In this document: positions 1 to 64,000 of the stretch, in pieces
How positions within the stretch are numbered: the first letter of the stretch is position 1
Layout of the letters: each line of letters opens with the position of its first letter
Origin: Odiellus spinosus
Lineage: Eukaryota; Arthropoda; Arachnida; Opiliones; Phalangiidae
Length of the DNA stretch: 64,000 nt
Reading direction: 5' to 3'
Assembly (NCBI GenBank): GCA_963920705.1
Contig: OY987227.1
Span: 21,105,434-21,169,433, forward strand
Made by a program: the position numbers and the translations under genes
The notes under the pieces: generated by a model
Databases searched by the model: none
Seen by the model: the letters and a program-made list of their open reading frames with translations, nothing else
What the model was told of the DNA's origin: nothing

Positions 1-299
1 TTAATAACCCACGATCCTCATTATTCCCCGCGTGTTTGAGTGATGTTCCGATCTCTTAACGTTTCGTTGGAATTTTATAGCTTCTATTTTTGTTTCGGTT
101 AAAGGGTATTCAATGGATGGTAATAAAGAAGCAGGTATTCAATATGATTATGTAGGGAACATATAGAGAAAGAGTTAATTAAATGATTGTCCACAAAATA
201 TTCAACCTCGAAGATCTAGATACATTTTCGATAATCCTACATATGACGTCACAATCAAAAATTAATAACAAGCTTAGCGCTTTTAAATTAAGCAATTAA
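1..299. other. unannotated AT-rich sequence
   Basis: No open frame, RNA gene or repeat that I can support. The sequence grades into the AT-rich minisatellite that follows. Confidence 0.5.
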
Positions 300-905
300 T
301 ACATAAATGAATGGTCGAATGAATATGATTAATATAATTAATAGTAAATGAATATGATAAAGATAATTGTAAATTAATTTCAAAAATATAAATTAGTACG
401 AAACAAGTAAATAAATTAATAAATTAATAGTAAATGAGTATAAAGATAATTAATTGCAAATTAATTTCATAAATAATAAATTAATACGAAACATGTAAAT
501 AAATAAAAATAAATTAAATTAATAGTAAATAAAATAATAATTTAATAGGAAATAAAATAATAATTTAATAGGAAATAAAATAATAATTTAATACAAAATA
601 AATTAATAAATTAGTACGAAATAAATTAATAAATTAATAAGAAATAAATTAATAAATTAATAAGAAATAAATTAATAAATTAATAAGAAATAAATTAATA
701 AATTAATAAGAAATAAATTAATAAATTAATACGAAATAAATTAATAATTTAATACGAAATAAATTAATAAATTAATACGAAATAAATTAATAAATTAATA
801 CGAAATAAATTAATAAATTAATACGAAATAAATTAATAAATAAATACGAAATAAATTAATAAATTAATACGAAATAAATTAATAAATTAATACGAAATAA
901 ATAAG
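300..905. repeat. AT-rich 23-bp minisatellite with a degenerate leader
   Basis: From about 580 to 905 the sequence is a tandem array with a 23-bp period, built from the words ACGAAATAAATT and AATAAATTAAT. Near 640-715 four successive copies carry AAGAAAT in place of ACGAAAT, and near 530-600 copies carry AGGAAATAAAAT, so variants occur in runs. Before that, about 342-510 holds two diverged copies of a unit of about 86 bp (AGTAAATGAATATGATAAAG and its relative near 428). It codes for nothing. This is a replication-slippage or unequal-exchange minisatellite in intergenic or intronic DNA. Confidence 0.85.
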
Positions 906-1782
906 TATGGAATAAAATATATTTACTTATTTCTCAAAAAAAAAGTTAAAAAACTTTTCCAAAATAATGCGCTACTATTCCTTTAATAAGAAATCCCGAT
1001 TAAATTTGGGGAAAGGGTGATTTGCCTTAATAATCCTTAAATTATAAGTTCTTAGCGCCGTGTGTACGTGATGCTCTCAATAAGACGCGTATATCCTCGG
1101 TCTCTATTCTTGGAATAACATTTCAAGACGCGCCTCTCTAAGTAAACACCGCAATTCCATCGTGCGCCAATGAATTTAGGTAAAAAGGAATCCTTTCCTA
1201 TCAAGAACCTATATCGATCAGGGATCTAATGTGTATAAAAATAAAATCCACGTTTCGGCCGGACCTTCGCGAGGAAGGGAAATTCACCGCATGCGCGTAT
1301 AAAGCTCGTGTCTCTTATCTTAAGCTCTTTGGGAAAATCCCCATCTAGCATCAGCTTCGGGTTGCTTGAGGAATTGCCCACCACTTGGGCCTTAATTCCC
1401 GCCTCAATCGCTCCATACACGCCCCCTCCCCGCCCCGGCTTTTAGTCGACCCATTCAATACCTTACAAATAAGGCCGATATTGGGTCATTCCGTCGAATA
1501 GCTTTGCCTTAAGTGTTGCCTATATATATATAAAGTTAACGTCAAGAGTATTTGGTAATACAGGGGAAATTTATGGCGGATTGATACTCAAGGATAAACT
1601 TAATAGAAAAAAAAAATAGGGGAATATACGTAATATATATCCAGGTCACAATCAGAAATGAAAGAAACTATTGGATGTACTTTGCAGTCACACCCTGAGA
1701 TGCGTTTTACTGTTGTTATGGAACCTAAATAACGTAAGATTTTCCCTCCAAAAACGAATAAGATTTTAGCTGCGTTCAAACG
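906..1782. other. unannotated stretch, locally CpG-rich
   Basis: No supported gene. A 64-codon frame on the minus strand at 1226-1420 lies in a locally CpG-rich patch but resembles no family I know. The word GGCGGATTGATACT near 1574 recurs near 2336, which suggests a small dispersed or duplicated repeat. Confidence 0.4.
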
Positions 1783-2012
1783 AGGTCTTAATCAATTTAA
1801 ACCGTTTCATAACGATTCGCTGGAGTTGTGTGAACATTTCTCGAAACTGCTTTGGGAACCAGTTTCATACCAATTTGGTTTCAACAACCGATAGATGAAT
1901 CTATCAATAAATCTATTTATAAAGATACTGCGTGAACGCGTGACGCTTAAAACGATTCCTGGCGATTTGAATATCGGTTTGATTTTACCGTTTCAAACCG
2001 ATTAAGACATGT
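1783..2012. repeat. diverged foldback repeat, related to one near 41.9 kb
   Basis: The left part (GTCTTAATCAATTTAAACCG, near 1785) is an imperfect inverted copy of the right part (GGTTTGATTTTACCG and CAAACCGATTAAGAC, 1975-2008). The right half, from TTCCTGGCGATTTGAATATC to GATCGTAGCTTA (1956-2030), matches 41918-41987 with scattered differences. It is therefore a dispersed, probably mobile repeat. No protein is encoded and its superfamily is unknown. Confidence 0.5.
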
Positions 2013-2920
2013 CAGGGTGATCGTAGCTTAATCGAATGAACCGCCAGCGGGCTTTGGTTACTTTTTACTGTGAAAAAGACAAATTTGGCGCCAAATTGTT
2101 CCAGGGTTAGGTAAATAAGTTCTTGTCAGAATCGATTTGACTCTTAAAGAAGTATATAAAGATTAATGATTTTTGAAACTGATACATGTATAGTTTGAAA
2201 ATTGAAATAAATTATTGCCGAATTATAAAAGGGCCAATAACCAAGTCAGTGTGCGTTTTAATCTGCATAAATTCGAGCAGTTGGTCTTTATTTGATAATC
2301 GTGGGAGTGAACGGAGCTTAGTTGGTGATACTAAGGCGGATTGATACTTGAAAGTAGTTTATAGTTAAATAATGGCGCGTAAAATGAAATTTGAACAACT
2401 TGGCTTCTGTTGTACTTACGCACTTTAATACGATAAAATTTGATTTATTCAATGCGTACATGTGAAAGCTATCATATATATTGATTATTTTTAATCAGTT
2501 TAATCAGGATTAATTGTGGGGGTCTTTATTTAAAGTAATAACTGTGATATTTTATTCATTCCTATCTTTTACATCATTTAGCACTTACTGTACCAATTTA
2601 ATTCAATTTAAAAGTACGACCTCCCACTTTCTCTCGCCTCCGTTTTCTATAAGCATTAAAAGTCGATGTTTTAAGCCTCGAAAAATGCAAAGTTACGTGT
2701 TTTTGCTGTAAAAATATATCGGTACGTCTTCGACTTGGAATATATATGGAGAAACGCCACGAAAATATTACTATATTTATCAAAAATGTCAGTTACGGTA
2801 TAAAATATGTAGGTTCATCACTGTCCCGAACATGCAATGCGCAGTGTCTGAATAACTGAATCGGTTAGAAAAGTCTGCACGTGCCAAGTTAATCCTTCCA
2901 TATTTCTTTTAAAGGGATAC
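2013..2920. other. unannotated stretch
   Basis: Mostly unique AT-rich DNA. It contains one E2F-like palindrome (listed separately) and two short open frames (2514-2711 +, 2598-2783 -) without recognisable protein features. Confidence 0.4.
2082..2097. promoter_or_regulatory. palindromic E2F-like site
   Basis: The 16-bp perfect palindrome AATTTGGCGCCAAATT contains back-to-back matches to the E2F/DP core TTTGGCGC. No gene start is visible beside it, so a regulatory role is only a possibility and a chance match cannot be excluded. Confidence 0.2.
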
Positions 2921-3313
2921 TTAAAGGGAGAATGCAACCTAACAACAAATGATTTTTATCGAATAGACCTAATCCAACAGGAAAAAAAAAAAAAAAGAAA
3001 AATATTAAACTAGAAATTTAAAACTTATCCGGAAAATAGGCTTAACTGGATTCATTCCCCATATAAAGACTAGCGACCAATGACATTGATCGATGGCCCT
3101 TATATAGGGAGTTCAGGATCTCCACGAATCCAGCTAAGCCTATTTTCCGGGTAATCTTTAAATTTATTTCTAGTTTAAAATTGGTTTGCAAGTTTTTTTT
3201 TTACTGGTTGACTACGCTTATTTAAACGATAAGGAATTGATGAAAAGCATGTTAATTAAAGAATAAATTTTTAATATGAACTTTTCCTAGAAACTATTGC
3301 ATTCTCCCTTTAA
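2921..3313. mobile_element. TTAA-ended foldback MITE, full-length copy
   Basis: This 393-bp element starts TTAAAGGGAGAATGCAACC and ends with the inverse complement TTGCATTCTCCCTTTAA. Nested inside are long inverted segments: AAATAGGCTTAACTGGATTC near 3037 and its partner GAATCCAGCTAAGCCTATTT near 3127, around a centre that is itself self-complementary. It has no coding capacity. TTAA at both ends fits a piggyBac-type or other TTAA-targeting non-autonomous element, but since TTAA is also part of the terminal repeat the superfamily is an inference. Related copies are at 5920-6183, 13834-14274 and 42277-42587. Confidence 0.75.
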
Positions 3314-4139
3314 CTTAATTTTTAGTTTGGACACTGAAGTATCCTTTTAAATTTCAAATCATTATAGATACCCGTACGTGTAGAGAAACCTTTATTTGTA
3401 TACAATGCAGTCTCGTTTACGTCCCAGATTTGTTGGAGGTTTACTCCTTTTATTCATTTTTTTTTTTATATCTTTCGTACTGGATTTATATAATTGAGTG
3501 CCTTTTTCGCTGCAGTGAGGGTACACTAGGGTCCGTCCGTCCGTTATATGTATATGTATATATAATATAATGTATTTGTCCCCGTTTTTTTGACGCGCTC
3601 TAAAACTTACTCCCGCGATTTCTCTTTACTTATTTTTTAAAGTAGGAGGGTTTTTTTTTTAAAAAAAGAGGAGAGGAAATAGAATGAATGCTCTCTTTCT
3701 CTTTTTGCTCTTTCTTTTCTTCTCTTCCTTCTTCCACTTTCTCCGGTCTCTCTTTTAATATAAAATGATGAATGTCGTTTTTAGCGCCCTTTGAAAAGAA
3801 TAGGGCGGGTCGAGCCACTTCCGGTTTGTCACATTTTTCATCTGACGTCTTATAAAACCAATATCTCCCCACCGCGAACCTAGCTATCACCTTTATAGGT
3901 CTTCTTCCCGTCTATATAGTAACCGGTTTTTTTTTTATACCATAACATACTGTTCGATACTTGCCCTTTCATAGAAATATGTTTCGAAAATATCTTATAG
4001 CTTCCTGATTCGTGATATACTAGTATACTTATAGTTTTTAAACCTTTTTAGAATACGAAAATCACGTAATGGTTCGTGATGATGTTAATTTTTTCCCGGT
4101 GGAAGATTCGTTTATTGAGAAGGAAAAGACGCAGCCATT
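3314..4139. other. unannotated stretch, pyrimidine-rich segment
   Basis: Contains a pyrimidine-rich tract at about 3690-3760 and short simple repeats near 3535-3565. An 86-codon minus-strand frame (3630-3890) is rich in Lys and Glu only because of that tract. Nothing else is supported. Confidence 0.4.
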
Positions 4140-4146
4140 ATATTAT

Positions 4147-4563
4147 CAGAGGTATATAATAACCCCCTTCGGGGGGAAATATGAAAGCCCCTATACTACC
4201 AATGCTAAAAATCACGAACAACAAGAGCCCGCTGCTGACTATCTAGGCCACTAGCTCGCGCTGGACTTCTCAATGTCGCTACTCTAGTAAATGGTCTTTG
4301 TATAAATAAGACGGCTCGATTTGTGTTTAGAACTTCCTGTCTCAGGAGTCAGGCTGTCTGTTAAATGGAGTCGAAGGTTGACTTCAGCTCGCGAGTTCCG
4401 GAAGTGTGCGTAGGGAAAATTTATTGAGGTTCAAAATGGTGTAACTATTTTTTGGGAGTAAAGCGGTGTGTCGATCCGCCGCGATTTACGCCGGGCACTT
4501 GTTGTTCGTCGATTTTGCCTACCTTTCATACTTCCCCCCAAAGGGGGTTATTATATACCTCTG
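4147..4563. mobile_element. short terminal-inverted-repeat transposon (hAT-like MITE)
   Basis: A 417-bp element with terminal inverted repeats of about 41 bp differing at two positions. Both ends read inward as CAGAGGTATATAATAACCCC, followed by a CCTT/GGGGGG hairpin word and TATGAAAG. Looser inverted similarity (ACGAACAACAAG) continues to about 100 bp inside. It is flanked by the 7-bp direct repeat ATATTAT (4140-4146 and 4564-4570). CAGAG-type ends are typical of hAT elements, which normally make 8-bp target duplications, so 7 bp is slightly off. P-type elements are an alternative. It has no transposase and is non-autonomous. A 61-codon open frame at 4069-4254 overlaps its left end and is not credible. 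Confidence 0.8.
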
Positions 4564-4570
4564 ATATTAT

Positions 4571-5919
<1,349 letters not shown>

Positions 5920-6183
5920 CGAACAAAAAATTAAACTAGAAATCAATCAAAATAGGCTTAGCTGAATTCATGGAAATCATGGATCAATGGCATTGGTTTC
6001 TAGTCCTTATATAGGGAGTTCAGGATCGCCATGAATCCAGCTAACCCTATTTTGATGGTAAGTTAAATTTATTTCTAGTTTAATATTTGTTGGAAATTAT
6101 TTTTATTGGTGGATTAAGCCTATTTAAATGATAAATAATCGATAAAAAAAATCACTTGTTGTTAGGTTTCATTCTCCCTTTAA
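5920..6183. mobile_element. TTAA foldback MITE, left-truncated copy
   Basis: The right half matches the family: CACTTGTTGTTAGG and then CATTCTCCCTTTAA ending at 6183. The internal palindrome (AAATAGGCTTAGCTGAATTC near 5949, GAATCCAGCTAACCCTATTT near 6034) is preserved. The left terminal repeat is missing: similarity starts near AATTAAACTAGAAATCAATC (about 5930) without the TTAAAGGGAGAATG end, so the copy is truncated. Confidence 0.7.
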
Positions 6184-8046
6184 TAAAATATATAAATTAT
6201 TTGAACCGCTTTCTTTAATTTTAAATTTTATGAACCATTTTATAATTTACGTGGTTTTGGCTTTTATAATGCTCGTGACAAACTCGGCGGTTTATTCGTC
6301 GTTGGCGGCACGTCAAAATTTCTTCTCATTATTTTTAGTTTTATTCCGTTTTGCAAGCTTACTAAAGACTAAAAATGACATTAATAGCTATCATTTAGGC
6401 TATACGTGTTTTAATTGTTTCGAAGCGTGTTTTAGGAATATATAAGAGACATATATTCCATTATTTGTTTCCGGGAAACTAAAAACCAAAAATGTTTCTA
6501 AGCCATTTAACCCGCGAAGTGTGTTTATTTTATATAAAAGAATTATAATAAAAGTTTTTGGCCAAAGGGAAGAAGAATTTTGTTTTTAAAATTAAATTGT
6601 GAGAATAATATCTAAGATTGAAGAAATGGGATGGATTTGGGAGTAAAGAAAGAACGTATAATACAAGATTTATTTATGGTTGGTTGACTCTTTCGGTCTA
6701 GTGAATTCTCTACTCATGGTTAAAGTATATCTACATTATTGGGCTTCGCTTATAGGGAACCATTTTTATCGTCTTGACCATGAACCTAGTGTCTTTCAGG
6801 AAATACATCTAGCTTTCATCTTCTTTAGAGCCTTTTTCGTGACGAAATATGGTCGCGATCTCTGGATATCCTTAAATATATACGTGAAAACGTTACGTAA
6901 TTTGAAAGATTTGTTTTAAAAGTTAATGATTTTGAAGGCGGGTCTTGTAAATCAGGGATAATGGGTATTGGTTGCAAGACTTCCAATGTCGCCACAGGTC
7001 AGGAAAAAATTGAAAAGTCATGGAATTTGAAATTCCAAATTCTGTAACAACGCTGCCTTTATTTCGAAAATATATTTTTTTAAAAGTCATCGTTTTTTAA
7101 AATGGGTATTTGTTTCAAATATTTGTTTTGAAAATCTAATTCTAAAAAGTCGTTTTTTTTTAAAAAAAAGTCTAAAAAGTCATTGTCATCGTTTTTTGAA
7201 AATTAGTCTAACAAGTCATATTGTATTTGAAAATGGATCTTTCCCGGAAAGTCAGTCATTAAAAAAAAATTAGTGTGAAAAGTCACGCAGATGTTATCTA
7301 AGTCTGTGTTTCACCCTTAGTCACCAAAATAAGTTCTCTTTATCCTATTTACCCCCCTCCCCGTCCGAAAAACGCAAAGATTTGTCTAGTTAATTGCATT
7401 TTCAGCTCCTTTCTTCCAATTTGCACTCAATCTTTACTTTTGACCGACTAACTTTTTTCTTATCCACAAAAACTAAATCTCGCATCCCTCTTTCGTCTTT
7501 CTCATACTCTTATATAGTCTCTCTATAGCGGAGGTACTTTTTTTATCCTCTTGTGATACTGCGCACCCGCCCAAACCACTTCTTCCGTTATCCCCGCCAC
7601 CAATCGAGCTCTCCTTCCGCCCTTCTTCCTTTAAGTAGGCTTTAAACGAATTCTTCCGTTCCCCTTTTAAGGTTTGCGGTTCCAATTTATCGATCACTAA
7701 CTTCGATAGCACCAATATAATACACCCATCCCTTGCCCCAACCGTTATCCCCGCTGCAAAAAGACCAGAAACCTTATTGGGAAGTTAGTGGATGGAGCTA
7801 TGCAAGCCTCTTTCACACTATACATCGCTTTTCAAAAACCGTTCATAATTCGCTTTATCAGTTGGCGACAACTCCTGTCATTCCTCTAAAACTTTTATTG
7901 ACTCAACGAGTTATTGTTTTCTACGAAATACGATATTTAAACAATTATTATTAGACCCATAATAAATGCTTTCCAAAATTCAAAATATGTACATAATTTT
8001 TATTGAATTTATATCACTATAATCACAAAATCTCAAAATTCTCTTT
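6184..8046. other. unannotated stretch, irregular AAAGTCAT-rich part
   Basis: No supported gene. About 6940-7290 is a degenerate low-complexity segment in which AAAAGTCAT-like words recur irregularly. Short open frames (6230-6445 +, 6680-6919 +, 7473-7715 -, 7733-7954 +) show no recognisable domain. Part or all of this may be intron of the TM9SF1-like gene downstream. Confidence 0.4.
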
Positions 8047-8834
8047 TAAATTTCAAAATATAATTAAAAATATTTTTTAAATTTCAAAATATAATTAAAA
8101 ATATTTTTTAAATTTCAAAATATAATTAAAAATATTTTTTAAATTTCAAAATATAATTAAAAATATTTTTTAAATTTCAAAATATAATTAAAAATATTTT
8201 TTAAATTTCAAAATATAATTAAAAATATTTTTTAAATTTCAAAATATAATTAAAAATATTTTTTAAATTTCAAAATATAATTAAAAATATTTTTTAAATT
8301 TCAAAATATAATTAAAAATATTTTTTAAATTTCAAAATATAATTAAAAATATTTTTTAAATTTCAAAATATAATTAAAAATATTTTTTAAATTTCAAAAT
8401 ATAATTAAAAATATTTTTTAAATTTCAAAATATAATTAAAAATATTTTTTAAATTTCAAAATATAATTAAAAATATTTTTTAAATTTCAAAATATAATTA
8501 AAAATATTTTTTAAATTTCAAAATATAATTAAAAATATTTTTTAAATTTCAAAATATAATTAAAAATATTTTTTAAATTTCAAAATATAATTAAAAATAT
8601 TTTTTAAATTTCAAAATATAATTAAAAATATTTTTTAAATTTCAATATATAATTAAAAATATTTTTTAAATTTCAATATATAATTAAAAATATTTTTTAA
8701 ATTTCAATATATAATTAAAAATATTTTTTAAATTTCAATATATAATTAAAAATATTTTTTAAATTTCAATATATAATTAAAAATATTTTTTAAATTTCAA
8801 TATATAATTAAAAATATTTTTTAAATTTCAAAAT
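8047..8834. repeat. 31-bp AT-rich minisatellite, 25 copies
   Basis: A 31-bp unit made of AAATTTCAAAATATAATT followed by AAAAATATTTTTT repeats 25 times without an indel: TTCAA starts recur every 31 bp from 8052 to 8796. The first 19 copies read TTCAAAATATAATT. The last six (from 8641) read TTCAATATATAATT, so one point variant has spread through a block at one edge. It lies about 600 bp upstream of the TM9SF1-like exon, probably in its intron. Confidence 0.95.
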
Positions 8835-9408
8835 CTCGAAGTAATTTTTTAAACCTCATATCTCGTTGAAGATAATCTTTCAAACCTCAAAATATCTTAT
8901 AAATATATAACCTTTTGTGAAAAAATTGAAAATATTCGACCCATTGAATGTCGAGTTTCAAAAAAATATTTACAGTATGAACGAGTCCCTTTATATAGTT
9001 GAATGTGAGGGATTTAGAAAAAGAAAAAGATAGGCCTATTGTTTAGACTTAGGCGTCTAGCTCGTATCTAATTTCTTGCGCTGCTTAGCGCTCGGGGTGC
9101 GCTGCGTGCAGGGTCAGCCGCGAAGGATGATTGATCCTTCTAAACGTCATTCTATTAATGTCATCCAACTTTTTTTCTTTTTTTTTTATATATACGTGGC
9201 ACCGTACTTTCTCCACTCTTCCTCCCTGTTCTTTTAACCCATGATACCTCTCCATCGCTATTTCGATATTGTCTCACCAACTTTACTGTTTTTTTTTGTC
9301 TCTTCCATCTCATCCCTTCCCTCCTTAACTTAACCCTATATCCAATACTCCACTCCATCTCCCCCTTCTCTCTTATCCAATGTATATCCGATCACGGTCG
9401 TCACTTAG
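8835..9408 (+). other. probable end of the last intron of the TM9SF1-like gene
   Basis: The sequence immediately before 9409 ends in TCACTTAG, with pyrimidine-rich tracts at 9270-9375 (CTCCCCCTTCTCTCTTATCC), as expected of a 3-prime splice site. A small palindromic word GAAGGATGATTGATCCTTC lies near 9122. No further exon of this gene was recognised upstream. Confidence 0.5.
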
Positions 9409-9610
9409 CTCGACGTCGCTGTTCGTCTTTTTCTACGCTCTCTTCTTCTATTACCGTCGATCTAATATGGAGGGTATGCTGCAAGCGGCCCAGTTCTTCG
9501 GCTACACCATTCTCACCTGCTACGTTTTCTTTTTGACGTTGGGTACCGTCTCTTTCTTCGCCTCCCTGCGATTCGTGCGTTACATTTATTGCAATATCAA
9601 AATGGATTAA
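9409..9610 (+). CDS. TM9SF1: TM9SF1-like nonaspanin, last coding exon (partial gene)
   Basis: This exon encodes the C-terminal 66 residues of a transmembrane-9 superfamily (nonaspanin) protein, multispanning proteins of the Golgi and endosomes. It contains a hydrophobic helix ([13 protein letters not shown]), the polar loop RRSNMEG, the family word FFGY, a second helix ([17 protein letters not shown]) and the end [12 protein letters not shown]. As I recall, human TM9SF1 ends almost the same way (YARRSNMSG, EFFGYSLLTGYVFFLMLG, IRYIYVNLKMD), which separates it from TM9SF2, 3 and 4. The final K-x-D fits the KXD/E signal reported to bind COPI and hold nonaspanins in the Golgi. The exon start is chosen at the AG of TCACTTAG: the remaining C is the third base of a codon (phase 2), and the frame upstream of it stops resembling the family. 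The stop is TAA at 9608-9610. Earlier exons were not found in the window. Confidence 0.82.
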
Positions 9611-9656
9611 ATAAATGAAATTACTTTCTGAGCGCGCGAGTGTTTGAGTTTTGTTT
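9610..9656 (+). terminator. poly(A) signal overlapping the stop codon, with GT-rich downstream element
   Basis: AATAAA at 9610-9615 shares its first A with the stop codon of the TM9SF1-like exon. A GT-rich stretch (GTGTTTGAGTTTTGTTT, about 9640-9656) lies 25-40 bp downstream, as in animal cleavage sites. This predicts a 3-prime UTR of only 15-30 nt. Alternative weaker signals farther on cannot be excluded. Confidence 0.5.
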
Positions 9657-11190
9657 CTTCTTAAAAGGATTGTGAAGAAGAAAATCATGAGATCATTTTT
9701 ATCAATTATACTTATTTATTCGAATTAAATGATTTAGAATTAAAATCAGTCCCTCCAACCAATCAAAAAAAAGAGATGCCCACACTTTTGTTTTATAGAA
9801 ATCCACGCGTCTCGTGCTGTGGCACATTTTTGTATTGTTTTCACACGCACAATCGGTGGTCCGTGTTCTGATTGGTCGCCGGAAAGATTGTTTTTAATTC
9901 AGTATCAAAATCAGAATGTTTTCCAATTTTTTTATACATTCACAGACACTTTAGCTTCACTCGAATATTTACCAAAAATGATGTATAACTGATAAAAAGT
10001 TTCATTTGATTTTCCTCTTCAATTAAGCACGCGGTCTCGACATGAAAATACGCAAAGCTGATGTCGGTATACCAACTAACGCAACGGGAATGTAATTATC
10101 GGGCGGATTAGATTATTATTGTGTAATGATAAAACTTTTTTTAATGAGCATACTTTCTGTATACGGTACTTAAGTAATTTTATTACGTTGATAGTCTTAT
10201 TGAGACTTATATCAAGAAACTACGAATTACATTCATAATTTTCATATTTCAATATTACTTTTTTTGAAAATAAATTAAATATTCACGACGAATCATGCAA
10301 ATTAAGCTTTAACTTCGATTCTTCACGAGTTAGAGGGGAAAGAAAACTACCTTATTTAATATTAAATTCACAATTATTTATCAAGGTTACAAGTTTACTG
10401 AGAACCAAAATATGGCAGTTAAATTCAATAACCCACCTTTAGTTTGTCAGTAAACCGTAAAATGGTCGCTCTGGAAATAAATTAGAACCTGAATTTCGAA
10501 CAAAAAACTATCAAATCGATTTGAGTCGTCTTGCATTTTATCTTAAATAAACAAAAATTTAATATTTTCAATATAAATGGAATGTAATTTGTAGTTTCTA
10601 AATATAAAGGAAAAAAAATATATTTGTGCTGTTATTAACGCGCATTTTATATTCATCTATACTTGTACCTATTATTATTTTTAGAGCTAAATTTGAACCA
10701 TTTGTAGCGTATTCGCGCCTGTAAAAGTGTTTCAACCGGCGCGCTCTTGTATCGCGGTTTTGGCGGAAATTTAGGAGACGTTTCTAGTCGCTGTGCGTGG
10801 AAATTAGCGCGATTTACATAACATTATTGTTGTGAAAATAATTGCGGCGATTGATTTAACTCCTAGTACAAATTGAAATTTATGAAAACCCCCCTAGTCT
10901 TTATAACTTCCTAAAACTGAACCGACCAATAAATAAATTGTTTCGAGAAAAACATTCCCCCGTCCTTAAAAAGGGTTAAATTACCGGAACCCGGTACGAA
11001 TAATTATTCACGAATGTTTTCCAAAAAAATGTGTTTAGAAGATAGAATAAAATATGAACAAAAGCGGTTTTAAAAAAACTACAGTTTATACCAAATTGCG
11101 TAATTATTTTGATTAACAATTATGTACTCATTTGCGGCTTATGTAGCGTTCAGACTAATCGAAAATATTACTTTTTAGTCTTTTCCCTTC
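9657..11190. other. unannotated stretch with a CpG-rich patch at 10.7-10.8 kb
   Basis: No supported gene. About 10715-10825 is CpG-rich for this window and contains TTTTGGCGGAAA, an E2F-like word, near 10758. It could be a promoter, but no coding start follows convincingly. Confidence 0.35.
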
Positions 11191-11197
11191 GTTATAT

Positions 11198-11489
11198 CAA
11201 GAAGGATCAGACAAGGAGAGGAAAAGTGGGGACGGCGCAGTTCTTACTGCGTCGGCCTAAACTCCTACTCCGGGAGAACGGGGGTAGAGATGTTTCGTGG
11301 TAAAATGTTGTCACGTGGGTAAAAACGGATCCTTTATCAGCTTCGTAGTAGCCAACGACGCTAGTGACCACGTGACAACAGTTTACCTCGAGAATTTCCT
11401 ATCCCCCTTTCCACCCGAGTGGGAGGTTGGCTCTTCTCTCGCTAACTCAACGCAGCCCTACTTTTCCTCTCCTTGTCTGATCCTTCTTG
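11198..11489. mobile_element. short terminal-inverted-repeat transposon, 292 bp
   Basis: Both ends read inward as CAAGAAGGATCAGACAAGGA followed by GAGGAAAAGT(G/A)GGG, about 34 bp of terminal inverted repeat with one mismatch. The element is flanked by the 7-bp direct repeat GTTATAT (11191-11197 and 11490-11496). Internal words GTGGTAAAATGTTGTCACGTG (near 11297) and CACGTGACAACAG (near 11369) form a further inverted pair. It encodes nothing; the open frames across it (11109-11303, 11297-11554, 11447-11680) share peptide only because of the inverted repeat. The terminal sequence differs from the 4147-4563 element, so it is a separate family. Confidence 0.8.
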
Positions 11490-11496
11490 GTTATAT

Positions 11497-13833
11497 TCGG
11501 GTTCGTGCGCCGTTCAGACGCACCAACAAAACTGGAAGCCTGAAGGAAACGTAGCTTTGATTGATTTTTCAGAAATTCCTGGGTACTTTTGACGATTCGT
11601 AAGCTCGCAGATGTACGGTACATTTTTATTAATCGAAAAATTAAAGTTTGAAAATGATAAACACACGTCGCCCTAAACATTTTCTTATAAATGATATTAG
11701 AATGATACAGTCAAGGTATAAAAATTAACCAAAATAGTCACTTTGTTTTATATTATTATTTAATAATTTTAAATAATGTTTCAAAAACACATTTTTGTTA
11801 ATATTTTTTTTTTTTTTTTTTTTTTTTCCTTTCGGTTGATTTTACCCATCACTGTATTTTACATATACATAAAAATTAATCAAATTACTAAACATTTTTT
11901 TATTCAATTTCTAATTACAGAACGCGTATTACGCGTTTGTACGGTTTAATAAAATGTAATTCAAAAATAACTTCGAGGGATCACCATCCAACCTAGTCCT
12001 GATAATCTGCAGTCACAGTGAGTACCTTGCAAATTTATCTTTTACTTTTTTGTGTTTTGGGTAAACATTTTTTTGACTTTTTTCTGACCATGATAAAGTC
12101 ACGGTATACCCAGTGTTATTTTATCATCGGCTTCTAACGCTGTCACAGACAGAAACTCGCCTTTTCTTTGTTAAATGACAAGTCTCACTCGAGAATTCAC
12201 GTTTATGGCAACGAATTTGTAGAGGTCAATAACTAGGGGTTAAATATGAAACCACATTCTCCAATATTGAACAGAAATTATATATAATATTAAATTAATT
12301 TACGAGACTGCTACTGCATTGTTAAAAAAGGCCTTTACGTAGCAGATCGAGGTGAAATAAACTTGGATAAAGGAAGGGTTGACGTAAAATCCTGGATTGG
12401 GGTGTTACCGTGTTAAACACAGCCCATAAGGGGGAGAAATATTTTTATCCACTTTGGTTTACGGAAGAATTTTAAAATAACATATTTGAAATGCTAACAA
12501 TCTTGGGAAATTAGTAACTTCACAAGAAAATCATCCTTCAATTTTATACTGCGTGTGACGATAAAGTCAGTTCGATTTCTCAGTCCATGGTTTCACCCTA
12601 TGAATTCCGAAGAGTAAATCAGACTCGAAATCGCGACGGCCGGGCGAGACACGCTCCTTCGTTTCGCGAGAGAGAGGGGAGAGTTGGGTCGATATATTTT
12701 CTGCCCTGTAAACGTCTCGAGCGTTCAGCACAATATTAGCACCGCCTACTTGGTTCCAATCTCAATCGCTATAGAGAGGGCAATTTCGAATTCCGTATCT
12801 CGACCTTTTAAGAGTTTTTGGATTTTCCCCACTCTCCTCGGGCGAAAGCTCTGACGATAAAACTTTGAGAACCACATACCAATTATAATATACCTTGTTG
12901 TAAACTTAAAGCATGATGTACTTGTGGTAACTTTCGCATTTAAAGAAGTTCCAATAAAGTCACGTCGATGTGTAAAAAATAATCTAAGACTTGGCCTTAA
13001 AGAAGGAAGCTATATAGGGGTTTGTGAAAAAACTCGAGCATGGAAAAAGACTGGCTAGTTGTTATAGATTGTTGGGAAAGATCGTCGGACTTTGGAAGCC
13101 AATTTCTCAGGATTACGATGAAACGTTCCTTTTGTACGATATTTTTTTTTCAACTCGAGACTTTACTCCGTATAAAATTGGAGGCCTTTGGCCTTTGGTT
13201 TTATAATGTCTCGCCATTAAACCATACGTTTTAGGGTTTACGTTGGTACCTTTTCTTGTTGAAATTTGAGTCCCGGTAGAAGATGAAAACCTGGAAACCG
13301 TTTTTCTCGCGAAATCTTCCATACACGCGATAGGAATCCGCGGCTATATGGAAAGAAAGTGAAAATTCGTGTTAAAAGAAGCTTTCTTTTCTTCATTTCT
13401 TTGGACGCGCGCGTTTTATTTCCTTCCCCAACCTTGGCAAGAGCTTTAGACGGGACTGAGAACAATAAACCCCTCTTGTAATTGCTTCTCTCTGAAGCCT
13501 ATAGCTTCTCATATACACCGTATATAAGAAAGTTCAGGATAGATACTCTATATCATTTCTTTTTCGAGAATATCAGAAATAAGAAACGGCTCTATGTGCT
13601 TCGTCACTTCTTATTTTATCATCTTTCATTGTATACCTGGTACGTGTAACGTACATTCTCGCAAACGTACTCGACTTTTAAGGCTAATTCAAGGACCGAA
13701 ACCCTCCCACCTCCCAGAAGAAAAAAAAAAAAAAGGCGAAACACTGAACTTCATTCCTTATTTAAAACTTTCAGAGATAATTGTTGGTTTTTCTCTGAAA
13801 CTTGCAAATATTTAATGTTTTCTGCTATTTACT
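11497..13833. other. unannotated stretch with a poly(T) tract
   Basis: Contains a run of about 24 T at 11804-11827, which could be a retroposon tail on the minus strand although no body was recognised. It also has a CpG-rich patch at about 12625-12730. The word CGAGACTGCTACTGC near 12304 recurs near 58658, a possible dispersed repeat. Open frames at 13024-13465 overlap one another on both strands and look like chance. Confidence 0.4.
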
Positions 13834-14274
13834 TTAAAGGGAGGATGCAACCTAACAACAAGTGATTTTTTATCTATTCCTTATTGTTTAAATAGGCCTA
13901 ATCCACTATTTAAAAAAATTACAAACAAATATTAAACTAGAAATAAATTTAAAACTTACCCTGAAAATAGGCTTAGTGGGATTCATGGAGCTCCTGATTT
14001 CCTCGCGTGTAAGGTCTAGCGACCTATCGCACGCGACGTAAGTCTCGTGGAGATCTCACGTGAACGACGGGCCTTTGCTCATTGGTCGCTAGACCTTACA
14101 CGGACGCGATTCAGGATCTCCATGAATCCCGCTAAGCCTATTTTCAGGGTAAGTTTTAAATTTATTTCTACTTTAATATTTGTATTGTAAACTTTTTATC
14201 GGTGGATTAGGCCTATTTAAACGATAAGGAATCGATAAAAAATCACTTGTAATTAGGTTGCATTCTCCCTTTAG
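13834..14274. mobile_element. TTAA foldback MITE, longest copy (441 bp)
   Basis: It begins TTAAAGGGAGGATGCAACC and ends GGTTGCATTCTCCCTTTA, with the last A of the terminal TTAA changed to G. Nested inverted segments are well preserved: AAATAGGCTTAGTGGGATTC near 13972 pairs with GAATCCCGCTAAGCCTATTT near 14123, and GTAAGGTCTAGCGACC near 14010 pairs with GGTCGCTAGACCTTAC near 14085. The centre differs from the other copies, so the family varies in its loop. No coding capacity. Confidence 0.8.
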
Positions 14275-14436
14275 GGGAACGTGAAAATCAAATGATTTCA
14301 TTGGATAATTTTACTTTAATACTCGAATAGTAAAACTAAAAATTTAAACCATGGATATTCTAAGAAAATAGTGACTGTATCATTTTGATTTATCTTTTTT
14401 AAAAAAAAAAAAACTTTTATCCATTACCGCACAAAG

Positions 14437-14712
14437 AGGCAACCATGTTGGAGATTGAAGTATTCCGAATTTAATATCGTAAACGATATAGCGAGCGATT
14501 GCGCGAATCAAAGTAGCCGCGCGGTTAAAAAAATTCAATTAGGTTATAAAATTTACACAGAAATGATAAAGGCATGTAGCGCGGAGAATTTAGGCCCGGG
14601 AGTTCCAATCGATATCGATTCCCCTTTCTTTTTAATAAAAAATACTGGGAAGACTATAATAAACCTGACCCGAGACGAGTATCAAAGCGGAGAAGAACCC
14701 TTCTTCGACTAA
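14437..14712 (+). CDS. possible terminal exon, unknown protein
   Basis: An open frame of 91 residues ends in TAA and follows a possible acceptor (GCACAAAG, 14429-14436) that would give phase 0. The peptide has balanced, non-repetitive composition (for example NDIASDCANQSSRAVKKIQL and FLIKNTGKTIINLTRDEYQ) and several G/C-rich codons, unlike most chance frames in this AT-rich window. It contains no in-frame ATG that would make a convincing start, so if real it is a last exon. I recognise no family. A chance open frame remains quite possible. Confidence 0.28.
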   Translation, partial: RQPCWRLKYSEFNIVNDIASDCANQSSRAVKKIQLGYKIYTEMIKACSAENLGPGVPIDIDSPFFLIKNTGKTIINLTRDEYQSGEEPFFD

Positions 14713-14901
14713 GCTCTCGGTCTCGTCCTCAAATGAATCGAGAATATATAGATAGCACTAAGCTTGCAGCATCCATTACCGTTATTTGTTTTCAATCTGG
14801 GCAATCTCTTTAATTCGCTCTTTTCTCCTCTCGTTTCGCCCCTCCGCTCGTCAAGGGAAAGTGAATTAAAATAAGTCCAAACTGTACCAGAATGCAGCCT
14901 C

Positions 14902-15190
14902 GCTTTAGACCGAAACAGTAGTCCACTTTTAGACCCAAACAATAGTTCACTTTTAGACCCAAACAATAGTCCACTTTTAGACCCAAACAATAGTCCACTT
15001 TTAGACCCAAACAATAGTTCACTTTTAGACCCAAACAATAGTTCACTTTTAGACCGAAACAATAGTCCACTTTTAGACCGAAACAATAGTCCACTTTTAG
15101 ACCCAAACAATAGTTCACTTTTAGACCCAAACAATAGTCCAGTTTTAGACCCAAACAATAGTTCACTTTTAGACCCAAACAATAGTCATT
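14902..15190. repeat. 24-bp minisatellite, about 12 copies
   Basis: Units of 24 bp contain GTCCACTTTTAGACCCAAAC plus AATA. Two sites alternate between copies: GTCCAC/GTTCAC and GACCCAAAC/GACCGAAAC. Because 24 is a multiple of 3 it creates open minus-strand frames with 8-residue repeats (14709-15182, 14810-15178), which are not credible genes. Degenerate relatives (TTGGACCGAAACTAAT and similar) continue to about 15365. Confidence 0.93.
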
Positions 15191-15365
15191 TTTTGACTTA
15201 AACTAATTTAGTCCTCTTTACACTTGAAACATGTTTATATTTGGACCGAAACTAATCTAATCCTCTTCAGACTTGAAACTTTGTTCATTTTTGGACCGAA
15301 ACTAATTTTGGACCCAAAATAATAGTCCATTTTCGACCCAAAATAATAAATGTTTACACCGAAAC

Positions 15366-16846
15366 TAGCACGCCCCGAGACTATTGCACATTTTACCAAA
15401 ACTAGTCCATAAAATGCCATAACTTATATAATTCATTGAAATTAATTTACAATAAACCGAAACTATGGTGCGCGACATAAATATATTTTAAACTTAATTA
15501 ATCTAATTCGTTTTTATGATAAATAGACTCGCGTACTTAAAACCAATTGAATTGTTAAACTCATTTCATTATCCCTTTAAAAGCATCTCAACCCAATGAA
15601 GGCACCATCGATAGTTTTTATCCCAAATCTAGATCTCAGAATCCCACGTAGTTTCTACCCATCATTTCTGGGTTTATTTTAACTCTATTAAGTTGTTTGA
15701 TTTCGGAATTTGGGTCTTTTTCCCTCCCTTCGATTCTACGCTCAATACATTTCTACCATCTACAATCTTCTCTTTAATCAGAATGTGAAGTGGAAAGGAT
15801 AATCAGGTAGTGTCGAGTATTTTACGGGATAAGAGGGAACCCTATACGCTCGCTTCGGGCAACCTAATCAGAATTCCTCGTAGTTTTCACACACGCTCAA
15901 AACCAGACTATATCTCTTATGGTTAATGCATCTCCCAATAGCTTCGTATATACTGATTCGAACCTTTCTTGGTTCTGAAAACGCGAGCTGTATCTGATAG
16001 CGCGCTACAGATTAATTGTTCGACGCTTTTGAGACAACACGTATGAAGCTAGAAATATTAGTTACACGTGTTACTCGTATTTGCTTAGCGCGTTTCTTTC
16101 TCCTTCAAACATTAATTTCGTTGGTTTAAATTTATGGAAATGATTGTGTATATAGTCTAGGCGAGTGAATCAATATAGCGAATTGACTCTGGTTGATTCC
16201 CCGGAAGTTAGCTAATGAAGATCGAACCCCATACCTCTTATTTTTATTCAAACTGTGGTTTTAAAAGTACAATTAGGTTATTTTTTTTTTCTATTAACCT
16301 TAAATATAGGCCTAATTGGATCACTTAAAGGGGGAAATCTGGGTTCGATGATTTTAATTTTTAGGGTAGAAAATTACACAAAGAAAACTGATAAAACAAT
16401 TTTTTGTTTTAAATGAACACATGGTACTTGTTGTCCAAAAGTGATTTCAAAATAAAAGTTGTTGTTTTGATTAGGTAATCACAGAACCGCGTTAGACACG
16501 CGAGCTTAACGAGTTATTAAAAGGACACTCAATTCGAAGATATTTAATTATAAATAAACAATAATTATAATATTTCAAACAAATATAAAATACTAAATTA
16601 AGAAGAATTAGGTTTTTGTAAAAAAAGGTTTCCTGGTTCTTTTAAACCACTTAGAAACTCGCGGTAAAGAAAATAACTCTTCCTAAACCGTGCTAAGCCT
16701 AATGCGTAAAGCCCATTATTGCCTAAGTTCATAATTATACAAAAAAGAGGTTGCTTCGCACCCTTAAAAAAACTCTTTATCTAACTCGAATCAAACCCGT
16801 GAAGGGACAGAAATTATTTGTTAGAGAAAGAGCAAGAGAGTATCTT
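15366..16846. other. unannotated stretch with relic MITE ends
   Basis: No supported gene. CATTTCATTATCCCTTTAA (15565-15583) matches the inward-facing end of the 42277-42587 element and is probably a relic. TAGGCCTAATTGGATCACTT near 16311 followed by AAAGGGGGAAAT also resembles that family. Confidence 0.35.
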
Positions 16847-17129
16847 TAAAATTATAGTTAGTAGATTTAGTCTACTACTTCAAAGATTTTATTACTATTA
16901 TATATTTTCCAAAAAACGGATAAAGACGACCTAGGACTAATGATAATTATATATATACATTAAAGGAACTCCATCTTTAGCTAATTTTATTAGTGATACT
17001 GATAGAATTTAAAATTAACATCATTGGGAGAGGAAGGTTAACTAGGTCGTCTTTATCCGTTTTTTGGAAAATATATAATAGTAATAAAATCTTTGAAGTA
17101 GTAGACTAAATCTACTAACTATAATTTTA
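16847..17129. repeat. perfect 88-bp inverted repeat with 107-bp spacer, abutting the 16-bp satellite
   Basis: The arm 16847-16934 and its exact inverse complement 17042-17129 show no mismatch over 88 bp. Each arm runs from TAAAATTATAGTTAGTAGAT to AAAGACGACCTAG. The spacer is AT-rich and non-coding. The second arm stops one base before the first monomer of the satellite at 17131. It may be a young MITE with long terminal repeats, or a palindrome formed by rearrangement. No target duplication can be read, because its right flank is the satellite. Confidence 0.95.
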
Positions 17130-17130
17130 T

Positions 17131-20100
17131 CGTTGGTTTCAAGTGTCGTTGGTTTCTAGTGTCGTTGGTTACAAGTGTCGTTGGTTTCAAGTGTCGTTGG
17201 TTTCAAGTGTCGTTTGTTTCAAGTGTCGTTGGTTTCAAGTGTCGTTGGTTTCAAGTGTCGTTGGTTTCAAGTGTCGTAGGTTTCAAGTGTCGTTTGTTTC
17301 AACTGTCGTTTGTTTCAACTGTCGTTTGTTTCAAGTGTCGTTGGTTTCTAGTGTCGTTGGTTTCAAGTGTCGTTGGTTTCAAGTGTCGTTGGTTTCAAGT
17401 GTCGTTGGTTTCAACTGTCGTTGGTTTCAAGTGTCGTTGGTTTCAAGTGTCGTTGGTTTCAAGTGTCGTTGGTTTCAAGTGTCGTTGGTTTCAAGTGTCG
17501 TTTGTCTCAAGTGTCGTTGGTCTCAAGTGTCGTTGGTTTCAAGTGTCGTTGGTTTCAAGTGTCGTTTGTTTCTAGTGTCGTTTGTTTCAAGTGTCGTTGG
17601 TTTCTAGTGTCGTTGGTTTCAAGTGTCGTTGGTTTCAAGTGTCGTTTGTTTCAAGTGTCGTTTGTTTCAAGTGTCGTTTGTTTCAAGTGTCGTTGGTTTC
17701 TAGTGTCGTTGGTTTCAAGTGTCGTTGGTTTCAAGTGTCGTTGGTTTCAAGTGTCGTTGGTTTCTAGTGTCGTTGGTTTCAAGTGTCGTTGGTTTCAAGT
17801 GTCGTTGGTTTCTAGTGTCGTTGGTTTCAAGTGTCGTTGGTTTCAAGTGTCGTTGGTTTCAAGTGTCGTTGGTTTCAAGTGTCGTTTGTTTCAAGTGTCG
17901 TTTGTTTCAAGTGTCGTTTGTTTCAAGTGTCGTTTGTTTCAAGTGTCGTTGGTTTCAAGTGTCGTTGGTTTCAAGTGTCGTTGGTTTCAAGTGTCGTTGG
18001 TTTCAAGTGTCGTTTGTTTCAAGTGTCGTTGGTTTCAAGTGTCGTTGGTTTCAAGTGTCGTTGGTTTCAAGTGTCGTTGGTTTCAAGTGTCGTTGGTTTC
18101 AAGTGTCGTTGGTTTCAAGTGTCGTTGGTTTCAAGTGTCGTTGGTTTCAAGTGTCGTTGGTTTCAAGTGTCGTTGGTTTCAAGTGTCGTTGGTTTCAAGT
18201 GTCGTTTGTTTCAAGTGTCGTTTGTTTCAAGTGTCGTTTGTTTCAAGTGTCGTTTGTTTCAAGTGTCGTTTGTTTCAAGTGTCGTTTGTTTCAAGTGTCG
18301 TTGGTTTCAAGTGTCGTTGGTTTCAAGTGTCGTTGGTTTCAAGTGTCGTTGGTTTCAAGTGTCGTTTGTTTAAAGTGTCGTTTGTTTCTAGTGTCGTTGG
18401 TTTCAAGTGTCGTTGGTTTCAAGTGTCGTTGGTTTCAAGTGTCGTTGGTTTCTAGTGTCGTTGGTTTCTAGTGTCGTTGGTTTCAAGTGTCGTTTGTTTC
18501 AAGTGTCGTTGGTTTCAAGTGTCGTTTGTTTCAAGTGTCGTTTGTTTCAAGTGTCGTTGGTTTCAAGTGTCGTTGGTTTCAAGTGTCGTTGGTTTCAAGT
18601 GTCGTTGGTTTCAAGTGTCGTTGGTTTCAAGTGTCGTTGGTTTCAAGTGTCGTTTGTTTCAAGTGTCGTTGGTTTCAAGTGTCGTTGGTTTCAAGTGTCG
18701 TTGGTTTCAAGTGTCGTTGGTTTCAAGTGTCGTTGGTTTCAAGTGTCGTTGGTTTCAAGTGTCGTTGGTTTCAAGTGTCGTTGGTTTCAAGTGTCGTTGG
18801 TTTCAAGTGTCGTTGGTTTCAAGTGTCGTTTGTTTCAAGTGTCGTTTGTTTCAAGTGTCGTTTGTTTCAAGTGTCGTTTGTTTCAAGTGTCGTTGGTTTC
18901 AAGTGTCGTTGGTTTCAAGTGTCGTTGGTTTCAAGTGTCGTTGGTTTCAAGTGTCGTTTGTTTCAAGTGTCGTTGGTTTCAAGTGTCGTTGGTTTCAAGT
19001 GTCGTTGGTTTCAAGTGTCGTTGGTTTCAAGTGTCGTTGGTTTCAAGTGTCGTTGGTTTCAAGTGTCGTTGGTTTCAAGTGTCGTTGGTTTCAAGTGTCG
19101 TTGGTTTCAAGTGTCGTTTGTTTCAAGTGTCGTTTGTTTCAAGTGTCGTTTGTTTCAAGTGTCGTTTGTTTCAAGTGTCGTTTGTTTCAAGTGTCGTTTG
19201 TTTCAAGTGTCGTTGGTTTCAAGTGTCGTTGGTTTCAAGTGTCGTTGGTTTCAAGTGTCGTTGGTTTCAAGTGTCGTTTGTTTAAAGTGTCGTTTGTTTC
19301 TAGTGTCGTTGGTTTCAAGTGTCGTTGGTTTCAAGTGTCGTTGGTTTCAAGTGTCGTTGGTTTCTAGTGTCGTTGGTTTCTAGTGTCGTTGGTTTCAAGT
19401 GTCGTTTGTTTCAAGTGTCGTTGGTTTCAAGTGTCGTTTGTTTCAAGTGTCGTTTGTTTCAAGTGTCGTTGGTTTCAAGTGTCGTTGGTTTCAAGTGTCG
19501 TTGGTTTCAAGTGTCGTTGGTTTCAAGTGTCGTTGGTTTCAAGTGTCGTTGGTTTCAAGTGTCGTTTGTTTCAAGTGTCGTTGGTTTCAAGTGTCGTTGG
19601 TTTCAAGTGTCGTTGGTTTCAAGTGTCGTTGGTTTCAAGTGTCGTTGGTTTCAAGTGTCGTTGGTTTCAAGTGTCGTTGGTTTCAAGTGTCGTTGGTTTC
19701 AAGTGTCGTTGGTTTCAAGTGTCGTTTGTTTCAAGTGTCGTTGGTTTCAAGTGTCGTTGGTTTCAAGTGTCGTTGGTTTCAAGTGTCGTTGGTTTCAAGT
19801 GTCGTTGGTTTCACGTGTCGTTGGTTTCAAGTGTCGTTGGTTTCAAGTGTCGTTTGTTTCAAGTGTCGTTGGTTTCAAGTGTCGTTGGTTTCAAGTGTCG
19901 TTTGTTTCAAGTGTCGTTTGTTTCAAGTGTCGTTTGTTTCAAGTGTCGTTTGTTTCAAGTGTCGTTGGTTTCAAGTGTCGTTGGTTTCAAGTGTCGTTGG
20001 TTTCAAGTGTCGTTGGTTTCAAGTGTCGTTGGTTTCAAGTGTCGTTGGTTTCAAGTGTCGTTGGTTTCAAGTGTCGTTTGTTTCAAGTGTCGTTGGTTTC

Positions 20101-23100
20101 AAGTGTCGTTGGTTTCAAGTGTCGTTGGTTTCAAGTGTCGTTGGTTTCAAGTGTCGTTGGTTTCACGTGTCGTTGGTTTCACGTGTCGTTGGTTTCAAGT
20201 GTCGTTGGTTTCAAGTGTCGTTTGTTTCAAGTGTCGTTTGTTTCAAGTGTCGTTTGTTTCAAGTGTCGTTTGTTTCAAGTGTCGTTTGTTTCAAGTGTCG
20301 TTTGTTTCAAGTGTCGTTTGTTTCAAGTGTCGTTGGTTTCTAGTGTCGTTGGTTTCAAGTGTCGTTGGTTTCAAGTGTCGTTGGTTTCAAGTGTCGTTGG
20401 TTTCAAGTGTCGTTTGTTTCAAGTGTCGTTGGTTTCAAGTGTCGTAGGTTTCAAGTGTCGTAGGTTTCAAGTGTCGTTTGTTTCAAGTGTCGTTGGTTTC
20501 AACTGTCGTTGGTTTCAAGTGTCGTTTGTTTCAAGTGTCGTTTGTCTCAAGTGTCGTTTGTCTCAAGTGTCGTTTGTCTCAAGTGTCGTTTGTCTCAAGT
20601 GTCGTTGGTTTCAAGTGTCGTTGGTTTCAAGTGTCGTAGGTTTCAAGTGTCGTTTGTTTCAACTGTCGTTTGTTTCAACTGTCGTTGGTTTCAAGTGTCG
20701 TTTGTTTCAAGTGTCGTTTGTCTCAAGTGTCGTTGGTTTCAAGTGTCGTTTGTTTCAACTGTCGTTGGTTTCAAGTGTCGTTTGTTTCAAGTGTCGTTTG
20801 TTTCAAGTGTCGTTGGTTTCAAGTGTCGTTTGTTTCAAGTGTCGTTGGTTTCTAGTGTCGTTGGTTTCAAGTGTCGTTGGTTTCAAGTGTCGTTGGTTTC
20901 AAGTGTCGTTGGTTTCAACTGTCGTTGGTTTCAAGTGTCGTTGGTTTCAAGTGTCGTTGGTTTCAAGTGTCGTTGGTTTCAAGTGTCGTTGGTTTCAAGT
21001 GTCGTTTGTCTCAAGTGTCGTTGGTCTCAAGTGTCGTTGGTTTCAAGTGTCGTTGGTTTCAAGTGTCGTTGGTTTCTAGTGTCGTTGGTTTCAAATGTCG
21101 TTGGTTTCAAGTGTCGTTGGTTTCAAGTGTCGTTGGTTTCTAGTGTCGTTGGTTTCAAGTGTCGTTGGTTTCAAGTGTCGTTGGTTTCAAGTGTCGTTTG
21201 TTTCAAGTGTCGTTTGTTTCAAGTGTCGTTTGTTTCAAGTGTCGTTTGTTTCAAGTGTCGTTGGTTTCAAGTGTCGTTGGTTTCAAGTGTCGTTGGTTTC
21301 AAGTGTCGTTGGTTTCAAGTGTCGTTGGTTTCAAGTGTCGTTTGTTTCAAGTGTCGTTGGTTTCAAGTGTCGTTGGTTTCAAGTGTCGTTGGTTTCAAGT
21401 GTCGTTGGTTTCAAGTGTCGTTGGTTTCAAGTGTCGTTTGTTTCAAGTGTCGTTTGTTTCAAGTGTCGTTTGTTTCAAGTGTCGTTTGTTTCAAGTGTCG
21501 TTTGTTTCAAGTGTCGTTTGTTTCAAGTGTCGTTGGTTTCAAGTGTCGTTGGTTTCAAGTGTCGTTGGTTTCAAGTGTCGTTGGTTTCAAGTGTCGTTTG
21601 TTTAAAGTGTCGTTTGTTTCTAGTGTCGTTGGTTTCAAGTGTCGTTGGTTTCAAGTGTCGTTGGTTTCAAGTGTCGTTGGTTTCTAGTGTCGTTGGTTTC
21701 TAGTGTCGTTGGTTTCAAGTGTCGTTTGTTTCAAGTGTCGTTGGTTTCAAGTGTCGTTTGTTTCAAGTGTCGTTTGTTTCAAGTGTCGTTGGTTTCAAGT
21801 GTCGTTGGTTTCAAGTGTCGTTGGTTTCAAGTGTCGTTGGTTTCAAGTGTCGTTGGTTTCAAGTGTCGTTGGTTTCAAGTGTCGTTTGTTTCAAGTGTCG
21901 TTGGTTTCAAGTGTCGTTGGTTTCAAGTGTCGTTGGTTTCAAGTGTCGTTGGTTTCAAGTGTCGTTGGTTTCAAGTGTCGTTGGTTTCAAGTGTCGTTGG
22001 TTTCAAGTGTCGTTGGTTTCAAGTGTCGTTGGTTTCAAGTGTCGTTTGTTTCAAGTGTCGTTTGTTTCAAGTGTCGTTTGTTTCAAGTGTCGTTTGTTTC
22101 AAGTGTCGTTGGTTTCAAGTGTCGTTGGTTTCAAGTGTCGTTGGTTTCAAGTGTCGTTTGTTTCAAGTGTCGTTGGTTTCAAGTGTCGTTGGTTTCAAGT
22201 GTCGTTGGTTTCAAGTGTCGTTGGTTTCAAGTGTCGTTGGTTTCAAGTGTCGTTGGTTTCAAGTGTCGTTGGTTTCAAGTGTCGTTGGTTTCAAGTGTCG
22301 TTGGTTTCAAGTGTCGTTGGTTTCAAGTGTCGTTTGTTTCAAGTGTCGTTTGTTTCAAGTGTCGTTTGTTTCAAGTGTCGTTTGTTTCAAGTGTCGTTTG
22401 TTTCAAGTGTCGTTTGTTTCAAGTGTCGTTGGTTTCAAGTGTCGTTGGTTTCAAGTGTCGTTGGTTTCAAGTGTCGTTGGTTTCAAGTGTCGTTTGTTTA
22501 AAGTGTCGTTTGTTTCTAGTGTCGTTGGTTTCAAGTGTCGTTGGTTTCAAGTGTCGTTGGTTTCAAGTGTCGTTGGTTTCTAGTGTCGTTGGTTTCTAGT
22601 GTCGTTGGTTTCAAGTGTCGTTTGTTTCAAGTGTCGTTGGTTTCAAGTGTCGTTTGTTTCAAGTGTCGTTTGTTTCAAGTGTCGTTTGTTTCAAGTGTCG
22701 TTGGTTTCAAGTGTCGTTGGTTTCAAGTGTCGTTGGTTTCAAGTGTCGTTGGTTTCAAGTGTCGTTGGTTTCAAGTGTCGTTGGTTTCAAGTGTCGTTGG
22801 TTTCAAGTGTCGTTGGTTTCAAGTGTCGTTGGTTTCAAGTGTCGTTGGTTTCAAGTGTCGTTTGTTTCAAGTGTCGTTGGTTTCAAGTGTCGTTGGTTTC
22901 AAGTGTCGTTGGTTTCAAGTGTCGTTGGTTTCAAGTGTCGTTGGTTTCACGTGTCGTTGGTTTCAAGTGTCGTTGGTTTCAAGTGTCGTTTGTTTCAAGT
23001 GTCGTTGGTTTCAAGTGTCGTTGGTTTCAAGTGTCGTTTGTTTCAAGTGTCGTTTGTTTCAAGTGTCGTTTGTTTCAAGTGTCGTTTGTTTCAAGTGTCG

Positions 23101-26100
23101 TTGGTTTCAAGTGTCGTTGGTTTCAAGTGTCGTTGGTTTCAAGTGTCGTTGGTTTCAAGTGTCGTTGGTTTCAAGTGTCGTTGGTTTCAAGTGTCGTTGG
23201 TTTCAAGTGTCGTTTGTTTCAAGTGTCGTTGGTTTCAAGTGTCGTTGGTTTCAAGTGTCGTTGGTTTCAAGTGTCGTTGGTTTCAAGTGTCGTTGGTTTC
23301 ACGTGTCGTTGGTTTCACGTGTCGTTGGTTTCAAGTGTCGTTGGTTTCAAGTGTCGTTTGTTTCAAGTGTCGTTTGTTTCAAGTGTCGTTTGTTTCAAGT
23401 GTCGTTTGTTTCAAGTGTCGTTTGTTTCAAGTGTCGTTTGTTTCAAGTGTCGTTTGTTTCAAGTGTCGTTGGTTTCTAGTGTCGTTGGTTTCAAGTGTCG
23501 TTGGTTTCAAGTGTCGTTGGTTTCAAGTGTCGTTGGTTTCAAGTGTCGTTTGTTTCAAGTGTCGTTGGTTTCAAGTGTCGTAGGTTTCAAGTGTCGTAGG
23601 TTTCAAGTGTCGTTTGTTTCAAGTGTCGTTGGTTTCAACTGTCGTTGGTTTCAAGTGTCGTTTGTTTCAAGTGTCGTTTGTCTCAAGTGTCGTTTGTCTC
23701 AAGTGTCGTTTGTCTCAAGTGTCGTTTGTCTCAAGTGTCGTTGGTTTCAAGTGTCGTTGGTTTCAAGTGTCGTAGGTTTCAAGTGTCGTTTGTTTCAACT
23801 GTCGTTTGTTTCAACTGTCGTTGGTTTCAAGTGTCGTTTGTTTCAAGTGTCGTTTGTCTCAAGTGTCGTTGGTTTCAAGTGTCGTTTGTTTCAACTGTCG
23901 TTGGTTTCAAGTGTCGTTTGTTTCAAGTGTCGTTTGTTTCAAGTGTCGTTGGTTTCAAGTGTCGTTTGTTTCAAGTGTCGTTGGTTTCTAGTGTCGTTGG
24001 TTTCAAGTGTCGTTGGTTTCAAGTGTCGTTGGTTTCAAGTGTCGTTGGTTTCAACTGTCGTTGGTTTCAAGTGTCGTTGGTTTCAAGTGTCGTTGGTTTC
24101 AAGTGTCGTTGGTTTCAAGTGTCGTTGGTTTCAAGTGTCGTTTGTCTCAAGTGTCGTTGGTCTCAAGTGTCGTTGGTTTCAAGTGTCGTTGGTTTCAAGT
24201 GTCGTTGGTTTCTAGTGTCGTTGGTTTCAAATGTCGTTGGTTTCAAGTGTCGTTGGTTTCAAGTGTCGTTGGTTTCTAGTGTCGTTGGTTTCAAGTGTCG
24301 TTGGTTTCAAGTGTCGTTGGTTTCAAGTGTCGTTTGTTTCAAGTGTCGTTTGTTTCAAGTGTCGTTTGTTTCAAGTGTCGTTTGTTTCAAGTGTCGTTGG
24401 TTTCAAGTGTCGTTGGTTTCAAGTGTCGTTGGTTTCAAGTGTCGTTGGTTTCAAGTGTCGTTGGTTTCAAGTGTCGTTTGTTTCAAGTGTCGTTGGTTTC
24501 AAGTGTCGTTGGTTTCAAGTGTCGTTGGTTTCAAGTGTCGTTGGTTTCAAGTGTCGTTGGTTTCAAGTGTCGTTGGTTTCAAGTGTCGTTGGTTTCAAGT
24601 GTCGTTTGTTTCAAGTGTCGTTTGTTTCAAGTGTCGTTTGTTTCAAGTGTCGTTGGTTTCAAGTGTCGTTGGTTTCAAGTGTCGTTGGTTTCAAGTGTCG
24701 TTGGTTTCAAGTGTCGTTGGTTTCAAGTGTCGTTGGTTTCAAGTGTCGTTGGTTTCAAGTGTCGTTGGTTTCAAGTGTCGTTTGTTTCAAGTGTCGTTGG
24801 TTTCAAGTGTCGTTGGTTTCAAGTGTCGTTGGTTTCACGTGTCGTTGGTTTCAAGTGTCGTTGGTTTCAAGTGTCGTTGGTTTCAAGTGTCGTTGGTTTC
24901 AAGTGTCGTTGGTTTCAAGTGTCGTTTGTTTCAAGTGTCGTTTGTTTCAAGTGTCGTTTGTTTCAAGTGTCGTTTGTTTCAAGTGTCGTTTGTTTCAAGT
25001 GTCGTTTGTTTCAAGTGTCGTTTGTTTCTAGTGTCGTTGGTTTCTAGTGTCGTTGGTTTCAAGTGTCGTTGGTTTCAAGTGTCGTTGGTTTCAAGTGTCG
25101 TTTGTTTCAAGTGTCGTTGGTTTCAAGTGTCGTAGGTTTCAAGTGTCGTAGGTTTCAAGTGTCGTTTGTTTCAACTGTCGTTTGTTTCAACTGTCGTTGG
25201 TTTCAAGTGTCGTTTGTTTCAAGTGTCGTTTGTCTCAAGTGTCGTTTGTCTCAAGTGTCGTTTGTCTCAAGTGTCGTTGGTTTCAAGTGTCGTTGGTTTC
25301 AAGTGTCGTTGGTTTCTAGTGTCGTTGGTTTCAAGTGTCGTTGGTTTCAAGTGTCGTTGGTTTCAAGTGTCGTTGGTTTCAAGTGTCGTTTGTTTCAAGT
25401 GTCGTTTGTTTCAAGTGTCGTTGGTTTCAAGTGTCGTTGGTTTCAAGTGTCGTTTGTTTCAAGTGTCGTTGGTTTCAAGTGTCGTTTGTTTCAAGTGTCG
25501 TTGGTTTCAAGTGTCGTTGGTTTCAAGTGTCGTTGGTTTCAAGTGTCGTTGGTTTCAAGTGTCGTTGGTTTCAAGTGTCGTTTGTCTCAAGTGTCGTTGG
25601 TCTCAAGTGTCGTTGGTTTCAAGTGTCGTTGGTTTCAAGTGTCGTTGGTTTCTAGTGTCGTTGGTTTCAAATGTCGTTGGTTTCAAGTGTCGTTGGTTTC
25701 AAGTGTCGTTGGTTTCTAGTGTCGTTGGTTTCAAGTGTCGTTGGTTTCAAGTGTCGTTGGTTTCAAGTGTCGTTTGTTTCAAGTGTCGTTTGTTTCAAGT
25801 GTCGTTTGTTTCAAGTGTCGTTTGTTTCAAGTGTCGTTGGTTTCAAGTGTCGTTGGTTTCAAGTGTCGTTGGTTTCAAGTGTCGTTGGTTTCAAGTGTCG
25901 TTGGTTTCAAGTGTCGTTTGTTTCAAGTGTCGTTGGTTTCAAGTGTCGTTGGTTTCAAGTGTCGTTGGTTTCAAGTGTCGTTGGTTTCAAGTGTCGTTGG
26001 TTTCAAGTGTCGTTGGTTTCAAGTGTCGTTGGTTTCAAGTGTCGTTTGTTTCAAGTGTCGTTTGTTTCAAGTGTCGTTTGTTTCAAGTGTCGTTGGTTTC

Positions 26101-27002
26101 AAGTGTCGTTGGTTTCAAGTGTCGTTGGTTTCAAGTGTCGTTGGTTTCAAGTGTCGTTGGTTTCAAGTGTCGTTGGTTTCAAGTGTCGTTGGTTTCAAGT
26201 GTCGTTGGTTTCAAGTGTCGTTGGTTTCAAGTGTCGTTGGTTTCAAGTGTCGTTTGTTTCAAGTGTCGTTGGTTTCAAGTGTCGTTGGTTTCAAGTGTCG
26301 TTGGTTTCACGTGTCGTTGGTTTCAAGTGTCGTTGGTTTCAAGTGTCGTTGGTTTCAAGTGTCGTTGGTTTCAAGTGTCGTTGGTTTCAAGTGTCGTTTG
26401 TTTCAAGTGTCGTTTGTTTCAAGTGTCGTTTGTTTCAAGTGTCGTTTGTTTCAAGTGTCGTTTGTTTCAAGTGTCGTTTGTTTCTAGTGTCGTTGGTTTC
26501 TAGTGTCGTTGGTTTCAAGTGTCGTTGGTTTCAAGTGTCGTTGGTTTCAAGTGTCGTTTGTTTCAAGTGTCGTTGGTTTCAAGTGTCGTAGGTTTCAAGT
26601 GTCGTAGGTTTCAAGTGTCGTTTGTTTCAACTGTCGTTTGTTTCAACTGTCGTTGGTTTCAAGTGTCGTTTGTTTCAAGTGTCGTTTGTCTCAAGTGTCG
26701 TTTGTCTCAAGTGTCGTTTGTCTCAAGTGTCGTTGGTTTCAAGTGTCGTTGGTTTCAAGTGTCGTTGGTTTCTAGTGTCGTTGGTTTCAAGTGTCGTTGG
26801 TTTCAAGTGTCGTTGGTTTCAAGTGTCGTTGGTTTCAAGTGTCGTTTGTTTCAAGTGTCGTTTGTTTCAAGTGTCGTTGGTTTCAAGTGTCGTTGGTTTC
26901 AAGTGTCGTTTGTTTCAAGTGTCGTTGGTTTCAAGTGTCGTTTGTTTCAAGTTTCGTTGGTTTCAAGTGTCGTTGGTTTCAAGTGTCGTTGGTTTCAAGT
27001 GT
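17131..27002 (+). repeat. 16-bp satellite, exactly 617 monomers, with higher-order structure
   Basis: The unit is CGTTGGTTTCAAGTGT. The array spans 9872 bp, which is 617 x 16, and the monomer phase is unchanged at every 240-bp checkpoint, so variation is by substitution and no net indel is seen. The commonest variant is G to T at position 5 (CGTTTGTTTC), often in runs of up to 7 monomers. Others are CGTAGG, TTCTAG, TTCACG, CAACTG, GTCTCA, TTTAAAG and CAAATG. Markers show higher-order blocks: TTTAAAG recurs at 18371, 19283, 21603 and 22499 (912, 2320 and 896 bp apart), and CAAATG at 21091, 24227 and 25667 (3136 and 1440 bp), all multiples of 16. The monomer has no stop in any + frame, so the many long frames here are artefacts. 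Confidence 0.98.
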
Positions 27003-27054
27003 ATATCCTATTTAACATTCTAAATCTTTATTTTTTATTATGCTTAAGTTAGAC

Positions 27055-27146
27055 GTGCTTTAGATACAGACTTCAATAATTGGCCAACTACTTAATAGCA
27101 ACATTATTACGTAGTAGTAATGACGAAGCTATTGGATCTAAAGCAC
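27055..27146. repeat. small imperfect hairpin just outside the satellite
   Basis: GTGCTTTAGAT (27055-27065) pairs with ATCTAAAGCAC (27136-27146), and the central part (ATTATTACGTAGTAGTAAT) is also largely self-complementary. It lies 50 bp past the end of the 16-bp array. It may be a MITE relic; function unknown. Confidence 0.5.
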
Positions 27147-30100
27147 ATCCTAGTCGCAAAACTCAAGTATTTTAAGAAATAGAGTAGAGATTGAGAACGT
27201 TAAACTATAAATTTCATGTGTAATCGAGCACTTGGCAGGATATGAAGTCCAACTCAAGTGACATTTAATCCCTAGAACTCTCATTGTGAAATGTTTTTAC
27301 AGTGACTTAATATATTAAATTGGCCACATTTCTAGGTAATGCGATTTACATTCAATCGCCTCGCTTTATTCGAGTACTCTACCCAAAAAGATCGTGAGAA
27401 ATAGGTCTCTTATCACCGAAATATAGGTGAGAAACGATTGCCTAAACAATCAAAGACGGTGCATCTTTGAGTACTGAATCTGCTAATCTCGTTTATATAG
27501 GCCGAGAAGAGATGTATTATTAAAGTTAAAAAATCAAATGATAAGAAAATCATGCCAACTTTTTAATTACGGTGAATTAGGGTGAATATAATGGGATACT
27601 CATGATATGACATAATAGTCAAAATTAGACGGCTGAAGAGGGCTACCCTAGTAAAAGAACCCAATAAATGCAATTTTCCGTTAACGATAAAAAATGACAT
27701 TAAAAAAAGCTTATCAACTGTTTAATAAAATCAATTTTTGTTTATCAATTTAAAGCCAATTAATAAAGCTCGGCTAGTTATATGTTTTACCCTTTTCGTC
27801 ACCCATACAGCCATCTGTCTCTCTATTAACTCGAATTCTATGGATATTCATTATCATTCTACTGTTTAAGAAATAAAATTTTGTTTATCATTTTGAAGCA
27901 ATTAGTAAAGCTCGGCTAAGCTTAAGATCTCACCCTTTTGTAACCCATTCAGGCACCTTACTTTCTATTACTTCATATACTTAATCAACATTTCATTATT
28001 GAAATCTGTGTTTAACTAGAGATACTCTTGTACCCGAACGAAGTCTTATCAAATTTTTTCAAAAGTACCTTTGTCTGTATTAATTCGAATTCAGTGGACG
28101 GTGGGAAGAGGGAAACGACGACGACGACGACGACGATTTCAGTTATCAAGCGCCGCGGGTCCATTGGAAAAGACATTACGGTTTCTGATGAAATTCGAGT
28201 TTAGATAAAGGGATAAACACGAACGTGTTTATCCTAATTGGAAGGTATTGAGATCTTCGTATGGACGGGATGAACGTATTAACAAAATTCGGGAAGAAAC
28301 TAAAAATAATGCTAGACCCTTTTTCACTACATCTCCAGACAATGTAAGACCCTACACCACCTCCTGGTAGGGGGGGTAGTGTCTAAAATTCGTAATACGC
28401 AAAATAAGCTCCCTCACTCAGAAAACGAAGGTGATGGGACCTGGAAAAAGTGAAGGGGCAGACTTTTTTTATCCTTACATTAAAAAAAAAAGGTTGGTTT
28501 TAATCTATTTAAGGAAAGTCGCGGAGAATCTTTTTTTGTTTTCTACTTTTACGCGTTTGTTCCTGTTTGGCAACTTGCCTGAACGCCAAATGGTTAAAAA
28601 AAAAGTTTTAAAGTTTTCTTGTATACTTTTAAATTTTTTGTACACGTTTTTTTCTTTATTTTGTTTTACCTATTGCGGTTTAAGATGGGGAGGAGTGGTT
28701 GTGCTTGAATTTTGCAACCGTAATGGGGCCACCTTCTTGTTGCTTGAATCCATTATTTTAGCAAAAATTCAATACGTTACTTCCAATGGCAATTATAACT
28801 AGATATTTAAGTGCATGATGATTACACCATTTTTTCGAGGGTCAATGAATTATAATGCTTAGTTTTTCATACTATTAAAAACCTATACTATGAATTTTAC
28901 ACCTTTGGGTTGACGTGCATTTTTAAATAAACTGCAAAATTAAAATTATGCAAATTTAAAAATTTATTTTTATGACGTATGGAAAACCACCATTAAAGTC
29001 TAAAATTTAAAAGATGACACTAAGTAAAATAAAAAATTGCTCAAAAGATAGAGCAGGAGATATGTACCTTAAAATGACAAAACAAAGGTATTGCAAATCG
29101 GAAACCCAACTAAATTTTAGCCGCTTACACGCTAGAGACTTAAGAATCATTTTTAACCATTTTTGAAAGGTCAAACTACGAAATTTTAAGGTCATCTGTA
29201 TACGTCTTTTGTCAAGAAACGTGATTATTACGTTAAAACAATTGTACAAATATGATATTCGCGTCTCTGCAAGCCTAAATTAAACTATATTTAAAATTAA
29301 GATTTTAATTATTCGGTGTAATAACCCTTTAACGTAAAGAAATAGGATGTGATTATTCTTTCGAGGAAAAAAATGTTTTTCTTTTCGCTTGAAGTTCCGA
29401 GGATTTTAAGTTACTCGGGTTACAGAAACTATTTTTAATTCTGTTAAGATTAACATTATATATTAATCCACCCCAACTTTCTGTATTTCGCGAACTAAAA
29501 GTAGATAAACGTGTTGTTTTTTGGCTCGAGAAAGACATTTTCTCATCGCTGGCGCTGTTTTTGCGAAAGGTCAGTTTGGAAATTCGAAACTCCATTTCTA
29601 AATATTTCGCTGATGGAGTAAAAACAAGCAAAGAAGCTTAAAAGAAGAAGGGTAGGAAGAAAAAAAAAGTCCCAAAATTTCAAAAGTATATTTTTATTTT
29701 TTAAAACCCTTTTTAAAGGATTATTTTTGTGGGAGGAATGCGCGGATAAGTCGACTGCTTATATATTGTCTGTCGTATTCTATAGGGCTAAGTTTTACTT
29801 ACGACGACGGGGTGAGTCTACTACAGTTCAATAATGTTTTGCGAAAACATTTTTTTACTCAGCTGAGACTTAAAATTGTGTATTATAATCCTCAGTTTTT
29901 GTTATTTTGGAAAGTTTTTGAGTTTCAGCCTGGTACCAACCTTTCCCCTGAGCATGGTTATATTGAGACATAAACATTTTTACAGGCGTAATATAGAAAT
30001 ATAACATGGGTTATGGGCCTGAAATAAATATACATAATAGTTTACGCATAATATATTTTTCCTCAAATATTTTTGGGACATAAATCACGTTCATTGTTTA

Positions 30101-30306
30101 AGGGATACTTAGAAGAAAAAAAGGTATGATTGCCCCACACTCAATGGCAAACTGCTAAACCGGGAATTGACCGATATGAAAAGGTTGATTGGATAATGTA
30201 ATTTAGAGTTCGCAACCAAAGTTATAACCTTATCCGGACTATGAGAACCATGGATCTCATCTATAAGCAGCTAAAGAGTAAAGACGCTTTCTTATAAAAC
30301 GTATTT
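27147..30306. other. unannotated stretch between the two large satellites
   Basis: No recognised gene. 27717-27860 and 27861-27985 are two diverged tandem copies of a unit of about 144 bp (both contain TAAAGCTCGGCTA and ACCCTTTT.GT.ACCCAT). (ACG)7 occurs at about 28114-28135. The 123-codon frame at 28431-28802 is the longest outside tandem repeats but is low-complexity (F, L, K rich) with no domain I recognise. It is left uncalled. Confidence 0.4.
27717..27985. repeat. two diverged tandem copies of a unit of about 144 bp
   Basis: The copies start ACTGTTTAATAAAATCAATT (27717) and ACTGTTTAAGAAATAAAATT (27861), exactly 144 bp apart. They share the words TTTGTTTATCA, TAAAGCTCGGCTA and CACCC. A third partial match (TTAATTCGAATTC near 28080) resembles TTAACTCGAATTC near 27827. 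Confidence 0.65.
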
Positions 30307-33300
30307 GATCCGACTTTTCGTTTTGGGTCCGACTTTTCGTTTTGGGTCCGACCTAACGTTTGGGTCCGACTCTTCGTTTTGGGTCCGACTTTTCGTTTTG
30401 GGTCCGACTTTTCGTTTTGGGTCCGACTTTTCGTTTGGGTCCGACTGAACGTTTGGGTCCGACTTTCCTTTGGGTCCTACTATTCGTTTTGGGTCCTACT
30501 TTTCGTTTTGGGTCCGACTTTTCGTTTTGGGTCCGACTTTTCGTTTTGGGTCCGACTTTTCGTTTTGGGTCCGACTTTTCGTTTTGGGTCCGACCTTTCG
30601 TTTTGGTTCCGACTTTTCATTTTGAGTCCGACTTTTCGTTTGGGTCCGACTGAACGTTTGGGTCCAACTTTCCCTTGGGTCCTGCTATTCGTTTTGGGTC
30701 CTACTTTTCGTTTTGGGTCCGACTTTTCGTTTTGGGTCCGACCTTTCATTTTGGGTCCGACTTTTCGTTTGGGTCCGACTTAACGTTTGGGTCCGACTTT
30801 TCGTTTGGGTCCGACTTAACGTTTGGGTCCGACTTTCCTTTGGGTCCTACTATTCGGTTTGGGTACGACTTTTCGTTTTGGGTCCGACTTTTCGTTTGGG
30901 TCGACTTTTCATTTTGGGTCCGACTGAACGTTTGGGTCCGACTTTCCTTTGGGTCCTACTATTCGTTTTGGGTCCAACTTTTCGTTTTGGGTCCGACTTT
31001 TCGTTTTGGGTCCGACTTTTCGTTTTGGGCCCGACCTTTCGTTTTGGGTCCGACTTTTCGTTTTGGGTCCGACCTTTCATTTTGGGTCCGACTTTTCATT
31101 TTGGGTCCGACTTTTCGTTTGGGTCCGACTGAACGTTTGGTTCCGAATTTCCTTTGGGTCCTACTATTCGTTTTGGGTCCTACTTTTCGTTTTGGGTCCT
31201 ATTTTTCGTTTTGGGTCCGACTTTTCGTTTTGGGTCCGACTTTTGGTTTTGGGTCCGACCTTTCATTTTGGGTCCGACTTTTCATTTTGGGTCCGACTTT
31301 TCGTTTGGGTCCGACTGAACGTTTGGGTCCGACTTTCCTGTGGGTCCTACTATTCGTTTTGGGTCCTACTTTTCGTTTTGGGTCCGACTTTTCGTTTTGG
31401 GTCCGACCTTTCATGTTGGGTCCGACTTTTCATTTGGGTCCTACTTAACGTTTGGGTCCGACTTTTCGTTTGGGTCCGACTTTTCGTTTTGGGTCCGACC
31501 TTTCATTTTGGGTCCGACTTTTCGTTTGGGTCCGATTTAACGTTTGGGTCCGACTTTTCGTTTGGGTCCGACTTAACGTTTGGATCCGACTTTCCTTTGG
31601 GTCCTACTATTCGGTTTGGGTACGACTTTTCGTTTTGGGTCCGACTTTTCGTTTGGGTCCGACTTTTCATTTTGGGTCCGACTGAACGTTTGGGTCCGAC
31701 TGAACGTTTGGGTCCGACTTTCCTTTGGGTCCTACTATTCGTTTTTGGTCCTACTTTTCGTTTTGGGTCCGACTTTTCGTTTTGGGTCCGACTTTTCGTT
31801 TTGGGTCTGACCTTTCGTTTTGGGTCCGACTTTTCGTTTTGGGTCCGACCTTTCATTTTGTGTCCGACTTTTCGTTTTGGGTCCGACTTTTCGTTTGGGT
31901 CCGACTGAACGTTTGGTTCCGAATTTCCTTTGGGTCCTACTATTCGTTTTGGGTCCTACTTTTCGTTTTGGGTCCTACTTTTCGTTTTGGGTCCGACTTT
32001 TCGTTTTGGGTCCGACTTTTGGTTTTGGGTCCGACCTTTCATTTTGGGTCCGACTTTTCATTTTGGGTTCGACTTTTCATTTGGGTCCTACTTAACGTTT
32101 GGGTCCGACTTTTTGTTTGGGTCCGACTTTTCGTTTTGGGTCCGACCTTTCATTTTGGGTCCGACTTTTCGTTTGGGTCCGACTTAACGTTTGGGTCCGA
32201 CTTTTCGTATGGGTCCGACTAAACGTTTGGGTCCGACTTTCCTTTGGGTCCTACTTTTCGTTTTGGGTCCGACTCTTCGTTTTGGGTCCGACTTTTCGTT
32301 TTTAGTTCGACTTTTCGTTTGGGTCCGACTGAACGTTTGGGTCCGACTGAACGTTTGGGTCCGACTTTCCTTTGGGTCCTACTATTCGTTTTGGGTCCTA
32401 CTTTTCGTTTTGGGTCCGACTTTTGGTTTTGGGTCCGACTTTTGGTTTTGGGTCCGACCTTTCATTTTGGGTCCGACTTTTCGTTTGGGTCCGACTTAAC
32501 GTTTGGGTCCGACTTTCCTTTGGGTCCTACTATTCGTTTTGGGTACGACTTTTCGTTTTGGGTCCGACTTTTCGTTTTGGGTCCGACTTTTCGTTTTGGG
32601 TCCGACCTTTCATTTTGGGTCCGACTTTTCGTTTTGGGTCCGACCTTTCATTTTGGGTCCGACTTTTCATTTTGGGTCCGACTTTTCGTTTGGGTCCGAC
32701 TGAACGTTTAGGTCCGACTTTCCTGTGGGTCCGACTTTTCATTTTGGGTCCGACTTTTCGGTTGGGTCCGACTGAACGTCTTGGGTCCGACTTTTCGTTT
32801 TGGGTCCGACTTTTCGTTTGGGTCCGACTTTCCTTTGGGTCCTACTATTCGTTTTGGGTCCGACTTTTCGTTTTGGGTCCGACTTTTCGTTTTGGGTCCG
32901 ACTTTTCGTTTTGGGTCCGACCTTTCATTTTGGGTCCGACTTTTCGTTTTGGGTCCGACCTTTCATTTTGGGTCCGACTTTTCATTTTGGGTCCGACTTT
33001 TCGTTTGGGTCCGACTGAACGTTTAGGTCCGACTTTCCTGTGGGTCCGACTTTTCATTTTGGGTCCGACTTTTCGGTTGGGTCCGACTTTTCATTTTGGG
33101 TCCGACTTTTCGGTTGGGTCCGACTGAACGTTTTGGGTCCGACTTTTCGTTTTGGGTCCGACTTTTTGTTTTGGGTCCAACCTTTCATTTTGGGTCCGAC
33201 TTTTCATTTTGGGTATGACTTTTCGTTTGGGTCCGACTGAACGTTTGGGTCCAACTTTCCCTTGGGTCCTGCTATTCGTTTTTGTCCTACTTTTCGTTTT

Positions 33301-36300
33301 GGGTCCGACTTTTCGTTTTGGGTCCGACTTTTCGTTTTGGGTCCGACTTTTCGTTTTGGGTCCGACCTTTCATTTTGGGTCCGACTTTTCATTTTGGGTC
33401 CGACTTTTCGTTTGGGTCCCACTTAACGTTTGGGTCCGACTTTTCGTTTGGGTCCGACTTAACGTTTGGGTCCGACTTTCCTTTGGGTCCTACTATTCGG
33501 TTTGGGTACGACTTTTCGTTTTGGGTCCGACTTTTCGTTTTGGGTCCGACTTTTCGTTTGGGTCCGACTTTTCGTTTTGGGTCCGACCTTTCATTTTGGG
33601 TCCAACCTTTCATTTTGGGTCGACTTTTCATTTTGGGTCCGACTTTTCGTTTGGGTCCGACTTTCCTGTGGGTCCTACTATTCGTTTTGGGTCCTACTTT
33701 TCGTTTTGGGTCCGACTTTTCGTTTTGGGTCCGACTCTTCGTTTTGGGTCCGACTTTTCGTTTTGGTTCCGACTCTTCGTTTTGAGTCCGACTTTTCGTT
33801 TTGGGTCCGACTTTTCGTTTTGGGTCCGACTTTTCGTTTTGGGTCCGACCTTTCATGTTGGGTCCGACTTTTCATTTGAGTCCTACTTAACGTTTGGGTC
33901 CGACTTTTTGTTTGGGTCCGACTTTTCGTTTTGGGTCCGACCTTTCATTTTGGGTCCGACTTTCGTTTGGGTCCGACTTAACGTTTGGGTCCGACTTTTC
34001 GTTTGGGTCCGACTAAATGTTTGGGTCCGACTTTCCTTTGGGTCCTACTTTTCGTTTTGGGTCCGACTCTTCGTTTTGGGTCCGACTTTTCGTTTTTAGT
34101 CCGACTTTTCGTTTGGGTCCGACTGAACGTTTGGGTCCGACTTTCCTTTGGGTCCTACTATTCGTTTTGGGTCCTACTTTTCGTTTTGGGTCCGACTTTT
34201 CGTTTTGGGTCCGACTTTTGGTTTTGGGTCCGACTTTTGGTTTTGGGTCCGACCTTTCATTTTGGGTCCGACATTTCGTTTGGGTCCGACTTAACGTTTG
34301 GGTCCGACTTTCCTTTGGGTCCTACTATTCGTTTTGGGTACGACTTTTCGTTTTGGGTCCGACTTTTCGTTTTGGGTCCGACCTTTCATTTTGGGTCCGA
34401 CTTTTCGTTTGGGTCCGACTTAACATTTGGGTCCGACTTTCCTTTGGGTCCTACTATTCGTTTTGGGTCCGACCTTTCATTTTGGGTCCGACTTTTCGTT
34501 TTGGGTCCGACCTTTCATTTTGGGTCCGACTTTTCATTTTGGGTCCGACTTTTCGTTTGGGTCCGACTGAACGTTTAGGTCCGACTTTCCTGTGGGTCCG
34601 ACTTTTCATTTTGGGTCCGACTTTTCGGTTGGGTCCGACTTTTCATTTTGGGTCCGACTTTTCGGTTGGGTCCGACTGAACGTTTTGGGTCCGACTTTTC
34701 GTTTTGGGTCCGACTTTTTGTTTTGGGTCCGACCTTTCATTTTGGGTCCGACTTTTCATTTTGGGTCTGACTTTTCGTTTGGGTCCGACTGAACGTTTGG
34801 GTCCAACTTTCCCTTGGGTCCTGCTATTCGTTTTTGTCCTACTTTTCGTTTTGGGTCCGACTTTTCGTTTTGGGTCCGACTTTTCGTTTTGGGTCCGACT
34901 TTTCGTTTTGGGTCCGACCTTTCATTTTGGGTCCGACTTTTCATTTTGGGTCCGACTTTTCGTTTGGGTCCGACTTAACGTTTGGGTCCGACTTTTCGTT
35001 TGGGTCCGACTTAACGTTTGGGTCCGACTTTCCTTTGGGTCCTACTATTCGGTTTGGGTACGACTTTTCGTTTTGGGTCCGACTTTTCGTTTTGGGTCCG
35101 ACTTTTCGTTTGGGTCCGACTTTTCGTTTTGGGTCCGACCTTTCATTTTGGGTCAGACTTTTCATTTTGGGTCCGACTTTTCGTTTGGGTCCGACTTTCC
35201 TGTGGGTCCTACTATTCGTTTTGGGTCGTACTTTTCGTTTTGGGTCCGACTTTTCGTTTTGGGTCCGACTCTTCGTTTTGGGTCCGACTTTTCGTTTTGG
35301 GTCCGACTCTTCGTTTTGAGTCCGACTTTTCGTTTTGGGTCCGACTTTTCGTTTTGGGTCCGACTTTTCGTTTTGGGTCCGACCTTTCATGTTGGGTCCG
35401 ACTTTTCATTTGAGTCCTACTTAACGTTTGGGTCCGACTTTTTGTTTGGGTCCGACTTTTCGTTTTGGGTCCGACCTTTCATTTTGGGTCCGACTTTTCG
35501 TTTGGGTCCGACTTTTCGTTTGGGTCCGACTTTCCTTTGGGTCCTACTTTTCGTTTTGGGTCCGACTCTTCGTTTTAGGTCCGACTTTTCGTTTTTAGTC
35601 CGACTTTTCGTTTGGGTCCGACTGAACGTTTGGGTCCGACTTTCCTTTGGGTCCTACTATTCGTTTTGGGTCCTACTTTTCGTTTTGGGTCCGACTTTTC
35701 GTTTTGGGTCCGACTTTTGGTTTTGGGTCCGACTTTTGGTTTTGGGTCCGACCTTTCATTTTGGGTCCGACTTTTCGTTTGGGTCCGACTTAACGTTTGG
35801 GTCCGACTTTCCTTTGGATCCTACTATTCGTTTTGGGTACGACTTTTCGTTTTGGGTCCGACTTTTCGTTTTGGGTCCGACCTTTCATTTTGGGTCCGAC
35901 TTTTCGTTTGGGTCCGACTTAACATTTGGGTCCGACTTTCCTTTGGGTCCTACTATTCGTTTTGGGTCCGACCTTTCATTTTGGGTCCGACTTTTCGTTT
36001 TGGGTCCGACCTTTCATTTTGGGTCCGACTTTTCATTTTGGGTCCGACTTTTCGTTTGGGTCCGACTGAACGTTTAGGTCCGAATTTCCTGTGGGTCCGA
36101 CTTTTCGTTTTGGGTCCGACTCTTCGTTTTGGGTCCGATTTTTCGTTTTGGGTCCGACTTTTCGTTTGGGTCCGACAGATCGTTTGGGTCCGACTTTCCT
36201 TTGGGTCCTACTATTCGTTTTGGGTCCTACTTTTCGTTTTGGGTCCGACTTTTCGTTTTGGGTCCGACCTAACGTTTGGGTCCGACTTTTCATTTTGGGT

Positions 36301-37925
36301 CCGACTTTTCGTTTTGGGTCCGACCTTTCATTTTGGGTCCGACTTAATGTTTGGGTCCGACTTTCCTTTGGGTCCTACTTTTCGTTTTGGGTCCGACTCT
36401 TCGTTTTGGGTTCGACCTTTCGTTTTGGGTCTGACTCTTCGTTTTGGGTCCGACTTTTCGTTTTGGGTCCGACTTTTCGTTTGGGTCCGACTTTCCTTTG
36501 AGTCCTACTATTCGTTTTGGGTCCTACTTTTCGTTTTGGGTCCGACTTTTCGTTTTGGGTCCGACTTTTCGTTTTGGGTCCGACTTTTCGTTTTGGGTCC
36601 GACCTTTCATTTTGGTCCGACTTTTCATTTTGGGTCCGACTTTTCGTTTTGGGTCCGACTTTTCGTTTTGGGTCCGACCTTTCATTTTATGTCCGACTTA
36701 ACGTTTGGGTCCGACTTTCCTTTGGGTCCTACTTTTCGTTTTGGGTCCGACTCTTCGTTTTGGGTCCGACTTTTCGTTTTGGGTCCGACTCTTCGTTTTG
36801 GGTCCGACTTTTCGTTTGGGTCCGACTGAACGTTTGGTTCCGACTTTCCTTTGGGTCCTACTATTCGTTTTGGGTCCTACTTTTCGTTTTGGGTCCGACT
36901 TTTCTTTGGGTCCTACTTTTCGTTTTGGGTCCGACTTTTCGTTTTGGGTCCGACTTAACGTTTGGGTCCGACTTAACGTTTGGGTTCGACTTTCCTTTGG
37001 GTCCTACTATTCGTTTTGGGTCCTACTTTTTGCTTTGGGTCCGACTTTTCGTTTTGGGTCCGACTTTTCGTTTTGGGTCTGACTTTTCGTTTTTGGTCCG
37101 ACTTTTCGTTTTGGGTCCGACCTTTCATTTTGGGTCCGACTTAACGTTTGGGTCCGACTTTCCTTTGGGTCCTACTTTTCGTTTTGGGTCCGACTCTTCG
37201 TTTTGGGTCCGACTTTTCGTTTTGGGTCCGACTCTTCGTTTTGGGTCCGACTTTTCGTTTTGGGTCCGACTTTTCGTTTGGGTCCGACTGAACGTTTGGT
37301 TCCGACTTTCCTTTGGGTCCTACTATTCGTTTTGGGTCCTACTTTTCGTTTTGGGTCCGACTTTTCTTTGGGTCCTACTTTTCGTTTTGGGTCCGACTTT
37401 TCGTTTTGGGTCCGACTTAACGTTTGGGTCCGACTTAACGTTTGGGTTCGACTTTCCTTTGGGTCCTACTATTCGTTTTGGGTCCTACTATTCGTTTTGG
37501 GTCCTACTTTTTGCTTTGGGTCCGACTTTTCGTTTTGGGTCCGACTTTTCGTTTTGGGTCTGACTTTTCGTTTTTGGTCCGACTTTTCGTTTTGGGTCCG
37601 ACCTTTCATTTTGGGTCCGATTTTTCATTTTGGGTCCGACTTTTCGTTAGGAACTTTGGGTCCGACTTTTCGTTTAGGTTCTACTTATCGTTTGGGTCCG
37701 AATTTCCTTTGGGTCCTACTATTCGTTTTGGGTCCGACTTTTCATTTAGGGTCCGACTTTTCGTTTGGGTCCGACTTTTCTTTGGGTCCTACTTTTCGTT
37801 TTGGGTCCGACTTTCCGTTTTGGGTACGACTTTTCGTTTTGGGTCCGACTTTTCGTTTGGGTCCGACTGAACGTTTGGGTCCGACTTTCCTTTGGGTCCT
37901 ACTATTCGTTTTGGGTCCTACTTTT
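30307..37925 (+). repeat. 17-19-bp satellite, about 400 monomers, several ordered monomer types
   Basis: The main unit is GGGTCCGACTTTTCGTTTT (19 bp). Other types are GGGTCCGACTTAACGTTT and GGGTCCGACTGAACGTTT (18 bp), GGGTCCGACTTTCCTTT (17 bp) and GGGTCCTACTATTCGTTTT (19 bp). The types recur in a fixed order (GAACG or TTAACG type, then TTTCC type, then CTATTCG type), which is higher-order structure. Whole blocks repeat at 1552 bp (33040-33880 versus 34592-35420), 315 bp (32530 versus 32845) and 462 bp (36828 versus 37290). Unlike the 16-bp satellite, monomer length varies. Open frames on both strands are artefacts of monomers with few stops. Confidence 0.97.
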
Positions 37926-38145
37926 CCCTTGTCTTACCACTTTTCCCTTGTCTTACCACTTTTCCCTTGTTTTACCACTTTTTGTCCTTGTCTTACCACT
38001 TTTCCCTTGTCTTACCACTTTTTGTCCTTGTCTTACCACTCTTCCCTTGTCTTACCACTTTTCCCTTGTCTTACCACTTTTCCCTTGTCTTACCACTTTT
38101 TGTCCTTGTCTTACCACTTTTCCCTTGTCTTACCACTTTTCCCTT
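37921..38145 (+). repeat. 19-bp array joined directly to the preceding satellite
   Basis: About 12 copies of CTTTTCCCTTGTCTTACCA, with some carrying TTTTTGTCC in place of TTTTCCC. The join at GGGTCCTACTTTTCCC is seamless, as if the first array had recombined into the second at the shared word CTACTTTTC/CCACTTTTC. The array ends at ACTTTTCCCTTCAAG, just before a copy of the terminal word of the neighbouring element (CAGGGTGACCACTTTTCC at 38150). Confidence 0.92.
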
Positions 38146-38633
38146 CAAGCAGGGTGACCACTTTTCCTTATATTCTAAAAGAATATTATCTAGATTATAC
38201 GCTCAGATAGAAAATTTAAAAATAGATTTTCTTTGAAATTAATAAATATAAAACCAAGAAGCTAGATTGGTTTATTAAACGCTTCATCCAGGATTTTTAA
38301 TTTGATTTTTACCAGGAATTCATTTTTATATATTGGTAGAAATATTGGCGCCTTGTGGTGTTGAGTTCTTCCTTTGCAGGGTGACCACTTTTCCTATATT
38401 TCCTATTTTTTCCTATATTTTCACCTCCTTCCTATTTTCTCCTATAATTTAATGGCAATTTCTATAATCTCCTATATTTCTACACAAAATCTCTAGTTAA
38501 GGGTTAAGTTCTGAACCATACTGTCAGCTGTGGCTGTATAAGATTATTTTAGCTTAACTGTACATTTTCCAGTTAAAATAGTCTGTTAAATTCCATACTA
38601 TTTAAGCAATTGGGTCATATTAATACGCTTCAG

Positions 38634-39461
38634 TTCCATTGCGCCGAATCCCAATGGACCGAATACTGCGCACTTTGGTGGATTCGGTCCAATGGGACTG
38701 TCCCATTCGACCGAAAAACCCGCACCTATCCAGGTTTAGGATTCGGTCCATTGGGACAAGAATCTTTGCTAAAATATACCCGATGGAATTAAAAAAAATT
38801 CCCGGGAACGCAAAGATTCAATCTTTAAAAGCAAGAAATCTGATTGACTTTTAATAATTTAATGGCCTAGTGAAATAAGCACTAAACCCAAATATTTGGT
38901 AAATTATTAAGCAAAATGTAATGTTTAGAATAACAAAACATTTTTAAATCACAGAAATTTAACTTTAAAAATAAAATTGCCGATTTTTCTTTATATTTTT
39001 AGGTCATATTCATTGCGTAAAAATGATTCAACTGCAATTTTAGGGTATTTGCTATTCAAATTTCCATATTAAAAACCCTCTATCCTATTCTAACCTAACC
39101 TAACCTAACCTAAACTAACCTAACCTAACCTAGCCTAACAATAATTCAGAAAAACATACTTTTGACAATGTGAAACTGTACACATTTGAAACCCTTGTAT
39201 ATCCCGCAAAGTCTTTCTTATAATTTTTGCTACTTATATAATGACGTATACAATGGTCTTAAAATACATTAAAACGCCTTTATTAAAAAACAAGAGGAGT
39301 AGAAAATATACATATATTCATTTTTTGCGAGAGGTCAGTTAGAATATCGCGTCGGTCGTTTAGGAGAATATTAAACCCGCCGTTTGGCTAATTTCATCGA
39401 AATCTTGGGCGGAATTCGGTCTAATGGGAATTCGGTCTAATGGGATTCGGCGCAATGGGAA
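38634..39461. mobile_element. nested inverted-repeat element built from ATTCGGTCYAATGGGA motifs
   Basis: The left end TTCCATTGCGCCGAATCCC pairs with the right end GGGATTCGGCGCAATGGGAA, differing by one base insertion. Next to both ends the motif ATTCGGTC(C/T)AATGGGA recurs in both orientations (about 38680, 38700 and 38751 on the left; about 39416 and 39430 on the right). The short frames at 38610-38854 only read these motifs. No protein is encoded and the superfamily is unknown. It contains the TTAGG-type tract. Confidence 0.6.
39090..39139 (-). repeat. interstitial telomere-type (TTAGG)n tract
   Basis: On the + strand the sequence is CTAACCTAACCTAACC and so on, about ten CCTAA units in register with two substitutions (TAAACTAACC, CTAGCCTAAC). 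TTAGG is the common arthropod telomere unit. This short, slightly degenerate tract lies inside a transposon-like region and so is an interstitial site, not a chromosome end. Confidence 0.85.
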
Positions 39462-39689
39462 TATACCATTAATACCACGTTTAAACCGGAGGCGAGAGTT
39501 GTGACGCAATAATAAACATGGTTCCTACTTTTAATTAATTATTTTCCTATTTTATCATACATTTTACACTTATTTCTTCCTATTTCATCCTATATTTTAC
39601 ATAAAATTCTTCCTATATTTTCCTATATTTCGCAAAGAAAGTTCCTATATTTCCTATATAGGATTTTCAAATTTTCAGTGGTCCTCCTG

Positions 39690-42276
39690 TAAGGCTTTCT
39701 TCGAAGTTCGAACTCTTTCTAGCTCATATACCTTAGATGCAACATTTTAGTTGCTATCGGTCACTCTTCCATAATATCAGCTTTATCGTTTTTCTTTTGT
39801 TTTTCTGTGGGAGGGGCCAATTATCGCCAGCCTAAACGGTAAAAGCTAATCCGACCTTAACGCTGCATCGTAGCAACAGATAAATTGTCTAAAAGTCTTA
39901 TTTTTCAATAGTTATTCGTGTTTGAGGTCGTTAAGGACATGTTGAAGTAATTTTTCATGTCTGAGTCACTTTGCCCTATCAATGGTCAAATGGTCAAGAG
40001 TATCATTAAAAAGATTGCGTATTTCACTGCAGGGGTTGTTTAGTCAGAAATAAGAATTTTGAAACGCTTGAAAACGTAACTCCTCATTTAAAAATCACAG
40101 AAATTCAAATATAAATCATTTTTGTGTGACTCTAAATTATACAATATCCAAAAATACGCGAAGTTTTCAACTCTGAACTGACCTATAAAATTAAAACTCA
40201 AAGATTCCCTTTTACTTCTTTAAAGTCTCTAGTATCTAGAATTGTTTCAGCATCTCTTTATAAAAACGTATTTTTCAGTCTAATAAAATTAATAACCGTA
40301 ATAATCTTATTAAATTTCGTTTTAAGCTTTATATCTTTTCTCTTTAATCGGATTAAATTTGCTTCTTATACCCGGTAATCAATAAGTAGATATGGTTCCA
40401 AAGAAAGAAAAATGAAAAAAATTACCCCTCTTTCATTTTTATTTTTTTATTTTACCTTTTTTCGGGGGTGGGGGATATTTTTGACGGATTTTTTGGAAAA
40501 GCTTTCGTTGAGATATATTTCCTTTTTTTCCCCCGTATAGCATAGCTGTAAGGTACTTATATCCAAGTATAAGACATATAGCTCACTGCCTTAAATCGAT
40601 CGGGCTATACCAATTGTTATTCAAGGCTGGATTTCGGTCCTAAAATACATTCCATTGGAAATCGATGCGCCCCTTCTTGCCTAAGAATCAATTCCAATTC
40701 GAGTTGGCAACAGGGGCCGAGCTATAGGCTTCCTCGTACTTTCACTTTTCTTGACTTTATGATAAAGGAATTGTAGCTTCTCTCGCGCTACCAACTCGAG
40801 TTGGAATTGGTCTCGCTCTGCTACGTCGCTACTCTTCTCTCTTTCTCGCTCCGAGATTCGTAGCCAGAATCTTTCTCTCGGCGGTCCTTGTTCGCTGTCT
40901 CGAAAGGATTTAGCGAGGACTACTTTTGAAGTTACTAGGTTTCCAACATTATCTATCGATCCGCGATAATTTAGATCGTTGTGTCAACTTCTCGCGAATA
41001 GAAATATATGAACGTTTTCGACGACGAGATCCGAGAGAAGAGCTTCATGTTTAAAATAACAATGGAATTTTTTTTTCTCCTTTGCCTGCGAAGCTGCTTC
41101 TCTATTTTCTTAAAGTACAACTCTCGCGAATTGTAAAGTGTCAGAGGATAATCGCAAAAATCGGATAGAACAAATTATAAATACGAAAAAAGTATCGTCG
41201 TCGTCATCGCGGTTCACGAAGGTTAAAACAGCTAAAAACGAACTATTTCCCTATCATAAAAATCGATGGAGATTTTTCTAAGGGAAATTAAAATAGAAAT
41301 AAAATTTTCAGTATGGAAAATTAGGACAAAACAATTCTTTTCGAAAATTAAATTATGTTCGCAAAAAAATTAGAAGTGTCGAAGTTGAGAGTTGTACTTT
41401 GCCCGTGATAGAAGGCATATCCATAGAAGAGGAAAAGGGTATAGAATCTCGATTGGCTTTGTAAAATAATTCCAGGATACTGAGATATCTATTTGCCAAA
41501 GAAACTGGTTTTATTTCCTTTTTATTTTTGACGGTTATTTATTCCTCGTGTTTTGGAAAAGGGGGTTTGTCGGCAAGCGTACGAAATTTAAATTTCTGAA
41601 TCATTTTCTATTTGAATTTTGGATTGAAAGGGATGATTGGAAAGGGGGAGGTTTAAAAATGCCTTTACATATTTAAACTAGATCTCTTTTTTTTTTTTTT
41701 TTTTTTGTTGCTAACTCGCTGGTTGAAGAGCCGCTGAAAAGTATTTCAGTTCAGATATTTGAAATCATTTGTTTAGACTTGTTTTCGATAGATTATTTCG
41801 GTCGTTAATGGGCAGTGGTAATTTTTAGATAATAGTATAATTGTAGAAGTAACACTACACCATAAATACAGCATTATCTATTCATTTAAAAACATAACCC
41901 GCTTTCATACTATTCCGGGCGATTTAATTATCGGTCTGATATGACCGTTTAAAAATCGATATTAATAAGCTAGTATGACCGTAGCTTATTATATGTTATT
42001 TCAAAACCTGTTTATATATATTTATTTCAAAACAAATCTATAAAACTTGGAAAAGTCAGGGAATTTTGAATGGATACATTTATAGCTATTCATCCTAGGT
42101 TGTAATTTGTTCAAACCCCCCAAAAAATATTAGAAGCGTTTCTATATATAGTTTCCTAACGTCTTTTAAAACTAGATACTCTCAGAGAATCAATCTTCCA
42201 AGGTGAAATTATAAGTTGAAATATAGTTTCCGGGTATACCCGTGTAATTTGTAAATCACGATCAATCATAATCTCC
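39690..42276. other. unannotated stretch
   Basis: No supported gene. 40690-40712 (CAATTCCAATTCGAGTTGG) and 40790-40812 form an imperfect inverted pair, and each half is itself nearly palindromic around CGAGTTGG. About 40840-41040 is relatively CpG-rich. 41918-41987 resembles the repeat at 1956-2030. Confidence 0.4.
41918..41987. repeat. dispersed repeat, second copy
   Basis: TTCCGGGCGATTTAATTATC, then GACCGTTTAAAAATCGATAT and GACCGTAGCTTA align with the corresponding words at 1956-2030. It has no coding capacity. Confidence 0.5.
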
Positions 42277-42587
42277 TTAAAAAGGGATAATGAAACTGGG
42301 CAACAAGTGTTTCTGTCGTTTCCTTGTCGTTAAAATAACTGATAAAGATGTACGTCCGTCCCGTATTAAAAAAAATGGTTCGCCAATTGAAAATCTAAAT
42401 GTACTCCCAACTCAATGAGTAAAAAGTTTTAAAATAGGCTTAAGAGGCACGCGCCTTTGCGTGGATTCGGGTTAAGCCTACTTAATTCAATGTGTTTGTA
42501 ATTTTATTTACTATGAAATTAAGTGTGTTTTAACGATAAAGAATGGAAAGAAAAAACACTCGTTATTTGGTTTCATCATCTCTTTAA
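42277..42587. mobile_element. diverged TTAA foldback MITE, 311 bp
   Basis: It begins TTAAAAAGGGATAATGAAAC and ends GGTTTCATCATCTCTTTAA. The internal inverted segments AAATAGGCTTAAG and TTAAGCCTACTT surround a small hairpin (GGCACGCGCCTTTGCGTG). The same architecture and the words AACAAGTG/CACTCGTT link it to the 2921-3313 family, so it is a diverged subfamily. Confidence 0.6.
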
Positions 42588-45500
42588 AAACTTAGCCTAA
42601 TCCGATGGCATTATCTGAGAGAAAACAAATATATACCCATAAGGATGTCGTCCCACGCACGCAAACACGCACGTATAGTGATGTATAAGAGAGCATTTCT
42701 CTATAGCCGGTACGAGAAACCACTTGCACGTAACGCAAAAACGAAGATTTAGGTCTACTGATAAATCTGTCATCAACCTCTTCGTTCTTCGTGCGATATG
42801 AAAGACACAAGACAAGGACCAAGAAAAAGATAGACCTAGTTTGAAATAAAGTAAAAATCAAAACAGCTAGCTAACGTTCACTCAATGTATGAAGGAGAAG
42901 TTAATTCTTTTAGAGACGCCTACGTGTACGGGTATATAAACTGATGGGATGAACACATCTAAACGTTACCGGTTCGCGTATTTATGTTGAGAGACAGATA
43001 TCATTGTAGGAACTCTTACTTAAAAGGGATAGTCTTACAACTAGATTAAAATTATAATTAAGTACTTTACCTTGAAATCAATGCCAATGCTTCAGAGTAT
43101 GGGCCCAAAACATTAAGCTCTAACTTCAGAGGGGCCCCTAAGGACCAAGGAAAAGTTGGGCCCAGTTCGAAATAAAGTATAAATCAAAAATTAGACCTAC
43201 AAATAGTGGCACTAGCCAGATGCGAATTTGTAGTGCCGAGATTCTAGGTTTAATGTAATTTGTCTTGAAAATAATACCTTTTTAATCTAAGTAACTACTT
43301 TATGGCAATTTGGTCCTAGCTCCCACTCCATTCTTCACCCCACGCTTAAAGCGAATGTCTGGGGAAAGAGAGATTGAAAGGCAGCCAAATGATAAGTCCA
43401 CGGTGTTCTATCTCTTTCTCATACTCATCATACTCGGTTTAGATTTAACTTAAAACCACCATCGAAGGCTACGAGATCCTTCAAGAATCCTTTCACCTAG
43501 TCTGGGATGCCATTTGACACAGTGTATAGTTCTTATAGGCGCGTGCGAGACGTCAGAAAGACGAGGGATCGAGAGACCCCCGTGTATATAGATTCTTGAA
43601 AAAAAGCCTTCGTCTGTTTGTTGTCTGTTTTGCTCCATCCATATTCGTCGACTTTTCTCAATTGACGCGTATTACGAGAAAGAGAAAGATCTGGAGAAAC
43701 TAAACACACTCCAAGATTTCAACGTGTCTTTAAATCCCCTATAAATATTTAAAGGATTAGTGAAGTATAAAACCATTTGTAAAATGTTTTACCCTAGAAA
43801 AAATAGGCATAAAAGAGGATTTTTTCTCTAACTTATTATAGACGAAAACCTCATTCATAAGGGGAAATAACCACTTGCGTTTTTGGCGCAACAATTATGG
43901 CGTCTGAAAATTCTCACCTTTAATCAAAATCCAGCTTGATTTATTATAAACTAATATTGAGTTTAAAATCTATTTTTAACTAACTTGGAAATTAAATAGT
44001 CTAACTGAAATCTAAGTCAAAATTGAAATTTCCCACTAACAGCCGCAGGTCCACCATGATTTAAAATATTTTAATAAAAACTTGCGCGATAGACAAATTA
44101 TGTCGTCAAAACTCGTTCATTTATCCAAGTTAAAGCGTATTTGGTTAGTTTTAGGATAAGAAATCGTTTTTAGAAAAATTTAAATCGTCTGTCCAAAAAA
44201 AAACTAAATTTTAAGATAATCTTGACAATCATTAATGATTTTTTAGTATTTAAGACTTAATTATCTCTTTATTAAATCAAATGATTGGAAGCGAATGAAG
44301 CTCGGTGATTTTCGTTATGAAATCTAAGGATCGTTTTTAACTGTTTAGAAAGAGTGAGCTGGGAGTATTCCTTCAAAAATCCGCTCTGTAGCCAAAAGGC
44401 TCGCGCGCGCGAATTGAGAGCTTGTCAAAGCAGAAAAGGTCCCCGCGTTGCGCTTCTGTAAACAAACGTTTAGGGCCCTATTATATGCATATTGTGAATC
44501 GACGCCAACGGGATAAAGGATGATACGCTCAATGGGAGATAGGAGTTAAATTCTTTAGCCTTCTTTACACGTATTACATAGTTTCATTGGATTCGCGCAC
44601 CATTTTACTCTTTAGCTTCGCGATATTGATTGAAGCGAAAAGCTATACCGAGAGTCTTATTTCCATTTTCTCGGTAAATATCGGGGTATTCAAATAAGCG
44701 CGTTGAGGCCCCTGAGAATTGAATTCCACCCGTTTTCCTTCGCTAAAATTTATGATAAGATTGCTTATTAAACAAAATTATTCTTCCAAGAAACTCGAGA
44801 GACTGGAACATTGTCCTAAATAGAGAATCAAATTGTCCATTTACGCCTTTTCCGAATGTCTTTCAAGGCTTTTTATTTTCTGAATCAGAAAATTAGTTTT
44901 CTTAGTTAATATTTGAGGTACCAAAAAGCAGTTTGCTCTGAATTGCAAAAAGAATAGAAAATTTATTAAAAATCTATTTTTAACTTGATAGGAAAATAGG
45001 GTTAATTAACTCTAAAGAAAATCCGCCAATCTTATATTTTCCAACTGTGTAAAAGGGCTTCATAAGCGGGAGAGTTGTTATTAATGATATTTCGAGCCCT
45101 CTCTATGTTAAGCCTAATTTTCTAGTAATTAAAAAAAATTATAATTCAACATTCTGTAAATCTTTTACCAGTGAATTAAACTTATTTTATTCGATAAAAT
45201 ATTCTTTGCGAGTTAATATTATACGCCGAAAAACCCGCATAGTTTTTACTATCCCTTTAATAACTATAAAGAAAACTAAAGTAAGATATAGGCCCTAATT
45301 AGCGAATAGACCTTGATTCGAACCATCCAATCTCGTGATTAAAGCAAATCCAATTTCGTCGCGAAAACTTTTGAATGAACTCGAAACGCATCCACTTTGG
45401 CCTTAAATTTATCAGGAAGAGAGAAAATCTTGTCTTTTCTACTCAGGATTCGAAGTTAGAACGGATCTCGGAGGGGGAGGGAAGGGGTATTTTTAAAATC

Positions 45501-45888
45501 GGGTGTTGTCACGGTACTTTTCCCGCCGAGGTGAAAGAGGCACTCGTCGAGAAGAAACCCCCTTTTTATGCAACCTCGGAAGTAGTACGTTAATGAAAAG
45601 AGTTCGCCAAACAGTTTCCATCCAAGTACGCGGCGAAAAGACTCCAAGAAAAAAATCCCGGATAGAGAGTGAATAGTTAAAACTTGTACCGAAAAATTCT
45701 AGATTTTTTTCAAACCTTCCTTTGGAGCTAAGAAGGGAAATAATATATGTTCTGTTCAAGATAGAGCTTGCGGTTTTCAACGACTTCGTTTTTTCTTTCA
45801 AGGCAATAGCATTGTGGTTTTCGGCAAGGAGCCTAGTGCAATAACGTTTTTAAACATAGGATGATGCCGATTTTCATCTTGCTCAGAT
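42588..45888. other. unannotated stretch with relic MITE ends
   Basis: No supported gene. TTAAAAGGGATAGT (43020-43033) and ACTATCCCTTTAA (45248-45260) are inverse-complementary ends of the same style as the MITEs. 44985-45130 contains GAAAATAGGGTTAA and TTAAGCCTAATTTTC, an internal foldback of the same kind. Open frames at 42592-42861 -, 43450-43638 - and 45375-45801 resemble no family I know. Confidence 0.4.
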
Positions 45889-46620
45889 CATCCAATTAAG
45901 ATCCAACGTCGACCTAGCTTTCTACCCAATTGAGATTCAACGTCGGCCTAGCTTTCTACCCAATCGAGATAGCTTTCAACCCAATTGAGATTCAACGTCG
46001 ACCTATCTTTCTTTCCAATTAAGATTCAACGTTCACCTATCTTTCTATCCAATTAAGATCCAACGTCGACCTAGCTTTCTACCCAATTAAGATTCAACGT
46101 CGTTCTAGCTTTCTACCCAATCGAGATAGCTTTCAACCCAATTGAGATTCAACGTCGACCTATCTTTCTATCCAATTGAGATTCAACGTCGACCTATCTT
46201 TCTATCCAATTGAGATTCAACGTCGATCTATCTTTCTATCCAATTGAGATTCAACGTCGGCCTATCTTTCTATCCAATTGAGATTCAACGTCGTTCTAGC
46301 TTTCTACCCAATCGAGATAGCTTTCAACCCAATTGAGATTCAACGTCGACCTATCTTTCTATCCAATTGAGATTCAACGTCGATCTATCTTTCTATCCAA
46401 TTGAGATTCAACGTCGGCCTATCTTTCTATCCAATTGAGATTCAACGTCGACCTAGCTTTCTAACCAATGAATATTCAACGTCGACCTAGCTTTCTACCC
46501 AATCATTATTCAACGTCGACCTATCTTTCTATCCAATCATGATTCAACGTCGACCTATCTTTCTACACAATCATGATTCAACGTCGACCTAGCATTCTAC
46601 CCAATTAAGATTCAATGTAT
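45889..46620 (+). repeat. 34-bp minisatellite, about 21 copies, with inserted partial units
   Basis: The unit contains CAATTGAGATTCAACGTCGA followed by CCTATCTTTCTATC. Copies vary at GTCGAC/GTCGGC/GTCGATC/GTCGTTC and at CTAGC/CTATC. A shortened unit (CAATCGAGATAGCTTTCAAC) recurs near 45961, 46121 and 46310, marking duplication of multi-copy blocks. No coding interpretation. Confidence 0.95.
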
Positions 46621-49600
46621 ACCTAATTCCAACCTATATATAGTCGAAAGGAAATTATTTACGATTGTAGAAAGCAATCAGTTAATAAAGTTACAAACTT
46701 ATAACTGTAGAAGTGTAGAATTTAAGTACAAAATTCCTTTATTTTCCCTTTATCTTTTTATTTAATGAGATACGACGATAACACACACTCGTCGCATTTT
46801 ACTCGATTTTTGCTTTAGACATGCCTAATTTATAAACGTCGTATTCGTCTGCAGTAAGACTGTATACTTTTTCCGCTTTTTATCTCGGCCGCGTGGCATA
46901 CCGCACATTCTGATTTACTTTTCTATAATACTATATATATTTTCCCCTTTTGACTTTTTCTCAAGCGTATATGATTCTAGGTACGTTTGGTTTTGGCATT
47001 TAATAGAGAATGAACTTTTTTTTCTTCCTCTCAGGCTCTCAAAACTCCTCCCACTTTTCTTTTTACTTTCGTTTACTGAAATTCAAGTACTTCAATTGAA
47101 TTTATAGAGGTTCAGATTTAAGGCAAATTAAATCATTTCCCGCTTTTATTACACAACGCCTATGACTTTATTGTTTCTATTTCAATTGTTGAAATATAAT
47201 CAAACTTGGAAAAAAAAACTTTATCCGCCAAAAATCCGCAATTCATTTCCATTTTTTTTTTTTCTGAATCAAGAATTGAGTAAACTTAACTTTTCATTGC
47301 GAAATAGGGTTTGTTTTCGTGAGATTTTTTTCCTCTTTTATATATTTTTTTTAAGGGAATTGCAAAGTCTGGATGATATATTAGACAGAATGTTTTTCTC
47401 TCTTTACTTTTGATTTTTCGACTCTGGGAACTTTTGCCAAGTATTTAATTCCTTAAACTAAACGCGAATGCTCTTTTCAACTTACTTTAATTTTTTTTTA
47501 TATTTTCTTTGAAGAAAAACCCAAAAATAAAATTTTATAGTCAAGTTACTGTGAAATTTACCACGTTTACGAAACCTTTGTTTCTCAAATATAAGTAATT
47601 ACGTACTGGGGGCTACAAATTAAAACTTGATGAATAAGTTTTATTATATAGAAGATGATAATTTAACGATGAGACACTGTAGATCTACCTAATTATTTAG
47701 TTGCGTATAAAAAAGGTTTAATAATTTACTTAGTGTTGGTAATTAGCCTGATGAAAAGTTTGTTCCTTAATTTTCGAAGCGTTATTAATAAAGAAAAATT
47801 GAACAGAGGGATGGAAAGACGTTGCGAAATGGAGAGAGGGGAATCGATATTTTTGTGGATGGAAAAAACACCTTAGTTTCATTAATCTGTTAGACTATAG
47901 TAATAATTTTTCGCGATCTTCTAAAACATTCGTGTGAATGAATTGTTTCTTAAATCTTCCCCCTTACAGATATTTTTCTCGTCTTTGTTATCGACTTTAG
48001 ACGGTCTATGACTATTAGGTAGAAAAGGGTTGGAATTTTTTTCCCCTGGATACATTTTAAAGTTAATGGTTCTTGTTTGATTAGAGCGCATTTTTAGTCT
48101 TCGATCGAATGCTTTTCGATGTCGTTATATATCTTGATTATTTTCAAATATAATTTTTAATATTTAAAACATCAAATAATTCAAATTTGAGTGACTATAA
48201 TAATAATTTCTTCAAAGTAATTTCCTTCTCATATTATTAACCGTTCGTTATTTGAGAGGCAATTAAGTAAAACATGATAATCCGTGGACCAACGGTAGTT
48301 ACACAAACCGATTATATTGAAAACGTGCTTAAATAGAACTACACGGGGCTGACTATTACTTTTTCGAGTTAACAACTTTTCGCGTTTGGTTTTTAAGTAA
48401 ATGGTTTCGCGTAAACAACCAGCGACAAATGATAAATTATATTGTTATCGAACGGAAGCGTATTTAGCGGCGAAACGACACATTATCCGAATATTGCGCC
48501 GACATCGTGTTAGTAGGCTTATAAAATAAACTCGAATATTCCTAGCCCTAAATGTGTTTTCCCTGAACACGTAGTTTTGAGTAACTTAAACGTAGCATTG
48601 CGTAACTAAAAACATTTAATGTAAATCGTTTTATGACATCCATACACGACGTATCTTGACCTTATTGCCTCTAAGGTTTTAGATGGATTATATTCCCACT
48701 TCCGTTAGAATTATCATCACGTACAAAACCTACTCTATCGTAAAATTCTTTAGTGCTAAAATCGTACGCAATCTAGCCCTTGTACACGTTGAAACCTCAG
48801 GCTGATTATTCGAATAAATAAACTATGGTGGCGATATATTTTTGGCTCGCATGGGATGGGCTCTTTATAGCGGTGAAAATTGGGTATCTTTTTTTTAAAC
48901 TTCGAATTTTCGAATGGTTGAAAGATTTGTTTCGGTGGATGGTGACCTGCAATGTAGGATATCGTGGAGTAGCGAGAAGCTAAGAGGGATAATCTTTCAC
49001 GGCGGTAACCGCCGACTTTTTTTTCGCGAAAGAGATATTTTTAGAACGGACTCAAAAGTCAAAAATGTAGTTTATTTTTTATATTACGGATTTTGGGACG
49101 AAAAACAACTTTTTAATTAAAACTAAACAGTAGCAGCTATTAATGTTAAATTGTTGGTCGTTTTTGAAAAGCCTGAAATACATTTTAAAATTGTGTTTAG
49201 TTCCAAATGCAATACGAGTAGCATTTTCTGAAAGATCGTAAAAACGAGGGGGACGTCACTCTTGATTTTCTTGTACACCTGAGTTCACGCAAGTCCCGCT
49301 TTGTACGAACTCTTGCTGAACTCAAATCCTGCTTTGGTAGTGCAAAGAGTTCAAACATTTCGCAACAGTAAATAGGAGTATGGAAAAGATTTAGACCTTG
49401 AATGAAATTATGTCATTATCACTTTAATTTTAACAACCAGTGGGAAGTTTTCGAGAAAAATTCAAAAAATAAAAACAAAAAACATGTAGAGTAAGCCTCA
49501 ATATAATTTAATTATTATACTTCGCTTGACTTCGAATTGATTTTTTTTCCCTGTCTTGAAAGGTACATTGAAAACTCTTTAGAATTAATTTAAAAACCTC

Positions 49601-50228
49601 AAAGCTCCGAAAAAAAAAAATGTAGTAATTCTTAATTTAAAAGATTCCAAAAAAGAAAAGAACATAAAGGAAAATTGACGTTTAATTTGCGGGGACGAAA
49701 AGATTCTTTTTGTACCCAAATTAGTTTTCTCGATCACGTTGAAACCACCATCTTCGCGTTTTAAATAGCTTTGCGCCCCCACACTCTTATCTTTCTAAAT
49801 GCCAACTACCACGTATATCTTTCAACCAATAAGATTCGACTACGTTCCAAGAAAAGCTCCTTAATTTTCAATACCACGAACTTAAGAGATAATGAAATTC
49901 GGAGAACCCGGTAGGGTTCTTACGTTAAGGGCTGATCATCATTTGTAATGCAATTTTGATTTCCTAAAAAATTCAGTCTCTAGCCAATCAAAACGCTCCA
50001 TTTTCCCATAGAAATAACATTAAAATCGACTTTTTCGAGGACATGTCTGTTCCGGGACATAACTAATCGAAATAATCATTTGTTACAGTTGAAACTAATT
50101 TTAAATGAAAGATTAAAGTTCGAATGTGTGCCTTTTCTAAGTTTCGTTTAAAAATATTAAGTCTAAGTATTTTAAAATAAATTCTGAAGTTGACCCTTTT
50201 TTTGGTACTTAGCTGGTTTCGCGCATGG
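46621..50228. other. unannotated stretch
   Basis: AT-rich unique DNA without recognised genes apart from the weak small frame at 48401-48529. Other short frames (47162-47413 +, 48914-49120 +, 49585-49782 -) show no family features. Confidence 0.4.
48401..48529 (+). CDS. possible small basic protein, 42 aa
   Basis: The ATG has a favourable context (AAGTAAATGG). The frame encodes a basic, non-repetitive peptide (MVSRKQPATNDKLYCY at the start and RILRRHRVSRLIK at the end) using CpG-containing codons unusual for this region. AATAAA (48525-48530) overlaps the stop codon, as it does at the TM9SF1-like exon. No homolog is recognised, and a frame this short is expected by chance. Confidence 0.15.
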   Translation: MVSRKQPATNDKLYCYRTEAYLAAKRHIIRILRRHRVSRLIK

Positions 50229-53200
50229 CCCTACCTTGTCACCCCTACCGTGTCAACCCTACCGTGTCACCCGTACCTTGTCACCCCTACCGTGTCACCC
50301 CTACCGTGTCACCCCTACCTTGTCACCCCTACCGTGTCACCCCTACCTTGTCACCCCTACCGTGTCACCTCAGTATTATTAATATTAGAAATACATTATC
50401 AATAATAATAATAAAATCACAATTTAAGGTGCTAACAAGATGGTTAAGCCCATAAGTATAGCCAAACCTCCGTGTCACCCCTACCGTGTCACCCCTACCT
50501 TGTCACCCCTACCTTGTCACCCCTACCTTGTCACCCCTACCGTGTCACCCCTACAGTGTCACCCCTACTTTGTCACCCCTACCGTGTCACCCCAGTATTA
50601 TTAATATTAGAAATACCGTATCAATAATAATAATAAAATCACAATTTAAGATGATAACAAGATGGGCAAGCCCATAAGTATAGCCAAACCTCCGTGTCAC
50701 CCCTACCGTGTCACCCCTACCTTGTCACCCCTACCTTGTCACCCCTACCGTGTCACCCCTACCTTGTCACCCCTACCGTGTCATCCCTACCTTGTCACCC
50801 CTACCGTGTCACCCCAGTATTATTAATATTAGAAATACATTATCAATAATAATAATAAAATCACAATTTAAGATGATAACAAGATGGTCAAGCCCATAAG
50901 TATAGCCAAACCTCCGTGTCACCCCTACCGTGTCACCCCTACCTCGTCACCCCTACCTTGTCACCCCTACCGTGTCACCCCTACCGTGTCACCCCTACCT
51001 TGTCACCCCTACCTTGTCACCCCTACCGTGTCACCCCTACTTTGTCACCCCTACCGTGTCACCCCAGTATTATTAATATTAGAAATACATTATCAATAAT
51101 AATAATAAAATCACAATTTAAGATGATAACAAGATGGTCAAGCCCATAAGTATAGCCAAACCTCCGTGTCACCCCTACCGTGTCACCCCTACCTTGTCAC
51201 CCGTACCGCGTCACCCCTACCGTGTCACCCCTACCTTGTCACCCCTACCTTGTCACCCCTACCTTGTCACCCCTACCGTGTCACCCCTACCTTGTCACCC
51301 CTACCTTGTCACCCCTACCTTGTCACCCCTACCTTGTCACCCCTACCGTGTCACCCCTACCTTGTCACCCCTACCTTGTCACCCCTACCGTGTCACCCCT
51401 ACCTTGTCACCCCTACCGTGTCACTCCAGTATTATTAATATTGAAAATACATTATCAATAATAATAATAAAATCACTATTTAAGGTGCTAACAAGATGGG
51501 CAAGCCCATAAGTATAGCCAAACCTCCGTGTCACCCCTACCGTGTCACCCCTACCTTGTCACCCGTACCTTGTCACCCCTACCTTGTCACCCCTACAGTG
51601 TCACCCCTACTTTGTCACCCCTACCGTGTCACCCCAGTATTATTAATATTAGAAATACCGTATCACTAATAATAATAAAACCACAATTTAAGGTGATAAC
51701 AAGATGGGCAAGCCCATAAGTATAGCCAAACCTCCGTGTCACCCCTACCGTGTCACCCCTACCGTGTCACCCCAGTATTATTAATATTAGAAATACCGTA
51801 TCAATAATAATAATAAAACCACAATTTAAGATGATAACAAGATGGGTAAGCCCATAAGTATAGCCAAACCTCCGTGTCACCCCTACCGTGTCACCCCTAC
51901 CTCGTCACCCCTACCTTGTCACCCCTACCGTGTCACCCCTACCTTGTCACCCCTACCTTGTCACCCCTACCGTGTCACCCCTACTTTGTCACCCCTACCG
52001 TGTCACCCCAGTATTATTAATATTAGAAATACATTATCAATAATAATAATAAAATCACAATTTAAGATGATAACAAGATGGTCAAGCCCATAAGTATAGC
52101 CAAACCTCCGTGTCACCCCTACCGTGTCACCCCTACCTTGTCACCCCTACCGTGTCACCCCTACCTTGTCACCCCTACCTTGTCACCCCTACCTTGTCAC
52201 CCCTACCGTGTCACCCCTACCTTGTCACCCCTACCTTGTCACCCCTACCGTGTCACCCCTACCTTGTCACCCCTACCGTGTCACCCCTACCTTGTCACCC
52301 CTACCTTGTCACCCCTACCGTGTCACCCCTACCTTGTCACCCCTACCGTGTCACCCCTACCTTGTCACCCCTACCGTGTCACCCCAGTATTATTAATATT
52401 GAAAATACATTATCAATAATAATAATAAAATCACTATTTAAGGTGCTAACAAGATGGGCAAGCCCATAAGTATAGCCAAACCTCCGTGTCACCCCTACCG
52501 TGTCACCCCTACCTTGTCACCCGTACCGTGTCACCCCTACCGTGTCACCCCTACCGTGTCACCCCTACTGTGTCACCCCTACCTTGTCACCCCTACCGTG
52601 TCACCCCTACCTTGTCACCCCTACCGTGTCAACCCTACCGTGTCACCCGTACCTTGTCACCCCTACCGTGTCACCCCTACCTTGTCACCCCTACCGTGTC
52701 ACCCCTACCTTGTCACCCCTACCGTGTCACCTCAGTATTATTAATATTAGAAATACATTATCAATAATAATAATAAAATCACAATTTAAGGTGCTAACAA
52801 GATGGTTAAGCCCATAAGTATAGCCAAACCTCCGTGTCACCCCTACCGTGTCACCCCTACCTTGTCACCCCTACCTTGTCACCCCTACCGTGACACCCCT
52901 ACAGTGTCACCCCTACTTTGTCACCCCAGTATTATTAATATAAGAAATACCGTATCAATAATAATAATAAAACCACAATTTAAGATGATAACAAGATGGG
53001 CAAGCCCATAAGTATAGCCAAACCTCCGTGTCACCCCTACCGTGTCACCCCTGCCTTGTCACCCCTACCGTGTCACCCCAGTATTATTAATATTAGAAAT
53101 ACATTATCAATAATAATAATAAAATCACAATTTAAGATGATAACAAGATGGGCAAGCCCATAAGTATAGCCAAACCTCCGTGTCACCCCTACCGTGTCAC

Positions 53201-56200
53201 CCCTACCTTGTCACCCCTACCGTGTCACCCCTACCTTGTCACCCCTACCGTGTCACCCCAGTATTATTAATATTAGAAATACATTATCAATAGTAATAAT
53301 AAAATCACAATTTAAGATGATAACAAGATGGTCAAGCCCATAAGTATAGCCAAACCTCCGTGTCACCCCTACCGTGTCACCCCTACCTTGTCACCCGTAC
53401 CGTGTCACCCCTACCGTGTCACCCCTACCTTGTCACCCCTACCTTGTCACCCCTACCTTGTCACCCCTACCGTGTCACCCCTACCATGTCACCCCTACTG
53501 TGTCACCCCTACCTTGTCACCCCTACTTTGTCACCCCTACCGTGTCACCCCAGTATTATTAATATTAGAAATACATTATCAATAATAATAATAATAAAAT
53601 CACAATTAAAGGTGCTAACAAGATGGGCAAGCCCATAAGTATAGCCAAACCTCCGTGTCACCCCTACCGTGTCACCCCTACCTTGTCACCCCTACCTTGT
53701 CACCCCTACCCTGTCACCCCTACCGTGTCACCCCTACCATGTCACCCCAGTATTATTAATATTAGAAACACATTATCAATAATAATAATAATAAAATCAC
53801 AATTAAAGGTGCTAACAAGATGGGCAAGCCCATAAGTATAGCCAAACCTCCGTGTCACCCCTACCGTGTCACCCCTACCTTGTCACCCCTACCTTGTCAC
53901 CCCTACCGTGTCACCCCTACCGTGTCACCCCAGTATTATTAATATTAGAAACACATTATCAATAATAATAATAAAATCACAATTTGAGATGATAACAAGA
54001 TGGGCAAGCCCATAAGTATAGCCAAACCTCCGTGTCACCTCTACCGTGTCACCCCTACCTTGTCACCCCTACCGTGTCACCCCTACCTTGTCACCCTACC
54101 GTGTCACCCCTACCTTGTCACCCCTACCGTGTCACCCCTACCGTGTCACCCCTACCTTGTCACCCCTACCGTGTCAACCCTACCGTGTCACCCGTACCTT
54201 GTCACCCCTACCGTGTCACCCCTACTTTGTCACCCCTACCGTGTCACCCCTACCTTGTCACCCCTACCGTGTCACCCCAGTATTATTAATATTAGAAATA
54301 CATTATCAATAATAATAATAATAAAATCACAATTTAAGGTGCTAACAAGATGGTTAAGCCCATAAGTATAGCCAAACCTCCGTGTCACCCCTACCGTGTC
54401 ACCCCTACCTTGTCACCCCTACCTTGTCACCCCTACCGTGTCACCCCTACAGTGTCACCCCTACTTTGTCACCCCTCCCGTGTCACCCCAGTATTATTAA
54501 TATTAGAAATACCGTATCAATAATAATAATAAAACCACAATTTAAGATGATAACAAGATGGGCAAGCCCATAAGTATAGCCAAACCTCCGTGTCACCCCT
54601 ACCGTGTCACCCCTACCTTGTCACCCCTACCTTGTCACCCCTACCGTGTCACCCCTACCTTGTCACCCCTACCGTGTCAACCCTACCGTGTCACCCGTAC
54701 CTTGTCACCCCTACCTTGTCACCCCTACCGTGTCACCCCTACCTTGTCACCCCTACCGTGTCACCCCTACCTTGTCACCCCTACCGTGTCACCCCTACCT
54801 TGTCACCCCTACCTGGTCACCTCAGTATTATTAATATTAGAAATACATTATCAATAATAATAATAAAATCACAATTTACGGTGCTAACAAGATGGTTAAG
54901 CCCATAAGTATAGCCAAACCTCCGTGTCAGCCCTACCGTGTCACCCCTACCGTGTCACCCCTACCTTGTCACCCCTACCTTGTCACCCCTACCTTGTCAC
55001 CCCTACCTTGTCACCCCTACCTTGTCACCCCTACCGTGTCACCCCTACCGTGTCACCCCTACCTTGTCACCCCAGTATTATTAATATTAGAAATACATTA
55101 TCAATAATAATAATAAAATCACAATTTAAGATGATAACAAGATGGACAAGCCCATAAGTATAGCCAAACCTCCGTGTCACCCCTACCGTGTCACCCCTAC
55201 TGTATCACCCCTACCTTGTCACCCCTACCGTGTCACAATATTAGAAATACATTATCAATAATAATAATAAAATCACAATTTAAGATGATAACAAGATGGA
55301 CAAGCCCACAAGTATAGCCAAACCTCCGTGTCACCCCTACCGTGTCACCCCTACCTTGTCACCCCTACCTTGTCACCCCTACCGTGTCACCCCTACCTTG
55401 TCACCCCTACCGTGTCACCCCTACCTTGTCACCCCTACCGTGTCACCCCAGTATTATTAATATTAGAAATACATTATCAATAATAATAATAAAATCACAA
55501 TTTAAGATGATAACAAGATGGGCAAGCCCATAAGTATAGCCAAACCTCCGTGTCACCACTACCGTGTCACCCCTACCTTGTCACCCATACCTTGTCACCC
55601 ATACCGTGTCACCCCAGTATTATTAATATTAGAAATACATTATCAATAATAATAATAAAATCACAATTTAAGATGATAACAAGATGGGCAAGCCCATAAG
55701 TATAGCCAAACCTCCGTGTCACCCCTACCTTGTCACCCCTACCTTGTCACCCCTACCTTGTCACCCCTACCGTGTCACCCCTACTTTGTCACCCCTACCG
55801 TGTCACCCCAGTATTATTAATATTAGAAATACATTATCAATAATAATAATAAAATCACAATTTAAGATGATAACAAGATGGACAAGCCCATAAGTATAGC
55901 CAAACCTCCGTGTCACCCCTACCGTGTCACCCCTACCTTGTCACCCCTACCGTGTTACCCCTACCTTGTCACCCCTACCGTGTCACCCCAGTATTATGAA
56001 TATTAGAAATACATTATCAATAATAATAATAAAATCACAATTTAAGATGATAACAAGATGGTCAAGCCCATAAGTATAGCCAAACCTACGTGTCACCCCT
56101 ACCGTGTCACCCCTACCTTGTCACCCCTTCGGTGTCACCCCTACCGTGTCACCCCTACTTTGTCACCCCTACCGTGTCACCCCAGTATTATTAATATTAG

Positions 56201-56610
56201 AAATACATTATCAATAATAATAATAAAATCACAATTTAAGATGATAACAAGATGGTCAAGCCCATAAGTATAGCCAAACCTACGTGTCACCCCTACCGTG
56301 TCACCCCTACCTTGTCACCCCTTCGGTGTCACCCCTACCGTGTCACCCCTACTTTGTCACCCCTACCGTGTCACCCCAGTATTATTAATATTAGAAATAC
56401 ATTATCAATAATAATAATAAAATCACAATTTAAGATGATAACAAGATGGTCAAGCCCATAAGTATAGGCAAACCTACGTGTCACCCCTAACGTGTCACCC
56501 CAACCTTGTCACCCCTACCATGTCACCCCTACCTTGTCACCCCTGCCGTGTCACCCCTACCGCGTCACCCCTACCTTGTCACCCCTACCTTGTCACCCCT
56601 ACCGTGTCAA
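50229..56610 (+). repeat. composite satellite: 14-bp C-rich units alternating with an AT-rich spacer of about 99 bp
   Basis: Blocks of CGTGTCACCCCTAC / CTTGTCACCCCTAC (14 bp) are separated by 27 copies of a spacer that starts CAGTATTATTAATATTAG and ends AAGTATAGCCAAACCT. Spacer starts include 50371, 50593, 50815, 51065, 51427, 51635, 51773, 52009, 52385, 52733 and so on to 56377; the copy at about 55238 lacks its first part. Start-to-start distances range from 138 to 376 bp and equal 12 modulo 14 except where a spacer has gained an AAT triplet or a unit has lost one base. So block length varies by whole 14-bp units. The last spacers include an exact 194-bp duplication (56058-56251 and 56252-56445). 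Frames rich in Pro, Cys and His are artefacts. Confidence 0.97.
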
Positions 56611-57809
56611 GGGATGACAATAATAAAAATAATTAAGCCAAATTTAATGTTAAGGGTCAATGGTAGAAAATCGCCTGTTATGTTTTTTCTTAAATATTTG
56701 CGAGTGATAAATCCTGTCAGATTGCGATTATAATTAAATTTTACGTTTTAAAAGAAAATTTAACATATCTGTCCCTTCAACCATCCGAAATCATAACAGA
56801 TCTTTCTGGGTCTTTGTTCACAAAGACATTTTTGATATAATATAAATGGTTTTTGCGTGGCTCACAATTTTAAAATTGACATAAATTTATCTTAATTTTT
56901 TAAAGGAAGGGTGAAGAGATTTTTTTATCAATTTGTTGCATCTAAAAATAAGACATATTTACGGAATAAAACATTCAAGAAGTGTCTCCTAATTGTACCA
57001 AAAAAATATCAACCCTTTTGATTTTGTCTCTCAAAAGTAAACCCCCGTCTAATCAAAAGACGCCCAACCTTGGGCTAAATCCCCGCGACACGTGCTGCGA
57101 CACTCTTTGTTCTTTAGTTACGTAGCGTATTTTTCCTCTCTCGCCTGCGTTAATAAGTTTTTGTATGTAATTACTTCTACCGTAAGATTAATCGATGTTT
57201 CATTTAGCCTTTTTATTTTATAACAATCGAAATCAAAGTGAAATTCGATTTTCTTTCATTTCATTGTCCCATTGAAAGCTTATATAGATGTGGCCTTTGC
57301 CGTAGTCTATTCTTATCTTGAACAAAGAAATCTCTTTACATCCCACGCGATAAGTTATCCATAGTAGTAGCGCGAATAGAGAGTTACGAACGAATTCACA
57401 TCAGCAAATCGTAGTGTAGCCGTTGACCTCGTGCCATTTCTCATTCTATGTACGATTTGCTCGTCAGCTTTCATCGCGCGACTAAGAATCTGATGCTATT
57501 TCAGAATATCTAAAACTTCAAATATCTCTCGAAAAGCGAGGGATTAAAACGTTAATTTCAATGTTTCTTTACTATTCTTAAGTGAAATTTTGCATCTTCA
57601 CTTGCTTTCAGTGTTGAGAGAGCTTCACAGGGCGAAATACAATGGAAGGCTAGCAAAGGATTTCGCCAAAAAGCGCTTCGCTAGCCTCTACAGTGTAGTG
57701 CTTCGCAAAGTGCTTCGATTACGACTCTACTAATATCTATACGTTCTATTCATTTGGATCGCGCTTCTCGTTTGGTTTCTTAACTGTCGTGCGAAACTGC
57801 TAGTGTTAT
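56611..57809. other. unannotated stretch becoming CpG-rich
   Basis: AT-rich at first. From about 57300 CpG becomes frequent and the sequence looks like the upstream side of a promoter. GCTAGCAAAGGATTTCGCC near 57648 and its partner GCGCTTCGCTAGC near 57675 form an imperfect hairpin. Confidence 0.4.
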
Positions 57810-57840
57810 TATAAAAAAAATTAAGTTTATATCGTCAAGT
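57810..57840 (+). promoter_or_regulatory. possible TATA box and initiator
   Basis: TATAAAAAA at 57810-57818 is followed about 25 bp later by GTCAAGT, which resembles the arthropod TCAGT-type initiator. The region is CpG-rich, and TTACGTCATTACGT (a CRE-like word) follows near 57850. A start codon with a perfect donor site comes 100 bp downstream (57937). Each element is weak alone; together they suggest a promoter. Confidence 0.28.
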
Positions 57841-57936
57841 CCACTTATTTACGTCATTACGTACAAAGTATATACGTTAGCCGTTATTTCATTGGTTTGT
57901 TTACGTGTGTAGCTTCGGGTGTGTTGATAAATCAAG

Positions 57937-57939
57937 ATG
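57937..57939 (+). CDS. possible first coding exon ending directly after the start codon
   Basis: The sequence ATCAAGATG is followed at once by GTAAGT, the consensus 5-prime splice donor (57940-57945). Genes whose first exon supplies only the ATG are known among ribosomal protein, calmodulin and alpha-tubulin genes in animals. No second exon was recognised in the remaining 6 kb, so the gene cannot be named. This is inference from splice and promoter signals only. Confidence 0.25.
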
Positions 57940-57945
57940 GTAAGT

Positions 57946-60900
57946 TGGGAAAATATCTTTTCCTTCTTTCGCTTGAAAAGAAAACTGGGGTTCGGTCATA
58001 TTTCTTTTTTCGCTCGCTGCTAGCGGTCGGTCCGGGCCGGAAGAACGAATGAGAATCCGCGAATGGTGAAGGAAAAAAAAAGTATTTTCTATTAGATCGC
58101 TCCGTTCTTTGTCGTACTTGTTATAAAAGAGAGGGCTTTCCTGCAAAACTCGCTTCCGAGCGAGCGCGAATCCAAATGAATAAACTTTCTTAAAGATCAT
58201 TCTAACGTGTCCGCCATTCTCCCCGTACCGCAATGCGCTCTCCATATGAATAATATTTTGACGTATATACAGAGCCGATTTGTCTATTCTTCGCGCGGTT
58301 GATTTCTATAGGGATCTATACATAAAGAATATTTCGAAGCACAATCATATATTTTCTTATTGAACTGCGTGTCAAACACGCGTGGGAAGTATTTTCTTCT
58401 ATATTATTAAAATAATAAGAGTTTTAAATCTTTTCTTTACGCGGTAAATTACCCGTGTAATGGTAATTTGGTAATTTTACCATCGGAGCAAACCGCAAAA
58501 TAGTAATTTATAATTATATATAACTTGCGTGTTATTTAGGATTAATTATCAAAATCACGAACTGGATTCGCTAAGCCTAATCCCCTTTGAAGACATAATT
58601 ATAGCTGGATATACTTCTGATTGAAAAGGAGTAGAAAATTATTAAAATTATCAACGAGACTGCTACTGCGTGGTTGTTATTAAGAAGCAGTTTATTAACT
58701 AAACGTTCTTGGGAGCTTTCAAGCGCACAAGTTCCTTTTCAACCCAAATATAATCGGTTTTATAACCATGGTCAAGAAATTTAGTTATTACAAAGAAAGC
58801 GACATGATTTATTTCCGAAACTTTATGCTTTACAGTTCAGCTAAGGGCTCGAATCGTCTGCTATAATAAATTTAAAAGAAACCGTGTTGTTTTCACCTTA
58901 ATAACTAAACATTTTAAAGGTAAACTAGACCCTATATAAACAAGTTAGTTTATAATAGTCTGACTATTGAAATGAGTGTAAGAGTAAGAACACCACCAAA
59001 GGTTTCACAGCAATTCGCCGTCTCGCGATTAAGTGAACTAACTAAGCTTAAATCAGTTAAAAATAAATGAAAAAATTCTGAGTATAGTCAGAATTGCTGG
59101 TTCCAACTGTGAATAATTGGCGGTTGAACCAATTTAAATCTAAAACACTCGCTAATTCTTATAACCCCCTCTTTTGGTACAAGCGTCATTTCGAAGACAA
59201 ACTCGTTTAATTGGCATCACCAATTTTGAAATTCCTTCGAGCCTAATTTTGCGAATTATCACGAAACCTTTGACGAGTTAGAATATTGTTTACCCAAAAT
59301 CGGTGACAAATTACTTGTTTCCTAAGACTGAAGTATAGTCCTTTAATGTGTGACAAATATAAACCAATCAAGGCTTTAAGCGAAAGTCGTACACATTGAG
59401 GCACATTCAGTAAAAGAAAAAGAAAATTTTCCTTTCACGCGAATCCTCGCCCGGGCACTTTCTCCGTTTCGTTGTTAATCCCGCACGCTTTCTACTCTCA
59501 ATATCCATTGATTTCGTAGAACCATATAGTCCTTCCACTGTTTTAATAATGAAGCAATAACAGGAACGACAGGGAGAAAGAAAAAGTGGGCCATAACGAT
59601 ATTAACTTATTCCTTTCAACCTTACGTTTCATTCTATTACTTCGACGCTTCTAGTAGATAGACATAGGGTCCACAGTTCTTTTTTCTCCTTTTTAGGGGG
59701 GACAGGGGGGACTAAGGAATGAAAGACAAGAAAAGGAAAAGAAAAAGACAAAAACATCCACCCTTATTCTCCGGTGCCGGTATATGTCTCGAACGAGCTC
59801 AATAAATTGTCTTGCAGAAAAGTTCGCTAATGCGACTTGTTTGAGTGAATAAACTGATATCATGGGATGGATGAATACTTGCAGTTAGCAATTCCCCTTT
59901 CCACGGCTTTACGCCAATTGAAAGGGTATAATACCCTTATATAAGGACTCGTGGAAGGACAAAAAATATATATATCGTTCCCGCCTTTTTTATGGATTTT
60001 TCATTACATTTTTTTCTGAAGCTTTATACTTAATTTTTTAAAATTTAGAGGTATGAAGCGTATTCGGAGACTGTTCCGTAATAAAATGGGATAAAGGATG
60101 GGAAAATTTAAATATCATCGCTAATAGCAATAACCAAGGCTATAACTCTTAATTATTCGTTATATCACGAACATTCTCTCTCCAGAAATGGATCCCCCAT
60201 CCGTTTTTTTTTTTTTTAAAGGTATCGAAAGTTATGTATGATAAATTTTCATCTCCATCTCACCGTGATTCATCTTCTCTCCTTCGTAATACCAAAAGTA
60301 AACAACGTCCTTTATCTTAATAGACCTCTTGCTTTTATTTTGACCCCCTCTAAAGGGGTAGGAAACCCCCCTAAGTCAGACCTGTAAAGGGGGAGGATAG
60401 CTCATGCGGAGTGTCAAAAGTAGAAATTAACAAAAGCACGTGCGAGTCTGCTTATTCGTTCTCCATATCAGCCCTACGTGCTGGTTACTTTTGCCGCTGT
60501 TTGCCGTTAGAGGATGCTTATGAACTCCGATAGATGTTCAGTGTTAATAGTCATAGGCTTAACAGATATTGCTGATTTCCGATTTAGCGTTTGTGTCGAA
60601 GTTTCGGAGAAACAGGAATAAAAACCACGTTTTTTAATGACCTAGGTTGACGTCATAGTTTCTTGGTGTCTATTTTAGAAATCATGATGTTTTTGTGAAC
60701 ATGTTACGGAAAAACTAAAGCTCGCAAAATTAAACGGTAAACACTATTAAAAAAATGGAATAATTGATTTAATGAATTGGTTGTTTAACCGAAACTCTAA
60801 ATGGAAATAAAAATCCTTAGGGTTAAATATAAAACTCTTTTTTCTTTGTTACTCGGATACTTCTCGTCTGATTACTATTGTTTCGATTTTAATAACAACG

Positions 60901-61095
60901 CCAATGAATTATGTAATGAATTTCGTAAATATGTCGCTACCGTTAGAAAATTGCCCATCGTGTAAGCTTAGCAGTGACGTCACCGTAGTTACTTGATAGC
61001 CTTAATTTCGGCTGTACCTAATAACGAGAAATTAATTTTATTCGCGTCATTCTATGCTTTAGCTTAGATATTGAAAAGGGGAGGAAAGTATAGGT
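57946..61095. other. unannotated stretch, intron if the 57937 exon is real
   Basis: The first 350 bp are CpG-rich and hold a 114-codon minus-strand frame (57901-58245) with no known domain. CTGGATTCGCTAAGCCTAAT near 58561 is a fragment of the TTAA foldback family. The rest is unique AT-rich DNA with no supported feature. Confidence 0.4.
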
Positions 61096-61200
61096 TTACA
61101 AACCACGCGGGGTCTCTGAAAATCGATGTATCGGGGATTTTTCGCGTATAAGCCTAAAAAATGTCTTTATATAATAGAATATTGGGCCTTCCGCCGCCAT
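61096..61200 (-). CDS. possible first exon or short frame starting MAAEG
   Basis: On the minus strand GAGAAATGGCGGCGGAAGGC gives a start codon in good context and a frame of 34 residues (MAAEGPIFYYIKTFFRLI and onward) to TAA. The G/C-rich beginning resembles animal first exons and also matches the YY1-type word AAATGGCGGC. There is no homolog, and the AT-rich remainder is not convincing. It may be a real start with an undetected donor, or chance. Confidence 0.18.
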   Translation of the reverse strand: MAAEGPIFYYIKTFFRLIREKSPIHRFSETPRGL

Positions 61201-61680
61201 TTCTCATTAATTTCGGTATGCGGGAGATGACAGTGACCGAAATATCTTTTCATTTTTCAATATATTAAGCCATAATGGATGAATGCTTGATTGCTCGAAT
61301 GACGAAAGAGATCACGAGAAGGAAAGATGCCGCTATTGCGGGGGGGTTTTCGTATTATTTCTTGATACTTTACACATCGGATAACCGATTATAGGTACAT
61401 CTATTTAAAGTCAGGCTGTAACGGATTTTTCATAAACTCCGAATGAAAATTAAGTACCATTTTCGGAAATATCTTTGAAAAAATTATAAATATAAATTAT
61501 AAATATTTATATATATAATATATAAATTATAAATATATATACTTTACAATGGGCATTTTCTAAATTTTAAAATTAAAATAACCATTTAATAATAACTACG
61601 TCATCACTACGGTCTCCTGACTATTGTAGAGCCTAAGGTTTATTCTCGCGCAATCTGGCACATGATACGGTATTTCTCGT

Positions 61681-61768
61681 AAAAGTACCTATTCCGAAAA
61701 GTCCCAACTTTCGTAGATAAGTACTTATTACGGAAGGACCCAACTTTCGGGTCTAAGTGCTTATTCCG
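61681..61768. repeat. 36-bp imperfect tandem repeat, 2.5 copies
   Basis: The words AAGTACCTATTCCGAAAAGT, AAGTACTTATTACGGAAGGA and AAGTGCTTATTCCGAAACG occur 36 bp apart, with CCCAACTTTCG between them. Short local duplication. Confidence 0.75.
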
Positions 61769-61909
61769 AAACGAAGACGTTTTAAGTCCAAAAAAAAAAA
61801 AAAATAATAATAAAAATAAAATCTTTTCTCGTTCATCTAGATAGACAGTTCCTGCAGATGGCGCTACCGAATTTGCTGAGATATTAACAAGGACGTCTGG
61901 CTTTTAAAA

Positions 61910-61970
61910 ATGGTTTCCGACGATTCTTCACGGGAGCGGCAAAACATCGAGATGGATGATTTTAATTTGG
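61910..61970 (+). CDS. possible first coding exon, unknown protein
   Basis: ATG in the context TAAAAATGG opens a frame of 20 complete codons beginning MVSDDSSRERQNIEM and ending DDFNL, followed by G and a possible donor GTATTG (61971). Acidic and polar composition with mixed codons contrasts with the AT-rich surroundings. CAGATGGCGCTACC lies 55 bp upstream, a word that resembles part of the CTCF motif. No family is recognised; without a donor the frame stops after 25 codons. Confidence 0.25.
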
Positions 61971-64000
61971 GTATTGTTATTTTTTAATTATTTATTCTAA
62001 ATATTTATGGCAAATTTAGACTCTCTCGGAATACATATTGTTGAAATGAATAGTGCGTTTTAAAATGCTAAAGTTTTAGCCTATGCATAGGCCAAGATAA
62101 TGCTAGAGTGACCAAGGCTTAAAACAATACTATTTATTGAAAACTAGGGAAAATCAGAATGAGCCTAATTATATATCATTGGTGTTTAAAGTTAGCAGAG
62201 TGTTTAAAGTTAGCGTCAGGCCGTTTAAAGCTAGCATCGATTGGCTAATCCTAAAACTTGGAGGCGATAAAGTTCACTTTAAACAATTTGAAACCGTTTT
62301 GAATGATCAATCGACTATTGAAGATATTAATTGCATTTCTTGATCAAAGATCTACATGGATCTACATAATTAACCCCAAACGTTATAATTTGACCTTTCA
62401 AAAATGGTTAAAACTGTTTCTATTGTGTAAACGAAACGCGGTAAGACGTAAGCTTTATTTGCCACTGTAACTGCTCTGGTGATGTCCGTTCAAAAAGGCA
62501 TATTGGAAATTGTATACAGCCATACCTGGCCCCAACTCCTCGACTCCCGAATACTAGTTAAGTACTCTCCTCCAAGATTAAACATATTATATTTACAAGA
62601 ACTAATTAACGTAACCGATGAACGTATATATAAGTTGTTCTCAAGTGTATAGATGGCAGGTGTTAAACTCCTCAATAGAGATAAAACTTATATCGTCCTC
62701 TATTGAGTCTTTCCATAAAATTGCTCCTCAGAACGTAGTATATATTTTACTGAAGTCAACGCAATATTGTTTTTAAAATTATGCAAAAACTTTTGTCGTT
62801 TTCAACGATTTCGTTACTCGTATTTTCGTTTTGTCACATTTGTTGTCTGCTGTTCTGATTAGCTGACGATCTAGCAAGATACCGCCCACCCTTTAAAAAC
62901 TTGATATATTGCCTAATGTTACAATGATACATATATAAACATTTTCCAATCATGTAAATTGGGTAGAAGATTGGGAGAAACAAAAAATATATTTTTGGGC
63001 CTTTTTTTGATTTCTCAGTAAGAGTACCTAAATGGAGAAAGATCGAGGAGGGGGAAAGTAGAGAGGGGATGAAGGGACCAGAGGGTTAAAGATTTGGTCC
63101 CTAAAAGGTCCGTTTTTCGCGTTTGACGTAAAGAATGGGCCGCGAATAGTGTGTAGGCAATCTTCAGTCGATCTAAGACTGCTTTAGCGACAAGACCCGT
63201 TTTCGACAACAGGCTTTCGGGGAATTTGGAGTATATACTAGAAGGGGATAAAGGAGGAACCTCAGCATCCCTTTTCTTTTTATTTCCTTATTCTTTCTTC
63301 CCTCAATCCTCTTTCTCCTCCTGACAATCTATCCCTTATACATCCGAGCTCTTTCTTTTCGTCGTTTTGACCCAAAAGCTCAAGCCCCCGAAAGAAAAAG
63401 GAGAAAATTGTAGAAGAAGAAAAAATTGAGAGTGAGAGAGCTTTTTCCGACCTAAGATCTAAATGAGAAGCGACGTCGATTTTGCTTACAACAACGCATA
63501 GCACGCGCTACTTAACTTTAGATCTTTTTGATTCTTTTTGTTCGTTCTTTCGGGACGGAGGGTGGTATAAAACTCATTCTCGAATGTACCGTCCATAAAT
63601 GGATGGGAGTGTACGCAAAGTTATGTTAATTAGATTTCGGTATCCGAAAATAGGCCAAAATTATTTTATCATTTTCTTAAAGTTAGCTATATAAAAAACT
63701 TTCGTTTGTAGATCTTAGATCAATTTTATTTCTCGTTTAAACGGAGATGTTAAAAGTATCTTAACCATTTCACTTTATTTGGTTTAACATTGTGTATCAA
63801 TCCTCCTCTGTTAAGGCGTCAAACGCCGGCCTATTCTATTAATGTTAGGATAGGTTTAAACTAAAAAGCTCAATTTTTAAGTTTCAATTTTGATTTTTAC
63901 CAAATATTTACGCAAAACCACGATTCTTGGCCAGAAATTCTTGATTGAAAACGCGCCTTTAGACTCGATATCGTAAGGTACGAAATTTCCATGATGGGTG
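61971..64000. other. unannotated stretch
   Basis: No recognised gene. GTTTAAAGTTAGC recurs three times near 62181-62235. Frames at 62137-62343 +, 62490-62675 -, 63015-63209 - and 63280-63504 - show no family features. Purine-rich low-complexity sequence occurs at about 63390-63440. Confidence 0.4.

Follow-up and report, generated by a model that had tools for sequence, protein, structure and literature searches.

The general routes by which satellites come to lie in mobile elements have been reviewed (PMC12628747). In the oyster Crassostrea gigas, eleven Cg_HINE elements of the Helentron/HINE type carry central satellite-like repeats, the longest array counting 29.3 monomers, and a model cited in that study associates many repeats with low mobility (PMC7492417). 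Helitron2 types are described with hairpins and with terminal inverted repeats that are asymmetric (PMC5148889).

The locus described here lies in the harvestman Odiellus spinosus, where a perfect 88-bp inverted repeat stands at the edge of a 16-bp satellite. The repeat is very probably the clipped 5' palindrome of a Helitron-like element, non-autonomous, young and present in many copies, which carries the satellite and has spread it, a deletion having joined the arm to the array. Like the oyster Helentron/HINE elements, it is non-autonomous and of the rolling-circle type, with a 3' palindrome, central tandem repeats and no target duplication (PMC7492417). The oyster elements prefer oligo-T sites and have subterminal inverted repeats of 11-12 bp, whereas the present element inserts between A and T (A^T) and has, in intact copies, a 507-bp 5' palindrome. 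The oyster monomers are mostly 140-180 bp long in arrays of at most 29.3, against 617 units of 16 bp in the window (PMC7492417). Insertion within TT or oligo-T, as in Helentron/HINE elements, was not observed. The proto-Helentron of Phytophthora infestans shares the 5' TT, a 3' end of the CTRR type, the A^T insertion and the lack of a target duplication. However, it ends in CTAG instead of CTAA, and it encodes proteins, whereas no coding part is apparent in the window element (PMC4067079). Canonical Helitron1 also inserts between A and T without target duplication and ends in CTRR with a hairpin, but its 5' end is TC instead of TT, its hairpin lies about 11 bp from the 3' end instead of abutting it at 3 nt, and the very long perfect 5' palindrome sets the present element apart (PMC4067079, PMC5148889). 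As in the models of Xenopus Xstir and miDNA4, described as MITEs with tandem repeats, the array lies inside a small non-autonomous element whose terminal parts wear as arrays grow (PMC12628747). Those elements have inverted repeats at both ends, in contrast to the single palindromic end without target duplication seen here. A perfect palindrome of about 500 bp as a Helitron 5' end was not found in open-access titles and the openings of abstracts, which is a weak negative.

The window, i.e., the whole stretch of DNA analysed, is 64,000 nucleotides long (C3:21105434-21169433) and belongs to a genome of 443 Mb in 286 contigs. The first-pass annotation had reported a perfect 88-bp inverted repeat with a 107-bp spacer abutting a satellite. 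The structure is real, and its coordinates were re-derived: the arms at 16847-16934 and 17042-17129 are 88 nt long, 100% complementary and 107 nt apart. Arms and abutment were thus as reported, and only the end of the span, placed at 17131, lay two bases too far, as the arm ends at 17129. TRF delimited the array at 17130-27002 (period 16, 617.1 copies, 96% matches), so the satellite starts at the base immediately following the second arm. By chance, the longest exact inverted repeat measured 12-14 nt in 20 simulations (first-order, non-satellite sequence, gap up to 400), and the next longest ones in the window measure 39, 30 and 26 nt (gap up to 3,000). As had been stated, the remaining long local inverted repeats in the lists have diverged arms (25 of 119 pairs shown for 1-17129; whole window for spans under 4 kb). 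The perfection of the arms alone is weak evidence of extreme youth because an absence of differences over 88 bp still allows a divergence of up to ~3.3% (95%). Folded as single-stranded DNA, the region reaches a z-score of -20, which merely restates the inverted repeat. Rfam and tRNA scans of the window gave no matches, and a Pfam search of ten window ORFs gave a single hit, under its cut-off and not meaningful. The arm string had 0 matches in a genome contig collection and the satellite string 0 in a viral contig collection, both of which possibly leave out records near the window's own genome. A satellite-like short word at 16118 was judged a chance match by our own estimate. The features of the element are collected in Table 1.

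Table 1 Features of the probable Helitron-like element in the window
Feature	Position	Strand	Basis or remark
Whole non-autonomous Helitron-like element, 11,503 bp	16735..28237	+	Compared copies with different flanks; empty site of L011
Host bases flanking the element	A at 16734, T at 28238		
5' terminal palindrome, left arm, complete (200 bp)	16735..16934	+	Aligned to the arms of 18 copies and the C7 copy
5-bp block in left arm (arm positions 102-106)	16836..16840	+	In the window copy only, among 20 copies compared
Palindrome spacer, 107 bp	16935..17041	+	
Right arm of 5' palindrome, clipped	17042..17129	+	Inner 88 of 200 bp retained
Arm/satellite junction, read as a deletion joint	17129..17130	.	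Joint of the C7 copy at the same base
16-bp satellite TCGTTGGTTTCAAGTG, 617 units	17130..27001	+	Internal block duplications
Module of ~457 bp 3' of the satellite	27002..27458	+	
Element 3' part	27456..28237	+	
3' end: 11-nt inverted repeat GGATAAACACG-AA-CGTGTTTATCC, then TAA (CTAA terminus)	28211..28237	+	

Further repeats occur in the window. A hairpin element with ends AAAGGGAG is present three times, in diverged form, at 2921-3207, 5915-6183 and 13835-14273, and has matches in L015, L016 and L027. Another element, at 4140-4570, has terminal inverted repeats of 48 bp that are 94% complementary, and it is matched at 96% over 419 bp in L023. A 14-bp array extends over 50229-56620; its left flank (49904-50230) matches L021 and its right flank (56625-56843) L025 and L028. 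Judged by such matches, this array may also lie inside a mobile element.

Copies of the palindrome are dispersed through the genome. A 336-bp query (16800-17135) found 40 places at 97-100% identity (40 scored of 1,013 candidates), all of which included the 47 bp left of the first arm. The inverted match extended to the query start in 35 of these and to position 21 or 29 in three; only in the window and in a copy on contig C7 did it stop at query position 48. Since the inverted match reaches further out at 38 of the 40 places, the window copy counts as a short one, with longer arms elsewhere. Eighteen copies (L011-L028) and the C7 copy were compared. In all of them the repeat begins at A/TTATACAAAAAAGAGG, with one T fewer in L022 and one base changed in each of L021 and L026. 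The palindrome of L011 measures 507 bp with arms of 200 bp. Full 200-bp arms were found in 17 of the 18 copies, and the right arm of the remaining one (L027) is shortened yet longer than 88 bp. Beyond the point where the right arm of the window stops, intact copies run on with AAGATATGAAAT. The palindrome is followed by TTTCTGTCC in 17 of the 18 copies, and a long shared body comes next in most. In L024, the body lies on the palindrome's other side and the spacer is reversed relative to it, as if flipped between the arms; L025 is a rearranged copy. The outer end of the palindrome is the 5' end of the element.

The identity of the arms had been ascribed either to youth or to gene conversion. 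The arms are identical over 200 bp in 7 of the 17 full-arm copies. Relative to the L011 arm, 16 substitutions in these copies affect one arm only and a single one affects both (L021). The length of a poly-A run changed in both arms in L025 and L028 and in one arm in L019, L024 and L026. Youth is thus the part that held, and gene conversion between the arms is unsupported as the main cause, given 16 one-arm substitutions against one in both. Arm identity is thus for the most part an inheritance from a recent source, and occasional transfer between arms may have contributed. Five neighbouring left-arm bases of the window copy are changed as one block (Table 1). The block falls where the window has no right arm and was excluded from the arm comparison.

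The sequence to the right of the satellite (26983-27800) is a dispersed repeat too. Many of its matches (40 scored of 1,521 candidates) are found downstream of a palindrome copy that has the same orientation. Eight satellite-free copies (L011, L014, L015, L019, L020, L023, L026, L027) align to 16735-17129 and then from 27001 onward, with a body of 805-887 bp between the two equivalents. Seven of these eight measure 2,625-2,733 bp end to end. At the 3' end, an 11-nt inverted repeat sits 3 nt from the terminus, with TAA directly after it. The last 21 nt occur at 521 exact places genome-wide, compared to 0 for the reversed control. Among about 100 places listed, 3' ends are spaced 24 bp apart in some cases and 2,358-2,367 bp in others, which suggests tandem hairpins and head-to-tail elements, respectively. 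In L014, L033 and L034, the hairpin with CTAA stands in two or three tandem copies with a period of ~24 bp. No palindrome arm is present at this end, and the palindrome is therefore confined to the 5' end.

The insertion site was examined by string searches and by the empty site of one copy. An A precedes the 5' end in 19 of 19 cases and a T follows the outermost 3' end in 16 of 16, where the 5' string demands TT and the 3' string includes CTAA, so ends without CTAA would escape. L022 was unmatched at the 5' end, and L020 and L021 at the 3' end. Outside A/TTATAC on the left and CTAA/T on the right, the flanks differ. L011 is inserted in a tandem repeat with a period of 383 bp, and its joined flanks match ten neighbouring monomers over all 200 positions at 97-99%, eight of them gap-free. 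This empty site places the insertion of this one copy between A and T without target duplication, with an ambiguity of one base due to bases common to element and target. The joined flanks of eight other copies gave no empty site in the sequence searched. The first-pass annotation had proposed a genome search for the arm, with target duplications as the sign of a MITE: dispersed copies were indeed found, and the L011 site shows no duplication. The arm nevertheless belongs, as had been supposed, to the end of a mobile element that is young and dispersed, and it now bounds the array.

The terminus at the 5' end is TT, not the canonical TC, in the window copy and the compared copies, and the CTAA terminus of 16 copies or loci fits CTRR. 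The A^T insertion, the lack of duplication, and CTAA with a hairpin together form a Helitron-type signature (PMC4067079). The Helitron Rep domain (PF14214) has at least 150 matches in the genome (150 scored of 184 candidates) and 0 in 14 control genomes. The two Rep loci read (L042 and L043, 3.5 kb each) both lack the element's ends and so gave no autonomous copy bearing them. We infer that the element moves by a rolling-circle mechanism and that a Rep/helicase Helitron would mobilise it in trans.

The satellite was found within the stretch read in 6 of the 18 copies (L012, L013, L016, L017, L018, L022) and in none of the other 12. In five of these six carriers it sets in after ...CATCTGTGAG, with TTTGTTTCAAGTG and then full units; in L012 it starts inside the module. 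With 1 mismatch allowed, the right edge of the satellite, followed by TATATCC, was located at 20 places on seven contigs, and these places group into nine locations. A palindrome match and a 3' part accompany the edge at each location, and nine carriers were therefore counted. Six of the nine have at least two edges between satellite and module (the C6 carrier has six), and in these carriers the two components therefore alternate. By match coordinates, nested insertions included, the nine span ~6 to 26 kb. Measured end to end, the C7 copy is 15,012 bp long; its array (L009, L010) is broken after 14 units by ~6.9 kb of other sequence. Carriers lie on contigs C2, C3, C6, C7, C11, C13 and C14. 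Seven of the nine are at relative contig positions of 0.46-0.57, with the window copy at 0.72 and the C2 copy at 0.29, and the mid-contig carriers are perhaps pericentromeric.

In a tree of the 3' parts, the ten satellite rows (nine carriers) stand on one side of a branch with 99/98 support and the nine satellite-free rows on the other. One of the satellite rows, L035, is an inner module of the L033 carrier, with its end set by length and a long branch. A 65-bp segment is missing from the last modules in 10 of 10 satellite rows and present in 9 of 9 satellite-free rows, and the first modules of L013, L016, L017, L018 and L022 retain it. A rare pair of unit variants occurs at 14 places, and each of these falls within one of four carriers among the nine. 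As far as tested, these sequence comparisons point to a single origin of the satellite in the element family, and at the nine locations the satellite is internal to the element.

In the window array, 116 consecutive identical units are repeated at an offset of 3,136 bp, the longest duplicated block, and near its right end further blocks are repeated at 1,440-1,456 bp. All of these are recent block duplications. Between the window and C7 arrays, which differ in variant composition, the most informative common run has 8 units. Most informative common runs of 8 units were again found among the arrays of seven carriers (five partly read); longer common runs, of up to 23 units, are made up almost entirely of the most frequent unit. 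Because the informative runs in common are short, the arrays appear to change much faster than the rest of the element.

The distance between arm and satellite in other carriers explains how the junction is read. Four of the six readable carriers have their first full unit 1,404-1,413 bp past the position at which the window arm stops; in L012 and L016 the distance is 1,123 bp and 3,715 bp, respectively. At the window junction this intervening stretch is gone and the arm is fused to the satellite. No microhomology was seen there. The fused 27-mer (up to 2 mismatches) occurs at exactly two places genome-wide, in the window and in the C7 copy. The first-pass annotation had proposed a check of whether other arrays of the unit also start at this arm: apart from the window, the junction was found in the C7 copy only, and ~1.4 kb lies in between in four of six carriers. 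It had also been suggested that the repeat seeded or bounded the amplification. The arm does bound the array now, but seeding does not agree with a first unit 1,123-3,715 bp past the arm elsewhere. Most likely, a deletion rather than seeding placed the arm beside the satellite, and we infer that the joint is this deletion and that it preceded the second insertion.

The window and C7 copies have different left and right flanks, and both element ends are present in each. Their left 395 bp differ at six positions, five of which are the block of the window copy; for the 3' parts, an alignment of 1,239 columns gives 98.5% identity. In the tree the two form no supported pair, so the common descent of the junction is argued from its base-exact identity alone. 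This leaves some room for the explanation that, in an element otherwise as described, the C7 junction was copied by ectopic gene conversion or template switch instead of transposition. Satellite arrays recombine readily, and the tree result would agree with such copying. However, 5' and 3' flanks that both differ while both element ends are present, together with the base-exact joint, make it unlikely.

A MITE (TIR transposon) at the array edge that has TIRs of 88 bp, duplicates a TA target and bounded or seeded the satellite is very improbable. The arms are near-perfect, TA stands at both arm ends, and the window holds further MITE-like inverted repeats. Nevertheless, arms of 200 bp elsewhere and a repeat that runs far past the right arm do not fit 88-bp termini, and the proposed MITE end is contradicted by a 3' end consisting of a hairpin and CTAA without the arm. 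The single empty site of L011, which lacks a duplication, refutes a MITE for the element family. A fold-back (template-switch) break repair, which would have generated the inverted arm and set off amplification of the satellite, was also proposed and is very improbable: it would account for perfect arms, a 107-bp spacer and exact abutment, but 17 of the 18 copies have 200-bp arms and 12 have no satellite in the stretch read, so that the palindrome occurs without junction or satellite. An assembly artefact at the junction of a long low-complexity array with a high-copy repeat is likewise very improbable, as the identical joint was assembled on two contigs with different flanks and the element's own 3' part closes the array on the right.

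Under the preferred reading of a clipped Helitron-like element, the satellite would have arisen or been captured once in one element lineage. It would have expanded in that lineage, and the element would then have taken it to at least nine locations. In one carrier, a deletion of ~1.4 kb or more would have fused the right arm to the array. The deleted derivative would then have moved, giving two insertions with different flanks and a junction identical to the base.

Satellites inside rolling-circle elements are already known, but here the carriers reach ~6 to 26 kb, compared to 2.6-2.7 kb without satellite. The abutment of a palindrome and a satellite can arise by plain deletion inside a transposon. 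The clipped carrier is present at two sites. With nine carriers on one branch, it can be tested whether long arrays move whole or regrow at each move. A wider interpretation is tentative, and we hold it with rather less than even confidence. A rolling-circle family may carry kilobase-scale arrays to new sites, and a clipped derivative may still be mobile, in which case ~395 bp of the 5' end and the 3' part would suffice. Array turnover may be far above point mutation (~1-1.5% between the window and C7 copies), and the palindrome may represent a new kind of Helitron 5' end.
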